Below are positions 1 through 64,000 of a stretch of 64,000 nucleotides of DNA, in pieces (position 1 is the stretch's first letter; each line of letters begins with the position of its first letter). The stretch comes from Diphasiastrum complanatum. Lineage: Eukaryota > Streptophyta > Lycopodiopsida > Lycopodiales > Lycopodiaceae. A model generated the notes under the pieces. That model searched no databases and was not told where the DNA came from. It saw only the letters and a program-made list of their open reading frames with translations. The translations under genes were made by a program, and so were the position numbers. Location: positions 23,033,390 to 23,097,389 of the forward strand of contig CM055102.1 in the NCBI GenBank assembly GCA_029204225.1. The letters are read 5' to 3'.

Positions 1-105
1 GATAGAAATAACCACTTCTCACTTTTCATTTCTCAAGGTATTTAGAAGTTCTCTCTCTAGCAATGCCAATTATTCATTATAATATGTTTACCTACACACA
101 CCTAT

Positions 106-219
106 CATTATTCAACACTGTCCAACGGGGTTGGCTCAGTTGGTTAGCTTGACATCCAAAGTTTCTTTGGTCTCAGGTTCGAGCCTCCCCTTGGAAACCA
201 AGAAGCATTATTCAACACT
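106..219 (+). mobile_element. Very short tRNA-derived SINE (or tRNA retropseudogene) with 14-bp TSD
   Basis: The 86-bp insert (120-205) is bounded by a perfect 14-bp direct repeat, CATTATTCAACACT, at 106-119 and 206-219. Inside it are a pol III A box (TGGCTCAGTTGG, 132-143) and a B box (GGTTCGAGCC, 176-185), the internal promoter of a tRNA gene. It does not fold convincingly into a cloverleaf, because the anticodon region between the boxes is irregular, so it is probably not a working tRNA. A long perfect target-site duplication is the signature of LINE-mediated retroposition. The body is far shorter than ordinary plant SINEs and has only a short A-rich end (GAAACCAAGAAG). Confidence 0.75.
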
Positions 220-420
220 ATAATATATGTGTTCCATATAGTTTAAAAGAGAGCCCAGATCAACCAGGTGTGTACATTCAATAACAAATACCTACAAGAT
301 TTTCTACCATTTCAAATACATTTCCAAATTACTTGGCTATCATATCCAAACAAATTTGGGAATAAAGTCGAATTATTAACATTTTCATCTAGAAGACTCC
401 CATCTATTACTTGGGTATAA

Positions 421-540
421 AAAGAACCTTTGTATGGTATAAAATTTCTCATAATCAACAAATCTAGATGTAATAACAAAAAAGAACCTTTGTATGGTAT
501 AAAATTTCTCATAATCAACAAATCTAGATATAATACACAT
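421..540. repeat. 60-bp tandem duplication
   Basis: Two adjacent 60-bp units (421-480 and 481-540) are identical over the first 49 bases and differ by a few bases at the 3' end. The duplicated DNA is AT-rich and non-coding as far as I can see. Confidence 0.9.
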
Positions 541-2049
541 GGTAATGAAATCCATGTCAAACAAACAAGAATGATTCAAGGTTGAGTCATAGTTACATCA
601 TATAATGACATAGTTGTTTATATTACTAGGTTGTATTTGAATTGTGACAATAAAGTCAAATTTAAATACTAGCAATTTGCAAGTTTGCGAACATCAAAAT
701 TCACCTGAATTGCTCAACTTTGTGTGGACTATAGTTTATTTTACATTGAAGTATCATAAAAGGTTGTACATGAATATATATATATATATTGAGGAGCAAT
801 ACAAGTGTTGGGCACCACATAACTTTCAATACTTTTAGAGATTGTGATTGCATGGAATAGATTGTAGTATATGTCATTTCATGCTAGCAAAATCATTTTA
901 ACATATAGCAACACTGAATTTTTTTTTATCACAATTAGTCTTATATTTGATAAATTTCTCATTCCACAATGATAATATAAGTGATTAAATATAAAAACAA
1001 TGCTCAATCTTTCAAGCTCATAGTAGCAAGTAGAGCATATTTTTTTTGACTTTTAAACATTTTAAGCTCGACAACATTGCAAATTATTTGTCATGTTTAT
1101 GTAATTATTTATAGATTCTTTATGAGAATTGGTTTTGGCCTTGTCTTGTAAAGAGATGAATGTGTTCAAGTTGGTCAAAGAAGCTTGTGAAGAAGTCAAC
1201 ATTCAAGAAAGTGGGATTTTTTAGTAGATGATAGATGTTTTCAAGTTTGAGTGTTTTTTCATTTTTATTCTCAAGAGAGAAGAAATTAAAAATTGTTTTT
1301 GGGGCTTGCATTGCCAACTAAAAGTACTAAAAATTGTATGTGTTTCCATAATGGGAAAAAAATCTCAAAAGTCCAAAAAATTTCATAACACTAGCATAAT
1401 TCATTAGATCCTAAAATAAGTTCGTTTGAAATTTAGGGGAAGAAATGGTAGTAGGAAGCTCCAATCAATATTGTCAACATATTTATGATGACTAGATTCA
1501 GTCTGCACTTGTCGAATTAAGGAGAGAGCATTAGGGATTTCAAACATGCATAATAAATCTTTTCGAATGTTTAAAAAACAATTTCGGGCCAAAAACATAT
1601 GCACATGTGTCATCATGTCCTTAAAAAAGCTCTTGCTTTGTTGATAGATGGAACTTTGAATTCTAGCCAACGTATTTGTCGTCTATTAATGTGGATAGGA
1701 ACTCACAAGAAGTTAAAAATTCGTTGTCTCAACACTAGAGTTATACCAAAATTCACACAAAAGTGTGCAAATATTTAAAGAAAAAATCATTTTTCTCATG
1801 TATACCCTACAACTAAAGTCTACCAATAAAGACTTTACAATTGTAATGTGTTGAATAGCGTAAAATGACAAAGTTGATTATAAATCATGAGTCAATTGAT
1901 TTTACAATGATGTCCTTTTTCATGAGAGTTGGTTTTACACAAGATTCACATAGTCCTTGTGCTTGCCAAGTTGGGTAAGCACACTACTATAGCAAATTCA
2001 ATTGCATCCATACGTACATGGATTGTAACTTAATAGTCTGGTGCTCATT
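541..2049. other. AT-rich stretch with no supported gene
   Basis: Only short unsupported frames are present. One minus-strand frame of 88 codons (1404-1670) has no recognisable motif. It may be further decayed retrotransposon DNA, since an RT remnant lies just to its right. Confidence 0.5.
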
Positions 2050-2400
2050 AGATGGGAACTATGATTGATGCATTCTTGATGGTGTTGAAGCTTCTCAAAG
2101 CTTTTTGGTCCATTTGGAAATCATTGTGAATCTCTAAATTGGTCCTGTTGATATTAAAAGATTCAAAATAAATTGTCAAATAGTAATTAGCGAGGCCCAA
2201 AAAAGTGTCGACTAACCTAACATATTGTGGTAAAGGTGATAAGAGAATGAACTTTGTCTTTTGATTTGGATCTATAGCTATTCCTTCAAATGATAATATG
2301 TGGATTCGTACTGCTACATATGTGACCCAAATTTGGCATTTTACTAGATTTAAGATGATTCCATATTTTCTACATTGAATAGTCCTTTTTTAAAACATTC
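2050..2400 (-). pseudogene. Old Ty3/gypsy reverse-transcriptase remnant
   Basis: The reverse complement reads, without a stop over about 60 codons, KCQIWVTYVAV, then GIAIDPNQKTKF, then VDTFLGLANYY. This is the segment after the YLDD box of gypsy RT (typically KCxFxxxxVxFLGHxIxxxGI..DPxKI, then FLGLxxYYRRFI). It parallels the same segment of the younger element at 3.2-3.5 kb but is much more diverged, and the start of RT and the RNase H are missing. It therefore looks like a separate, older insertion on the same strand. Confidence 0.65.
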
Positions 2401-2645
2401 TTGGTGTCTCTTACATGATAAATGTCTACAAAGGTCATCAAGAAAGATCTCTAGAAACTCCTAATGTTATTTATTCTCAAGGTGTTGGCAAGTTATTTGA
2501 TTCTCTTTTGGAACTAAGGCAGCGTACCATAGTGAGAACCTCAAAGTGTGACCAATGGCAGCTTAATAAGGCAGAGGCATTCTTGCATCCATTAAATGTT
2601 TTTAATATAAAAGGGATAATATTTCAATGGATTTTTTTAGTGGGA

Positions 2646-3960
2646 TTACCAAGGACAAATGAGGAACTGAGTGATCTCCTCAGCCCATAGGGGTGTGGCA
2701 TCGATCTGAAAATGGCATGCATTAGGAAGATCATCGTTGACTGGTGCCGTTGCTTTTTCAGCACTTGGTAGTCTAGAAAGGTGATCCGCCATAAAATGTT
2801 GGGACCCTTTTCGAATGACTATACGGAAATTAAATTCCTCCAAAATTAGTAGCCATTGAGCTATTCGTCTCGTCTTACAAGAATTATTAACAATATATAG
2901 GAGTGCTTGATGGTCTGTGTAGAAAGCAAAGTCTGGCCTAATAATAATGTCGTAGTTGTTGTACCACATAGACCATTGCCAATGCTTCTCTCTCGGTAGT
3001 GGTATAGTTTACTTCAGCAGGCACCAGTTGCCTGCTTAAGAAACATATGGGAAAGTCCTTACCATACTTGTCCGGTTGTGCAAGAAGACCCCCAATGGCA
3101 CACTTACTTGCGTCAGTATGCACATGGAATTCTTTCATGTAATCTGGCGAGCGGAGTATGGGAGCCATTGTGAGTGCTGTCTTCAACTCCTCAAAGGCCT
3201 TAATTCGTTCTTCGGTCCAGCGAGGATCTACCACAACTAAATAAATGAGACGTGCCTTGCCGACATAGTCGATTATAAAGATGCGATAGTAGTTGGTATG
3301 ACCGAGGAAGACATATACTTCCTTCATTGTTGTAGGTAGGGGCATGTCCATGATAACCTTGATTTTTGACGGGTCGGTAGAAATACCATCCTTTGATATT
3401 ACATGCCCGAGTACAACCCCGTGGGTGACCCATATTTGGCATTTATCAAGGTTTAGTGAGATGCAGAACCTACAACAACGAATGAAGATTTTCTCCAAGG
3501 TGTCTAGGTGCGTAGCAGCGGAAGAATGTACACCTAGATCGTCCAGATAAATCTCCACGACCTGATGTAACAGATCTTGAAAGGCCAGTTGCATGACCTG
3601 TTGGAATGTTGAGGGGGCGTTACATAAGCCAAAAGGCATAACGTTATAAGCGTAAACGCCGCTCTCTGTGGCAAAAGCCATTTTATGTTTATCTTCACGG
3701 GCTATTTGAACAAGGAAATAGCTGTTAAACCCATCCAAGAAGCTGAAAGCTTCAGCTCCTGCCATTTCCTCTAATATTTGGGTCGTTAGGGGCAAGGGAA
3801 AATGGTCTTTCTTCGTAACCGCATTAAGGTTCTTGAAATCAACACAGATACGAAGCTTGCCATTTTTCTTGGGTACAACCACAATGGGTGATACCCAATC
3901 AGTATGTTGGACTTCATAAATGAAGCCAACATCCAGCAATTTTTTAATATCTTCGTCAAT
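2646..3960 (-). pseudogene. Gypsy pol: reverse transcriptase and RNase H
   Basis: A 333-codon frame (3939-2938) carries the RT core: WVSPIVVVPKKNGKLRICVD, then FPLPLTTQILEEMAG, MPFGLCNAPSTFQ, and the catalytic box as YLDD followed by LGVHS. The thumb/connection segment (KCQIWVTHGVVLGHVIS) follows, then RNase H beginning FHVHTDASKCAIGGLL. A frameshift near 2,940-2,970 moves the end of RNase H (DHQALLYIVNN ... QHFMADHLSRL) into another frame that stops at 2,646. The ATG used by the 333-codon frame is internal. The real frame continues upstream, where another shift near 3,960-3,980 separates it from the linker. The enzyme would copy the element's RNA into DNA in the virus-like particle, but this copy is dead. 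Confidence 0.85.
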
Positions 3961-5298
3961 CCTCTCACGATAGCTGAGTTACTGTGGTAAGGTTTAGCCC
4001 TAACAGGCTTAGCATTGTCTTCTAGAGGAATCCGATGTACTAATATTTCAGGGGAGATTCCTTTCATTTTGGTATAATTCCATGCAAATACATCCTTGTA
4101 TTTGCGTAATAAAGTCTCTAGATCAGATAGTTGAGTTGATGACAAATGTGCACCAACATGAACTATTCGATCTATGTCCTCGTCAGGATCTTTAAGGTTT
4201 AGTGGAATTGTCTTAGTGGGTCCTTCAAAGGAATTGGAACTTGGTGTAGGTTCCCAATGTGGTTGCGATAACTGGATAACAACTTCATCCAGTGTAAAGT
4301 CTTTGAACTTCTGTGGAAGATCGAAAGGTGGGTCCACAAAATGTTCTGGCACTTTAGGAATCATTTGAGGTGATTCTTTCTCAGACGTGGAAGCTTTGTC
4401 GCAGTGTTTGTTGTCTGTCCCCTCTGACAAGGGCTTGATTGGCTGTTTAAGCTTTTCATGCATCTATTTTTGTCGCTCGGTTAATTTTGTATCAATAATG
4501 TTATTTTTTTGTAACCAAGGTTTTTGTGGTTTTTGAATGGGTGGTGTTGTGGTCTCACTTACCATATCGTCGTCGATTGTATCCCAGACTTCATCGAGAT
4601 ACACGTCCCAAGTATATACCGTGGTTTTGGGCCTATATGCTTGTGTGTTTGGTACTTTGGATGTTAGTTGGACATGAGCCAACGGTCCTGGTGACTTGAT
4701 CTCCTTAGGAATGACTTTGGACGGATAACGTTGAGCATCTAGATAGAGGAGTACATGATCATCCGTCATTTCGTCATCATCCATGGAAAGAATACCTTCT
4801 TTTGAAACATGGGCAGTAGAGACACTAGGTTCTCCTAGGCACCAGGCTATAGGAATGGGGTCTATCATCATAAGGGGGATGATGGGTGTGTCAATGTCCG
4901 TAGAAGATGGAAGAATATCTACATCTTCTGCAGCCATTTCGATACGACATCGATTGGAATCCGCATAGTCCACGGTAGCTAGTGCATGACCCCAATTGAT
5001 TATATCCGTGGTTCGTGTATAATGGCTTTCACTATCTGATTCGTCATATGTTGTAGATGACCAATCATCGTATACCTTGGCGGGCTTGACATGGCCATTT
5101 GAGTCAACTGTGACTCATTTATCGTGGTTGCCAAAGGTAGTTTTGCTGTTCTTCCAGTCTTGGACAACACTTGCCATCTGGAGCCAAGGTGTACCAAGAA
5201 GGAGTTTATACGTATTGGCATCTTCTGGTTGGTCTAAGATGACACAATCGATGATAAACTTGACACCTGCTATTCGAACTTTTATATTTGATAAATGA
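3961..5298 (-). pseudogene. Gypsy pol: protease C-terminus and protease-RT linker
   Basis: Two long frames (4464-4973, 169 codons; 3786-4463, 225 codons) and a third (5000-5221) together cover the region between protease and RT. The 3' frame carries the pre-RT segment LRKYKDVFAWNYTKMKGISP and IPLEDNAKPVRAKPY, typical of plant gypsy elements just before the RT fingers. The 169-codon frame is acidic (DDDEMTDD, IDDDMVSE) and has no catalytic motif. Frame changes near 5,000, 4,464 and 3,970 show decay. The linker is long for a gypsy pol and could be family-specific. Confidence 0.65.
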
Positions 5299-5318
5299 CC
5301 AACAGGGTCGGAAACTCG

Positions 5319-5750
5319 TTAATCAGTCATACAAAGTTTATATCGTGGTTGATCGAGGGTATTGAAGCCCCATGACTTTGCCAATGACAAAGCCATTATA
5401 TTGATGTCTGATCCGCTATCGAGGATAGCAGATAATGCGGGATAATCTTTATACGACAAGGGCAGTGTGATGCTATTCCCCTTAGCAACACCTATATTCA
5501 TCAAATTCATAGGAATCTGAGGAATTTCAGGAATCGCTTCTAGTTTTTGCTGTTCATCAGGAATAGGAGACAACTGAAAACTACGATGGATATAATGTTG
5601 AAGTCCGGTGAAGGATTTGATAGCACTATGGAATGACATTGTGAGTTGAGCTTGCAGGAGGTCAAAAAATACTTCAAGTCCCTGGAGGGATTGCTCCTTT
5701 TCGGGGATATGAGCTGATAACGGACTGTCCGTATGTTCTTCCTCTCGCAA
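5319..5750 (-). pseudogene. Gypsy pol: retropepsin-like aspartic protease
   Basis: The frame ends with YPALSAILDSGSDINIMALS, an aspartic protease active-site loop (LDSGS) after a short hydrophobic strand, then SWGFNTLDQPRYKLCMTD before a stop. This protease would cut the Gag-Pol polyprotein. The C-terminal half, including the second conserved glycine region, lies beyond a frame break. It is placed, as expected, between the gag zinc knuckle on its right and RT on its left. Confidence 0.75.
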
Positions 5751-5870
5751 AAATTCATCTCAAAATTCGTTATATTGCCTTTGTTCCACTTTTGGGTCTG
5801 GGTAATCTTTTGGTAATGTGGAGGCCGTCAAATGGCTTCCATGTGGGTCAGCTGATTGTCCATGGTTTTG

Positions 5871-7619
5871 CTATTGTTCTTGTTGTTGGCATTGTGCTCT
5901 AGTAAGAACTCTAACAGGTTCGGATGTGATATGACGTGCTGGAAGGATCCTGTTAGGTTGTTTAGGATAGTCCTTGAAGCTGTGTTTGCAAACACAGTTG
6001 GGACATTCTGCATGGTATTGGTTTTTAGCTTTACAGTCAGCCATGAAATTTTCTGTTTCGCCACAGATAAAACAGCGGTTGCTCATGGGTCCGGTGGCGA
6101 TAGTGTAACCATCTTGGATGGCTAGCTGAGTTGCATTTTCTTGTGGTGTGGAATACTCAGCTTGTTTGAACGAGCATGAGTTGTCAGTTTGATACTATTG
6201 ATGGTTAGATGATGGAATTGATGTATCATGATGATATGATTGATTGTAGGAGTTTTCGACCATGTGTGTGTGTGCAGACTCTCGAGGATGTCTATTTTTT
6301 TGTGCTCCTAGATCATGTTGTCCTCGTGGTGGTGGTCCTAAGAGTGCCAGCTGTTGTTGAGGTTCATGTCTAGGTTGTCTGGGCAACTCTTATATATGGA
6401 TCTAGTTGTTTCGTGGTGGATAGGACGTGTGTTGTTGCTGTGAAACAAATAGTTGTCGAGGAGGTTGATAGTGTCCTCCTGACTGGTTGTGAGGCTGATT
6501 CCTCGGGTTATAAAAGTAATAAAGGGCAGTATGCCCCATAAAGTCTCAGATTTCACATTTGATCAAGGAGGTATCTGGGACTGGTTGGTATGAAGGGCAC
6601 TCATTGCCAGTGTTTGTACCTCGGCAGTGAGGGCACCACGTGTTCTCTCGTCTATGATGGATTTGGATAGTGGGTAACTGACCTAGCATCGAACTTTGGA
6701 TAGACTTAAGAGTGTTTTGAAACTCTTTTGTGAGTTTCTCCATCTGTTGTTGGTGTTGCTGATTAAGCAACTCCATTTGTGTTTTCCATAACTGTTCTCG
6801 TGTGTCATCATTTGGTCGAGCTTCTTGGACAACACGATGTGCTCTCCGTTCTCGTGGTTCCTCAACATCTGAGCCCTCGTCTTCTTCTCGAATGACATCA
6901 GACATGGCTTGTTTCAATGATGTATATTCATCATTGGAACGAAGTTCATGTCTGATCCATCGGTGAAGTCCAATGAGGAACCAAATGATGAGCATGGACT
7001 CAGTAGGTTGCTCTTGTACCTGACTTTTTAATCGTTTAAATCATTCGATATAGTCACGTACTTTTTTGTCTTTTGTCATTTTGATATTACTTAGTTTGAC
7101 AAAAGAACTTTCTATCAAGCAAAAAGGCTTGAACCGTTTGATAACTGCCACTTTCAAGAGTAACCAGTCACGTTTATCTTCACGATCAAGGTTAAAAAAC
7201 CACTCTCGTGTGCGATCGATCATGGTCATCGAGAAGAGCTGTACCATGGCCTCTGGTGATGTCTCGCCGTAGACGTCACAGGCATTCTCAAAGACTTGGA
7301 GAGATCTCTGAGGATCAGTGTTACCATCATACTTAAGTAAGTCTAGCTTTGGGGTCCGTTTTTCAGTACGTGGAACATTATTTGCGAAAGCTCCGTTTAA
7401 GTGAGCTCTTGCATGGAATGATTCGACAGCATGGAATTGTGGTCATTCATATGGAGCTTCATAACGCGTAGGTTTCCATCTGTCGAATGGGTTTGTGGAT
7501 GGCTCTTGGACTTGGGATTTCATCCGAGAATACCTGTTAAATCGAGCCTGTTCGGTAGATGGGAAGACCATCTCTAGTGGATAGTCCTCTATAGTATTCG
7601 GATCATAAGGGCGATCCAT
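5871..7619 (-). pseudogene. Gypsy gag, copy 1, with altered zinc knuckle
   Basis: The ATG at 7,619 opens a frame starting MDRPYDPNTIEDY. It continues in the same frame through the retrotransposon gag domain (DVYGETSPEAMVQLFSMTMI, EWFFNLDREDKRDW, KVRDYIE), a charged coiled-coil-like stretch (QQHQQQMEKLTKEFQ), a CPHC segment and a C-terminal zinc knuckle. In-frame TGA codons interrupt it (after APYE and after RDYIE), and the 3' part is frameshifted. The knuckle reads CFICGETENFMADC: the His of the C-x2-C-x4-H-x4-C pattern is Asn. The sister copy at 15.4 kb keeps His. Gag would form the particle shell and bind element RNA. Confidence 0.8.
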
Positions 7620-7649
7620 GACAACTCGTAGATTTGTAGGATTGTGAAA

Positions 7650-9061
7650 ATAGCTTGTGCACTCTGGTTACGGTGGATACGGTTTTCGGAATGTAGTTGT
7701 TGTGGTTTGTTACGGGTTGATTTCGGTTTGGGATGGTCGATGGAGGTCGATTATGGTGGAGGATTGCGGTTGTGGTATAGTCATTGGAAGCCGTAAGATG
7801 GCTGTGGTGACTGTCTATGAAGGTGGGGACGTTTGTTTGCGGGTTGGCAGTAGGGAAGGTTTCATAGTGGGCCGTAAGATGGCTGATGTGGTGGTCAGGA
7901 GTGGTTGATGGAGGTCGTTGAAGGTCGTAAACTGTAATATTGTGGTCTATTGTGGTTTGTGATGGTCAAGGAAGGATGTGCATCAGACGGAACTTGAGTG
8001 AGGCTCCGGCTCCGATTGAAATTTGACAGGGATCCGGCTTCGGTTGAGATTGAAAGTAGGCCGTCAGTTGAGAGGTGACTATGGCCTCCGGTTGAAATTC
8101 AAGAGCAGTGCTCCGGTTGAGATCTGAACAGAGTGCTTCGGTTGAGATCTGAGGAGAGTTCTTCGGTTGAGATCTGAGTGAAATGCTTCGGTCGAAATCT
8201 GACAGAAGTGCTTCGGTCGAGATCTGAACAGAGTGTTTAGCTCGAGATCTGAGTAGAGTGCTTTGGTCGAGATTGGACTGAACACTCCGGTTGAGATGTG
8301 AGCGACATGCTCCGGTTGAGAATTGATGGCAATGCTCCGGTCGAGTTTTGACTGAGCACTTCGATTGAGATGCGAGCAAAATGCTTCGGTTGAGAATTGA
8401 TGGCAGTGCTCCGGTCGAGTTTTGACTAAACACTCCGGTTGAGGTGCGAGCGAAATGCTCTGGTTGAGAATTGATGGCAATGCTCCGGTTGAGTTTTGAC
8501 TGAACACTCCGATTGAGGTGCGAGCGAAATGCTCCGGTTGAGAATTGATGGCAGTGCTCCGGTCGAATTTTGACTGAGCACTCCAGTTGAAATGCGAGCA
8601 AAATGCTCCGGTTGAGAATTGATGGCAGTGCCTCGGTTGAGTTTTGACTGAACACTCCGGTTGAGGTGCGAAAGAGCGCTCCGGCTGAAATTTGGATTGA
8701 AGGGTCCGGTTGAGATGTGACAGCTTCCTTCGGTCGAGATGTCAAAGAGATGTTCGTTCTAAATGTGGAGTTATGACTCCGTTCGAGTTTTGAACGATTA
8801 GCGGTGGTTGAGGTGTAATTCAGGACATGTTAGGATCGTGAAGTTGTGGTTCGGTTGAGAGGTATGAGATAATAGTACCGTCCAGACTTGAGTCGTGGAG
8901 CTTGTCGTGGTGAGGATCGTGAGACTTTGGTTGAGAAACGAGCAGGACTTCGGTAAAGACCGAAGTGATGAGCTCGGCAATGAATGTGTAGGAGCTCTCA
9001 GACGATGGTGTTGCAACACATGAGATTGAGATATGGCTTGGTTAAACATGTGTGTAGCTGT
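7650..9061 (-). repeat. Gypsy copy 1 leader with minisatellite array
   Basis: Between gag and the PBS is a GT-rich stretch (7,650-7,960) followed by a degenerate array (about 7,966-8,760) whose plus-strand core is CGGTTGAGATCTGA. Around 8,100-8,250 the period is 25 bp. From about 8,280 to 8,660 three variant monomers form a higher-order unit of about 75 bp (aacactccggttgag / aatgctccggttgag / gtgctccggtcgag). The minus strand, the sense strand of the element, stays open for 259 codons (8,745-7,966), probably because the period is a multiple of three. I see no known protein. Confidence 0.8.
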
Positions 9062-9073
9062 GGAACGGCGCCA
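9062..9073 (-). other. Primer-binding site, tRNA-Asp type (copy 1)
   Basis: The minus strand reads TGGCGCCGTTCC. Its first ten bases complement the 3' end of plant tRNA-Asp (…AACGGCGCCA), a primer common in plant gypsy elements. It sits next to the LTR end, as expected. Confidence 0.75.
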
Positions 9074-9075
9074 AA

Positions 9076-10204
9076 TATTCACAGATTCATTGAATCTGTA
9101 AACACGATTTTTCTCTTTCTTTTGTGGCTTATCTCTCTTGGATTACTTTTGTTGTTATGGTTCTTTGTGATTACTCTTCTTATTAGAACGGTTATAGAGC
9201 AGAAGTAATATTCAAGGATGCATTACGTATTTCTCATCCTGTTAGTGGGTAACTCAAATCCGATACTCAGCTACATGCATACACTAGCCATGCAACCATC
9301 TATAGCTCAAGCATATCAATGTTCAGCATAGAGAGCGATCCTACTACTAACTACTGAATCAAAGAACAATCAAGAACTAGATTAGCTACTGAAACTAAAA
9401 CAAGATTCAAGAAACAAGAAACAAGATTCATAGCAGCATTTAACAATCTAAGAATCAAGAAACACACGTTACTTGATGCCTAGATTATCCAAGAACATCA
9501 AGAACTAGAATGTCAAGACTATGCAAGATTTACACCACATTTCTAGCCTCTATTGTTTACTTGAATGCTGATTTCTACAAGATTCCACAAGCAAGAACTG
9601 AAGCTAATCCACAACTAAGCAAGAACAAGAAACAAGAACCTAGTTAATCCACAAGCAAGGAATCAAACATGCTCATAGAAATATCACTCAAGATCATTGC
9701 CATGAACAAGGAGCTTAGTGATCTTCAAGAACTCGTGGATGATCCTCTTTATTAGCTCAAGAGAACTTGAAAATACAATCAAAGCTCCCTCACAAGAGAG
9801 GGGGGCCCTTAAATAAGCAAGAAGGCTGCCCATGTGGAGCCCATGTGGCAATTCCACTAAATTAGAAATTACATGTGAAATTTGCCCTTCCACTAGAGGT
9901 CACCATCAAAAGGTGGCTCACTCTTACTATTTTAAGGGGGGTCTACATTTATTACAACTATTCAAGGAAATGTTACTAGCTCCTACATGGTCATTCCTTC
10001 TTTGGGATACACCATGTAGGCTCACATAGTTAATCACTATCTTCCTAGCTAGTATTTCCTCGGCTCTCATGCTCGGCTCTCAGCTTCTTCTGCTCTCTTC
10101 CTTCTGAGACCTCCTCGGTCATAAGTGAGAGATAACTTATGTCTCCAGCTTGGCTCGGCACTAGAGAATTGGCTAACAATCAAGAAATTTTTTCACTCAT
10201 CTTG
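9076..10204 (-). mobile_element. 5' LTR of gypsy copy 1
   Basis: Homologous to 19,507-20,040: both start (plus strand) with ACAGATTC...GAATCTGT and share the runs of CAAGAA and AGAACATCAAGAACT. The left edge follows from the PBS. The right edge near 10,204 (…TACCTTACA) is inferred, because a copia coding fragment begins immediately after it. On the minus strand a TATA-like TTATTTAAGGG lies at about 9,807-9,817. The length would be about 1.1 kb. Confidence 0.6.
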
Positions 10205-10376
10205 TACCTTACAATGGATCTAGAAAGTTCATCTCCATTCCTAATGATAGTAGATGCAATGTACCAATTGGTCTTGGATCCACTAGGACTCTTAATGATG
10301 TACTTTTGTGCCCAATCGCACCATGAATCTCATTAGTGTTGGTCAAATGCTTGATGATGGCTTTCAAGTTGGAAGC
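10205..10376 (+). pseudogene. Copia pol scrap (region before integrase)
   Basis: The plus strand reads FISIPNDSRCNVPIGLGSTR, then TLNDVL and, after a one-base shift, MNLISVGQMLDDGFQVGS. This is the segment between protease and GAG-pre-integrase of Ty1/copia, where the intact element at 48.1 kb has NLLSVGQMVDNGFNFDF. The fragment may be target DNA into which gypsy copy 1 inserted. Confidence 0.65.
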
Positions 10377-10679
10377 ATTGTAATTAAAGTTTATTTGATA
10401 GTAATATCTAAATAAAGTGAAGATAAACTCAAAAAATGACCATAGCTTTATATATTTATTTGGCTTATAATAATTGTGATTTACTAAATTTAAAAAAAAA
10501 TAGTCATAGGCTACAACTAAATTGAAAGACTTAGAAAATTTGAAAGATATTCTTAGCTTAAGTTAAAGTGAATATAAACATAATATTTCTATAAGTGGAC
10601 TCTCTGGGCCTTGGCATTTTGTGAGTAAATTTTTTACGAGTTTTGTGAGTTTCTTTCTTGCCATGACTCAACAAAAAGA

Positions 10680-10944
10680 TAGCACATGGTGTGCTACATT
10701 TTTTATGCTATTACTTCAATGTTTATTATTAAGAATGTGGTTTGGTACATAGTTAAAAATTTCACAAAGTAATAAAAAATTCAAATTTAATTTTTTTTTG
10801 CAGCTCCAAAGATAGCACGTCGGCGTGCTAGGTGAGACTGTCCGAATTATTATTATTTTGTTTACTTTAGCACCCTTGCATGCTATCTTTGAAGGTTTCA
10901 AAAAAAAAAAATCTAACTAATTTACTTAGCACGCTGGCGTGCTA
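10680..10944. repeat. Four dispersed TAGCAC..GTGCTA palindromes
   Basis: The copies are at 10,680-10,696 (TAGCACATGGTGTGCTA), 10,813-10,830 (TAGCACGTCGGCGTGCTA), 10,868-10,885 (imperfect, TAGCACCCTTGCATGCTA) and 10,927-10,944 (TAGCACGCTGGCGTGCTA, 8-bp arms). Several are flanked by AAAGA on the left or TTTG on the right, which extends the symmetry. Confidence 0.85.
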
Positions 10945-11357
10945 TGTTTGGAAGCTGAAAAAGATATTATGAAATAATGTTTTTACTCAAAATTTGGTTC
11001 TCAGATGTGTCAAAATACCTTTTATTTTATTTTATAAAACCTATAATGTATCCACAAAAATACGGTGGAATATCTTAAAAGTAAATATTGTTCATGACAA
11101 TGATGGTTTGATATATTGATTGTCACATAGAGCAGAATTTGGTACTCCCATAAACACATAGACTATCTAATTTGTTTTACATGAGAAAGTTGAATGGTTA
11201 TGAATGATTCGCATAATACAATGGCTTAAGCTATGGTGTCCAACTAAAACACTTGATACAAAAATATAAAAAACTAGATATATTCTTTCTAAAAAAGCTC
11301 CATTATAATTTGAAAATATACAAAAAAAAATTCATTGACATGACAAGTTAAGTACAT

Positions 11358-11495
11358 GTGGTTTACAATATGGGTTAAAACACTAAGAATCATCAAAAGA
11401 CATAATTAAAACTTTTGGACTCTTGAGACATGCGATTTACAATATAGGTTAAAACACTCAAAATCATCAAAAGACATAATTAAAATTTTTGATTG
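11358..11495. repeat. 74-bp tandem duplication
   Basis: The blocks starting TTTACAATATGGGTTAAAAC (from 11,362) and TTTACAATATAGGTTAAAAC (from 11,436) continue alike through CATCAAAAGACATAATTAAA. Confidence 0.8.
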
Positions 11496-12918
11496 AGATA
11501 CACACTTCTACTAATGCAGTGATATTTTGATGTCAAAGATCTACAACTCTTTATATCGAGTTCATGTGAAAAAGATCTCATAATAAATTATTATTATAAA
11601 TCTTGTTATAATGATATTATTACACTATGATATAATCTACAAGAGAAACTAAAGTCCACTATTGGATCCAATATACTTGAATTGCATATGTGACCTTGTT
11701 GTCACGTGTTTTTCTTGTTTATACTTATTTAGGTTGAAAAGAACATGTATTTATATAGTTTGATTGTGTTGTTTTGGTAGATGAGTAAAATTTGTATGTG
11801 TGATTATGATAATATCAAATTCTTACTTTGCTTCACCATAAAAAATGCCATAAGATATTTCAAAACATTTTTAGTACAAAAACACCTACTAGTCAGTATC
11901 AAAGGACTTTGGCTTGTGATATACATAACTTGATCTATGCTTATTAGATTAGAAATATTTAGAAGTAAATTTTAGTAGTAATTCAAAATATTGAGTCCTA
12001 AACTTCTTGAACTCAAAACCAAAAATCCTAACTAGCTCTTAATGTTATAAAACCTATGACTAACTAATATAATTTATTGACATCGTTGGTTATTATAGAT
12101 ATCATGTGTTATACAATTTTGAATTTATGTTATTTATTTAGTTTCAAAATTATGACACCATGCACTAATTTGTTTTAAATTTAGATTTCTATACTTAGAA
12201 TCATAACTCCAAGACATTGATAGTCTAGAAATGTCTATACCATTAGCATGCCATATGAAATCAGAATCATGATGCTGAAATATCGCAAGACTTGGCTTGA
12301 AAAAACAATACATTTTACTTGATGATATTCTTATTATTTGAAATATTATGAAACTTTCAATATGATGTCTCTTTTTAAATATACAAAAGTGAAAAAACTC
12401 AAGAAGTCACCATCAAGTCATAACATCTAGCCTAAGCATAAAATTTACAAGATGAATAACTATGAATTTTGCATTGTATTTTGATTTGCATTGATTTATT
12501 TATTTTGAATTAACTATTTTAAATTGTATGTTGAACTTCAATACAGGTCTCACAAAGACAAACTTTTGATAGTACATGAACCCATAAGTGCTGCTATATT
12601 GATTATATCTTCCACTATAATGGGAAATTGATTGAACTATGATCTAACATATCATGATACAAGATTTTCTATGATTGTAAATTGAATAATTTTCTAGATA
12701 TATTCACATCTAAGTACCGAATAACTTACACTTTCTATGTGCAAAAAATAAAACTTTAGCTCTATATCCTAGATCTTTTAGATAACTTGACCTTTTCTAC
12801 GCTACTTAATTCATTAATAGGGGATTATACCTAATTTGATAATGATGTTCTATCTCTCATCCTTTTCATCATGGAATTCTTCTTGCCAATAATGAAAATC
12901 ACATACATTTAAATTATG

Positions 12919-12935
12919 TATCACTCACTCACTCA

Positions 12936-12985
<50 letters not shown>
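12919..12985. repeat. (TCAC)n-(CA)n microsatellite
   Basis: About five TCAC units grade directly into roughly 23 CA units. Confidence 0.95.
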
Positions 12986-12989
<4 letters not shown>

Positions 12990-13273
12990 ATCATGATTTG
13001 ATTATATATTATTGATTATTATTATTTTCATCATTGTTAATTAGTTTTGGTGTGTCAAATATATTTTAGTTTAGTCATTACTTTGATTTTGTATTGTGTG
13101 GAATTAGACTAAATATAATTTTTTTTAAGTGTGTGACATGTTTTACAGTTGAGGCTATATTGAGAAGTAGACTTGACTATAATGTACATGAGTACATGTG
13201 CACGTGTCTACACGTGCACTCGTGTGATATGCACACATATATGACTATTTTTCTAAGTGTCTTAAGATAAAAT

Positions 13274-13274
<1 letters not shown>

Positions 13275-13337
<63 letters not shown>

Positions 13338-13352
13338 ACACGCGTGCGCGCG
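13275..13352. repeat. (CA)n microsatellite with CG-alternating tail
   Basis: About 28 CA units are followed, after AAACACACACA, by CGCGTGCGCGCGTACACACG. This is alternating purine-pyrimidine DNA with Z-forming potential. Confidence 0.95.
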
Positions 13353-13779
13353 TACACACGATATCTATCTATATATATATTTAAACTTATGTACAGTTTT
13401 GCGCATGTGTATGGGTGCACCATACATGCTCCTCCCCTCACCCATGCATGCACGTTTTCTAACTAAAAAACTTGGGGAGGAGGATGCATGTATGGGGAAA
13501 AGGATGCATGGCCCTCCTTTCCATGCATGCATCTAAGGGGCCACTCCAAATTCAAATTATCCTTTACCAACACACATAGTGTTTTGAAGTGCATGTACAT
13601 ACTTTCATGGTGAAAGGTGTTAAACAAATGAGACTTTTATTATCAAAAATTTGAAGGGTGCTCTAAGGGTTTTTTAAATTATCAAAGTTTCCACGGGAAA
13701 GGCTGAAATAAAAATACATTTCTATGAAGGAAAAATCGGCTATGAAGGGTTGGGAAGACTTCAAAACGTAGGCCTGGTG

Positions 13780-14723
13780 GGTCTCTCTCTCTCTCTCTAG
13801 TTGCACTCAAGCTTGCATGGCAGACCTACGTGGTGCATAGCTTAGTTAGCTTGCCACACAAGCCTATGTCAAGCCTATATGTGGCAGACTGCAACATGCC
13901 TGCATGGCAGACATCAAGCCTATGTCATGCCTATATGACCTGCCACACAAGCCTATGATAGGCCTACATGGCTTGCCACATGGCAAGTCCCAAGTCTATG
14001 TGGTTTATCTCATGACATGCCTATGTGGCTTGCCACATGGCAACTTGTGAGCCCCAGCTCTCTCTCTCTCTCTAGGTCCACTCAAGCCTACATGGCAAAG
14101 CTTGGTTGGCTTGCCACACAAGCCGCAGACATCAGACCTATGCCATGCCTATGTGGCCTGCCACGCAAGCCTATGGTAGGCCTGCATGGAAACTTTCGAG
14201 CCAACCTAAATATCTCTCTCTAGGTCCACTCAAACCTACATGACAGAGCCCGGTTTGCTTGCCATACAAGCCTATGGTAGGCCTACATGCTTGCCACATG
14301 GCAAACCTCAAGCTTGCATGATTTGCCATGTGGCAAACCTACGTGGTAGTGTGCGACAGACTTAGCAGATAGCAGACCACGTAGGCAGAGCCTGATTGGC
14401 TTGCCAGCCTATGATGGGCCTACGTGGCTTGCCACATGACTAATCCCAAGCCTGCATGATTTTCCACGTGGCAGCCATACATGATTGCCACATGGCATCC
14501 TATGACAGGCTTGGTAGATGGCAAGCCTATGTGGCCTGTTACACAAGCCTATGATAGGCCATGTGGCAAGCCACACAAGCCTATGAGAGGCATACGTGGC
14601 TTGCCACATGAAAACTTTTGAGCCCCACCTCTTTCTCTCTCTAGGTCCACTCAGGCCTACGTGGCAAAGCCTGGTTGGCTTGCCACAGAAGCCTATGTTA
14701 AACCTACATGGTTTGCAACACAA
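13780..14723 (+). repeat. Repeat-rich leader of a copia element
   Basis: A larger unit starting with a CT run and then CTAGGTCCACTCAAGCCTAC recurs at about 13,783, 14,057, 14,213 and 14,633. Each copy is followed by variants of GGCTTGCCACACAAGCCTATG and GCCTACATGGCTTGCCACAT. The inverted pair TTGCCA/TGGCAA occurs many times. The array ends exactly where the copia gag frame starts (14,724), so it probably represents that element's 5' untranslated leader. Confidence 0.75.
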
Positions 14724-15310
14724 TATGGCTACGACAATCCAGACCAAAGTAGAAATCAGTCTCAATGGCACAAATTACAGAATCTGGAAATTCAAAATCA
14801 AAACACTCCTGAAGAGCGAAGGCATCTGGTCGGTGACCGAGCTCTCAAAGGTGCAGCCTCCAGAGGGAGACCCGAGGAGAGCTGAATGGATTCGAAAGGA
14901 TGAGTGCAATGGTGATCATCATTTTGTTCATATATGAAGATCTACTCATGCAGATTGAAGACTGCGAAAGCAACCATGCAGCATGGGAAAGATTAAAGCA
15001 GAAGTATGAAGTGAGGACTACAGCTTCAGTCATGCACCTTCATAATCAGCTGCAATCAATACGGTGGGATGGCAACCAGTTGGATCAACACGTTGAGAAT
15101 ATCAAAACGATCTTCGCTCAACTCGCTGCATCAGGAAGTTGCAGAAGGGGAGGAAATCTGTCAATTCCCTATGGAGGTTGCTCTTGGTTGGACATTGCAG
15201 CAAATGATGGAATATCGGTTTCACTTTCTTGTGACAATGACTCATTTCATATTAGTGTCTTCTGGCATTTTGGAACTGGTATATTGTGCGGTAATGTAGA
15301 AGTTTGCTAG
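14724..15310 (+). pseudogene. Copia gag fragment (UBN2-type)
   Basis: The ATG at 14,724 opens MATTIQTKVEISLNGTNY, then RIWKFKIKTLLKSEGIW, the start of copia Gag. A frameshift near 14,910 moves the rest to LLMQIEDCESNHAAWERLKQ and KYEVRTTASVMHLHNQLQSI. A further shift near 15,135 leads into EYRFHFLVTMTHF. The zinc knuckle and all of pol are missing because sequence of gypsy copy 2 begins at about 15,340. This Gag would coat element RNA; the copy is non-functional. Confidence 0.8.
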
Positions 15311-15379
15311 AAACTTCTCAAGTGAGCAGTAGGTTGAGCGGTTGGGTGCTATGGTGCTCGTGTGGTTGTCGTGAGGATC

Positions 15380-16732
15380 CTATCGGGAGTCATAACTAAC
15401 ATGACGGGCAAGTAGGATCTTAGTTGGTTGCTTTGGACAGCCTTTGAAAATGTGTTTTCGAAAATAGTCAGGACACTCAGCATGGTACTGGGTATTAACT
15501 GGACAATCAACCATGAAGTGGCCGGTTTCACCACAGATGAAACATCTGGTGTGTAGTGGCCCTTGTATAACGCCGTAGCCATCTTGTATGGCTAGTGGTT
15601 CTGGACTTTCTGGTGGATATTCATGATAAGGCAAGGCATTTCCAGATTGTGATGGGTGTTCTTCATATTGTTGAACTGTATGTGCTTGGATAGGTTGGTA
15701 TGAAGGACAAGCATCAACAAGATGTGTAGCCCGGCAGTGTGGGCACTATATTGTTTTTCGTCTATAAGGTACTTGTGTAGGGTTTGGCTGACCAGGCATA
15801 TTGCTTTGGATAGACTTCAGGGTAGCTTGAAACTCATTGGTGAGTTTCTCCATCTATAGTTGATGTTGCTTATTAAGCAACTCCAACTGGGATTTCCAAA
15901 GCTAATCTTGGGTGTCCTTGATCGGCTTTGACTCATGGACAGGAGCGCGTGGTGCTCGCCTTTCCCTAGATTCGTCAACATCTGATCCTTCATCTTCTTC
16001 CTTAATGGCATCAGACATAGCTAGCTTTAGACTCGTGTATTCATCATTGGATTTAAACTCGTGTCTAATCCATCTTGGAAGGCCGACTAAGAACTAGATG
16101 ATGAGCATCTGTTCGGAGGGCTATTCTTGTACTTGACTTTTGAGTTGTTTGAAATGCTCGATATAGTCTTTTACACATTCATCTTTTGCCATCTTGATGT
16201 TATTCAATTTGACAAAAGGGCTCTCGTCCATGCGAAAGGGCTTAAAAGTCTGGATAAAGGACTCTTTTAAAATTGACCAGTCTGTCTTCTCTTCACGATC
16301 AAGGTTGCAAAACTAGTCACATGCTTTAGCGATCATGGTCATCAAAAACAGTTGGACCATAGCATTGGGGGATGTTTCGCCATATACATCACATGCATTC
16401 TCAAAGATTTGCAAAAATCTTTGAGGGTCCAAACTACCGTCAAACTTTGGTAGATCTAGTTTGGGTGTACGTCTTTTAAGATGAGCTCCATGGGTAGCAG
16501 AAACTCCATTAGGGTTGGTTCTGACCCCTGAGGACTCAGTACCATAAAAATGGGCTTGTGCTCATGAAGACTCGGCTCTATCAGGTTCTTGTCCATCGAA
16601 CGGGTTTGTGGATGGCTCTTGGAGTTCGTCTCTCATTCGGTAGAATCTATGACGTCTGATTTGTTCAGCTACAAGGGACCAGATCTCGTATGGATAATCG
16701 TTTGGGACTTCAAGCTCATTTTGTTGGTCCAT
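15380..16732 (-). pseudogene. Gypsy gag, copy 2, with intact zinc knuckle
   Basis: The ATG at 16,732 starts MDQQNELEVPNDYPYEIW. One frame then runs to 15,380 through the same landmarks as copy 1: PKLDLPKFDGSLDPQRF, CDVYGETSPNAMVQLF, MAKDECVKDYIEHFKQ, SDAIKEEDEGSDVDE, and the knuckle CFICGETGHFMVDC, which fits C-x2-C-x4-H-x4-C. About seven in-frame stops are spread along it (for example after ESS, ACD, VQE and LII). Unlike copy 1, I see no frameshift. Gag is followed by an early end where pol should begin. Confidence 0.8.
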
Positions 16733-16739
16733 TGAGGAC

Positions 16740-19490
16740 TGGTGTGTCTGTTTTTGTGTTGGGTATGAATTTTTTTATTGTGTTTTTGGTTTGAAGACGC
16801 TCAGGTTGGAGGTGACTGAGGCCGCTATGGCTGAACGGTGGATTTGGTTGAATGTGTGCGAGCGTTGGAACGTGGTGATGCAGTTTCTACGGTGTGAGAA
16901 TGGAGACGGTTGGATTGCGGTGGGTGGCGATGTTTTGCGGTCTGCTGGATTACAACTAGTTGTGTGTAGTTGCGTGCTGGTTGATTGCTGGTCACGTGGG
17001 ATCTGGTGCAGTGATGGTGGTTAGTTAGGATCTATGGGGAAAGGTAGTCAGGACAGATTGATGTGTGCATGGTTTGAATTTCTCTGGTTGTAGGCGAAAG
17101 AGGCTGCTACGGTTGAACAACAGATGGCTTGTGGTTTCCACGATGTGAGAATGGAGACGAGGTGATTGTGGAGTTGTGCGGTGGGTTATGGTGGATGTGG
17201 TGATTACGGTGGATGTGGTGATTACGATATACGGGGAGTGGTTGTGGCGATTGCGATTTCAACGGCTTGTGGCAGTTTCAACGGCTGGGTGCGGTTTCAA
17301 CGGCGGTATGCAGATGTGGGTAGAGGGTGGTCTCTTGGTGGTTGAAGGTGGCCGAGGGTAGTTGTAAAGTCGTCTGATTGCAGTCTGTTGCAACTGTGGA
17401 GGGAATACGGTTGTAATGAGGGGGTTAAGGGTGGATGCAGGTAGTGTTCGGGTTCGGTTGTGATGGTGTAGAGGAGTGACTATGTTGTGATTGGATGTGG
17501 ATGACTGGGTGATGTGGAGTGCAGCCAGTTGCAGTTGAAGATGGAAGGGGTGTGAATGTGGTGGGTTGTAAATGAAGGATGAATGGCGTTGGGTGTTTGT
17601 GAATGCAGACAAATGCGATGTGTTTGAGAGTTAGGTAGGGTAGTTAGCAAATTGGTGTTCTGCAATGCAATGTGGTCAGTTGTGGTGTAGTGCGGGTAGT
17701 ATGGATGTATGTGTTCTTGTTTACGACTGCTAATGAAGGCAGTCTATTTGCGATCTAATGTGGATGTGGGTAGGCGTGTGATTAAATAGGTAGAGAGACA
17801 TGGGAGATGAACAGGGGCAGAGTGCATCAGATGCAAATGGAGATTGACAGAGTCAGATGCAAACAAAGGTAGAAGGTGGTGGATGCAAAGAAAATGCGTA
17901 GTGATTTGTTATGGTCTGGCGTGGATGTCGTCTTGCTAAAGTGTGAGAGATCCCTTTGGTCAATATCTGATGATAGGCTTTGGCTCCGATCGAGATTTTA
18001 ACAGTTGGTCATCGGTTGAGAGCTGACTGAGGCCCTCAGTTGAGATCTAACTAAGGCCATCGGTTGAGATCTGACTGAGGCTGTCGGTTGATATTTGAAT
18101 GAGGCTGTCGATTGAGATCTGACTGAGGCCGTTGGTTGAGATCTGACTGAGGCCGTCGGTTGAGATTTGAACCAACCTGTCGGTTGAGATCTGAACAAGG
18201 CCATCAATTGAGATCTGAATGAGGCCGTCAGTTGAGATCTGACTGAGGTCGTCGGTTGAGATTTAACTGAAAATTGTCGGTTGAGATCTAACTGAAAGCC
18301 GTCAGTCTAGATGTCATAGAGCACCGTCGATCGAGATCTGAGAGCTGGGCTCTGGCTCCGGTTCAGATTTTAACTTGAGGGAACGGAAGGAGCGTGAAGG
18401 TCTGGCGGAGAGGAAGAGAAGTATGGTTGTAAACGGTCGTGATGGGATGGCAGGCAGTTGCGATGATGTGGGGGTGCTTTAATGTTGATGGTATGTGTTT
18501 GACGTCGAGGTGCTCATTCCAGGCCGAATTGTGGTGGATTGCGACCTAATGTGGTGTGTTGTTGTGGTGATGGAATGCGGGCACAATGGAATGTGGGTGC
18601 GATTGGTTTACGGTCTGCGGTGACTATGGTGGTAGTGTGGTCAGCTGTTGTGTCAACGGTTGAGTGTATGTCAGTGGTTGATTACGGTGTCAGCGACTAA
18701 TTGTGGATGAATGGAAAGCGAGGCTGTTGGCGATTATATGCTGTGGAATGCGGGGTATTTCGTTATGCGGATGCGTGCAGTGTTTGCGATGTGTGGAGGT
18801 TGCGATGGTATGTTGTTGTAGGGTGATTGCAAGGGTTCGATGACATGCGATGGTTGCGAAGTGATACGGTGTGATGGCTATTGCGATGGAGTGCGGCAGG
18901 TATGTTGACTGAGATGGTATGCGGTCAGATGCGGAGGTGAGAAAGTCCTTCTATGCAGAACGGATGGAATCGCATCGGTTCATATTTGAAGCTGATCCCG
19001 TCGGTTGGCAAAGTCCATCGGTTGAGATTTCAGAGATCACGCCGGTTGGGAATTGACAAAGGCCTCCGGTTGAGATTTGACACAGGCCTCCAGTTGAGAT
19101 GGGAGGCAGTGCATCGGTTGAGATCATACAGATTGGCTCCGGTTGAGATGTGAGGCAGTGTGTGTCAGTTGAGATCTGAATGAGCACTCCGGTTGAGATA
19201 TAAGCTGGTGCTTTGGTTGAGATTTTGTTTGGGCTCCGGTTGAGATTTGAAGCATGAGAAAACTGGAGCAGAAGCTTGGAAAGAAGGGAATCTAGGTCTG
19301 CTTGGGCGTTTGGTAACAATGGGTCTCCGACTCTATCAGCCCATGCGTTTGGGCAATGATGCAGCCATTTATGTGGCTCTGGCCAGTTGTAGAAACTGAG
19401 AGATGTTGAAAGATGGGAGGTTTGTGTGCATGGATCTGAGCATGGACAATGTTGCGGTTGTTCTGTATGTAGAATGCGGTGGAGTTTGAG
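16740..19490 (-). repeat. Gypsy copy 2 leader with minisatellite arrays
   Basis: A GT/GGT-rich low-complexity stretch (16,780-17,960) is followed by an array at about 17,965-18,370 with a 24-bp period (GAGGCCGTCGGTTGAGATCT plus GACT). A second cluster of the same core lies at 18,960-19,250. On the minus strand the 24-bp period gives an 8-residue repeat (SQPTASVR). The core GGTTGAGATCTGA is the same as in the leader of copy 1. No recognisable protein. Confidence 0.8.
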
Positions 19491-19504
19491 TAGCAACGAC
19501 GCCA
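19491..19504 (-). other. Primer-binding site, tRNA-Asp type (copy 2)
   Basis: The minus strand reads TGGCGTCGTTGCTA. One change from TGGCGCCGTTGC is consistent with decay of a tRNA-Asp complementary site. It lies 2 bp from the LTR end (…GACAGATTC read from 19,507). Confidence 0.75.
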
Positions 19505-19506
19505 AA

Positions 19507-20043
19507 TGTTGACAGATTCTACACTCTAGAATCTGTTTACTAGTTCTTTCTTGTTTCTTGTTTACAAGAATTGTTTTCTACCTATTTAGAGGCTTGTTGG
19601 CATTTTCTTGAATGTTAGCTTCTTAGCTCAATGCCGAAACCAGACAGAAGGGACTGATATTGATGTAGTAAATGTCCTTGTCCTGCTTGTCAGAGGACTA
19701 CTCAGGATCGTCTCTCTTGAATGCACTTACATTCTACATAGATGCAAGCCAAGAATGCTCATTCACAGATCAGCATGCAGCCCAAATGAACGTTCAGTAG
19801 TTTTTACAGCTATCTACACTTAAAACGGACTGAATCAGAGCCTGTATTTTACTAACACTGAGCTACACGTGCATAAATTGACAAAACAAGAATCAAGAAC
19901 TAATCTATAGCATTTTAGGAGTCCAAGAATCAAGAAACCAACCGGCCTTTTGATTCTTGGACACCCCAAGAACATCAAGAACTGGAATGTCAGAGAATAT
20001 GCAAGATTTACATCACAGATCCAGCCTATGTAGTTTATCTGAT
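19507..20043 (-). mobile_element. Partial 5' LTR of gypsy copy 2
   Basis: The plus-strand left edge TGTTGACAGATTC gives the CA-terminus of the LTR on the minus strand. Similarity to 9,080-9,560 extends through AGAACATCAAGAACTGGAAT and ATGCAAGATTTACA, then is lost after about 20,043. Confidence 0.7.
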
Positions 20044-20669
20044 TTGAAGTTTTGCAATTTTAATTTGTGAGTAAAATTGGCAAAATTTTGAATTATTCTG
20101 ATTGCATGCCAGTCATTTCCCTAGTTTGTAGTATTGTGCTTGCATGTATTGATTGCATGTTGATTCTCAATTTGATTCTGACATGCATAAGGTATTTACA
20201 ATCGAATTGAGTGGTCATACGCATGTGCTCTGACGGTTGGGACACAAATCGGTGATATTGGCTGACAAATTCTGTAGAACTGATATTTACTTAAAAAATT
20301 CGATAATGACATTTTGTGACTAATGTAGTGTGCATTGGATGACAGTTGGACATTAGTTTAGTGACATTAGAAATCCAACAGTATTTCGAGTTTCTTTATT
20401 TCGATTGTCTTTTGTACTAAAAGTATTTTTGTTAGAATTTTTTTGAATTACGTAAATTAAACAAAAAATTGAGTTTTTTTTTTTGAAAAATCAAAATTTC
20501 AATTATTTTTTTGTTATTTATGAAATTAGTGTAGATTTGTAAATTGACTACACTGAGTTTATTAGTCAGAGTCACAGTGCTTTCACTAAGGCTAAATTAT
20601 TTCCTCGTTATAAATAAGTTAAAATTGACAAAAGGAACCGCAATGAATTTGTCGACAATTTTTTTTTTT
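20044..20669. other. AT-rich, no gene seen
   Basis: Poly-T and poly-A tracts (for example 20,660-20,669) but no coding or repeat signal that I can support. Confidence 0.5.
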
Positions 20670-21299
20670 CAAAGAGTCATAGGTTATGGAAGGAGTCTCT
20701 TGATCTTCCATAAGCTTATGGAGGCTCTTGGAGATTCTTTAACTCCCCTAGGCTTCTCTCTCTCTCATTGGATGAGCTTGGAACTCCATATTGCATTGAA
20801 GGGGTCAATGGGCCATCTATATGAGGGTAGTAGGGCGCCCATTGGGAGGGAGAGATCTCTCTTGTTTGCTTTGCTTATGCTCTAGTGTTGCTACTAGTGT
20901 ATAGAGTGCTTTCTTGTGGTAGTATGCTTAAGGGTTGGATCTTGCTTATGGTATGGGACATAAATTGGGTTTGGATCTTGAGTATGCTATGGAGTGTTGT
21001 GGTATGCTTGTGATTTGTTTATGGTTAGCAAGGGGGGTGCTAGATAGGTCTTTCTTGGAGCTTGGATCTAGCTATGGTTGGGTGGTGAATACTTGAGGCC
21101 AGCTTGTTATCTATCTTTGTGTTTAAAGAGTAGGGACACAGGTGGAGGAGAGATCCTTTAAGGCTTGCAGATCCTTACTTGTAGGTGGAGGCATCCTAGC
21201 TTGGAGTTAGGGAGCATCTTGAAGCTTGCAGGTTGCTTGGAGGACATTTGGAGGCTCAACCTTGGATTTGGAGGACTTCCTCACCTCTACTTGTAAAAG
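20670..21299 (+). mobile_element. 5'-truncated LTR (family with tRNA-iMet PBS)
   Basis: About 95% similar by eye to 22,708-23,336. It ends CTACTTGTAAAAG directly before a PBS. Compared with the fuller copy it lacks roughly the first 0.4 kb. Confidence 0.8.
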
Positions 21300-21311
21300 T
21301 GGTATCAGAGC
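21300..21311 (+). other. Primer-binding site, tRNA-iMet type
   Basis: TGGTATCAGAGC, complementary to the 3' end of plant initiator tRNA-Met, directly after the truncated LTR. Confidence 0.85.
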
Positions 21312-22038
21312 TAGACAAAGGATGGTAACCTTTCTAACCTTGCATTCCTTAGTTAAGGATTAGACTCAGCTCATTAGCGATTGTATCCCAGAGTGCTCAG
21401 TTGGATAACAAATCATAATGAATCCGAAAATAATAATTGAATGATATTCAGCAAGATTTTGGGTATCTAGATTTAATTCTAGACGATAATATAAAATTTT
21501 TTGTGGTTAAAGATGATCGACATTTTTTATTTTGGTACACTTTCTGTCTTTCATTACCAGTGGCATATAAAATGAGAATATCTAGTACTTCTGTCAGGGA
21601 ATCCAGTTTGGAGAATGTTGGGAAAGAGTTTGGTATGATTATTACTTTCTTGAGTTATGTTGGACATATACTCCAGTATCCTTAAATGATTAGGTATGAT
21701 TTTGGATTCTAGTGAGTTATGATTGATGAATTATATGAATCTAAATATTTATGATTGATGGATCGTAAATAGATACTTACTTGTTATCAGTGGATTATAA
21801 GAAATTGTGATGATTTTTAAGTGGGATGATTGATTCTTGGTCTATCAATTGAGTTAGAATTCAGATCAGTGTTTTGAATCTCTTTACTCTAGTATTTTTA
21901 TTTGAGAACCTCTGGATCTCACAGACATTCTCACAAGATAAGTTTTTTACTTGTGGAGAATTTAATTTATCTAGTGGATGCTATTCAACTACAGTTTATG
22001 GTCTACAGATGTTTGTGTAGAGTCCTTTTGATTGAAAA

Positions 22039-22275
22039 ATGACTAAGGAATTAGGATTAGAAGACCGGATTCAGCCTACTGTTCATCATAAAATACATTT
22101 AGCCGATGGATCTCGCTGCATACCAGTAGGAGAGTTAAGAAGTATCAATGTAAATATAGAAACAAAGACTTTCATGATGAATTTCTTTGTCATAAACCCC
22201 CCGGATAAGCCACAGTATTCTATATTGTTTGGTAGACCATGGTTAGACCAAGCTGACTGTTACATACCTATGTAA
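22039..22275 (+). pseudogene. Gypsy-like protease fragment
   Basis: The 78-codon frame starts MTKELGLEDRIQPTVHHKIH and contains LADGSRCIPVGELRSINVNI, then NFFVINPPDKPQYSILFGRP and WLDQADCYI. The pattern of a variable strand followed by ILFGRPWL is the second half of a plant Ty3/gypsy retropepsin. The catalytic DSG loop, expected just upstream (before MTKEL), is not readable, so the N-terminal half is decayed. It lies between two LTRs of the same family. Confidence 0.65.
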
Positions 22276-22310
22276 CTAGCAGTACTTCAAACCCCTATTA
22301 GTCCATCTAG

Positions 22311-23336
22311 TGTTGGGGGCTAAATGGCAAGGTACCCTTAGGATTAAGGGTATGTGCCCTTAGATAAGGATAGACAATTGACTATACCTTAGTGGGAGGT
22401 ATGGAGTCATGTGACCCTTGGATAAGGGGTACCCTTAGTATTAAGGGTAGGTGTCTTAGATTAAGGTACTAGTTCCTTGCTTAAGGGTAGGTAGGTGTCT
22501 ATACCTTGGATGGAGGTATGGAACCTAGAGAGGTGTTAGAAAGTCATTGGATGACTATTTTTCTAAACCTTAGGCCTCAACCTTGAACCATATGACTTTA
22601 TTGGTCTAGGACCAAAGTATACTTGCACAACTTGGGCAATGGGACCTAGTAGGAGGGCGCCCTTCTAAAGTGTCCATTGAGTTCCCAACTCCCACAAGAA
22701 AGACATTCAAAGGGTCATAGGTTATGGAAGGAGTCTCTTGACATTCCATAAGCCTATGGAGGCTCTTGGAGATTCTTTAACTCCCCTAGGCTTCTCTCTC
22801 TCTCATTGGATGAGCATGGAACTCCATAGTGCATTGGAGGGGTCGATGGGCCATCTATATGAGGGTAGCAGGGCGCCCATTGGGAGGGAGATATCTCTCT
22901 TGTTTGCTTTGCCTATGCTCTAGTGTTGCTACTAGTGTGTGGAGTGCTTTCTTGTGGTAGTATACTTAAGGTTTGGATCTTGCTTATGGTATGGGACATA
23001 AGTAGGGTTTGGATCTTGAGTATGCTATGGAGTGTTGTGGTATGCTTGTAATTTGTTTATGGTTAGCAAGGGGGTGCTAGATAGGTCTTGCTTGGAGCTT
23101 GGATCTAGCTATGGTTGGGTGGTGAATACTTGAGGCTAGCTTGTTATCTATCTTTGTGTTTAAAGAGTAGGGACACAGGTGGAGGAGAGATCCTTGGAGG
23201 CTTGCAGATCCTTACTTGCAGGTGGAGGCATCCTAGCTTGGAGTTGGGGAGCATCTTGAAGCTTGCAGGTTGCTTGGAGGACATTTGGAGGCTCTCACTT
23301 TGATTTGGAGGACTTTCTCACTTCTACTTGTAAAAG
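22311..23336 (+). mobile_element. LTR of the same family, nearly complete
   Basis: Starts TGTTGGGGGCTAAATGG at 22,311 and ends before the PBS at 23,337, about 1.03 kb. The first 0.25 kb contains repeated palindromic CCCTTA/TAAGGG motifs. No purine-rich PPT is visible just left of it, so it looks like a 5' LTR inserted after the protease fragment rather than the 3' LTR of that element. Confidence 0.75.
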
Positions 23337-23348
23337 TGGTATCAGAGC
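23337..23348 (+). other. Primer-binding site, tRNA-iMet type
   Basis: TGGTATCAGAGC directly after the second LTR. Similarity with the first LTR+PBS continues about 30 bp into the internal region (CTAGACAAAG…GGTAACCTTTC). Confidence 0.85.
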
Positions 23349-23734
23349 TAGACAAAGGGTGGTAACCTTTCCAACCTTCTTCAAGTTCTCTTAAGATCAC
23401 CAACTAATTTTTTTTGGGGAAGATTATAGGCTTTTCTAGTTGTAGGAAGCTTGTAATTGAAGAACCCAATGAATCTAGTTCTCTTTAGAAGAGAGTAATG
23501 ATGCCTATAGAATTGTTTAGGGGCTGATTTTATATCATGTTAGAGAAGTTTTAAAGTGGGCTTGGGGTTTTAAAAGTTCTGAAAAAAGATTTGTGCGATG
23601 GGTAGAGAAAGTCTTCCTCTACATACACAAACATTTTTTGGCAAAAAAGATTGACTCTAACTATGTGTTTTGATCAAAACTAGTGTTTTTTTGGCATAAA
23701 TGAAGTGTTTGAAGTTTTGATTTTCATTCTAAAG

Positions 23735-24025
23735 TTCTGTTTTTTAGACCTATAAATCTAAAAGTCAGATCTAAAAAGTGAAGTTTTCATTCAAACTTCA
23801 TTAGTTACACCTTTCTATATCCTAATTTCATGAAGATGGCAATGTAGCAAGGGAATGGTAGTGTAACTTTGTGCATAAAACAAGTTTTGAAATTCTGTTT
23901 TTTGTCATTTTGAAGTTCTGATTTTCAGACCTGTAAATCTGAAAATCAGATCTGAAAATTGATATTTTCATAAAGGTTAATTAGTTATCCATTTCTAGAC
24001 ACTAGTTTCTTGGTTTTGGAAATCT
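23735..24025. repeat. Diverged direct repeat in a retrotransposon leader
   Basis: GTTCTGTTTTTTAGACCTAT (23,735 on) and GTTCTGATTTTCAGACCTGT (about 23,915 on) head two similar blocks of about 110 bp. Each contains a short internal palindrome around AGATCT. Confidence 0.6.
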
Positions 24026-24382
24026 AGAATAGTGAGAAATGTGAAAACTTTGGTTGCCTTTGAAATGACAAATGGAATTGGAATGGGAATGGGAACTTTA
24101 TATAAAAATTAGCTTGGACTAGTTAAATGAAGTTTACATAAAGATTTGGTTTTCATTTTTGCTTTTGATTAAGGCAAATATAGCTTGTTGTTGTTTTTCT
24201 CTTAAGCTTGGATTGAGCTTGCAAATAGTAGGCTTGGATTGAGCTTACAAACAATAAGATTGAATGAATAGAAGTAAATACTTTTTATTTGCATTGGATG
24301 TAACAATTGAAGCATTTCTATCATTCTAATTTGAACACTTGTTGTTGTATTTGCATAATAGGAAAACACACAAGCAACCCCA

Positions 24383-24616
24383 ATGGATCAAACCAATGAA
24401 AACCCAACATTTGATCTATCAAACCCATCCAATGTGGCACAAGCTCTTGAACCTCTATACCAACAAATTCAAGCCACTAATAAGCGGCGAAGGTTGCTTG
24501 TTTGGCAAGCAACACAAGTCTCCAACTCCAAAGACATCAAATGGTTGAATGACCCAAGTATTGGAATTGATCCATGCATATGTGCTAGGTACAAACTCCC
24601 TTTCTTAGAGGATTAA
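24383..24616 (+). pseudogene. Possible gag N-terminal fragment
   Basis: A 77-codon frame begins MDQTNENPTFDLSNPSNVAQ and stops after ARYKLPFLED. Its position about 1 kb after an LTR+PBS and its hydrophilic composition fit the start of a gag. I cannot match it to a known domain. The frame is followed by unrelated minus-strand copia DNA. Confidence 0.35.
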
Positions 24617-24727
24617 AATGCTTTGTACCTTTCACTAATGACTTCTCAAGAAGAGTTAGGGTGTATTTTTGAAAGCTAAATCAAGGGTATTTGTCATATT
24701 CAAAGTATTTCACAAATGGGAAAAACT

Positions 24728-25033
24728 TCAGAAATGCAGAAAGCTTAAGATCCCACAAAGCGATAATGGAGGAGAATTCACTTTGAGTTTTTTCAATTTC
24801 TTACTAGACCATGAAAACACACCATTACCATTATGAAAAGCATAACTTGTGGTGGATCTTATGTCATTTACACAGCCTGCCCAATTCGAATCTATGAAGC
24901 CATGTATTATTGATAAAGTTTGTTCTCTCTCATATAACAATCCATGGATTAGTTTTTCTTTGATGTAATGAAGAATTCTCTTCTCTAGTTTAGTCACATT
25001 TTCGTAAATTGTCAATAAGAGGCCAAAACTCAT
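24728..25033 (-). pseudogene. Copia RNase H fragment
   Basis: The minus strand reads RILHYIKEKLIHGLLYERE, then HGFIDSNWAGCVNDIRSTTS, and GNGVFSWSSKKLKKLKV. This is the copia RT/RNase H junction and RNase H N-terminus, where D(S/A)DWAG and FSWSSKKQ are conserved. The active-site Asp in DSNWAG is present. The frame diverges after SKKLKK, where VALSSTEAEY would be expected. Confidence 0.75.
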
Positions 25034-25080
25034 TTTAGACTTAGAGATAAACCTTTTGAAGTTATATTAGTTTAAAATAC

Positions 25081-25445
25081 ATTCAATAAACACTTTTGGA
25101 AAGTGTGGAAAAGTTGGTAGTCGAGTTTGAGAGAGATTCAAATTTGAACTTTGGGTACATTGAATCTAGACCCAAAAATAGTAGGGTTTACATTTTGGAG
25201 GGAAAGCCAAGTGGCCAAATAGGTTTTGGAAACTCTATAAAAGGATGTAACTCATGGAGAGACACATCTTCTCTCTTCTCTTTCTCATTTCATCATTATA
25301 CATGGTTCTCTTTGGGTTTTACTATCATTGGTGCACTATCTTGGTGTTATCTTGCAATTCTATGTGTAGAATGATCATTTATTGCTATTTTCGGTTCCAC
25401 ACGTGTGAAATATAGTAGGGTACCGTAATTGTACGGACAACAAAC
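25081..25445 (+). mobile_element. LTR-like promoter fragment
   Basis: Contains a good TATA box (CTATAAAAGG, about 25,235), a pyrimidine-rich stretch after it (CTTCTCTCTTCTCTTTCTC) and CCACACGTGTGAAA (25,397-25,410), a motif also found in the LTRs at 46.0 and 51.4 kb. No PBS follows, so the 3' end is broken or the call is wrong. Confidence 0.4.
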
Positions 25446-25576
25446 ATATTTTATGTTTTGGTTCATGTTTGATCAATATCTCTTAGAGTTTGCATCTCAT
25501 TTTGTATGTAGATGCTGATTTTTCTACATTGGCAGGATTGTTGGTTTGCTCCTTATTGTAACCAAAGATTTAGGAC

Positions 25577-26375
25577 ATGGATTGGATCTTGAATTATCTG
25601 AAATCCTTCACACTTCCCACTCGACCTTGGATTGAAGCTGTCAAAGGAGCAATGTCCAAAATCCGAGTCAGAGAAGGAGAAAATAAAGTAGTATCCATTT
25701 CACTCCGTCATTGGGTCACTTATGTATGCTATGCTCTGCACTCAACCCGACCTTGCTTACTCAATCAGCTCTCTCAACCAATTCCTATCAAATCTGGGTC
25801 CAGTACATTGGAAGGCCCTCATGAAGGTCATGAAATATTTCCAAGCAACAAAACATCTCAGCATTTGTTATGGAGTCAACCAAACTACCAATATTCTAAT
25901 AGGGTACACAGATGCAGATTGGGCAGGAGATATTGATACAAGACCTCAGGATTTGTATTCTTGTTCAATCAAGGTCCAATTTCATGGAATAGCCAAAAAT
26001 AGATCTCAGTAGCATCATCTTCAATAGAATCGGAATATATAGCTACCACAAATGCTACCAAGGAGGCAATTCGGCTGATAAACCTACTTGTAGATATCGA
26101 ACTTGTTCAGTCACATCCGACTACCATTTATTGTGACAACCAAAGTACTATTACACTATCTCTGAATCTGAAATTTCATTATCGAAGAAAGCATATCAAA
26201 ATCAGGTATCACTACCTTAGAGAAAAAGTGCAAAGCAAATAAATTTCTTTGGTTTACTTCAAGACAGATTTACAAGCAATAGATTACTTCACCAAGGCAT
26301 TATCAAAGGAGCACCATCTTAGATTAAACAATTTGCTAGTAAATCTGAAGGTCAAAATTTTTCAGGATCCACATT
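25577..26375 (+). pseudogene. Copia pol 3' end (RT tail and RNase H)
   Basis: In shifting frames the plus strand encodes YAMLCTQPDLAYSISSLNQF, GPVHWKALMKVMKYFQATKH and IGYTDADWAGDIDTR, then SSIESEYIATTNATKEAIRL, YCDNQSTI and KHIKIRYHYLREKVQSK, and finally DYFTKALSKEHH. These are the RT C-terminus and RNase H of Ty1/copia in order, ending just before a PPT. At least two frameshifts and one stop disable it. The 5' part of pol is missing. Confidence 0.8.
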
Positions 26376-26384
26376 AAGGGGGAG
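26376..26384 (+). other. Polypurine tract
   Basis: AAGGGGGAG immediately before TGTTGGATCTC of the LTR, the usual second-strand priming site. Confidence 0.8.
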
Positions 26385-27089
26385 TGTTGGATCTCAATGC
26401 TCAGGCTAAAATATGTTGATAATGGGAATTCTGAAAACCCATTGTATATACTTATTCTTGGAAAAAAAAAAAACAAACAAGGGCCAAAATTTTTTCCGAC
26501 CCAACGTTAGTCCTACAAAGAAAATTTTTTTGACCCTGGGTCGACAGGTCAAATCGGGTCTAACTTTTTCGACCCTAGTTCACTGTATGTTTTTCAACCC
26601 AGTATATATTTCTGACCCTTTGTAAAATCTGATACTGTCAACTCAAAAATTTGACCCACGTTGCGACTTTGGCAGTCCGCCTACTCTTGTACATACATTT
26701 AATGTAAAATGACCTATCTTTCAATGTACTGATCGACTGACATCCAATCATTACTGTAGATCTACAATGAAGTCATCATCTTGATCATGTTATCATCCTG
26801 TAGGCAATTTTAGTCATGGTAGTGGATTTTAATCTCTTAATGAGGTTGTAGCATCATCGATCTATCAATTGAAGCATTGTTGTGTCTTACTGTCTCGCGG
26901 CCAGCTTCATGCTCCTGTACTCATTTTGATATCTAATCATAGTGTAGTTTTTGTCCACATTGTTGTTGTTCTATTGAGCAATTTTTGATTTATTCATCTT
27001 GAATGCTTACTGGTTACTGCTTCACTTCTGATCTTTAACCATCTGCTCACCACTTCCGCTGCTCACCACCTTTCCACTAATTTCCTACA
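26385..27089 (+). mobile_element. Copia LTR flanked by PPT on the left and PBS on the right
   Basis: Starts TGTTGGATCTC and ends TTTCCTACA (705 bp). It is preceded by a PPT, as a 3' LTR should be, yet followed without a gap by TGGTATCAGA (27,090-27,099), as a 5' LTR should be. The interior has several GACCC/GGGTC repeats (26,500-26,640). Confidence 0.75.
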
Positions 27090-27101
27090 TGGTATCAGAT
27101 T
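27090..27101 (+). other. Primer-binding site remnant, tRNA-iMet type
   Basis: TGGTATCAGATT matches the first ten bases of the iMet complement. I recognise no gag downstream; the 87-codon frame from 27,089 has no known motif. Confidence 0.65.
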
Positions 27102-27352
27102 GTCTACAAACTACCATAATGCGAACATTGACTATAGCTGGCCATCGGGTAGGTCTTAAAGCATGCTATAAAGTTAACCATATTCAGAATAATTTCTCGT
27201 GCAAAACCTTATATAATGTGACGATGACCTTGAACACCATTAAGAATTTCTTATGTGGCATTCTTTATAGAACCCTTTTTGGATCGAGTTCCTTCTTTGC
27301 AAAAACTCACAACCAAATATATGAGCAAGAAACCATTTCCTTTATAAAATAA

Positions 27353-28405
27353 ATGGACTTTCTATGCATAATAGTCCATAAAAAAAAAGATGAGCAAACC
27401 TATGATAAAAAATTATGAGAAGATAACACGACCCTAGCTAGCCTCAACCCTACCCAATTGGTTACATAAGAATTACATCACAAAACTTGAACTTGGAGAA
27501 CCATCACTTTTCCTACCTTTGGCTTAATTACGAAGCTTATTCTTGTGCTTATCAAGAGATAAAGAACTACCATGGTCCATGATAGACACTTTAAAGCAAC
27601 CAAACACCTATCAATCAAACAATCAAGACTGCTTTATTATGCCAAATTTATGTTCCAGCCATATTAAAAAGAAGTGTAAAAAATAACAAAGGTATTACAT
27701 CAAGAAGAATGGCCAAATAAGGCTAGCCATTTCTTTAATGACACTTTGCTGAAGAATGCAAATTATGAACAAAGCAAACTAATGGCATACATAATGACAA
27801 AGAACATCAAATCCAAAGCTTAACCAAACTGCGACAAACCACTACACATAAAAGCTAGATGAATGTATACTTGTAAGTTAGAAAATTCAAATGAGGAAGA
27901 TGCTAGAAAAATTATGCATCATGATTGATGGTTTAAGCTTGTGGCACATAGCCTAGAAAATAGTATTTCTAATAAAGGTATCAAGTTTTTTAAAGGTGAG
28001 AAGAATGTTGTAAACTTGGCTAGGGAGTCCCAAAATGCTCCCAAGGCTCATGTTAGTGACACGACTTCCCATGGATTAACCTTGATGTCCCAAAATAAAT
28101 CTCCTAAATCAAATCTAGATAAACATGGCTGAGCCATTAGCTTAGAGGTAGGGGTTGAGCTAGCTATGGAGCTTCAATCTAGGGCATATAGTACATGTTG
28201 CCTAAAATTTGTCATGGCTCTTGACATTAGTTGGCCAAGAGTCACGGTGGGTGTATTACAGCCCCATGATTATTCTAAGTATGAAAATATATGCAACACA
28301 AGAAGGACCTTTGAGTATGTGTGAGAGGAGTCATGAAATATTAAAAAACTTTAGGAAAGTTAGACAGTCAAAAACTTGAAAGCTAGAAAAGCCTTGAGAT
28401 TTAGT
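27353..28405. other. No gene recognised
   Basis: One 63-codon plus frame (27,941-28,132, Lys/Ser-rich) has no recognisable domain. Otherwise AT-rich. Confidence 0.45.
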
Positions 28406-28670
28406 GTCAAATCTCAACTCCTCTTACCATCATAAGCCAGATTATGTGCCTAACTCATGTCGGTGGCCTCAAGGCTAGTCATAGTTCGGATCAAACTCAT
28501 TGTACTTCAGATCAATCACTAAATTATGCTTTCGCATTGAATCTCAACTCCTCTTAATTACCATTATCAGCCATATTATGCCGAACTCATTGGTGGCCTC
28601 AGGACGAATCATATACTAGTTTGGATCAAACTCATAGTACTTCACTATCAATCACTAAAATCTACTTTGG
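28406..28670. repeat. Tandem duplication of about 131 bp
   Basis: AATCTCAACTCCTCTTA heads both copies (about 28,408 and 28,539). Both continue through GTGGCCTCA and GGATCAAACTCAT to ATCAATCACTAAA, with small indels. Confidence 0.8.
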
Positions 28671-29083
28671 CACGATGAGGCTGATTCCCTTGTAAGTCAA
28701 TTTCCTTGTCTTGGTCTAGTGGAAAGGAACCATATCTCATGTCCTATTCTTGAATGTTTGGCCAAGGACCTAATATAGAAAATGCTATGCCCATGGGACT
28801 GTTCAGTCACTATAGAAGAAGCTATGTCATGAGGCCCATTCAAGACTTTGCCTTGTTGTTGGTAGCTTTTGTGGGATGCTAGGTTGGTTCTGTGCTTAGT
28901 CACATAAATGATGTGAGAAATTACTAGGACAATTGTCTTCTAAGTTGGCATTGAGCAAGTATGTGTTGGTTGGATAAGTGAGTAAAGTTAATTCATAGAC
29001 TCGAGAATCCAAATAAAATTTGATGCCTTTGCAATGTTTGTGTGAGTGAGTGAGAGCGTATGTGTGCATGAGCATGTGCACAC

Positions 29084-29107
29084 TGTGTGTGTGTGTGTGT
29101 GTGTGTG
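29084..29107. repeat. (GT)n microsatellite
   Basis: About 12 GT units, preceded by GTGAGTGAGTGAGAG. Confidence 0.95.
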
Positions 29108-29740
29108 ACTAGGCAAATGATGGCACAATCTTCATCTAATCTTTGTTTCAAGTGAGGAAAAAAATAAAATACATGAACATTTGTCGTTATCTTTTACCTA
29201 ATGTTTGAGATGAGACCTTTTACCTAATATTTGAGAAGTGGCCTAAATTGTCCAACTAAATTATTGCCTTAGCATTTCACTGTTCACTCACTTAATTCGA
29301 CATATTTTGCCTATCTTTTGGGAGTTTCCATTTCTAAAATGGTGGTAAAGATTGAAAGTGCATATTATAATTTAAAAAATCGACTTTCAACATAAGATGG
29401 TTTACAAATGCTTTACAATTCTCAACAAGTTTGTGAAGAACTTTATGAAGCAAATTACAGCCCACGGAAGAGTCAAAATGTGTGGCCCCTATAGTCCGTT
29501 TAGCCATACCACCATTGCCTTTCTGTGTGACATGCACCAGTGCTCACGAAAAACCGACAAATAAAACAACCCAATTGTTGAAATTCAATTTTCACCGCTT
29601 CATTTTAGATTTATAGGTTTTTTATATGGCCTAAGTTATAAATTTTAGGTTTTAAGGTTTTATTTTAACCTTTTATCGATTCCGTAATAGTTTTTTGGGT
29701 TTTTTACAAGGTTAGTTTGAAATGTTTTTATGCATATCTT

Positions 29741-30272
29741 TCAATCATTAAAATTTCCATTGCCCAATGTTACTAAAATGCCCTTTTCCCCTACATTGGC
29801 AACATTGTCATTGCAAACTTCATAATGGATGTGGCGTCGTAGCATACAAAGTGTGGTGACTTTCTCTCTCACGTGAAGCCAACTTTTGCACATGCAGCTC
29901 ATCGATGAAGCTGGAGAGAGTATAGACTCTCGAGCTGCGAGCACTAGAATTCAACAGCTTCACATAGGATTCCTTCAAACTCACTCGACGAGGAATCCTT
30001 TTCGTGGTGGACCATGGACACTGGATTCCACCCAGTTATTTACGCACATCTAGGCTGATCACGAGACAGCCCATCAATGATATCCTCCACCACCTACAAG
30101 AACAACTTTGAAATCGATGTCGTCTTTTTATCGATGCCCAAAAACAAGAAGGCTTCAGCAGATACCCGGCAAGAAATCCAATCAGTCTTTCCAATCTTTG
30201 TAATCCCGAGAGAGGGAGCGAGAGCTGTGTAAGTACACGACAACAGCCAGAGTGACAAGTCACAACCAACAA
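29741..30272 (-). other. Gene-like minus-strand segment, unidentified
   Basis: Base composition is more balanced here than in the flanks. Minus frames of 67 (29,944-29,741) and 78 codons (30,272-30,036) are open, and a third without a start reads KRIPRRVSLKESYVKLLNSS and RVYTLSSFIDELHVQKLASR. I see no known domain and cannot choose between frames. It may be part of a nuclear exon or chance. Confidence 0.25.
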
Positions 30273-30284
30273 GCTTCAAGCATC

Positions 30285-30440
30285 AATGCCATCCATTCCG
30301 CCATCACTAATGTATCCCACCCATGGACATTGACCAGAATCCTGGTCTCAGAAACGAAGTTAAGCATTGCACGTTTTCCTATGATATGCGATAACAAAGG
30401 TTTCAAGATGAGACTCTGGAGAATCCCCTGAAGTTTAGAA
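30285..30440 (+). other. Possible 5S rRNA-like relic
   Basis: CATCACTAATGTATCCCACC followed about 30 bp later by AAACGAAGTTAAGCATTGCACG recalls plant 5S rRNA (…CAGCACTAATG…, then CTCCGAAGTTAAGCGTGCTTG). A further AAGATGAGACTC, about 40 bp on, sits where the 5S C box (GGATGGGTGACC) would be. Spacing is disturbed and similarity is patchy. It could be a 5S-derived SINE head or coincidence. Confidence 0.3.
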
Positions 30441-31736
30441 TAGAGCTGCTTGCTGTGCTTTTATCTGCAAGGTAAGATTCGAGTCACGCGCTGACTCCGA
30501 CTAGGGAGGATGCAGGGATGGATTGATCATGGATTTGGATGACTTGGAAGCCAATTTGCAACGCTAGCTGCCATACACGGCACATGTTGCAGAAGCTATG
30601 GCGTTTACACTAGAAATCAAAGTGCACACAATTGTAGGAGGAAATCAAAACAGGAGACAAATTCATCTGGAAAGTGGAACCCACAATTTGCCAATTGCAC
30701 AATGCGAAGGCAAATGCGAGATATAGATTCATAGGCATCCGTGACTTAGAATAGAAAATGCATACTCAACACATAGGTACGACAATGCTTAGGAATCAGA
30801 ATAGTATTATCACGAAGAACGAAACTTGAAAGGGTACAGAAGATGTCAAGCAAGCAACGTGGTGTTGAGGAGTGAGAGTCGGTGAGACGTGACACTCCGT
30901 TGTCGATTTAGCGATGCACAACATAGGCACACAAAGAGAAAGTGACGCACAGTGTCAGAGAAGGAGAGGCACCAACCAGCACGTAGCGTGCAGTGGGCGT
31001 CTGACTTCAATCCCGACCGTCAAGATTGTCAACTTCAAACATGAAACCACAATCCCTCAATTCCCACATTATATCAATTCTTCATAGCAATAGCCTATAG
31101 CAAAGCACCTACTTTTGGCTTTAACTACCCTACACCTGGGTTTCCTCGAAACAGTCTTGTACAAATCAATTCAATATGGGATGCTTTAATGAGAACTGAA
31201 AATTTAAAATTCAAAATTTACATCTAAAAATTAGTGAAGGTTTGGCATAAAGCTCATTGAATGTTGAGAGGATAAATTTTTCAAAATCTGCTTTTGTATA
31301 GGGATAACCCCATCACCACCAAGCATTCCTAAAGAGACAAGTGTTCTCAAATACATTGGTGCCTGAAACCTGAAAACTCTAAAATTCAGCGTTGAGCCCG
31401 TAAGTTTATGACATAATTAATCGATCCTTAAGTAAGTATTGACAATTGGAGGTGTGGATAGAATAGGCAGCTCTCTTCAGAATTGTGATTCTAGTCAACT
31501 TCTAAACATCAACCAAACAACCGACCAACCTACCCTAGTAGATGAAGAACTTCTTTTTGGGCTTTTGACAAATCAAGAATTAGACAAAGCATACTTGCAT
31601 ATAAATCATACCAATAATAGCTTGCTAGAAAGTCAATTTCACAAAAAAAAATCATATGCAAGATTGTTCTAGAAAACAAGTCAGTATTCGATGCATTGAG
31701 AAGAAATTTTTTAAAAAGTCAAATGCAAGAAAAGAT

Positions 31737-31780
<44 letters not shown>

Positions 31781-32599
31781 CTCACTAAAATAAAACAAAT
31801 CTCAAACATTTGAAGTCAAATTGGTCTATGGGCTACTATAGACTTAATGAAGACATTTAAATATGATAACAATTTATATTGATGAAATTCCAAAAAATAT
31901 ACAAGCTATCCCAACAATTGAGAACTTGGTGCAACGACTGCTACTTTTTTTCAAAAGTCACAGAAGTACTCATTGTTACCCTATTCAAAAGTTTTATAGT
32001 AACTTTCTATCATGTGATGATTTTCTATCAATTTAGAATATAGTCCAATTAGGTATAAAATAATCATTCATAAAACAAATTTGCACCATCTAGGGCAGAT
32101 GGAAGCATATTTTTACATTTATTTTTTTTTACAGAGTCTAACAATTATCTAGATCTTTTTGAGTTTAGTGGGCTTAATCTTGCATAGGCATTTCTTGGCC
32201 ACCAAAATGCCATCTTCATGGCCAATCGGTCCACTAACATTTTGGGATACTTTGCAACAATTCAATAGTTTGGCTGGTACAAAAAATTGACAATTAAACT
32301 CTTTAATTCATGTTTAGTGTGGACACCGTAATGTTGAAGTTTTGCCAGAGCTTGTATGATACTTAAATATTTGAGCATCAAAAGTCAATTATCAAACTGA
32401 AGGAGAACTTAGAATTTTGGTGAAAACATTGAATTCAGAATCTTGAATCAAATTAGAACCAAAGCAAACGAGCTACAAAAGCTACATGTATTATAGCAAG
32501 ATAAAGTAAAGCCATCCATGAAGAAGTTATGGTAGTACCTCCATGTAGTCGTTGCACCCTGTTCGCTACCCACCACTGATTGCATTCAAGGGATTTGCA

Positions 32600-32639
<40 letters not shown>

Positions 32640-32667
32640 ACGCGCACGCGTACACATTTGTGGATGT

Positions 32668-32737
<70 letters not shown>

Positions 32738-33071
32738 TGAACTTGGCCCAAATAAATAACTTTTAACCTTAGTCAATTTTAGCAAGTTGGCAAACATGTT
32801 GTCCATAGACATAATGATCTTCTAATTATGAACAAATTGGCCTCACAAGTGTCTCGTGCTCATATGTTTCGAGTTTAGATGTCGTCTTGGTTATGGACTA
32901 TTGTTTCTCACAAAAGTTTTGTGTATCATTGAAATACCCCAAATTAAGACTATATTCTTTATAAATTATTGCTCTTGTATGTCCTCATTTGTTTGTGTGG
33001 TGGATTGAAGTTGAATTCCTAACTTCAACTAGAGTCTAATGTTTTATATCAATATACTAAAGTTGAAGTTT
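30441..33071. other. No gene recognised; contains microsatellites
   Basis: Nothing coding can be supported. (GA)n at 31,738-31,778, (GT)n at 32,601-32,638 and (GA)n at 32,670-32,732 are the only structures seen. Confidence 0.5.
32601..32732. repeat. Compound (GT)n…(GA)n microsatellite
   Basis: About 19 GT units, a CACGCGCACGCGTACAC spacer, then about 31 GA units. Confidence 0.95.
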
Positions 33072-33076
33072 TATCT

Positions 33077-33339
33077 TGTCAAGAATTAGATATGCAACAT
33101 CAAACATTCACCATAAGCAATCACCACAAGAAGGCGGAAGAAGAACATGCACTGTCACTCTATCACACTAACTCATACAGAATGTAAAATGTACAAATAA
33201 ACCCTGAACCCCTGATAGAGAGAGAAAACCTACGAGTAGACTAATAGACTAGCCTACGGCTAATGACAGCTGGTCATAGCTATCAACATTAATGTACCTC
33301 GTAAACAATAACAATGAAGTTTATCATTGATTTATAACA
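33077..33339 (-). mobile_element. 3' LTR (copia, 263 bp)
   Basis: On the minus strand it runs TGTTATAAATC…ATTCTTGACA. The outer terminus is intact (TG…CA). Confidence 0.9.
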
Positions 33340-33350
33340 CTCTCCCTCAA
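33340..33350 (-). other. Polypurine tract
   Basis: The minus strand reads TTGAGGGAGAG directly before the 3' LTR. Confidence 0.85.
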
Positions 33351-33492
33351 TGATAAAATTACATTCTTCTATTCCTTATAGAGTACGAAACCTCTCAAAT
33401 TTACATCTACCTAATGACTTAGTAAAAATATCTGCCATTTGATCTTCAAATTTACAAAAAACAAGATCAATGGCTCCATCAAGAATTTTCTC

Positions 33493-34760
33493 TCAAACAA
33501 AATGGTAGGGTATTTCGATGTGCTTGGTTCGAGCATGTAGAACTGGATTTTTGGCAAGGTGAATGCAACTTTGATTATCGCAAGATATAGTAGTCACATC
33601 CACCTGTGGTTGACCTAAATCCACAAGCAATATTCGTAACCATGCCGCTTCTTGTGTAGCATTGCTGAGTGCTCGATATTCAGCTTTCGTCGATGATAAG
33701 GCTACTGTAGGTTGCTTTATGCTGCTCCATGAAATTGCAGCTGTACCATAACTGAATGTATGACCACTGGTAGATCTTTTGTCATCAATATTATCTGTCC
33801 AATCGACATCTGTATAACCTACCAACATTGGCGCTTTAGGCTGATCATACTTCAAACCAAAATTCAATGTCCCCCGAATGTATTTGAGAATACGTTTAAC
33901 AGACTTCCAATGTGCTTGACTAGAATCTTGCATACATTGACTAACAACACCAACAACATAAGAAATATCAGATAGTGTGTGTGTCAAATAAATCAAACTA
34001 CCCACCAGTTGTCCATACAAATAAGCATCCACTTTCTCAGATTCATCATATGCAGTAAGCTTCATGTTGACATCCATAGGTATACTCAAAGGCTTACAAT
34101 CCTACATATTGAACTTATAAAGCAAATCTCGTGCATATTTGCTTTGTGTAAGAAAGACCATGTCTTCCTTTTGCCATACTTCAATGCCAAGACAGTAGTG
34201 CATCAATCCTAGATCACTCATGTCAAAAGCATTGAAAAGATCTGATTTTATTTCATCAATTAAGCTCTCATTACTTCCTGTAATAATCAAATCATCCACG
34301 TACAACACAATGAACACTATATCTGAGTCTTGCCTTAGAATGTAAAGATTAGGATCAGCATCACTCTTTACCATTCCCCTTCACTTGAAGTGTTCATCAA
34401 TGCAAGAGTACCATGCCCGTGGTGCTTGCTTCAATCCATAAATGGCTTTGTTGAGCTTACAAACGAGATGCTCTCTCCCTCGCTCAACAAAACCTTGAGA
34501 GGTTGTACTAAGTACACCTCTTCATCTAGCACTCCATTAAGAAAAGCAGATTTAACGTCCATTTGTTGGATCTTCCAACTATAGAAAACAGAAATAGCAA
34601 TGATAGAACGTATAGTTACCATCTTAGCTACAGGTGCGAAGGTTTCTTCAAAATCCATACCTTCCTACTGTTCAAATCCTCTCGCAACCAACCGTGCTTT
34701 GTACTTGTTGAGTTGCCCATCAGCTCCATATTTGATCTTGTATATCCATTTGCAAGGATA
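33493..34760 (-). pseudogene. Copia pol: reverse transcriptase and RNase H
   Basis: The N-terminal RT block ([38 protein letters not shown]) is in one frame (34,658-34,431). The catalytic block (VLYVDDLIITGS) is in a second (34,374-34,102). A third (34,089-33,493) holds the RT tail and RNase H (LVGYTDVDWTDNIDDKRSTS, ISWSSIKQPTVALSSTKAEY, SCDNQSCIHLAKNPVLHART). The RT YVDD box and the RNase H DVDW/STKAEY residues survive, but frame breaks and stop codons separate the blocks. The enzyme is dead in this copy. Confidence 0.9.
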
Positions 34761-34927
34761 GGCATCTTACCATCAGGTAGCTCAACCAAGTTCCACGTCC
34801 TATTTTTCGTTAGAGTTTCCATTTTTCAATTCCATAGCTTCACGCCACTCCTTGTGCTCCTTTGCTTTATCAAAAGTTTTTGGTTCTTGAGCCTTGAGCA
34901 CAGAACTCATTAGGGCTAGATTCATCT

Positions 34928-36450
34928 CTAATCTTGCAGGAGGTTTTCGATCTCTACTTGATCTTCTAAGCTCCCCTGCTCACTTGATTCGAGAGTATCT
35001 CCCTTATTAACATCACTTGTTACTGACAAGTACCACTTAGACACTCTCCTAGGAATCTCATTATTGACCCTGTCTTTTTCCATTGGCTCTTCCATATCAA
35101 CACCAACTTCTTCCTTCACTTGCACTTTAGCTTTATCATCAAAGGGATCAATTGTCAATTTTATTTGGTCATTTTGACCCATCTCATCAAAATTAGCATC
35201 TCTAGAAATCACGATCTTTTGTACATCTGTGTCATACATCCTGTATGCCTTGGCTCTTTCATCATATCCAAGGAAAATACACTTAACAGCTTTTGCATCC
35301 AGCTTCTTTCATTTTTCATCAGGTACATGAGCGTAAGCATCACAACCAAATACTCGTAAATGAGAAACATTAGGTTTCTTTCCAGTAAAAGCTTCATAAG
35401 GTGTCTTACCCTCCACGGACTTCGTAGGACACCGATTCAAGATATGAGTAGTTGTGTTGCATGCTTCTTCCCAAAAAGTATTTGGCAAACCCTTGCTCTT
35501 AAGCATTTCCCTAGCCATCTCCACAATGGATCTATTTTTTCGTTCTGCAACTCCGTTCTATTGTGGTGAATAGGGTGTAGTGGTTTGTCTCTTGATCCCC
35601 TGATCCTTGCAAAAGTTTATAAACTCTATTGAAAAATACTCATCGCCATCATCTGATCTGAGGGTCTTAATATAACAACCTGTTTATTTCTCAACTAGAG
35701 CCTTAAACTCTCTAAACTTGGCAAAAGCATCAGATTTCTTGCTTATGAAATAAATCCAGATATGTCTACTATAGTCATCAATGAATGTGAGGAAATAGTA
35801 ACAACCACTAATGGACCTAGGTTGTATTGATCCACACAGATCACTATGAACAAGATCAAGAATGCCATTGGCTCTTCTTGCTCCATCTTTGGGAAATCTC
35901 TCTCTCTATGTTGTTTTCCCAAATTGCAACCCTCACAAATTTTTCCTTCAAAAGAGATATCAGGCAATCCAACAACTAGATTACCTCTTTTAAGAATTTG
36001 CAAGCTTTGAGCACTGATATGACCAAACCTTTGATGCCAAAGGTCACTTCGACTATCAACAGTGCTTACCATAGCTTGAGTAAAAGATCTCGCATTCAAT
36101 TTGTAGAGTCAATTCTCGTTGACTCTAGCTCCTGTAGCAATCACTTTGTAGTGATTCTTGATTTCTTTGACAATACATTTGTCACTATCAAACTCAACCT
36201 TGAGTTGTTGATCAGCCATCGTCCCAACAGATAGTAGATTGTTAGCTAAGCCAGGTACATATTGCACATTGCTTATTTGCTTTATTTTCCCGCTGGCTAA
36301 CTTCACTGGTACCACTCCAAGTCCTTTAACAGATAGCAATTTGCCATCAGCTTGTCCAACTTCATCACCAATGTCAGTTTTCTTGAGTTCTTAAAACCAC
36401 ACTTTCCTTGAAGTCATGTGCTTGGATGCACCACTATCAATGTACCATGT
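34928..36450 (-). pseudogene. Copia pol: protease and integrase
   Basis: Starting from the right: the protease loop YIDSGASKHMTS (about 36,430), then NLLSVGTMADQQLKVEFDSD (36,339-36,109), the GAG-pre-integrase motif LWHQRFGHISAQSLQILKRG (36,099 on) with the CEGCNLGKQHR zinc-binding part, and the integrase core with TIVDISGFIS and, in other frames, the LRSDDGDEY and NGVAERKNRS blocks. An in-frame TAG stands before NGVAERK (about 35,560). The integrase tail (MLKSKGLPNTFWEEACNTTT, then VFGCDAYAHVPDEK) occupies 35,524-35,309, and an acidic spacer follows to 34,928. Confidence 0.85.
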
Positions 36451-36548
36451 ATCCTTGGCTTCATCACTTGTCATTAATGCTGTAATGAACAATTTTGAAC
36501 TCTCACCAGTATCATCTTCATATTGATCATCATCGTATTGATGTTGAT

Positions 36549-37490
36549 TTAATTAATTGTCTTCATAATAATAGTCATCAAATTGATGTTGATCAACACA
36601 ATTTCCCGCTTGCCATTTGTCTTTTCTTTGTTCCATCTCCTTCTGTTTCTTGAAGCATTCACGCTCCCAGTGGCCAGGTTTGTTGCAGTACCTACAATTT
36701 CCAAGTTTATTTTATCTTGAATAGCCGCGTCCTTGACATTGGCATTGATTTCAATTGCCTCGATTCGGACTATCATTGACTTGCTTATGAAATTGTTGAA
36801 ATGATCCCCAGCTTGAGTTTCCTCCTCTCGATTGATACCTTCCACGACCAAATCTTCCACCTCATCCTTTAACTGCAAGAGCTTGATCATAGCTCCTGTT
36901 ATGATGATTCAAGTTCTCTTGACGTTGCTCTTCTTGCAAAAGCAATCCACCTAGTTCTTCATAGGTTGGAAGATTTTCTCTTGTGGCTATACTCTACACA
37001 AACATCTGATGTGACTCACTCAAACTATTCAATCTCAATTGCACGATCTCACGATCTTGTACTCGCTCTCCAACTACTGCTACAAGTCACGGATCTCTTT
37101 GATCTTCAGTATGTGATCGGCAATAGTTGCGCCATCATCCATCCACAATGTATGCAACTTCGTCTTCAGAAACAGTATTTGAGATGTATTTGTTGTTTCA
37201 AACAATGCCTTCAATGTATCCCATGCTTCTTTTGGTCCTTCTAAATTTGAAATATAGGGAATAATTGCATCTCTAACCGATAAGTTGATGACATTCTGGG
37301 CTTTCCGTTTTCTCCTATCAAATGCCCACTGATCTTCTTCAATCACTGACCTTGTCTCTTCACCTGTCACGATCTCCCACAACTCCTTTTCCATCAAAAT
37401 GTTCTTCAGTTTGAATTTCCAAACTGCATAGTTGCCGGCACCTTCCAATTTGCTTGACTCATTAAGGACACTCTCGCTTAGAGTTGCCAT
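36549..37490 (-). pseudogene. Copia gag (UBN2 domain and zinc knuckle)
   Basis: The ATG at 37,490 starts MATLSESVLNESSKLEGAGN and YAVWKFKLKNILMEKELWEI, the UBN2/copia gag fold. It continues with KEAWDTLKALFETTNTSQIL and ends its first frame at 37,080 after ILKIKEIRDL. The remaining gag, in a second frame, includes a perfect zinc knuckle CRYCNKPGHWEREC near 36,690-36,650. The start codon overlaps the stop of an upstream repeat-encoding frame (TAATG). Confidence 0.88.
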
Positions 37491-37864
37491 TACTGGATAG
37501 ATGAGTCTAGCTCAAAAAAATTATCACACCACAGAGCTGTAAATTTTTGGTTGGACAACCTGATATCGGTACGACGTGTGGGTCCACGACTACTCGGGAT
37601 TCTCTTTAGCTTGCGCGTGTGGATCCGATATTGGTACAAATATGCGATATTGGTATGACGCGCGGATGGACGACTGTTCCAGATTTTCTTTACCTTTGGC
37701 GTGTCGCTCCAATATTGGTACTGATATGTGATATCGGTATGACGTGTGGATGTACAACTGCTCTTGGTTTTCTTTACCTCTGGCGTGTCGATTCGATATT
37801 GGTATGGACAAGATGAAAAGTAGAGCCCTAGCCTTTTGGATGCCTCCGGGACTGTGCTTTTCAC
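37490..37864 (-). CDS. Upstream ORF of tandem 28-residue repeats, overlapping gag start
   Basis: A 124-codon frame begins at an ATG at 37,864 (MKSTVPEASKRLGLYFSS) and stays open to a TAA at 37,492-37,490 whose last A is the first base of the gag ATG. Three imperfect 84-bp units (about 37,557-37,808) encode three 28-residue repeats, each with a YQYRI/YQYW core and a basic KVKK/KLKR segment (DTPEVKKTKSS, DTPKVKKIWNS, HTRKLKRIPSS). Tyr/Gln-rich plus basic composition might suit nucleic-acid binding, but no family is recognised. Conservation of the frame could be a by-product of the 84-bp (3 × 28) period. Confidence 0.45.
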   Translation of the reverse strand: MKSTVPEASKRLGLYFSSCPYQYRIDTPEVKKTKSSCTSTRHTDITYQYQYWSDTPKVKKIWNSRPSARHTNIAYLYQYRIHTRKLKRIPSSRGPTRRTDIRLSNQKFTALWCDNFFELDSSIQ

Positions 37865-38130
37865 AACAACTAGGAAATACTATAAAAACTCTCCACTCAA
37901 CAGATTTTCAACTTGTTTGATGCTGCCCTGGCTTTTCTGATGCCTTCAAGACTGTGTCTTTGTTCCCCACTGATGATTCTGAGCTCCAAACCTGCAAAGT
38001 ACACGAAAGAAGGATTTCTTCCAGCCGTTTTTATCTCTCCAAGCTTTCACCTCCCGTGAAGGACTTTCTCACTTCGTTGCAGAGCTTGTGACAAGCTGTA
38101 TCCACTGATCAGGCACACAAGACTATTGCT

Positions 38131-38142
38131 GCTCTGATACCA
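38131..38142 (-). other. Primer-binding site, tRNA-iMet type
   Basis: The minus strand reads TGGTATCAGAGC, directly abutting the 5' LTR. Confidence 0.9.
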
Positions 38143-38405
38143 AGTCAAGAATTAGATATGCAACATCAAGCATTCACCATAAGCAATCATTACAAGAAGG
38201 CAGGAGAAGAACACACACTGTCACTCTATCACACTAACTCATATAGAATGTAAAATGTGCAAATAAACCCTGAACCCTTGATAGAGAGAGAAAACCTACG
38301 AGTAGACTAATAGACTAGCCTATGGCTAATGACAGCTGGTCACAACTGTCAACATTAATGTACCTCGTAAACAGTAACAATGAAGTTTATCATTGATTTC
38401 TAACA
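38143..38405 (-). mobile_element. 5' LTR (copia, 263 bp)
   Basis: Same length as the 3' LTR. The inner terminus has mutated from CA to CT on the minus strand. Confidence 0.9.
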
Positions 38406-38744
38406 TATCTTTGGCCCAAAGGCTATTTATAGTGACTTCAAAGGAAATACACAAGATTTTGAGACTTAATTTCAATAGATAGTAGGTGCTTATGTTTGAT
38501 GGCACATCATTCTAAAGGCACATGCAATGATTTACTTCATGCATGAATATTTTGTTTGAGTTTCAATCTAGTACAGGTTGCTACATATGCAAAATTAATT
38601 ATACTTGAGGATATACTAATTAGTCTCTAGTAATAGCTTATTGTATTCAACAACAAGAACTACTTTCTTGTTTGGGAGGGGTGGCACATGAAGGTACTTA
38701 TCTATTAGGTTCTTTGCATTGTGTACTTGACCTTTCATCTCTTA

Positions 38745-39784
38745 TGGCGCCATGCCAGATCGGGGGTCCCGATGTGGGTGACTTCCCTCCGCGCCAGCCG
38801 CCCGACATACATCAAACTTAACCAACTCGAAGCTTCATTACAAACGAGTAACATCCATTCCAAGCAAGCGGTCTGACTTACATCAGACTTAACCAATTGA
38901 AAGCTTCGTCACGAGCGCTGGAAGCCAACCTGGCGCCACGCCAGACTAGATAGCCATAAACAGGTAACTTCCACCCAAGCAAGCCATCCAACTCAACCGA
39001 CAGGTTAGAGCCCGTTCCCCAAGAGCTTAACCCATTCACATTCATGCAAGGAACACTTAGAACCACAAGCCACGATAGATATGGAGACAACCAGTTCTTG
39101 GACCAAATGGTCCCGACAGCATACCGTTGGCGCTACGGACCGAATGGTCCCGACGGCATACCGTTGGCGTCCCGGGATACGACCCTCAGCTATGTGCCAA
39201 ATTAAAAAGTTTGAAGCGGCCTTACAACTGGCGCTTTTACCGAACACTGAAACCCAGAAGGTAATCATAGTCAGTTTGAGGAAAATCCCACTTTATTGAT
39301 AAATCTGAGGAGGTTACATATCAAATGTGTGACCGACCCTAGTCTCCAAGGCGCTGGCATGCCAAGGCGAGTGCTAGGACAACATTCCAGCAAGGGAGGC
39401 TGAGACTTGGTTGGAGCTCGCCCTGAGTCGGAACCCGCACTCCCCTATAGTATTGGTGGGATTCGCCACCTCCCCTCATACCAAGTACTCTACCCAGGCT
39501 GGTAAAGCACGTTTTCTCTCTCTAGAAAGTCATTTTATCTCTCTAGAATTTATTGATCCGCAGGCTTCCTTTAATCATGCCTAGATCGTGTGAGATGATT
39601 GCACATCGATCTGAGCTCTCTGGACTTCGCTAGAACCGATCAAAGATTTTCAGCCATAGGGACTTGGCGCCGGCTGGATTCTGGTCACAGTGGCGCTGGG
39701 AACAGTAGGGGCGCTTCTGGCGCCGGGGACAATATTGGCGTCGGTGGCGCCGTAAGTAAGGCTTGTAAAGGTAACTTTACAACA
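38745..39784 (-). mobile_element. 3' LTR of the non-coding element, truncated
   Basis: Starts abruptly at TGGCGCCATGCC, equivalent to 40,311 in the intact LTR. It contains a 36-bp internal duplication (AATGGTCCCGACAGCATACC and AATGGTCCCGACGGCATACC) at about 39,100-39,170. Confidence 0.8.
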
Positions 39785-39799
39785 TCCACCCCACCTTTA
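39785..39799 (-). other. Polypurine tract
   Basis: The minus strand reads ATAAAGGTGGGGTGGA up to the LTR start TGTTGT. Confidence 0.8.
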
Positions 39800-40137
39800 T
39801 AAAATCTGATGTCCTCATCAGATGTCAGATTAAAGTAAAGGTGCCTCCCAATTAAGAGTAACTATACATTTGATCTACTTGGCACGATACTCAATTTATT
39901 GGCCACTTTTTATTAACATTGAAGCTGGCACACCACAAGTCGGAGGCTCAGCTAAATGTACTAAAAAAGTACTTAACTTGTAGCACCTTGACTCATCAAG
40001 TCCCCCGTTCTGCCAACCACCCCGACCGTGGACGCACCCGCGCTTACACTGTGGGCAGCACCTTGCACAGCAGTTGTCCTGATGAACCCCAAACAGTGGC
40101 CATGCCCGCGAGATCCGCATAGCTGACCGACCAGTCA

Positions 40138-40149
40138 GCTCTGATACCA
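40138..40149 (-). other. Primer-binding site, tRNA-iMet type
   Basis: The minus strand reads TGGTATCAGAGC, two bases from the end of the right LTR (…GCGCTACA). Confidence 0.85.
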
Positions 40150-40151
40150 CA

Positions 40152-41375
40152 TGTAGCGCAGGCATCCCAAAGGGAGTTGGGAACCACGACTTAGCTTCCC
40201 AGGCTTCAACTCTTGCCATCCAAACCCAACTGACATACAAGCAGCCAACTCGCCAACAAAGATCAGACTTAACCAACTTGAAGTTTCAAAACCAACATTG
40301 AGATCCAACCTGGCGCCATGCCAGATCGGGGATCCCGATGTGGGTGACTTCCCTCCGTGCCAGCCGCCTGACATACATCAAACTTAACCAACTCGAAGCT
40401 TCGTTACAAACGAGTAACATCCATTCCAAGCAAGCAGTCTGACTTACATCAGACTTAACCAGCTGAAAGCTTCCTCATGAGTGCTGGAAGCCAACCTGGC
40501 ACCACGCCAGACTGGACAGCCATAAACATGTAACTTCCACCCAAGCAAGCCATCCAACTCAGCCGACAGGTTAGAGCCCGTTCCCCAAGAGCTTAACCCA
40601 TTCACGTTCATGCAAAGAACACTTAGAACCACAAGCCACGACAGATATGGAGACAACCAGTTCTTGGACCAAATGGTCCCGACAGCATACCGCTGGCGCT
40701 ACGGACCGAATGGTTCCGACGGCATACCGTTGGCGTCCCGGGATACGACCCTCAGCTATGTGCCAGATTAAAAAGTTTGAAGTGGCCTTACAACTGGCGC
40801 TTTTACCGAACACTGAAACCCAGAAGGTAATCATAGTCAATTTGAGGAAAATCCCACTTTATTGATAAATCTGAGAAGGTTACATTTCAAGTGTGTGACC
40901 GAACCTAGTCTTCGAGGCGCTGGCATGCCAAGGCGAGTGCCAGGACAACATTCCAGCAAGGGAGGCTGAGACTTGGTTGGAGCTCGCCCTGAGTCGCAAC
41001 CCGCACTCCCCTATAGTATTGGTGGGATTCGCCACCTCCCCTCATACCAAGTACTCTACCCATGCTGGTAAAGCACATTTTCTCTCTCTAGGATTTTCTC
41101 TCTCTAGAAAGTCATTTTCTCTCTCTAGAATTTATTGATCCCCAGGCTTCCTCTAATCATGCCTAGATCGTGTGGGGTGATTGCACATCAATTTGAGCTC
41201 TCTAGACTTCGCTAGAACCGATGAAAGATTTTCAGCCATAGGAACTTGGCGCTGGCTGGATTCTGGTCACAGTGGTGCCGAGAGCGGCGTTGACACTAGT
41301 GGCGTCGGGAGCAGCAGGGGCGCTGCTAGCGTCGGTGGCGCCAGAAGTAAGGCTTGTAAATGTAACTTTACAACA
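40152..41375 (-). mobile_element. 5' LTR of the non-coding element, full length
   Basis: Runs (plus strand) TGTAGCGCAGG…ACTTTACAACA. It has an internal degenerate repeat with AGACTTAACCAACT…GAAGCTTC at about 40,265, 40,380 and 40,450, and CTGGCGCCATGCCAGA variants at about 40,310 and 40,497. Confidence 0.85.
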
Positions 41376-41390
41376 CTACTCTAGAATGTT

Positions 41391-42565
41391 GGATAGTTGG
41401 TATCGAGTGCACTTCTGACATCTTATCCTAGGATCATCAAGGACCATATGGATGGAGGATTTCTCAGTGTTCCAAGAGTTGGATACTTCAATGTTGAATG
41501 GCACTTAGCAGGTGATTTGAAAACATTGAAATGCATAGATAGTGTCTCTCATGGTGCTACATATAAACATCCTTGTTTGTACTACATGAAAATGGCAGAA
41601 AATGTAACTAGAAGTACAAGAATTACTAGAGAAAATGCAGATCCAAACTGGAAGCCTTATTGCCTATTCCCTTCAAAAATGTGCATGTTTGCACTCTTCA
41701 TGTAGAAGTTAGGATAATAGAGAAGCTCGTTTATATTCATATAGTTTTTGCTTGGAATAGTAAGCCAACATCATCAACGAAGGAAGCTATTAGTCGATTA
41801 GAAGATGTTTTATCGAAAGCATGACTTCATATATGGGACATGTCAAAATACAAAAAGATGAATATGCCTACTAATCCAAGCATAGGAGGAGCAAAAGCAC
41901 ATCGATTCCTATCAAACCACACAAGTAAGGCTTCTAATATTTAACACTTAGTCTGGAAAGATATTGTTGCTGCCACTCAGGACTTGGGGGTGACCGACAA
42001 AACTAGATTACTGAAAGTTGATGTATGGAGGAAGCTTGACAGTATGATTAAAATATCAAGAAAAGACAAATCTTCTAATATTGATAAGAGAGCTCTACAA
42101 AAGACTTGTGTCGATTTTGTTGATGCAGTATCAAAAGCATGGGGAGAAGATCACATCACTTATTACATGGTTAGTATTCATGCTCACAGCTGCTTTGAAT
42201 TCAACTATATATTTTGATCCAAGCATAAGACTGACATTACGATTTTGACATGTGCAACACATACTAAGAGATCATACATCATTTTTTGCAAACACATATA
42301 AAAGCCTAAGTGTCTGGTCATCACAAGGGATGGAGAAGTCACATTGGCAAGCAGGGGCAACATTTCATTGAAATACACAACATGGAGGAACCAATGAAAA
42401 ACGAAACTATATTTGTCAATTATTTCAGTGGTTCTATCGCAGAGTTCAGATTCGATAGATTACCAAATCTTCAAATTATGACAAATTTAGAAAAGCTTGC
42501 AACTCATTGAGCAACAAAGAAGTTAGAAATTTAGAGCAACAAAGATGCTACAAAATTTTATTCAT
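41391..42565 (+). pseudogene. Gene A: intron-bearing, transposase-like relic (C-terminal part)
   Basis: A plus-strand frame from 41,397 reads GYFNVEWHLAGDLKTLKCID, NWKPYCLFPSK and, after a shift, HVCTLHVEVRIIEKLVYIHI. It continues with SIGGAKAHRFLSN, then VWKDIVAATQDLGVTDKTRL and WGEDHITYYM, ending at a donor site (ATG|GTTAGT, about 42,168). After a short intron (acceptor TATAAAAG, about 42,307) the frame resumes SLSVWSSQGMEKSHWQAG, NTQHGG and CQLFQWFYRR. Several stops and a frameshift disable it. The HITYYM … QGMEKSH … HGG block looks like a conserved C-terminal region of DNA-transposon-derived proteins, but I cannot name the family with certainty. The N-terminus was lost where the LTR element ends (41,375). 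Confidence 0.5.
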
Positions 42566-42587
42566 AATATTCAGTATATACAAAGTT

Positions 42588-44111
42588 TCATTTAGTGGGA
42601 TCTGATATTTCGTCTTGTCCAATTGTTGTGCTATCATGCAGTAACTCTCTGCTTGCATAAGCATCCAGAAGATGCGCATTGTCCTTGTTACCACTCAATT
42701 CTATAAACGTTGCATACAATGAATAATGGGAACTCCTTAATGGTACATTTCCATCTACAAATCCTAATATGTTCAAAACATACAATCTCTTTTAAAAAAA
42801 TTATTTTATTTGCTTTAGCAAAGTTATGTCCACCTAGTTAATAAGATAAGGCTTTCACAGCCATTATCAGAGTCTCTCCAACTGGACTAAGTTTGGAATG
42901 AGCAACACAAATTTCATTTTTCTGAAAGTGCCTCAAGTAGTGGCCAAGACCACTACCCCTGTGGAACGATGATGAATGTTGTCTGAAGCCCCCTTGACTA
43001 GTAGCAAAGTCGTCGATCACAAGTGAATTATGCATAACAAAATTGGAGCTCTTAGTTTATAAAACTCAATAGAACACATACATATGATAAACTTACAGTA
43101 AAACTGCTAAACTTATGCATTCTTCATTATCTGCTGCAACTAGATCGAGATGATCTATATTGTGACCCCCTATTCAAGAAGAGTCATCTGCAAATTTCAC
43201 TACCGATGGACGAGGGAATCCCAGTTGGGCCTGGAAGGAAATAAATTTCTCTTCAGATGGCAAAATTTGTTGGCATGATCATGAACATTTGAAAAAGCCA
43301 TCAACAAACATTCCTCACTAGTCAGAATACCTTCTTCATCATCATAGTCAATGCCCAGCACCATGTCGATTTTAAAATCAACAAGGTTAGAGAATTCAAA
43401 AATGGTGCACAATAGACAAAGAATCTCATCCTCCTGATAATCGAAAAAAACGCACAGATCTGTAGTTGTAATATATGCTTCATTAATATAATATTTCAAC
43501 AAATCAAAGAAGCATTTGGAATGTACATCAACAATTTTTTTCTCAATATTGGCATTGGAGTCAATGAAGACATCTCTCAACTTATCAGTATCTACACTCA
43601 TATAGTCAGTGTCTTTATCAGGAGTATCCACCAAGAAATGACTGATATCCTTTATGGAAGGTTTAGTAGTGGAGAATGAAGGGATCTCAGTTTTAGAAAT
43701 TGATGTATCTAACTCTTCTGGGATCTGCACTAACAAAAAAAACACAAATCTGGTTTGATACTTGCGATAATGATATTTTTGTTTACATATATTACATTAA
43801 GTGAAATTCTTAAATTGGTCAAAAATTTTAGTGTACATCTTGTCTAGTTGTTGCTTATAATGTGGAAAACTATCTACAAGGTTAGTGAAATGCATAAACG
43901 ACAAATTACCCAAAGATATTAGAGGGATATTGATTATATCCCTGAATCTGACATATTGGTCATAAAAAACATTTGGACTCTATTATGTTGTATTGAACAC
44001 ATGTAAAAAAGGCTAGAAGAGGGACTTGAAGTACTCTATGAACTCAGTTATACCAAACTCAGTGAGAAATCTGGACAAGGACTCCCGACTAGGATCAAAC
44101 GAGGAAGCCAT
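42588..44111 (-). pseudogene. Gene B: unidentified multi-exon gene relic
   Basis: The ATG at 44,111 opens MASSFDPSRESLSRFLTEFG and ITEFIEYFKSLF; stop codons follow, then the same frame continues FRDIINIPLISLGNLSFMHF. A second exon starts after an acceptor at 43,725 (GTGCAG|ATCCCAGAAG) and encodes an acidic segment (VDTPDKDTDYMSVDTDKLRD, YITTTDLCVFFDYQEDEIL). Exon 3 (43,230-43,097) follows TTCCTTCCAG, reads AQLGFPRPSVVKFADDSS, and ends at a canonical GTAAGT donor. Further frames (43,035-42,838 and 42,785-42,588) would be later exons, the last ending in TGA at 42,588. No family is recognised. It converges on gene A and diverges from gene C. Confidence 0.5.
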
Positions 44112-44893
44112 TGCCTAGTATCAGTTTTGTGTGAGAGGGGACTATCCGTGAAAAAAGGAGTACATTATGCATGCACAAAACTGATATGTATGCTCTTGTA
44201 CACGTGTCGTGTTCTAGGTCACAGCAACGACAAGTCGGGCATGCATAGAACCGATATGACTGAAAATCGAGAAAGAAAGACGAAAAAAATATTTTGGGGA
44301 TCATGCCCTTTATAGTTGTTTCACACATGCAAGTCAAATGGTCAACCGACCATGTGTCGGCCTTCGATTGGCTCAAGAACGACCACACGTGCAAAACTAC
44401 ATAGTTTCCAGGTGTCAAGAACTGATTGGTCCATACATGACATGTGTCGAGGTCTCATTGGGCCACTGGACACGCACATGCGAATGCCACATGTTTATCC
44501 TTGAGCGGGTTGTATAGAACTCACACATGTGACAACACATGCGACATCTAAGGGCACAAGGTCACAAACATCGAGGTCATTTTCACTTTTTGTTCTTTAG
44601 ACTTTTGTCACATATCACTTCTTTACGCGTCCCGTTTGCTCCCTCATCGCCTTGTCTCTCTGCATGCGCACAAGAGCGATACTGCGACTGTACATATCGC
44701 TTTTGTGCGTCATTACCTCATTTGCCACTTTTTTCTTTCTCGACCCTTGCACAAGACCGATACATCTCTACATATCGCACCTCCGCAAGCCTAGTTATCC
44801 TCCTCTGATCATTGTTACTATAACCTCACACAAAACCCATACTAGCCACATGTCTAGGGTCAAATAGAATCAGAGGGATTTTTTCTCTCCTAG
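44112..44893. promoter_or_regulatory. Putative bidirectional promoter between genes B and C
   Basis: A minus-strand TATA box (CTATAAAGG, about 44,307-44,315) lies 200 bp upstream of the gene B start. Three ATTGG boxes (inverted CCAAT) stand at 44,367-44,371, 44,425-44,429 and 44,457-44,461. ACATGTG/CATGTGTC motifs recur around them. This cluster is what one would expect between divergently transcribed genes. Confidence 0.45.
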
Positions 44894-44918
44894 TATTGTG
44901 TCCACGAGTACTCCTGCT

Positions 44919-45281
44919 ATGAATCCACCATGGCAGACTAGGCATAACAAGAGCAGGTGGCTCTCTGAGATTAAGAAATATCAGAGATCCACCTTACTCT
45001 TGATACCAAGAGCCTCTTTCTATAGAATTGTCCATCAGATTACTAGGGATAATCTGGACAGTCTTGTTAGGTTCACACCTAGAACACTGCAGTGCTTGCA
45101 TGAGACTGCAGAAGACTATTTGAGCTCTTTTTTTGAAGATTCATTTTTTGAGAGATACTGTAAACTTCACAAGGGTGAACTCTCTGCTCCCAGGGATGAT
45201 CCCATTGACAGGACTAATCTTCTCACTAAGAGGCCTTGCAGGCAACCTTCCCCCAAAAGGAGTAAGAAAACCTCTACTTAG
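44919..45281 (+). pseudogene. Histone H3 (CENH3-like) domain of gene C
   Basis: From the first in-frame ATG (44,919) the frame gives 120 codons. After a short tail (MNPPWQTRHNKSR) come the αN helix (WLSEIKKYQRSTLLLIP), α1 (ASFYRIVHQITRDN), loop 1 with RF, and α2 (LQCLHETAEDYLSSFFEDS). The core residues of H3 (EI.KYQ.ST.LLI, F.R.V..I, RF, L.E.AE.YL…FED) are in register. LLIPRASFYRIVHQIT is closer to plant CENH3 (LIPxASFxRxVxxIT) than to canonical H3, and loop 1 has one extra residue, as CENH3 does. The end (KLHKGELSAPRDDPIDR) is diverged from α3, and a PKRSKK-type basic tail follows. The canonical modified N-tail is absent, unless encoded in an upstream exon. Plant CENH3 genes normally have introns inside this region; here there are none. 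Confidence 0.7.
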
Positions 45282-45299
45282 GGACCTAAAAAGGTATGA

Positions 45300-45475
45300 C
45301 GCATGGACCTCCAACATTCCTCATTTGGAGGTGATGCGATTGTAAATACAGTTGTCTTAGATATTGTGGTCGACTCAGCCACAAAAATTTTGGACAATCC
45401 TTCTGTCAACCCCTTTATTGTGAATACTACTCCTCTCCCCCCTCCTTCCATTAATCTCACTCCTTTATTATATTT
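45300..45475 (+). pseudogene. Gene C linker, left of the copia insertion
   Basis: Same frame as the H3-like domain. It reads MDLQHSSFGGDAIVNTVVLD, then SATKILDNPSV and PLPPPSINLTPLLY, and is broken by the LTR at 45,476. With the insertion and one TSD copy removed the next codons are LDSKDYLELERDISDV. Nothing here matches a known domain. Confidence 0.55.
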
Positions 45476-46144
45476 TGTTAAAAATTCACAATTCTAGCTT
45501 GACTAGTTTTGGTCATATGACTTGTAAATAGTTAGATGGTCATGATGTGGCTTGTCACATGTGCCAAATAGCATAGGATTCTATTAATAAGGATGTTCTC
45601 AAGTAGAACTAAGTGTTAGAACCTTTGGAATGAGTCCAAATTATGCTTAGATACAAGGGAGAAAAAATAGGAGCTATTTTTGGTAATTTTTGCATTGTTG
45701 AGGGATCTCCAAGATTCCAACCCTAACTTGGTAGGGATGAAAGATCCACCAAAATTAGCATTAGGGATAGGTTTAGGGCTACTCATACCTGCCCAAAACC
45801 GTGATGGATCATGTATATATAGTGATGATATCTCACCAAAATCAATCAAGCAATTTCATGTTTTTTCTCTCATAATGGTGCAATTGCTCTCTATGTTCAT
45901 AATTGTTTGAGTACTTGTGATTACTATTGAATGTAGGTCTGGTGTACAGTACTCAGACTGTGGGAGGCCGTACTTTCACACGTGTGAATCCTTCTTCAAG
46001 GATTTGGGCCATTTAGTGAGGTTCAAGAATAGATTTTTGATGGATTTTGATGGTTCAACTTGTGCTAATCTTATGAAATCATAATCTATTGTTTTCCTCA
46101 TCATTTCAAGTGTTTTAGGATCCTTATTTGCTGTAATTTTTACA
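45476..46144 (+). mobile_element. 5' LTR of intact copia element
   Basis: TGTTAAAAATTC…ATTTTTACA. It has a TATA box (GTATATATAG, about 45,812-45,822) and the palindrome TTTCACACGTGTGAA (45,974-45,988) downstream of it. Confidence 0.95.
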
Positions 46145-46157
46145 TGGTATCAGAGCC
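46145..46157 (+). other. Primer-binding site, tRNA-iMet type
   Basis: TGGTATCAGAGCC directly after the 5' LTR. Confidence 0.95.
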
Positions 46158-46954
46158 TAAAGGTTGAAATGAGCTAAATCCTTGGTTTTCATTCAATTTG
46201 ATCACAATTTTTGATCTAAATCTTGTGTAGATTGGATCTTAGCATCTAGTATTGATTCTAGAACTCAAAGTGAGTCAAATACATTGGAGATTGGTGTTGT
46301 GTGACTTCATTTGCAGGTGTTTAGGTGTCTAAAACCAGAGGCAAAGTTGAATTCAATTCACATTACCAAGATAGCAAGTTTTGCTTGCTCCAAGCATTGA
46401 TTTCTAAGCGAGTTTTGGAGGTGATTTCATAGAGGAGGCTTTCTAGCATTCAAGGAGAGGGAAGATCAGAGTTTTGGGGACTCTTCAAGGCTGTTCTAAG
46501 GTGTAGTAGGCACCTCCTAAAGTGATTTAGGTTCAGTCCAACCCTTGCTTGACTTATGCACCAAATTAGATCAATTTTTCATCATTTTTGATCATTTTTT
46601 GCTTGTGATTGGATAGTAGATTGTGTTGCATCCTCATTAAGTTCCATTTAGCTCTTTTCAAGTGATTTTGGAAGTATATTAGGTTGCTGAAATTCACTCT
46701 TGATCAGATCATTTGGAAGTTTTAATGTTCTTTATAGAAAGAGGGGCAATTCTACTAGTATTGTCTACTTCAATCAAGCAAGTGCATTGTTTCTAGTATT
46801 CTATGATTTGATTTTGTTAGAGATCATTCTTAGATCTTTATAGGAAGTCTATTACTGATCTTTTCAGGTCCCTAAGAAGTGGGATAAGATAGACCTTCAA
46901 TCAAATCAATAGAAGTAACCTTCATTTGTGTCAAGTCCTTGATTAGGAGACTAG

Positions 46955-49900
46955 ATGGCATCTATAAATGCATATCTTTTGGATACTAATGAAAGGCTCA
47001 ACAAAACTAACTATTCCATATGGAAAGTTAGAATGGAATCTATCATGATCATGCAAGATCTGATGGAAATTGTAAATGGTAAGGAGGGTGAACCTATTCA
47101 TCCTCAAGAAAAAGCCAAATACATCAAGAGGTGCAATGTTACACTACATTGCATAAAAATGAATGTTGCAAATGAACTCTTAAGAGAGGTAGGAGATTGC
47201 ACTTCAGCTCAAGATGCTTGGGAGACTTTGCAAAAGGTCTATGAATCCAAGAACCAAACTAGAATGTTAGCTTTGAAGAATGAAATCTATAGAAGCTATC
47301 AAAAGAAAGGAGAGAGTGCACATACTTTTGTCCTAAGAGTAAAGGAATTGAACAAAGAGCTAGCCTTTATAGGTGACCCTATCAAGGATGAAGAGCTTGT
47401 TCAACTCATATTTAATGGACTAAGCTTTGAATTTGACAATTTGGTTCAGGGATATGCAATTATGGGTAAGCTACCCATACTTGAAGAACTCCAAGGCACA
47501 CTCATGACCGAGGAATCAAGAAGGAGCCAAATGCAAGAGAGGATCGATAGGCTTTCCATCCAAGGTGGAGATGACCAAGCTCTCTTCACCAAAGGCAAAG
47601 GCAAGTCCAAAGGCAAAGGATCAACATTCAAGAAGTCTACAAAGCTTGAGGATCAAGAAGGACCCCCAAAGGCATCTCCATCAACCACCAAAGTCAACAA
47701 GGACAAATCAAAGGTGAAGTGCTACTATTGTAGCAAGATGGGGCATTATGCCTCGGAATGCTTCAAGAGGAAGCAAGATCAAAGCCAAGACAACATGAGC
47801 AAAGAGGAGGAGGAGGAGAGTTCACATGAGGACTCTCTCATGATGTCCATATTTTCTTCAACAAGCTTCAAAGGAGAAGATCCTTGGTGGATTGACTCGG
47901 GTGCTAGTTCACACATGACTAGTAAAAGGGAGTTTTTCTCTTCTCTCTTATCTTATGATGGACCTATAAAGTCTATCTATATAGCAAATGATGAAGCTTG
48001 TAAGATTGAAGGAGTTGGTAGCATTCCCCTTTGCTTAGGATCTTCCAAAAAGATCAACATAGAAGGTGTTTTGTACATTCCCACAATAACAAAGAATCTA
48101 CTAAGTGTTGGCCAAATGGTAGACAATGGTTTCAATTTTGACTTTGCTTCAAATGAATGTTTCATCAAGAAGAAGGGTAAGATAGTGGCTAAGGGCACTA
48201 GACTTGGCAAACTTTATAAGCTGGATGCATTTGTGGATACTAATGTTGTCATGTTGGCCGAGAAGAGCAAGATATCTACCTTTACTTTATGGCACAAAAG
48301 ACTTGGACATGTCAACTCGGGTTCCATGGAGGCTATGATCAAGGAGGAGTATGCTTTAGGCCTAACAAGGTCTATTGGGAAGGAAGACAAGGTTTGTGAA
48401 GCTTGTGCCTTATCCAAGGCACATAAGAAGGTGTTTCCTAACTCCATCACAAAGTCATCTCATCCTCTTGAACTCATACACTCGGATGTGCACATTGCTA
48501 GCACCAAATCTAATGGAGGTTCATCCATGTTTTTAACCTTCATTGACGACTACTCAAGATATTGTTGGGTGTTCTTACTTTCCCTCAAGTCTCAAGTATT
48601 TGATACTTTTGTAAAGTTCAAGTTGTTTGTGGAAAAGCATCATAATCATAGCATCAAGATTCTTAGAAGTGACAATGGTGGAGAATTCATCTCCAATGAG
48701 TTCAAGGCCTTTTGTGAGGAGGAAGGGATCAAGAAAGAGACTTCTTGTCCTTACACTCCTCAACAAAATGGAGTTGCTGAAAGAAGGAATAGAACATTAT
48801 GTGAATGTTCTAAGGCTTTAAGATTAGATGCTTGTTTGCCCAAATCCTTTTGGGGTGAGTCTCTTGTATGTGCAAACTACTTGATGAATAGGGTGTCTTG
48901 CAAAGCAATTGAAGGCAAAACTCCTTATGAGATGTTGTATGGAAAGAAACCCAATCTTGATCACTTGAAAGTTTTTGGGTGTATATGTTATGTGCATGTG
49001 CCATTGGAAACAAGAACCAAGGAGGATCCATCTTCCACAAGAGGGATCATGCTTGGATATGCAAGCTCAAGCAAGGGCTACAAAGTCTATCTCCCATCCT
49101 TGAACAAATTTGTTGTTTCAAGGGATGTCATCTTTGATGAACATCATATGCATATGCTTGAAGAAGGCTCAAGTGCTCCAACAATCAAGAAGAAGATGGC
49201 CGAGGAGCAAGATCTTGGTTTTGAGGAGGAGCTCATGGAGGAGCAAGCACCAAACCCACCTATCACACCAAGGAGATCTTCAAGGGCAAAAGTGGAGCCA
49301 TCAAGGCTCACATATCAAGGCAAAGAACAGCAAGTTGAGGGTATCTCATCCACTTCTTATGCTTTATCTAGTTTTGAAGAACCGTCTAATGTTGAAGATG
49401 CATTGAACTCCAAAGAATGGTATAAAGCTATGTTGGATGAGTATGATGCCTTGATTGAGAATGAAACTTGGTTGCTTGTTGAGAGACCTCAAAGGAATGT
49501 AATAGGATGCAAGTGGGTCTTCAAGCTTAAGTTGAATGCAAATGGGAGTGTTAACAAACATAAAGCAAGATTAGTTGCAAAAGGTTATGCTCAAGAGAGA
49601 GGGATAGACTATGAGGAAACTTTTGCACCCGTGGCCAAGATGGTCACAATAAGACTAATCATTGCACTTGCATCACATTTTGGATGGATTCTATGTCAAA
49701 TGGATGTCTCTAATGCTTTCTTGAATGGTTTTTTGGAAGAGGATATCTATATGGAGCAGCCACAAGGGTTCATCAAGCATGGAATGGAGAACAAAGTATG
49801 CTATCTCCAAAGAAGCATCTACGGCTTGAAGCAAGCCTCGAGATCTTGGAATTCAAGACTACATTGCTATCTTATTTCACTTTCTTTTGTTCAAAGTGAA

Positions 49901-50923
49901 TATGATCCCACTCTTTACATTAAGTTTGATGATGTTGGTATTGTACTTTTACTCATTTATGTAGATGACATCATCATTAGTGGAAATAGTGTTGATGGTA
50001 TTGAAAAAATCAAGATAGATCTATCCTTAGAGTTCAAGATGGTAGATCTAGGGTGTCTTCACTTCATCTTAGGCATAGAAGTACTTAGAGGGTCTGATTT
50101 TATCTTTATAAGTCAAGTAAACTATGCTCAAAGTCTTTTGAAGAAGTTTAAGATGGAAGTATGCAAAAGTGTTGACACACCAATGGAGCAAGATGTAAAA
50201 GTGCCAAATGAAGATGATGAAAGATCCTTCATGGACATCACTTTGTTTAGACAACTTATAGGTTACTTAATGTGGATCACTATAACTAGACCAGATCTTA
50301 GCTTTAGTGTATGTAGGTTGAGCCAATCCATGCAAAAGCCATTGAATATCCATTGGAAAAAGACTAAGAGGATTCTAAGATACATCTCGGGTACATTGGA
50401 TTTTGGGATTCTATATAGAGGAGATGTGATTAACCTTCATGCATTTAGTGATTCAGATTTTGCAGGGGACAAGAGGGATAGGAAATCAACAAGTGCCTAT
50501 TCAACTTTCATAGGAGAAGGTGTGGTTTCATGGCTTTCAAAAAAGCAAGAAACTATATCTCTATCTTCAACCGAGGCTGAGTACAAAGCTTTGACAACCA
50601 CTACAAAGGAGGTACTTTGGATCAAGAGATTATTGGTGGAACTAAAGATCATGGATTCAGAGGAGGCACCAATCATCTACAATGACAATATATCAGCCCA
50701 ACACCTTGCATCTAACCCAATCTTCCATGCAAGATCTAAGCACATTGAGATATGCCATCACTTTGTGAGAGAAATGGTGCAAGCCAAGGAGATTGCTTTG
50801 GAGCATGTTCCAAGCAATGAATGTGTAGCTGATCTACTTACTAAACCACTTCAAAAGACACCTTTTATGAAGTTCAGATCATCACTTGGAGTGATTAGTA
50901 AAGCAATGATTGAACCAAGCTAG
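46955..50923 (+). CDS. Copia Gag-Pol polyprotein, 1,322 aa, intact
   Basis: One uninterrupted frame encodes everything the element needs. Gag (UBN2 fold) starts at LNKTNYSIWKVRMESIM near residue 15, and the zinc knuckle CYYCSKMGHYASEC spans residues 256-269. The protease active site WIDSGASSHMT has its Asp at 314. GAG-pre-integrase (LWHKRLGHVNS) is followed by integrase with catalytic Asp 511, Asp 573 (RSDNGGEF) and Glu 609 (NGVAERRN), the last two 35 residues apart as in retroviral-type integrases. RT has YVDD at 1002-1005, and RNase H has HAFSDSDFAGD (Asp 1166) and LSSTEAEYKAL. The length is normal for a plant copia. The ATG at 46,955 precedes the conserved gag start; the leader is 0.8 kb. 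The stop at 50,921 is only 14 bp from the 3' LTR. Confidence 0.97.
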   Translation: MASINAYLLDTNERLNKTNYSIWKVRMESIMIMQDLMEIVNGKEGEPIHPQEKAKYIKRCNVTLHCIKMNVANELLREVGDCTSAQDAWETLQKVYESKNQTRMLALKNEIYRSYQKKGESAHTFVLRVKELNKELAFIGDPIKDEELVQLIFNGLSFEFDNLVQGYAIMGKLPILEELQGTLMTEESRRSQMQERIDRLSIQGGDDQALFTKGKGKSKGKGSTFKKSTKLEDQEGPPKASPSTTKVNKDKSKVKCYYCSKMGHYASECFKRKQDQSQDNMSKEEEEESSHEDSLMMSIFSSTSFKGEDPWWIDSGASSHMTSKREFFSSLLSYDGPIKSIYIANDEACKIEGVGSIPLCLGSSKKINIEGVLYIPTITKNLLSVGQMVDNGFNFDFASNECFIKKKGKIVAKGTRLGKLYKLDAFVDTNVVMLAEKSKISTFTLWHKRLGHVNSGSMEAMIKEEYALGLTRSIGKEDKVCEACALSKAHKKVFPNSITKSSHPLELIHSDVHIASTKSNGGSSMFLTFIDDYSRYCWVFLLSLKSQVFDTFVKFKLFVEKHHNHSIKILRSDNGGEFISNEFKAFCEEEGIKKETSCPYTPQQNGVAERRNRTLCECSKALRLDACLPKSFWGESLVCANYLMNRVSCKAIEGKTPYEMLYGKKPNLDHLKVFGCICYVHVPLETRTKEDPSSTRGIMLGYASSSKGYKVYLPSLNKFVVSRDVIFDEHHMHMLEEGSSAPTIKKKMAEEQDLGFEEELMEEQAPNPPITPRRSSRAKVEPSRLTYQGKEQQVEGISSTSYALSSFEEPSNVEDALNSKEWYKAMLDEYDALIENETWLLVERPQRNVIGCKWVFKLKLNANGSVNKHKARLVAKGYAQERGIDYEETFAPVAKMVTIRLIIALASHFGWILCQMDVSNAFLNGFLEEDIYMEQPQGFIKHGMENKVCYLQRSIYGLKQASRSWNSRLHCYLISLSFVQSEYDPTLYIKFDDVGIVLLLIYVDDIIISGNSVDGIEKIKIDLSLEFKMVDLGCLHFILGIEVLRGSDFIFISQVNYAQSLLKKFKMEVCKSVDTPMEQDVKVPNEDDERSFMDITLFRQLIGYLMWITITRPDLSFSVCRLSQSMQKPLNIHWKKTKRILRYISGTLDFGILYRGDVINLHAFSDSDFAGDKRDRKSTSAYSTFIGEGVVSWLSKKQETISLSSTEAEYKALTTTTKEVLWIKRLLVELKIMDSEEAPIIYNDNISAQHLASNPIFHARSKHIEICHHFVREMVQAKEIALEHVPSNECVADLLTKPLQKTPFMKFRSSLGVISKAMIEPS

Positions 50924-50926
50924 ATA

Positions 50927-50937
50927 GTGAGGAGGAG
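50927..50937 (+). other. Polypurine tract
   Basis: GTGAGGAGGAG, directly before TGTTAAAAATTC of the 3' LTR. Confidence 0.9.
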
Positions 50938-51618
50938 TGTTAAAAATTCACAATTCTAGCTTGACTAGTTTTGGTCATATGACTTGTAAATAGTTAGATG
51001 GTCATGATGTGGCTTGTCACACGTGCCAAATAGCATAGGCTTCTATTCATAAGGATGTTCTCAAGTAGAACTAAGTGTTAGAACCTTTGGAATGAGTCCA
51101 AATTATGCTTAGATACAAGGGAGAAAAAATAGGAGCTATTTTTGGTAATTTTTGCATTGTTGAGGGATCTCCAAGATTCCAACCCTAACTTGGTAGGGAT
51201 GAAAGATCCACCAAAATTAGAATTAGGGATAGGTTTAGGGCTACTCATACCTGCCCAAAACCGTGATGGATCATGTATATATAGGTGATGATATCTCACC
51301 AAAATCAATCAAGCAATTTCATGTTTTTTCTCTCATAATGGTGCAATTGCTCTCTATGTTCATAATTGTTTGAGTACTTGTGATTACTAATGATTATAGG
51401 ATTGAATGTAGGTCTGGTGTACAGTACTCAGACTGTGGGAGGCCGTACTTTCACACGTGTGAAGCCTTCTTCAAGGATTTGGGCCATTTAGTGAGGTTCA
51501 AGCATAGATTTTTGAGGATTTTGATGGTTCAACTTGTGCTAATCTTATGAAATCATAATCTATTGTTTTCCTCATCATTTCAAGTGTTTTAGGATCCTTA
51601 TTTGCTGTAATTTTTACA
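50938..51618 (+). mobile_element. 3' LTR of intact copia element
   Basis: As the 5' LTR, plus a 12-bp duplication-like insertion near 51,395. TATA at about 51,274 and TTTCACACGTGTGAA at 51,449-51,463. Confidence 0.95.
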
Positions 51619-52263
51619 TATTTGGATTCTAAAGATTATCTAGAATTGGAGAGAGATATATCGGATGTTATGGATAATATCGGCATGCCAATTCTCTTCT
51701 AAATTGAAGAAATTGGTTTAAGTCTTAACTTTAGAATCTCTGACTGTATTCAGATGAAGGATAGAAGGGCTTCTATTAGCGATCTAGTGATAGAGGCGGG
51801 TCTCCCTGTGCTGCAATTTGATATTGCAAGGGATTCAATGAAAGAAATGTGTCTTCTCAACAATTTCTTTCTGTAGGCCATCAAGGATGACAACGACACT
51901 TTGTCACACTATCTCCTTGGTGGATGCTCACCAGCTAATGATGCCATATCATACCAAGTATGTTTATTTCTCTACTTGTTTGTATGTTTAAGTTTACTTG
52001 TAATCACTGTATCATATATCTAATAGAATGCGGGTCTCCCTCTGCTGCAATTTGATATTGCGAGGGATCCAATGAAAGAAATGTGTCTTCTAAACGATTT
52101 CTTTCTGCAGGCCATCAAGGACGACAACGACACTTTGTCACATTATCTCCTTGGTGGATGCTCACTAGGTAATGATGCCATATCATACCAAGTATGTTTA
52201 TTTCTCTACTTGTTTGTATGTTTAAGTTTATTTGTAATCACTGTATCATATATCTAATAAAAT
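51619..52263 (+). pseudogene. Gene C, exon to the right of the insertion, with exon-intron duplication
   Basis: After the TSD (51,619-51,623) the frame reads LDSKDYLELERDISDVMDNI, then MKDRRASISDLVIEAGLPVL and MKEMCLLNNFFL. It goes on AIKDDNDTLSHYLLGG to a donor CAA|GTATGT at 51,958. A 234-bp segment (51,796-52,029), including the end of this exon and part of the intron, is repeated in tandem at 52,030-52,263. In the second copy the internal TAG of the first (51,874) is CAG. Confidence 0.6.
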
Positions 52264-52281
52264 GCTTTTTTGTTTTTGCAG

Positions 52282-52801
52282 TGAACACTGGAGCTTGAAT
52301 TAGTCTCTATACAAAATAACTGTAAATAATGTAGTAAATCTTTTTTGTGTGAAGATGAATTTTGCCCGTAACACACATAAAGATATTGACTCACTGATGC
52401 TAACAATTTGTAAATACTTTCTAGTAGAGAATGCCACGGTAGGGGCATGTGAAATCGTAAGCATTGAGGTAACCATTGAACACTTCTTGCATATTTTTAT
52501 TAATTATTTTTGTTTAGTGTCAGTTTCTTCCTCCCATTATTAATCAGTTGATCGTATTGTAGACATTCCAACAAAATGACTCATTTAGTTGTGCATGATG
52601 GTGTACTCTTTATAATGCAAAGTTAGTTTTTGAGTGGTACAATGTTCAAGAGGATGTTGATATTTCGAAGGTGAGTTATTTAGTCTCCTTTCTCTTTAAT
52701 CTGCATCTAATATATTGTTTATTATACATATTCATCTAATATATTGTTTATTGTAGTTTGCCCTCGGTGATTATACAGCTGGCGAAGTGTACAAGTTTTG
52801 A
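52282..52801 (+). pseudogene. Gene C, Ulp1/SENP-like (C48) cysteine protease exons
   Basis: Block 1 (52,282-52,468) begins after TTTTTGCAG with EHWSLN, matching the catalytic HWSL of Ulp1-type proteases, and later has HKDIDSL, matching the catalytic Asp (DSL). It ends at GAG|GTAACC. Block 2 (52,563-52,670, after ATTGTAG) reads TFQQNDSFSCA, stop, WCTLYNAKLVFEWYN: the Gln and Cys are six residues apart, as in Ulp1 (Q…DCG), though CG is CA. It ends at AAG|GTGAGT. Block 3 (52,757-52,801) ends FALGDYTAGEVYKF then TGA. The His-Asp spacing (34) is longer than usual, and the join to the previous exon is off by one base. Such enzymes cut SUMO or related peptides. Confidence 0.5.
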
Positions 52802-53189
52802 TAGGAGCTCATCTTTAGTCTTTTGGCCAGGTCAATAGCTAGACCAAAGACTTCTCCAGGGCCATCTAAGCCAGATGATGTTCAGATTTTAAATGAGATT
52901 GGGGAATTTGTAAATACCCAAGCTGAATAGATATACATAGTTTCATACTGATATAGAAACATAAAATACAGAAAAGAATTATTTGCACAATTGTACAAAA
53001 TTTTCAAATTCAGGTGATATTTTATCAAATACAGATATTAGTTTATACAATTGATTGTATGACTTGTCATTGTTCTTCTACAATGTTGCTATATGTAGAA
53101 ATATCTTTGCAGAGTGTTGTGTTTTCCTATCTTTTTCGTATCTGCGTGAAAGATAAGCAACTTGTTAATTTGGTAATTCTTTAAATAGA

Positions 53190-53712
53190 GTTACATATAT
53201 AATGATTGATTGATTTGCAAATCACAAAAAAATGTTACCAGCTTTTCATTGATAATGAATATGAAGTGTTCAGAAAGAATTTCATAGTGCATTAAGACCA
53301 GCTCTTGTCTGATATAACTTAAGCTCCAATGATTCTCCACTTCAATCGTAGTTAGCATATCTTCATTGTTGATCTCTGTGACCATCCATTTGAAGATCTT
53401 GATCTAGTGGCGTCTAGGTCCCACTTATTTGTTTCCATCTCTGGTAACTAAATGTAAGACTAAGCATTTGTCTCTCAATGCAATAACGAAATATCATACA
53501 AGATTTCTTAATTCTACATTCAATAGCTCCAACTGCCTTGCATTCCCACCCTACATCTATCAGATCTGAAAGAGTGTCATCTGACACATCCTTACAAACA
53601 AATAATGTTGGTGTTCTACGAACATTTGCATTTGAAAAGAAATCAACAAATACATATAAGGACAGAAACCAATTTAATCTATTGACTTTTGATCCAGTAA
53701 ACTCTGTTTACA
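53190..53712 (-). pseudogene. Gene D: unidentified gene relic
   Basis: From just after a stop at 53,713 the minus strand is open for about 97 codons without an ATG. It reads VNRLNWFLSLYVFVDFFSNA, TPTLFVCKDVSDDTLSDLID and VGWECKAVGAIECRIKKSCM, then FRYCIERQMLSLTFSYQRW, stopping near 53,418. In another frame it continues IKIFKWMVTEINNEDMLTTI and ENHWSLSYIRQELVLMHYEI, then EHFIFIINEKL to a possible donor (CTG|GTAACA, about 53,235). No domain is recognised. Its 5' end is cut by an LTR fragment from 53,705. It is convergent with gene C. Confidence 0.45.
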
Positions 53713-53923
53713 GGCCGTACAACAGCCTCATTTTCACATGTGTGAAGTCGGATTATAGCTTTTGATCAATACTCTGATTGTCTCTACTTGTTTTCTATCA
53801 AGCTGCTAAACTAGATCTTGTTTTCTGATGACTAGTATTTGATAGATTGTTTAACAAGCACACAATCAACCTTGTGGATCATTCAAAGATCCATTTATGG
53901 TCCTTAGTATTGTACTTTTAACA
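53705..53923 (+). mobile_element. 5'-truncated copia LTR
   Basis: Contains GGCCGTACAACAG and TTTCACATGTGTGAA (53,733-53,747), matching the GGCCGTACTTTCACACGTGTGAA region of the LTRs at 46.0 and 51.4 kb. It ends …CTTTTAACA before a PBS. Confidence 0.7.
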
Positions 53924-53936
53924 TGGTATTAGAGCC
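53924..53936 (+). other. Primer-binding site, mutated iMet type
   Basis: TGGTATTAGAGCC: one base differs from TGGTATCAGAGCC. Confidence 0.75.
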
Positions 53937-54311
53937 AAGTACAAGCTATTGATCAGTGTCTAAAACTATTCCAGTTTTAGCAAGTTTTGGTGCAAAAAGC
54001 TAGTATTGGAAGGACGAGCTGGTATCCAGATTTTGGTGAGGAGATTTGATCCCAAACTTTTCCAGGATCAAAATCCGTACTGTTCACACGTGTGGGCATC
54101 TTTGAACCAGCATTTAAAACCCCATATTCATTGGATCACTGTAATTTCATCTGGTGTTAGTTTGATGTAATTTTTGGTGCAAATTCTAGGATAAGCTACC
54201 AAGATCACTTGCCATCAATTAGTTTTGGATTTGATTCATGAAAACTAATTAATCTAGGCTGAATTCAGACCTTTTTAAAGTAGAAACTAGGTCTAGAAAG
54301 TACATCAAAGT

Positions 54312-54456
<145 letters not shown>

Positions 54457-55056
54457 TCTATTGTCCAAAATAGCCTAGATTGGCAAGATTTGCTTGAGAG
54501 TAGTTTTTACTTCATCTTATCTTCATTCCAGCTTTGTGAGGGAGTGATAGAACTGTGGTTACAAGTCCATCTGTTTGATTAGAAGTCAACATTTGAGTGA
54601 AACACTGCAAGTTAGAAACCTTTGTGAGTTTCAAGCTCAAACCATTAGAGGAGTTTTGAGCTCCAAAAGGACCCTTTAAAAATTCGTGTAGGATGTAGTT
54701 TATATTATTAAAATATTATAGCATTAATACTTTTGACTTGCCAAAATCTTTTAATCGTAGCCCAAAAGTATGTCATCTAACATATCATTGGAAAGCCCTT
54801 GTTGAGCGCTTTCCAATGCACAAAACTTCGCTAAATTTGAACTTACCACTAAAAAGTTATGCCAGTTTTAGTGTGGAATCAAAATGTGGACTCAAAAAGT
54901 TACGTTACGTAGATTTCAAATTTGAGTGTTTTGATTGGTCCATGTGTAAGAAAAAATTGAGAAAAAATATAAAAAGAATCTTTACAAAGGGTCTTTTTTA
55001 GATTTAGAACTCCTCTAATGAAATCTATATCTTGTGTGTAGAATTTCACTAGTAAG

Positions 55057-55701
55057 ATGGGATCTGCTGGAGCATACCTTCTAGAAGCTAGTGAGAGGTT
55101 AAATTCTACCAATTATGCTATTTGGAAAGTGAGGATGGAGTCACTCATGGTGCTCCAGGATCTCTATGAGTTTCTGATTGATGATGGAGATCATCTACTA
55201 AGAATTTTGGCATTTTGTATAGAGGGACTAATCTTGGCTTAAGAGCCTATAGTGACTCGGATTTTGCAGGTGACAAAGTAGATAGAAGATCAACAAGTGC
55301 TTTTTCCACCTTTCTATGTGATGGAGTAGTATCATGGCTTTTTAAAAAGCAAGATACCATCTCTTTATCTTCCACAGAATCCGAATACAAGGCCTTGACA
55401 GCAACATGCAAGGAGGTCTTGTGGCTCAAAAGGCTATTGGTGGAGCTTCGTGTCATGGAGGAGGAGATTACTATCATCTATTGTGACAACCAATCAGCCC
55501 TAATCACTTGCAACTGATCCTGCATTCCATGCAAAAAGCAAACACATCGAGATTGCTCATCATTTCGTGAGGGAGAAAGTGCAAGTCAAAGAGATCAAGC
55601 TCCAACATGTGCCATCATCAAGTTGCTTGGCTGATTTGTTTACTAAATCTTTACCTAAAGATTCATTTGTCAAGCTTAGATATTCAATTGGAGTGATTTA
55701 A
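55057..55701 (+). pseudogene. Internally deleted copia: gag start joined to RNase H
   Basis: The ATG at 55,057 begins MGSAGAYLLEASERLNSTNY, AIWKVRMESLMVLQDLYEFL, homologous to the start of the intact Gag. Near 55,187-55,205 the sequence jumps to FGILYRGTNLGLRAYSDSDF, the start of RNase H, equivalent to about residue 1,151 of the intact polyprotein. RNase H then runs through RSTSAFSTFLCDGVVSW and LSSTESEYKALTATCKEVLW to HHFVREKVQVKEIKLQHVPS and KLRYSIGVI plus TAA. About 3.3 kb (rest of gag, protease, integrase, RT) is missing, and the join and a site near 55,510 shift the frame. No PPT or 3' LTR follows. Confidence 0.85.
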
Positions 55702-55819
55702 TTATCTTTCCATTTACTTGATGTTCTTCTAATTTATAGAATCAAAAAATGTATTTTATAAGATTTTCAATATCAAAAAAAATATTATTACAATCGTTGT
55801 AATTGAGCTCACCATATTC

Positions 55820-56062
55820 TCATTTGTATAAATAAGTTATTTGAAGTGGTTGGCCGACTACTTTGAACATTCCATCATTATAATAATTTCTTGCTAATCT
55901 TACCCGATATGGACGAGGAAGATACATTTTCTTCATCATCACTTGAGAAAAAGCTTCTTTAACTATCCTAAAAAAAGTGGAATATGCATTTTTGTTGATT
56001 CTAGAATAATCACATGTACCTTGTATCACATTTGCATCCAAGTAAATTTGAACCTTATTCAA
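55820..56062 (-). pseudogene. Unidentified minus-strand frame
   Basis: An 80-codon frame reads MNKVQIYLDANVIQGTCDYS, YSTFFRIVKEAFSQVMMKKM and YLPRPYRVRLARNYYNDGMF. Basic and aromatic residues are spaced like a real protein, but I recognise no family. Weakly supported. Confidence 0.3.
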
Positions 56063-56470
56063 AATAGCCTCTGCAATTTCGTTTTACATTTTTTCAAAGC
56101 AAGCATTTTTCATCATTGCCTTTGTTGACTTTCTTGGTAAAACATGACTTAAAGATGATCTAATGCATGAACAATCTATTAAATAGTTTTTTGCCACCAA
56201 ACATGATCTACAACAAACATATAAAACTCAAATTAATTTTAATAAATTGATAATGAATGTTATGAAATGCAAATGAAACTTAAATGACAAATACAAACCA
56301 AATAAATGATTTATAAGAAAACATACTTAAATGTTCGAATCCTTTTTTTTCTAATTGCCACTATGTGTAGAGAAGTCATCAATACTCTTCATCGGTACTC
56401 TCTTTCTTTTCCTTTTCATCATTGCCTTTTGGGTAACTTGTATATCAACCACAAATTTTAAACTTTTCGA

Positions 56471-57330
56471 TCACAACTTGTCCATGGATTCTATCATATC
56501 TTGGTTTGAGCCACAAAGACTAGTGACTGTAGCATTCAACTCTGATATAACATGCTTGATGTTGATTTCACACGTGTGGAGTGCCCACCACTTGTGCTTT
56601 GGATCTCCTAAGGTGTGTAGATGCACTAAGATCAAGACTAGATTGAGATTCAAGATCTATCTTTGATTCTATGGCAAAAACACGCTACTACATGCATTCA
56701 ATCACTTCCAACTCTCACTCACACATGTGGGAAGTGTTCCAAAAATAATCCAAGTAAAAAAAATTGCTCTCCTCAAATAGAGAGAGAAAATCATCATGAG
56801 CTCTCGGGTAGAGAGAGAAAAATAGAAAACCAATTACTCACAAAATCCACTCAATCTCCAAATCAATTAGATTTAAAAGAGAAGTACAATGATACTAGTA
56901 GATCCACGAGCTATCACAATGCTCAATCATGATTGGACCACACTTTTGCCACCTCTTAATCTTATTGGACCATTGATCCATTCACCTCTAAATTCTATTG
57001 GACTATTTTCAAGCATATCTCAAATTCTATTGGACCACTCATGGTTCCACCTCTAAATCCTATTGGACCTCTTAAACTTCATCAAACAAAAGCATTACAA
57101 TTTTCTACACTCTAATTGGCTCAAGTTTGGCCTCCTACTCTATTTTGGCTCAATAGTGGCATTACAATTGGAAATGGATAATTTGCCATCTATGCCAAAT
57201 TTGACCCTATCAACATCCTACACCTAGATGCTTGATACAAAAAACATACGATCCCTATTTCTAATATTTTTAATTTAATTTACAATTCTCCACATGTGAA
57301 TACATCCTCCACATATGTGAGATTCACTTA
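56471..57330 (-). mobile_element. Possible LTR and gag start of another retroelement
   Basis: On the minus strand, five GTCCAAT motifs (56,932-57,066) are followed by CCACACGTGTGAAA (56,566-56,580), a degenerate PBS-like ATGTTATATCAGAGTT (about 56,541-56,557), and a frame with SELNATVTSLCGSNQDMIES (to 56,471). The order promoter, CACACGTGTG, PBS-like site, coding resembles the copia and gypsy layouts nearby, but no LTR pair is present. Confidence 0.35.
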
Positions 57331-57632
57331 CAAACTTCTTTCATAAAAATACCAAGCTAGATTTTTGCCAATTTCTCACACTCCTCAAAAAAATAGCTTG
57401 GAAAGGTACTCGATCACTTGAGAAGTTTGTAAATCTTTTTGAGTGGATCCTTTGGTATGCATAAGAAGTGAAGATCAGCCAAGGGATCCATCATAGTAGC
57501 ACCCTCACCATATCCATAACAAGATTTCCTTGGTGGAAATCATTTGCAAAAACTTTGAAGATCATTCCACCAATATGCCGCTATGATCATGTGCTTCCTC
57601 CATGCTTGATGATGGCCTTTTATTAGAAAGCT

Positions 57633-58082
57633 TCACTTGAATGATGGATGCACCATAAATAGAGAAATATGAGGCTTCCAAGCCTCAGAAGGATCATGGA
57701 GATCAAGATCATAAGATGTGAAAAAATGATGATCATCAAGATTATGCTTTCTAGCTTGACTAGTCCACATACAATGAGCTATATCCATGATGGATCTAAT
57801 CTTGATATTAAATAAAATTTTGATCTTTTTGAGACTAAACACTTGCTCAAGGATGGAAGTGTCCTCTTTGGATGCTTCACTTAATCTCAAGAGAAGTTTA
57901 AAAGATGTCTCAAAACATGTAAAAACATGATTTTTCAAATTTTGAGCAACAAGCTCAATCTTGCTCTTACAAAATCCAAGAGCATACTCTTGATAACACA
58001 ATCTCTTGCTTTCAAAGAACTTTGGAAACATATCTAAGACTTTCATGACAAGAAATATGTCCACGTAATAGGCATCATACAA
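57633..58082 (-). pseudogene. Unidentified 149-codon frame next to copia remnant
   Basis: Open from 58,082 (a TTG; the first ATG is internal) to 57,633, with YYVDIFLVMKVLDMFPKFFE, GFCKSKIELVAQNLKNHVFT, RSIMDIAHCMWTSQARKHNL and DDHHFFTSYDLDLHDPSEAW. It begins immediately after the copia frame stops and may be its continuation after a frameshift, or captured DNA. It does not resemble copia RT. Confidence 0.35.
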
Positions 58083-58084
58083 AA

Positions 58085-58996
58085 CTAGTCACTTGCCTCT
58101 CTTGAACTTTGAGATGTAGAAATCTCATTAAAGCAAGATAGTGCATCAAGCAATGAAAGAGAAGCATAACTGAGAATGTTAAAGTGGATACCACCTGAAA
58201 ATTTCCTCTCTTTACCATAAAAGATGAGCCAAAAGTACTTGGCTATCCATCTTGAAGATCCCCTTGAAATCATATGTTGAGGAGGCTCCTCCTCAAACCT
58301 CCACTCCTTCACATCTTGATAATCTCCAATAGATATGATTTGGGGTGCATCTTGAGATGCCTTGAGTTTGGCCCCTTCCAAGGTTGAATGTAGGTCTTCA
58401 TAAAATATGACTTCTTTGCTCTCCATCACTTTTGAAATAGAGAGTATAATGCCAACTATGATCCATGAGCTTGGATCAATTTTCCTCCTTGTTTCCAAGG
58501 GAATATGTGCAAAGCCAGCACTACCAAGTTCACTAAGGTGATTAACCTTAAGCTTTATCTTGAATAAAACTTCATATGTTGCTATTCCTTCAAGAGCTTC
58601 AATACTCCTTAAAGCTTTGATCTTCAATGAGAATTGCTTCTCAACACATGCTTTGTATAATAGGGAATAATTATACACCATAGAACTTGAAGAGAGAAGA
58701 TATGTGCATCTTGTGTGATCATTATCCTTTGAAAGATTGGATATATAAGAAGCATCAAGAGAGTTTGCACTCTCACTTGGATCCAATTTGTAGATGCCTT
58801 CAAATCTTGATCCATATGCAAGGATCTCATTATCCTTCTTGATCACACAATTGTCAATATTGAAATTGACATCAAAGCCACTATCAAAAAGTTGGCCAAC
58901 ACTTAAGATGTTCTCTGTAAGCTTTGGGACAAAAAGAACATTGTTGAGAAAGAGATCTTTGGAAGATGCAAGCTTCAAGAGAATAATCTGTTCTCC
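58085..58996 (-). pseudogene. Copia pol remnant with collapsed integrase, still open
   Basis: The frame is open for about 300 codons. It begins after an in-frame stop, EIIEGEQ then LKLASSKDLFLNNVLFVPKL and TENILSVGQLFDSGFDVNFN (protease to GAG-pre-integrase), ending that part with GSRFEGIYKLD. The integrase is reduced to short pieces: FSLKIKALRS (before the second Asp) and, after a gap, FAHIPLETRRKIDPSSW and SKEVIFYEDLHSTLEGA from the integrase tail. A connector to RT follows (EEEPPQHMISRGSSRWIAKY). The catalytic DDE residues are lost, so it cannot integrate, yet the frame has no stop. Confidence 0.7.
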
Positions 58997-59589
58997 TTCA
59001 ATGATCTCCTAAGCAAAGCTTTTGTACTATAGATCTTCTATTGATTGAAATCCAAGATCAATTGATGAAAACTAAGGCAAAGAGGCGAAGTTACATGCAT
59101 ACATTCATAACTGAAGTAGTTTCACATGTGTGGAAATATGTACTTCTAGAACTAAGTGTTGGAGGATGCAAGCTATGCACAAAGTGGCTGCGTCCGAAAA
59201 GGCACCAAAAAGAGTGCATTCGTCCCATAAGCAAATGGAGACTATAACAGAATCCACATATAAGCTCATTGTAGACAATGTACCCTTGTCCCCTGGTACA
59301 AACCCTTTTGGGGTCAAAAGGGAATAATGGCGGGTGGCTAGGCGGTGGGGATGGGATCCCGCACGCGGCCCGTAGGCATAAGGTAGTAGTCTGATGCTAG
59401 TAAGTAATCAAGACGAAATATAGACAACAAGTGCGCCTGCGTGCGAGACGAGCTTTGTGATCAGGATCCATAGAGGTCCAATTGTTCGCTAGTAAAGCGA
59501 GACGATTACTCGTGAGAGAACCGTGTTTCTCTCACACCAATGCACTGCGTGGATTTGCATGCAGTGCTTAAAGAAAGCAGAGGAAGATC
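58997..59589. other. No gene recognised
   Basis: Short frames only. A hairpin-forming GCACTGC…GCAGTGC lies at about 59,543-59,568 and TTTCACATGTGTGGAAA at 59,120-59,136. 59,330-59,480 is GC-richer than the surroundings. Confidence 0.45.
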
Positions 59590-61455
59590 TGTGGTGACTT
59601 GGTTTCAACAATTTGTTAATGATTTTAGCTTTTTATTGCTAAATATTCAGCCTTTGCTTTTCCGTTGTGTATAGCCTAATCATAAGTTGCATTCAGTGGG
59701 GTGTGACTTAAATTTGTTTTGTGGCATTAAGGCAGCCCTTTTACTACTTATAAATTTGGCATATGGTTGTGCCTAGTTGTTGCTCTTTTAAGTTATAAAA
59801 GTCATTGGTTTAAGAAGGCACGAACCTTCGTCAAGCTGTTCTTAAGGTTGTAGTCATATTCTAGAGCCCAGTCGGCATTCTCGCATTATTCGGCTTTGTG
59901 TGAGAGTCAAGTTTCAATGCCAGTTTTAGAGGCTGACTATAACCTGCCATGTTCGCAATTTTTTTTGGGCAAACTACTATTTTCAAAGGCAAGGCACTAC
60001 AAATCTGAAGGGCCATTGTCGCACATTTCTCACTATTCGGGATTTTTGGAGCCTCGTTCATTCTTTAGTGCCTACCTCGAAGCACCTCCACGTAGCCAGA
60101 GACTCTCACCTTCGCATTTCTTAAGGACAGTTGTCGCACTTCTTAAAGGCAGCTTTGCACTTTTCTCTCTCTATCTTCGGGTTCTTGTAGGGCAGGCTTT
60201 GCTCTTCATCTCCAGCTAGCCATCGTGCTTCTTTTGGAGCGCAAACTAGCAATTAGGGTTGCTTGATCTTATGATCATTCTCCAGGATGCAACCATATAC
60301 AAAGATAGATTTCAGATGGCATATGCAACGACAACCATCTTCGTTCTTTAGCGACAGTTTACCAGTAGCCAACGACAGTTCCAAAGGCAGTTAGGGCAGC
60401 CCACGCGTTTCCATCTCAAGCGGTTGTTTGCAGGTGTCATGGCTATTTGCAATGGGAAGCGACCTGTTTCACCACTCTGTTGGGCTGTTTTCAAACAGTT
60501 TTGAGCTAGTGGCCCTCATTCATCCTTCATATGGTTGGTTTCCTTGCACAAGGCAGCGACCTTGATTCCAACTATCGGCTATTTGTTGGCAGCATTCCAT
60601 TGGCCCATGGGCAGTCATTTCTAGATGTCAGATATCTATTTGTTCTCTCTTTGCAGACAGTTATCAAAGCCCATAGCCTCTAGCACGTTCTCTCTCTGGC
60701 TATTAGTTGTCAGCTTATGCCATTGTAAATCATTCAGACATAATGTTGAACAGAGGCTCAAAAGCTCTGTTGGTGCTTTAATGAAGATTTACTGCTTTTT
60801 CTATTTATCTACAAGTTCAGAACCTTTGTGTTCTCAGATTCTTGTATAGAGGTGTAGCAATCCCTCTTCTTTGCAGTGTCTAGACTGTAATGAATATATC
60901 TTTGTACTCTGCAAATGGTGAATACAGAATCACACACAACTTGTTTTTATTGTGAATACCTTCTGTGCTTTTCAGGGTGATTCATTTTGGTAATAGGAAG
61001 TTTATGGCACTGTATTGTTTGTGCCTATACACAATGACTTGGACTGGAATTGATTAGTGAAGTGGCTCTAGCCTTCAATCTTTTGATTTGTGCAGATCAT
61101 AGGAGTTGGATTCATGATAAGCTACTGTCAAGATAACGGAAACACTGTGTAGCTTTTCCTTTTGCCAAAGTATTTGCTTTCTTGAGTTCACTCCCATTTG
61201 AATCTGAAAACCATAATGAAGTATTCAGTATTTTTCTCCTGGGTGTTTGTTTTTTTTTATACGGTTGTACTAGCAGCTCCTTGTGGAAACATCTATTGAT
61301 GACCAGTTTGCAATCACTTCTTCTCTCCACTCTATTCATTCTTAGTTATTTCTAGTTTTGCACTGATAATGACAGTATTAGTCTTTTTATTAACGATACC
61401 CATTTATACTACAAATATCAATCATTTTGTTGTTGGTATGCCGCGACATATACCA
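59590..61455 (+). mobile_element. 5' LTR, about 1.87 kb
   Basis: Starts TGTGGTGACTTGG and ends near ATATACCA before the PBS. The interior is transcript-like in composition but has only short frames. Confidence 0.8.
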
Positions 61456-61459
61456 ATTT

Positions 61460-61479
61460 TGGCACCGTTGCCAGGAAGC
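61460..61479 (+). other. Primer-binding site, tRNA-Asp type
   Basis: TGGCACCGTTGCCAGGAAGC. It differs at few positions from the tRNA-Asp complement TGGCGCCGTTGCCGGGGA used by many plant gypsy elements. Confidence 0.8.
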
Positions 61480-62197
61480 AATGGATGTTCTGTCATTATT
61501 CTGATTCTTGTTTATATTTTTTAGATTCACAGGTTATTGTTCTAGTTCTTCAAGTATTTCAGAAGGGGAAGAGTGAAATCTGAGTTTCGACCACCCTGAC
61601 TCGTCATTTCACTTTTGATTTTCTATTTCCGATTTTTGGTAGAGTTCTTAAATTCGTTTACAGTTTGTAAAATGTGTTTAGTTCTTGTTATGTACAGTCT
61701 GAAGATTATGTTGTTATGTCCAATAATCTCTTGGTTTTCCGTAAGCAAATTTTGATTCATGCTTTTCCAAGAGACGGTTCTATTCTATTTTGTTTTGGCT
61801 CTCTAATTACAAGATCTTTAAGCTAAAATAAAAGCTTGTTCTAAGGCTTTGGTGCTATCCAAGATGTGCTGATGCTGTCTAAAGACTATTGCTGACAAAT
61901 GCTGATCTTTCTATGTTCTATTCATAGTTAACGACTTGTTGGTGCTACTGTCCAAAATCACATTATTTAAATGATGCAGAGCCAAGTTTTTAAAGCTGAT
62001 TTTCTGTTCTGCATATGCTCATAATTATGTCAAATGGTGCTGACTTTTGGAAGTAATATATGCTGAAGTTTTACTTGTTGAAGACTGTACAATCAAGGCT
62101 TTGGCTTGTCAAAGGCTGCAGACTGTGGCAAGTCAGATTCTTTGCAAAGCTTCGACAATGGTTCCTATTCTCAATGTTTACAAGCCGCTGCACACTT
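61480..62197 (+). other. Short non-coding interior of the long-LTR element
   Basis: No frame of note; T-rich. It presumably carries only packaging and replication signals. Confidence 0.6.
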
Positions 62198-62210
62198 GAG
62201 GAGGGGAATA
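62198..62210 (+). other. Polypurine tract
   Basis: GAGGAGGGGAATA directly before the right LTR (TGTGGTGACTTGG). Confidence 0.8.
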
Positions 62211-64000
62211 TGTGGTGACTTGGTTTCAACAATTTGTTAATGATTTCGGCTTTTTATTGCTAAATCTTAAGCCTTTGCTTTGTCATTGTGTATAGCCTAA
62301 TCATAAGTTGCATTCAGTGGGGTACAACTTAAATTTGTTTTGTGGCATTAAGACAGCCCTTTTACTGCTTATAAATTTGGCATATGGCTGTGCCTAGCTG
62401 TTGCTCTTTTAAGTTATAAAAGTCATTGGTGTAAGAAGGCACGAACCTTTGTCAAGCTGTACTTAAAGGTTATAGTCATATTCTAAAGCCCAGTCGCCAT
62501 TCTCGCATTGTTCGGCTTTGTGTGAGAGTCAAGTTTCAATGGCAGTTTTAGCGGCTGAACCCGCCATCTTTGCAATTTTTTTTAAGAAAACTGCTATTTT
62601 CAAAGGCAAGGCACTACAAATCTAAAGGGCCATTGTCGCACATTGCCCACTATTCAAGATTTTTGGAGCCTCGTTCATTCTTTAGTGCCTACCTCGAAGC
62701 ACCTCCACGCAGCCAGAGACTCCCACCTTCGCATTTCTTAAGGATAGTTGTCGCACTTCTTAAAGGCAGCTTTGCACTTTTCTCTCTCTCTCTCTCTTCG
62801 GATTCTTGTAGGGCAGGCTTCGCTCTTTATCTCCAGCCAACCATCGTGCTTCTTTTGGAGCGTGAACCAGCAGTTAGGGCTGCTTGATCTTATGATCATT
62901 CTCCAGGATGCAACCATATACAAAGATAGATTTCAGATGGCATATGCAATGACAACCATCTTCGTTCTTTAGCGACAGTTACCAGTAGCCAACGACAGTT
63001 CCAAAGGCAGTTTGGGCAGCCCACGCATTTCCATCTCAAGCGGCTGTTTGCAGGTGTCATGGCTATTTGCAATGGAAAGCGACTTATTTCACCACTCTGT
63101 TGGGCTGTTTTCAGACAGTTTTGAGCCAGTGGCCCTCATTCATCCTTCATACAGTTGTTTTCCTTGCACAAGGCAGTGACCTTGAATTCCAACTGTCGGC
63201 TATTTGTTTGCAGCATTCCATTGGCTCATGGGCAATCATTTCCAGATGTCAAATATTTATTTGTTCTCTCTTTGGAGACAGTTATCAAAGCCCATAGCCT
63301 CTAGCACATTTTCTATTTGGCTATAAGTTGTCAGACTTATGCCATTGTAAATCATTCAGACACAATGTAGAATAGAGGCTCAGAAGCTTTGTTGGTGCTT
63401 TAATGTAGATTTACTGCTTTTTCTATTCATCTACAAGTTCAAAACCTTTGTGTACTCAGATTCTTGTATAGAGGTGTAGCAATCCCTCTTCTTTGTAGTG
63501 TCTAGACTGTAATGGATATATCTTTGTACTTTGCAAATGGTGAATACAGATAATGTAAATCTGAGTGTTCTGAATCACACACAATTTGTTTCTATTGTGA
63601 ATACCTTATGTGCTTTTCATGGTGATTCATTTTGGTAATAGGAAGTTTATGGCACTGTATTGTTTGTGCCTATACACAGTGACTTGGACTGGAATTTATT
63701 AGTGAAGTGTCTCTAGCCTTCAATCTTGTGATTTGCGAAGATCATAGGAGTTAGATTCATGATAAGCTACTGTCAAGATAACGGAAACACTGTGTGGCTT
63801 TCACTTTTGCCGAAGTATTTGCTTTCTTGAGTTCACTCCCATTTGAATATGAAAACCATAATGAAGTATTCAGTATTTTTCTCCTGGGTGTTTGATTTCT
63901 TTATATGGTTGTATTGGCAGCCCCTTGTGGAAACATCTATTGATGACCAGTTTGCAATCACTTCTCCTCTCCACTCCATTCCTTCTTAGTTATTTCTGGT
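62211..64000 (+). mobile_element. 3' LTR (incomplete at window end)
   Basis: Alignable with 59,590-61,350 throughout, with scattered substitutions and small indels (for example GTAAATCTGAGTGTTCTGAA added near 63,560). About 100 bp are expected beyond the window. Confidence 0.85.

Follow-up and report, generated by a model that had tools for sequence, protein, structure and literature searches.

A decayed copy of a repeated element in Diphasiastrum complanatum with a probable gene joining a histone H3-like fold to a C48-like domain

The locus in the window

In the window, which is the whole 64,000-nucleotide stretch of Diphasiastrum complanatum DNA that was analysed, we found a damaged histone H3-like reading frame, a divergent partner gene and a series of C48-like exons behind a copia insert. 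The H3-like part of exon 1 lies at 44,850 to 45,278 on the forward strand, its ATG at 44,850 being placed by a leader match, and the frame carries an in-frame TAG at 44,865 and a second TAG at 45,279. The histone domain (44,919 to 45,278, forward strand) matched the Pfam profile PF00125 with an E-value of 7.5e-13 and 49.2 bits (curated cut-off 26.4), and the match ended at profile position 98 of 122. Fission yeast cnp1 was the top PDB match of this fold (8.2e-10), and the scores against CENH3 and canonical H3 were about equal. We dropped the idea of the H3 open reading frame as a complete gene, as the frame continues past this point in other copies.

The linker of exon 1 follows in the H3 frame at 45,279 to 45,475 (forward strand) and is stop-free in other copies, whereas the window copy indeed has the two stops between the domains given in the original prediction, at 45,279 and 45,297. 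A copia insert with LTRs (661 of 681 aligned columns identical) and a 1322-codon open reading frame at 46,955 to 50,923 occupies 45,476 to 51,618 on the forward strand, and the duplicated TATTT stands on either side of it, at 45,471 to 45,475 and 51,619 to 51,623. With the insert removed, the H3 frame matched the frame after it, in agreement with the earlier claim of one frame across the copia element. That frame leads towards the C48-like part through the end of exon 1 (block D, 51,625 to 51,957, forward strand), and the exon end and the intron start are caught in a 234-bp tandem duplication of 95% identity (51,796 to 52,263, forward strand). The 177 codons outside the H3 open reading frame contain 4 stops, where shuffled sequence has 11.4 on average (P=0.009). 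The low stop number came mostly from the right side, 51,625 to 51,957, in which 111 codons have 2 stops (P=0.015), and the left linker of the window copy alone was not distinct from chance (2 stops in 65 codons, P=0.30).

Three C48-like exons were reconstructed as a spliced path on the forward strand, all with relatives in other loci: E1 with a His-Trp pair (52,282 to 52,468), E2 with a Q-x5-C motif (52,563 to 52,670) and E3 (52,757 to 52,927). They have predicted GT-AG borders and a single shared phase, and the His-Cys distance in them is 70, the value in SENP2. Among the HW, DSL and Q-x5-C motifs read earlier as signs of the C48 family, the first and the last stand in exon-like blocks, but DSL lies off the place of the catalytic Asp. 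The motifs in this order also turned up in shuffled sequence (440 of 5000) and in tiles of the window (35 of 418), and when a stricter spliced path was required the numbers were 28 among 1500 shuffles and 6 among 94 tiles. Neither the window pieces nor the exon concatenations matched the Pfam C48 profile, a PDB search with the protease part gave no C48 protein, and with a home-made C48 profile the window copy scored like the median shuffle (862 of 1688 scored; 873 of 1742 in a second run). Structures predicted from single sequences had low confidence, with mean pLDDT values of 42.4 and 39.9. Within the window alone the C48 identity is not clearly beyond chance, and the protease half is significant only because of relatives in the same genome.

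On the reverse strand a decayed, divergent partner gene (G) was located at 43,203 to 44,111 (4 stops in 303 codons versus 20.7), and more of it was recovered at 42,190 to 43,047 by tblastn with the open reading frames of the copy L034 (70-76%). Its assignment to a known family was dropped, as no significant match was obtained, Pfam included. The interval between the two genes, 44,112 to 44,849, has matching leaders and a 13-bp motif repeated on both strands, and appears to be a shared divergent promoter region. The 13-mer occurs 6 times there, compared with at most 3 in 300 shuffles; this count is not the highest of the window, since 6 of 84 tiles reach 8-12, mostly by tandem or simple repeats as judged by eye. 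The motif is found 3-8 times per copy in 10 of 10 copies. The element is predicted to contain at least two divergent genes with a common promoter region. The left part of the element (41,417 to 42,502) has 84% identity to other copies by blastn, and the matches found end at 41,417.

A repeated family with both domains

The H3 piece has at least 279 matches in the plant's own 1.74-Gb genome (150 scored of 5602 first-look candidates) and the protease part at least 377 exon-level matches (134 scored of 10104). No relatives turned up in the bacterial, archaeal and viral contigs scanned. The layout recurs: among 30 loci including the window, block D lies behind the H3 part in 23 and E1 lies behind it in 21, and the partner gene is upstream in 21. 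Less damaged copies have the H3 fold complete through the third helix, and in one of them (L024) the PF00125 match reached an E-value of 5.1e-24 and 85.3 bits over profile positions 24-122 of 122.

The C48 profile PF02902 matched the spliced tail of the copy L026 with an E-value of 1.4e-7 and 32.0 bits. Beyond L026, seven of ten further copies gave a match, so that eight of 11 copies match at E<=0.016; five of these are below the curated cut-off of 20.7 bits, which was reached by L026, L028 (32.5) and L023 (20.7), and three copies had no match in the profile search. Searches with the two Pfam profiles therefore recovered the histone fold in the window and in relatives, and the C48 domain in relatives only. 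We fetched ten copies, chosen for long open frames, and in eight of these exon 1 has one open frame of 334-471 codons, which leads from the histone in the direction of the C48 start or enters it; none of the ten was fully intact, and some damage was seen in every copy examined. The original prediction that a single gene encodes an H3-like fold together with a Ulp1-like domain is supported by relatives, among which both domains give significant profile matches, and the outcomes named there as refuting it were not observed. In the predicted gene model, exon 1 encodes the histone and the start of the C48-like domain, and three short exons complete the latter.

Two neighbouring genes of the element, the first for an H3-like protein that stops at 45,279 and the second, C48-like, behind it, might produce the same picture in the window, where the two stops are followed by an in-frame ATG at 45,303 and the linker frame is indistinct from chance. 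The linker is also under weaker constraint than either part: the median dN/dS was 0.53 in the linker and 0.14 in the H3 fold, as calculated from copies picked for open frames and from non-independent pairs. However, the stop-free course from the histone to the C48 start in most of the picked copies, together with the L026 profile match that begins inside exon 1, makes this arrangement improbable, and we prefer the single fused gene.

As to the nature of the second domain, His, Gln and Cys did not vary in an alignment of six copies in which stops were treated as X. The His-Cys distance of 70 and the Gln-Cys distance of 6 are those of SENP2. The place of the catalytic Asp (His+17) was Lys or Asn in all six, which differs from Ulp1/SENP proteases. 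Because Asp is missing at this place, we use the term C48-like and do not call the domain an active protease. The missing Asp would suit an unrelated domain with chance motifs, as would the several copies that score weakly or not at all and the median score of the window copy; a profile built from six copies met Ulp1 in the PDB only at E=0.33. Against it, L026 and L028 exceed the PF02902 cut-off and L023 equals it, a PDB search with L026 gave two Ulp1 proteases and nothing else at E<=10, and the three residues keep the family spacing. We consider an unrelated domain very improbable and retain the C48-like assignment.

The histone half was earlier called CENH3-like. Some fold residues, the PDB match to cnp1 and the about equal scores of the window copy agree with that, but canonical H3 was nearer in the less damaged copies, where H3.1 outscored CENH3 in 6 of 6 with the reference sequences used. 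The fold is intronless, as has been reported for H3.1 genes and unlike the plant CENH3 genes described in PMC4940616 and PMC8603533, which have introns. It differs from histone H3 in lacking the canonical N-terminal tail, in having a loop 1 that is one residue longer by eye, and in its long C-terminal extension with the C48-like domain.

The element and its known counterparts

Inverted repeats of about 35 bp terminate the copies; a sharp right end was seen in six copies, the inverse left end in 4 of 9 left loci, and both ends in two copies. No inverted repeats beyond chance flank the window copy. An exact target-site duplication of 2-12 bp was not found in either of the two copies, and as both are decayed we gave the element no class. 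Ten other open reading frame pieces had no significant Pfam match and no transposase was recognised among them. We conclude, with a probability of about 0.9, that the locus holds a decayed member of a high-copy family of elements with inverted repeats of about 35 bp, in which one gene carries both the H3-like and the C48-like part. The element is probably a DNA transposon. The earlier reading, in which the locus is what remains of one host gene, gives way to that of a gene belonging to a repeated element bounded by such repeats.

By 2006, plant transposons had been reported to carry Ulp1-like genes (cited in PMC6117577). The Kaonashi ULP-like (KIU) genes resemble the present gene in having an Ulp1/C48-type domain within a multi-gene plant element, and KIU genes of MULE/VANDAL elements have been linked to short-motif recognition and to methylation loss in related elements (PMC13317346, PMC6117577). 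The KIU carriers are non-TIR MULEs in these sources, but here inverted repeats bound the copies and the stretches scanned contained no Mutator domain, and membership of the KIU-carrying MULE/VANDAL elements was rejected on these grounds. A further difference is that the C48-like part here is joined to a histone fold. Grapevine CACTA-ULP and Ginger1 with a C-terminal Ulp1 likewise place an Ulp1 domain in DNA transposons (PMC2528002, PMC2836005); there it accompanies a transposase, whereas here it accompanies a histone fold. The word histone occurs 0 times in the texts of PMC13317346, PMC6117577 and PMC2836005. A full-text search of freely accessible literature, judged by titles and abstract openings, gave no paper on a fusion of a histone or CENH3 with Ulp1 or C48.

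A host histone-C48 gene might also have been captured once and carried as a useless passenger, which we regard as unlikely. Plant elements do capture pieces of host genes, Ulp1 included, as described in PMC13317346, and all copies examined here are damaged. On the other hand, dN/dS is low in the H3 fold when compared to the linker of the same copies, and the layout and promoter motif recur in diverged copies.

A possible action on chromatin

We think it likely that the element is as described and that its fused protein has some role in chromatin or the SUMO pathway; a part in SUMO-linked chromatin control is what we infer from the two domains. How the protein might work is a more tentative matter. 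The histone half could pair with H4 or with histone chaperones and so place the protein on chromatin, perhaps with the repeated motif of the element as a guide. There the C48-like half could bind or remove SUMO, which would weaken SUMO-linked silencing or steer insertion; binding seems at least as likely as cleavage, since Asp is missing at the catalytic place. It is conceivable, though we would not put it higher, that this is an undescribed mobile family with a chromatin component of its own making. An H3-like histone with a SUMO-pathway domain attached would then be built into nucleosomes at the copies of the element or block them, and thereby serve escape from silencing or the choice of insertion sites.

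The exact role of the Ulp1-like domain in plant transposons was called unknown in a recent review (PMC13317346). An H3-like fusion under apparent purifying selection would point to the nucleosome as the place of action and make the question testable, and with the family so abundant in the genome, the species' expression and methylation data could be consulted straight away. The combination of a histone with a SUMO-protease-like domain could let mobile DNA act on host chromatin. The evolution of an H3 relative within mobile DNA would bear on the origin of histone variants and, if the proposal is true, a histone variant would have evolved to serve a selfish element.

The copy in the window

In a profile search, the H3-like open frame at 44,919-45,278 (+) matched PF00125 at E=7.5e-13, scoring 49.2 bits where 26.4 is the cut-off, and so carries the histone fold originally predicted. 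At E<=0.001 this piece hit 168 different sequences in PDB, cnp1 ranking first (8.2e-10). The end of the fold (third helix) is lost here, unlike in L024, another copy in the same genome. Downstream lies a copia element (45,476-51,618) with a TATTT duplication; its insertion is recent, since a 1322-codon frame (46955-50923, +) is still open and its LTRs are identical at 661 of 681 columns. Beyond it, block D (51,625-51,957, +), the end of exon 1, is in register with the H3 frame, which agrees with the single frame claimed earlier for the two segments. Leaving out the H3 ORF, 4 stops interrupt the 177 codons of this frame, where shuffles average 11.4 (P=0.009); D accounts for most of this signal. 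A 234-bp tandem duplication was observed at 51796-52263, with 10 of its 12 differences within the first 140 bp (exon side) and 2 on the intron side.

Three further blocks (52,283-52,468, 52,563-52,670 and 52,757-52,927, all +), the predicted C48-like exons, have GT-AG borders and share a single phase, and their spliced reading places His 70 and Gln 6 residues before Cys, as in SENP2. However, several profile searches of window pieces recognised no C48 peptidase domain, and the motifs by themselves, also found in 440 of 5000 shuffles, are too common to be decisive; a stricter spliced path was found in 28 of 1500 shuffles.

An H3-like fold joined to a Ulp1-like tail

The 1.74-Gb assembly, with the window on contig C11, gave 279 matches to the H3 piece (150 scored of 5602 first-look candidates) and 377 exon-level matches to the C48-bearing tail (134 scored of 10104 candidates). 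Loci L001-L020 came from the H3 search (L001 being the window itself, L002 at a contig end, most only about 3.3 kb), and L021-L030, 9.8 kb each, were added for their long open frames. After the H3 piece, D was present in 23 and E1, the first of three downstream C48-like exons (E1 to E3), in 21 of these 30 loci, window included; a divergent partner gene, G, lay upstream in 21 of 30, and the order was unchanged wherever parts were present. The H3 piece occurred without other parts in L009, L010, L016 and L017. At least one exon of L026 was matched in 24 loci, and 11 of these had every one of the four pieces, each matched along 80% or more of its length. None of the ten picked copies was fully intact.

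Exon 1 is a single frame, open over 334-471 codons between stops, in 8 of 10 picked copies; it starts upstream of the histone and extends close to the IPYHT motif, with L025 deviating from the rest at its extreme end. In L024, exon 1 aligns to positions 24-122 of PF00125 (E=5.1e-24), and the fold is therefore complete to the third helix. The exon 1 frame of L026 is interrupted farther upstream; its exon 1 tail, E1, E2 and E3, joined across predicted in-phase GT-AG introns, give 272 residues with zero stops. Their match to PF02902 (E=1.4e-7; 32.0 bits, the cut-off being 20.7) begins at residue 118, within exon 1. Among PDB sequences at E<=10, this tail found only the Ulp1 proteases 1euv (0.0012) and 6dg4 (0.0067). 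Taken together, these sequences support the original prediction of one gene with an H3-like fold and a Ulp1-like domain.

The C48 profile matched 8 of 11 copies and reached the cut-off in 3, counts that include the nearly identical pairs L003/L004 and L014/L015. The other E values were 1.0e-7 (L028), 3.9e-4 (L023), 0.0011 (L025), 0.0015 (L004), 0.0019 (L003), 0.0099 (L015) and 0.016 (L014), with no match in L021, L024 (piece tested without His-Trp) or L030 (E2 broken). A six-copy profile was weaker against PDB (0.33 and 0.36), the same two proteases being the sole matches at E<=1. His, Gln and Cys are invariant in the six-copy alignment. Because each of the six has Lys or Asn at position His+17, the place of SENP2's Asp, the domain may bind SUMO instead of cutting it.

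By its sequence, the histone half is H3-like. Whole-domain scores against reference sequences favoured H3.1 over the CENH3 of Arabidopsis and maize and over human CENP-A in six of six less damaged copies, and the 60 PDB matches listed for L024, of 176 in all, were named histone H3 or histone-domain protein. The CENH3-like label was therefore not retained for these copies, although the window copy is near-even (cnp1 53.5, AtCENH3 52.0, H3.1 50.8 bits). The plant CENH3 genes described in two papers have introns, whereas H3.1 genes are reported to have none over the fold (PMC4940616, PMC8603533); the element's H3 fold is likewise intronless.

A repeated element with two divergent genes

The decayed gene G runs from 44,111 down to 43,203 (-), with 4 stops in 303 codons compared to 20.7 in shuffles, and its protein matched no known family. 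The leaders of both genes are alike: CTCACACAAAACNNATACTAG occurs at 44,115-44,135 (-) and 44,825-44,845 (+) (expected 0.02), and their inverted alignment scored 53, whereas the highest score among 200 shuffles was 39. Between them, the 13-bp motif CACAARACYGATA recurs on both strands at 7 of the window's 10 places (at most 2 mismatches), a count that is partly circular since the motif was chosen from this promoter region. The best 13-mer there occurs 6 times, while 300 shuffles yielded no more than 3; higher counts are seen in 6 of the window's 84 tiles, most of them repeats. In 10 of 10 copies the promoter motif was counted 3-8 times within 1 kb upstream of H3, compared with 0-2 times in the remaining 8.8 kb. 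Elsewhere in the window, the tile from 8361 holds 12 copies of one 13-mer, ORFs at 7966-8745 and 18951-19505 (-) arise from tandem repeats and consist of short recurring peptide units, a long GA dinucleotide run lies at 54316-54452, and 59580-64000 holds a direct duplication of an about 2.6 kb stretch (blocks 91-95% identical).

Terminal inverted repeats bound copies of this family, which is probably a mobile element. On the right, six copies stop at GATATTGAGAACTCCTCTAATG or one mismatch off, and the sequence beyond differs; on the left, the end begins with the inverse of GATATTGAGAACTCCTCTAATG, over 22 bases without mismatch, in 4 of 9 left loci. Two copies have both ends, L031/L024 (9,016 bp) and L036/L026 (12,448 bp), and these ends match each other over about 35 bp. 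By eye, the integrase of a retrotransposon contains the left flank of L036/L026, and inside this copy there is a 591-codon retrotransposon-like frame. No exact 2-12 bp repeat flanked either of these two copies as a target-site duplication. Ten other ORF pieces gave no significant Pfam match, and no transposase was recognised among them.

Additionally, a 378-bp segment at 54643-55020 has both forms of the inverted repeat at its borders (with 6 and 3 mismatches in 26). It is probably a derivative of the family with an internal deletion, and may not be the end of the window copy. The segment 55682-56227 (-) matches the left-hand ORF L034:5125-5940 at the protein level (36%, E=1e-38) and marks a neighbouring, more distantly related element in opposite orientation.

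Constraint on the fold and proposed working

Pairwise dN/dS was determined for ten copies chosen for their open frames, whose exon 1 frames extend over 180 codons or more; the pairs are not independent. The H3 fold had a median of 0.14 (43 pairs, range 0.07-0.93), the linker between histone and D one of 0.53 (40 pairs, 0.16-2.07), D one of 0.37 (25 pairs, 0.09-0.61) and E1 one of 0.38 (9 copies, 33 pairs, 0.04-1.2). Constraint on the fold shows most clearly in its difference from the linker of the same copies.

The nearest precedent for the proposed working is the KIU-carrying VANDAL group, which a review (PMC13317346) credits with recognising short motifs of related elements and causing their hypomethylation. 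The histone half would place the fusion protein on chromatin, and the C48-like half would act on SUMO there. The repeated promoter motif would be its natural target; alternatively, the fusion protein might serve in the choice of insertion sites.
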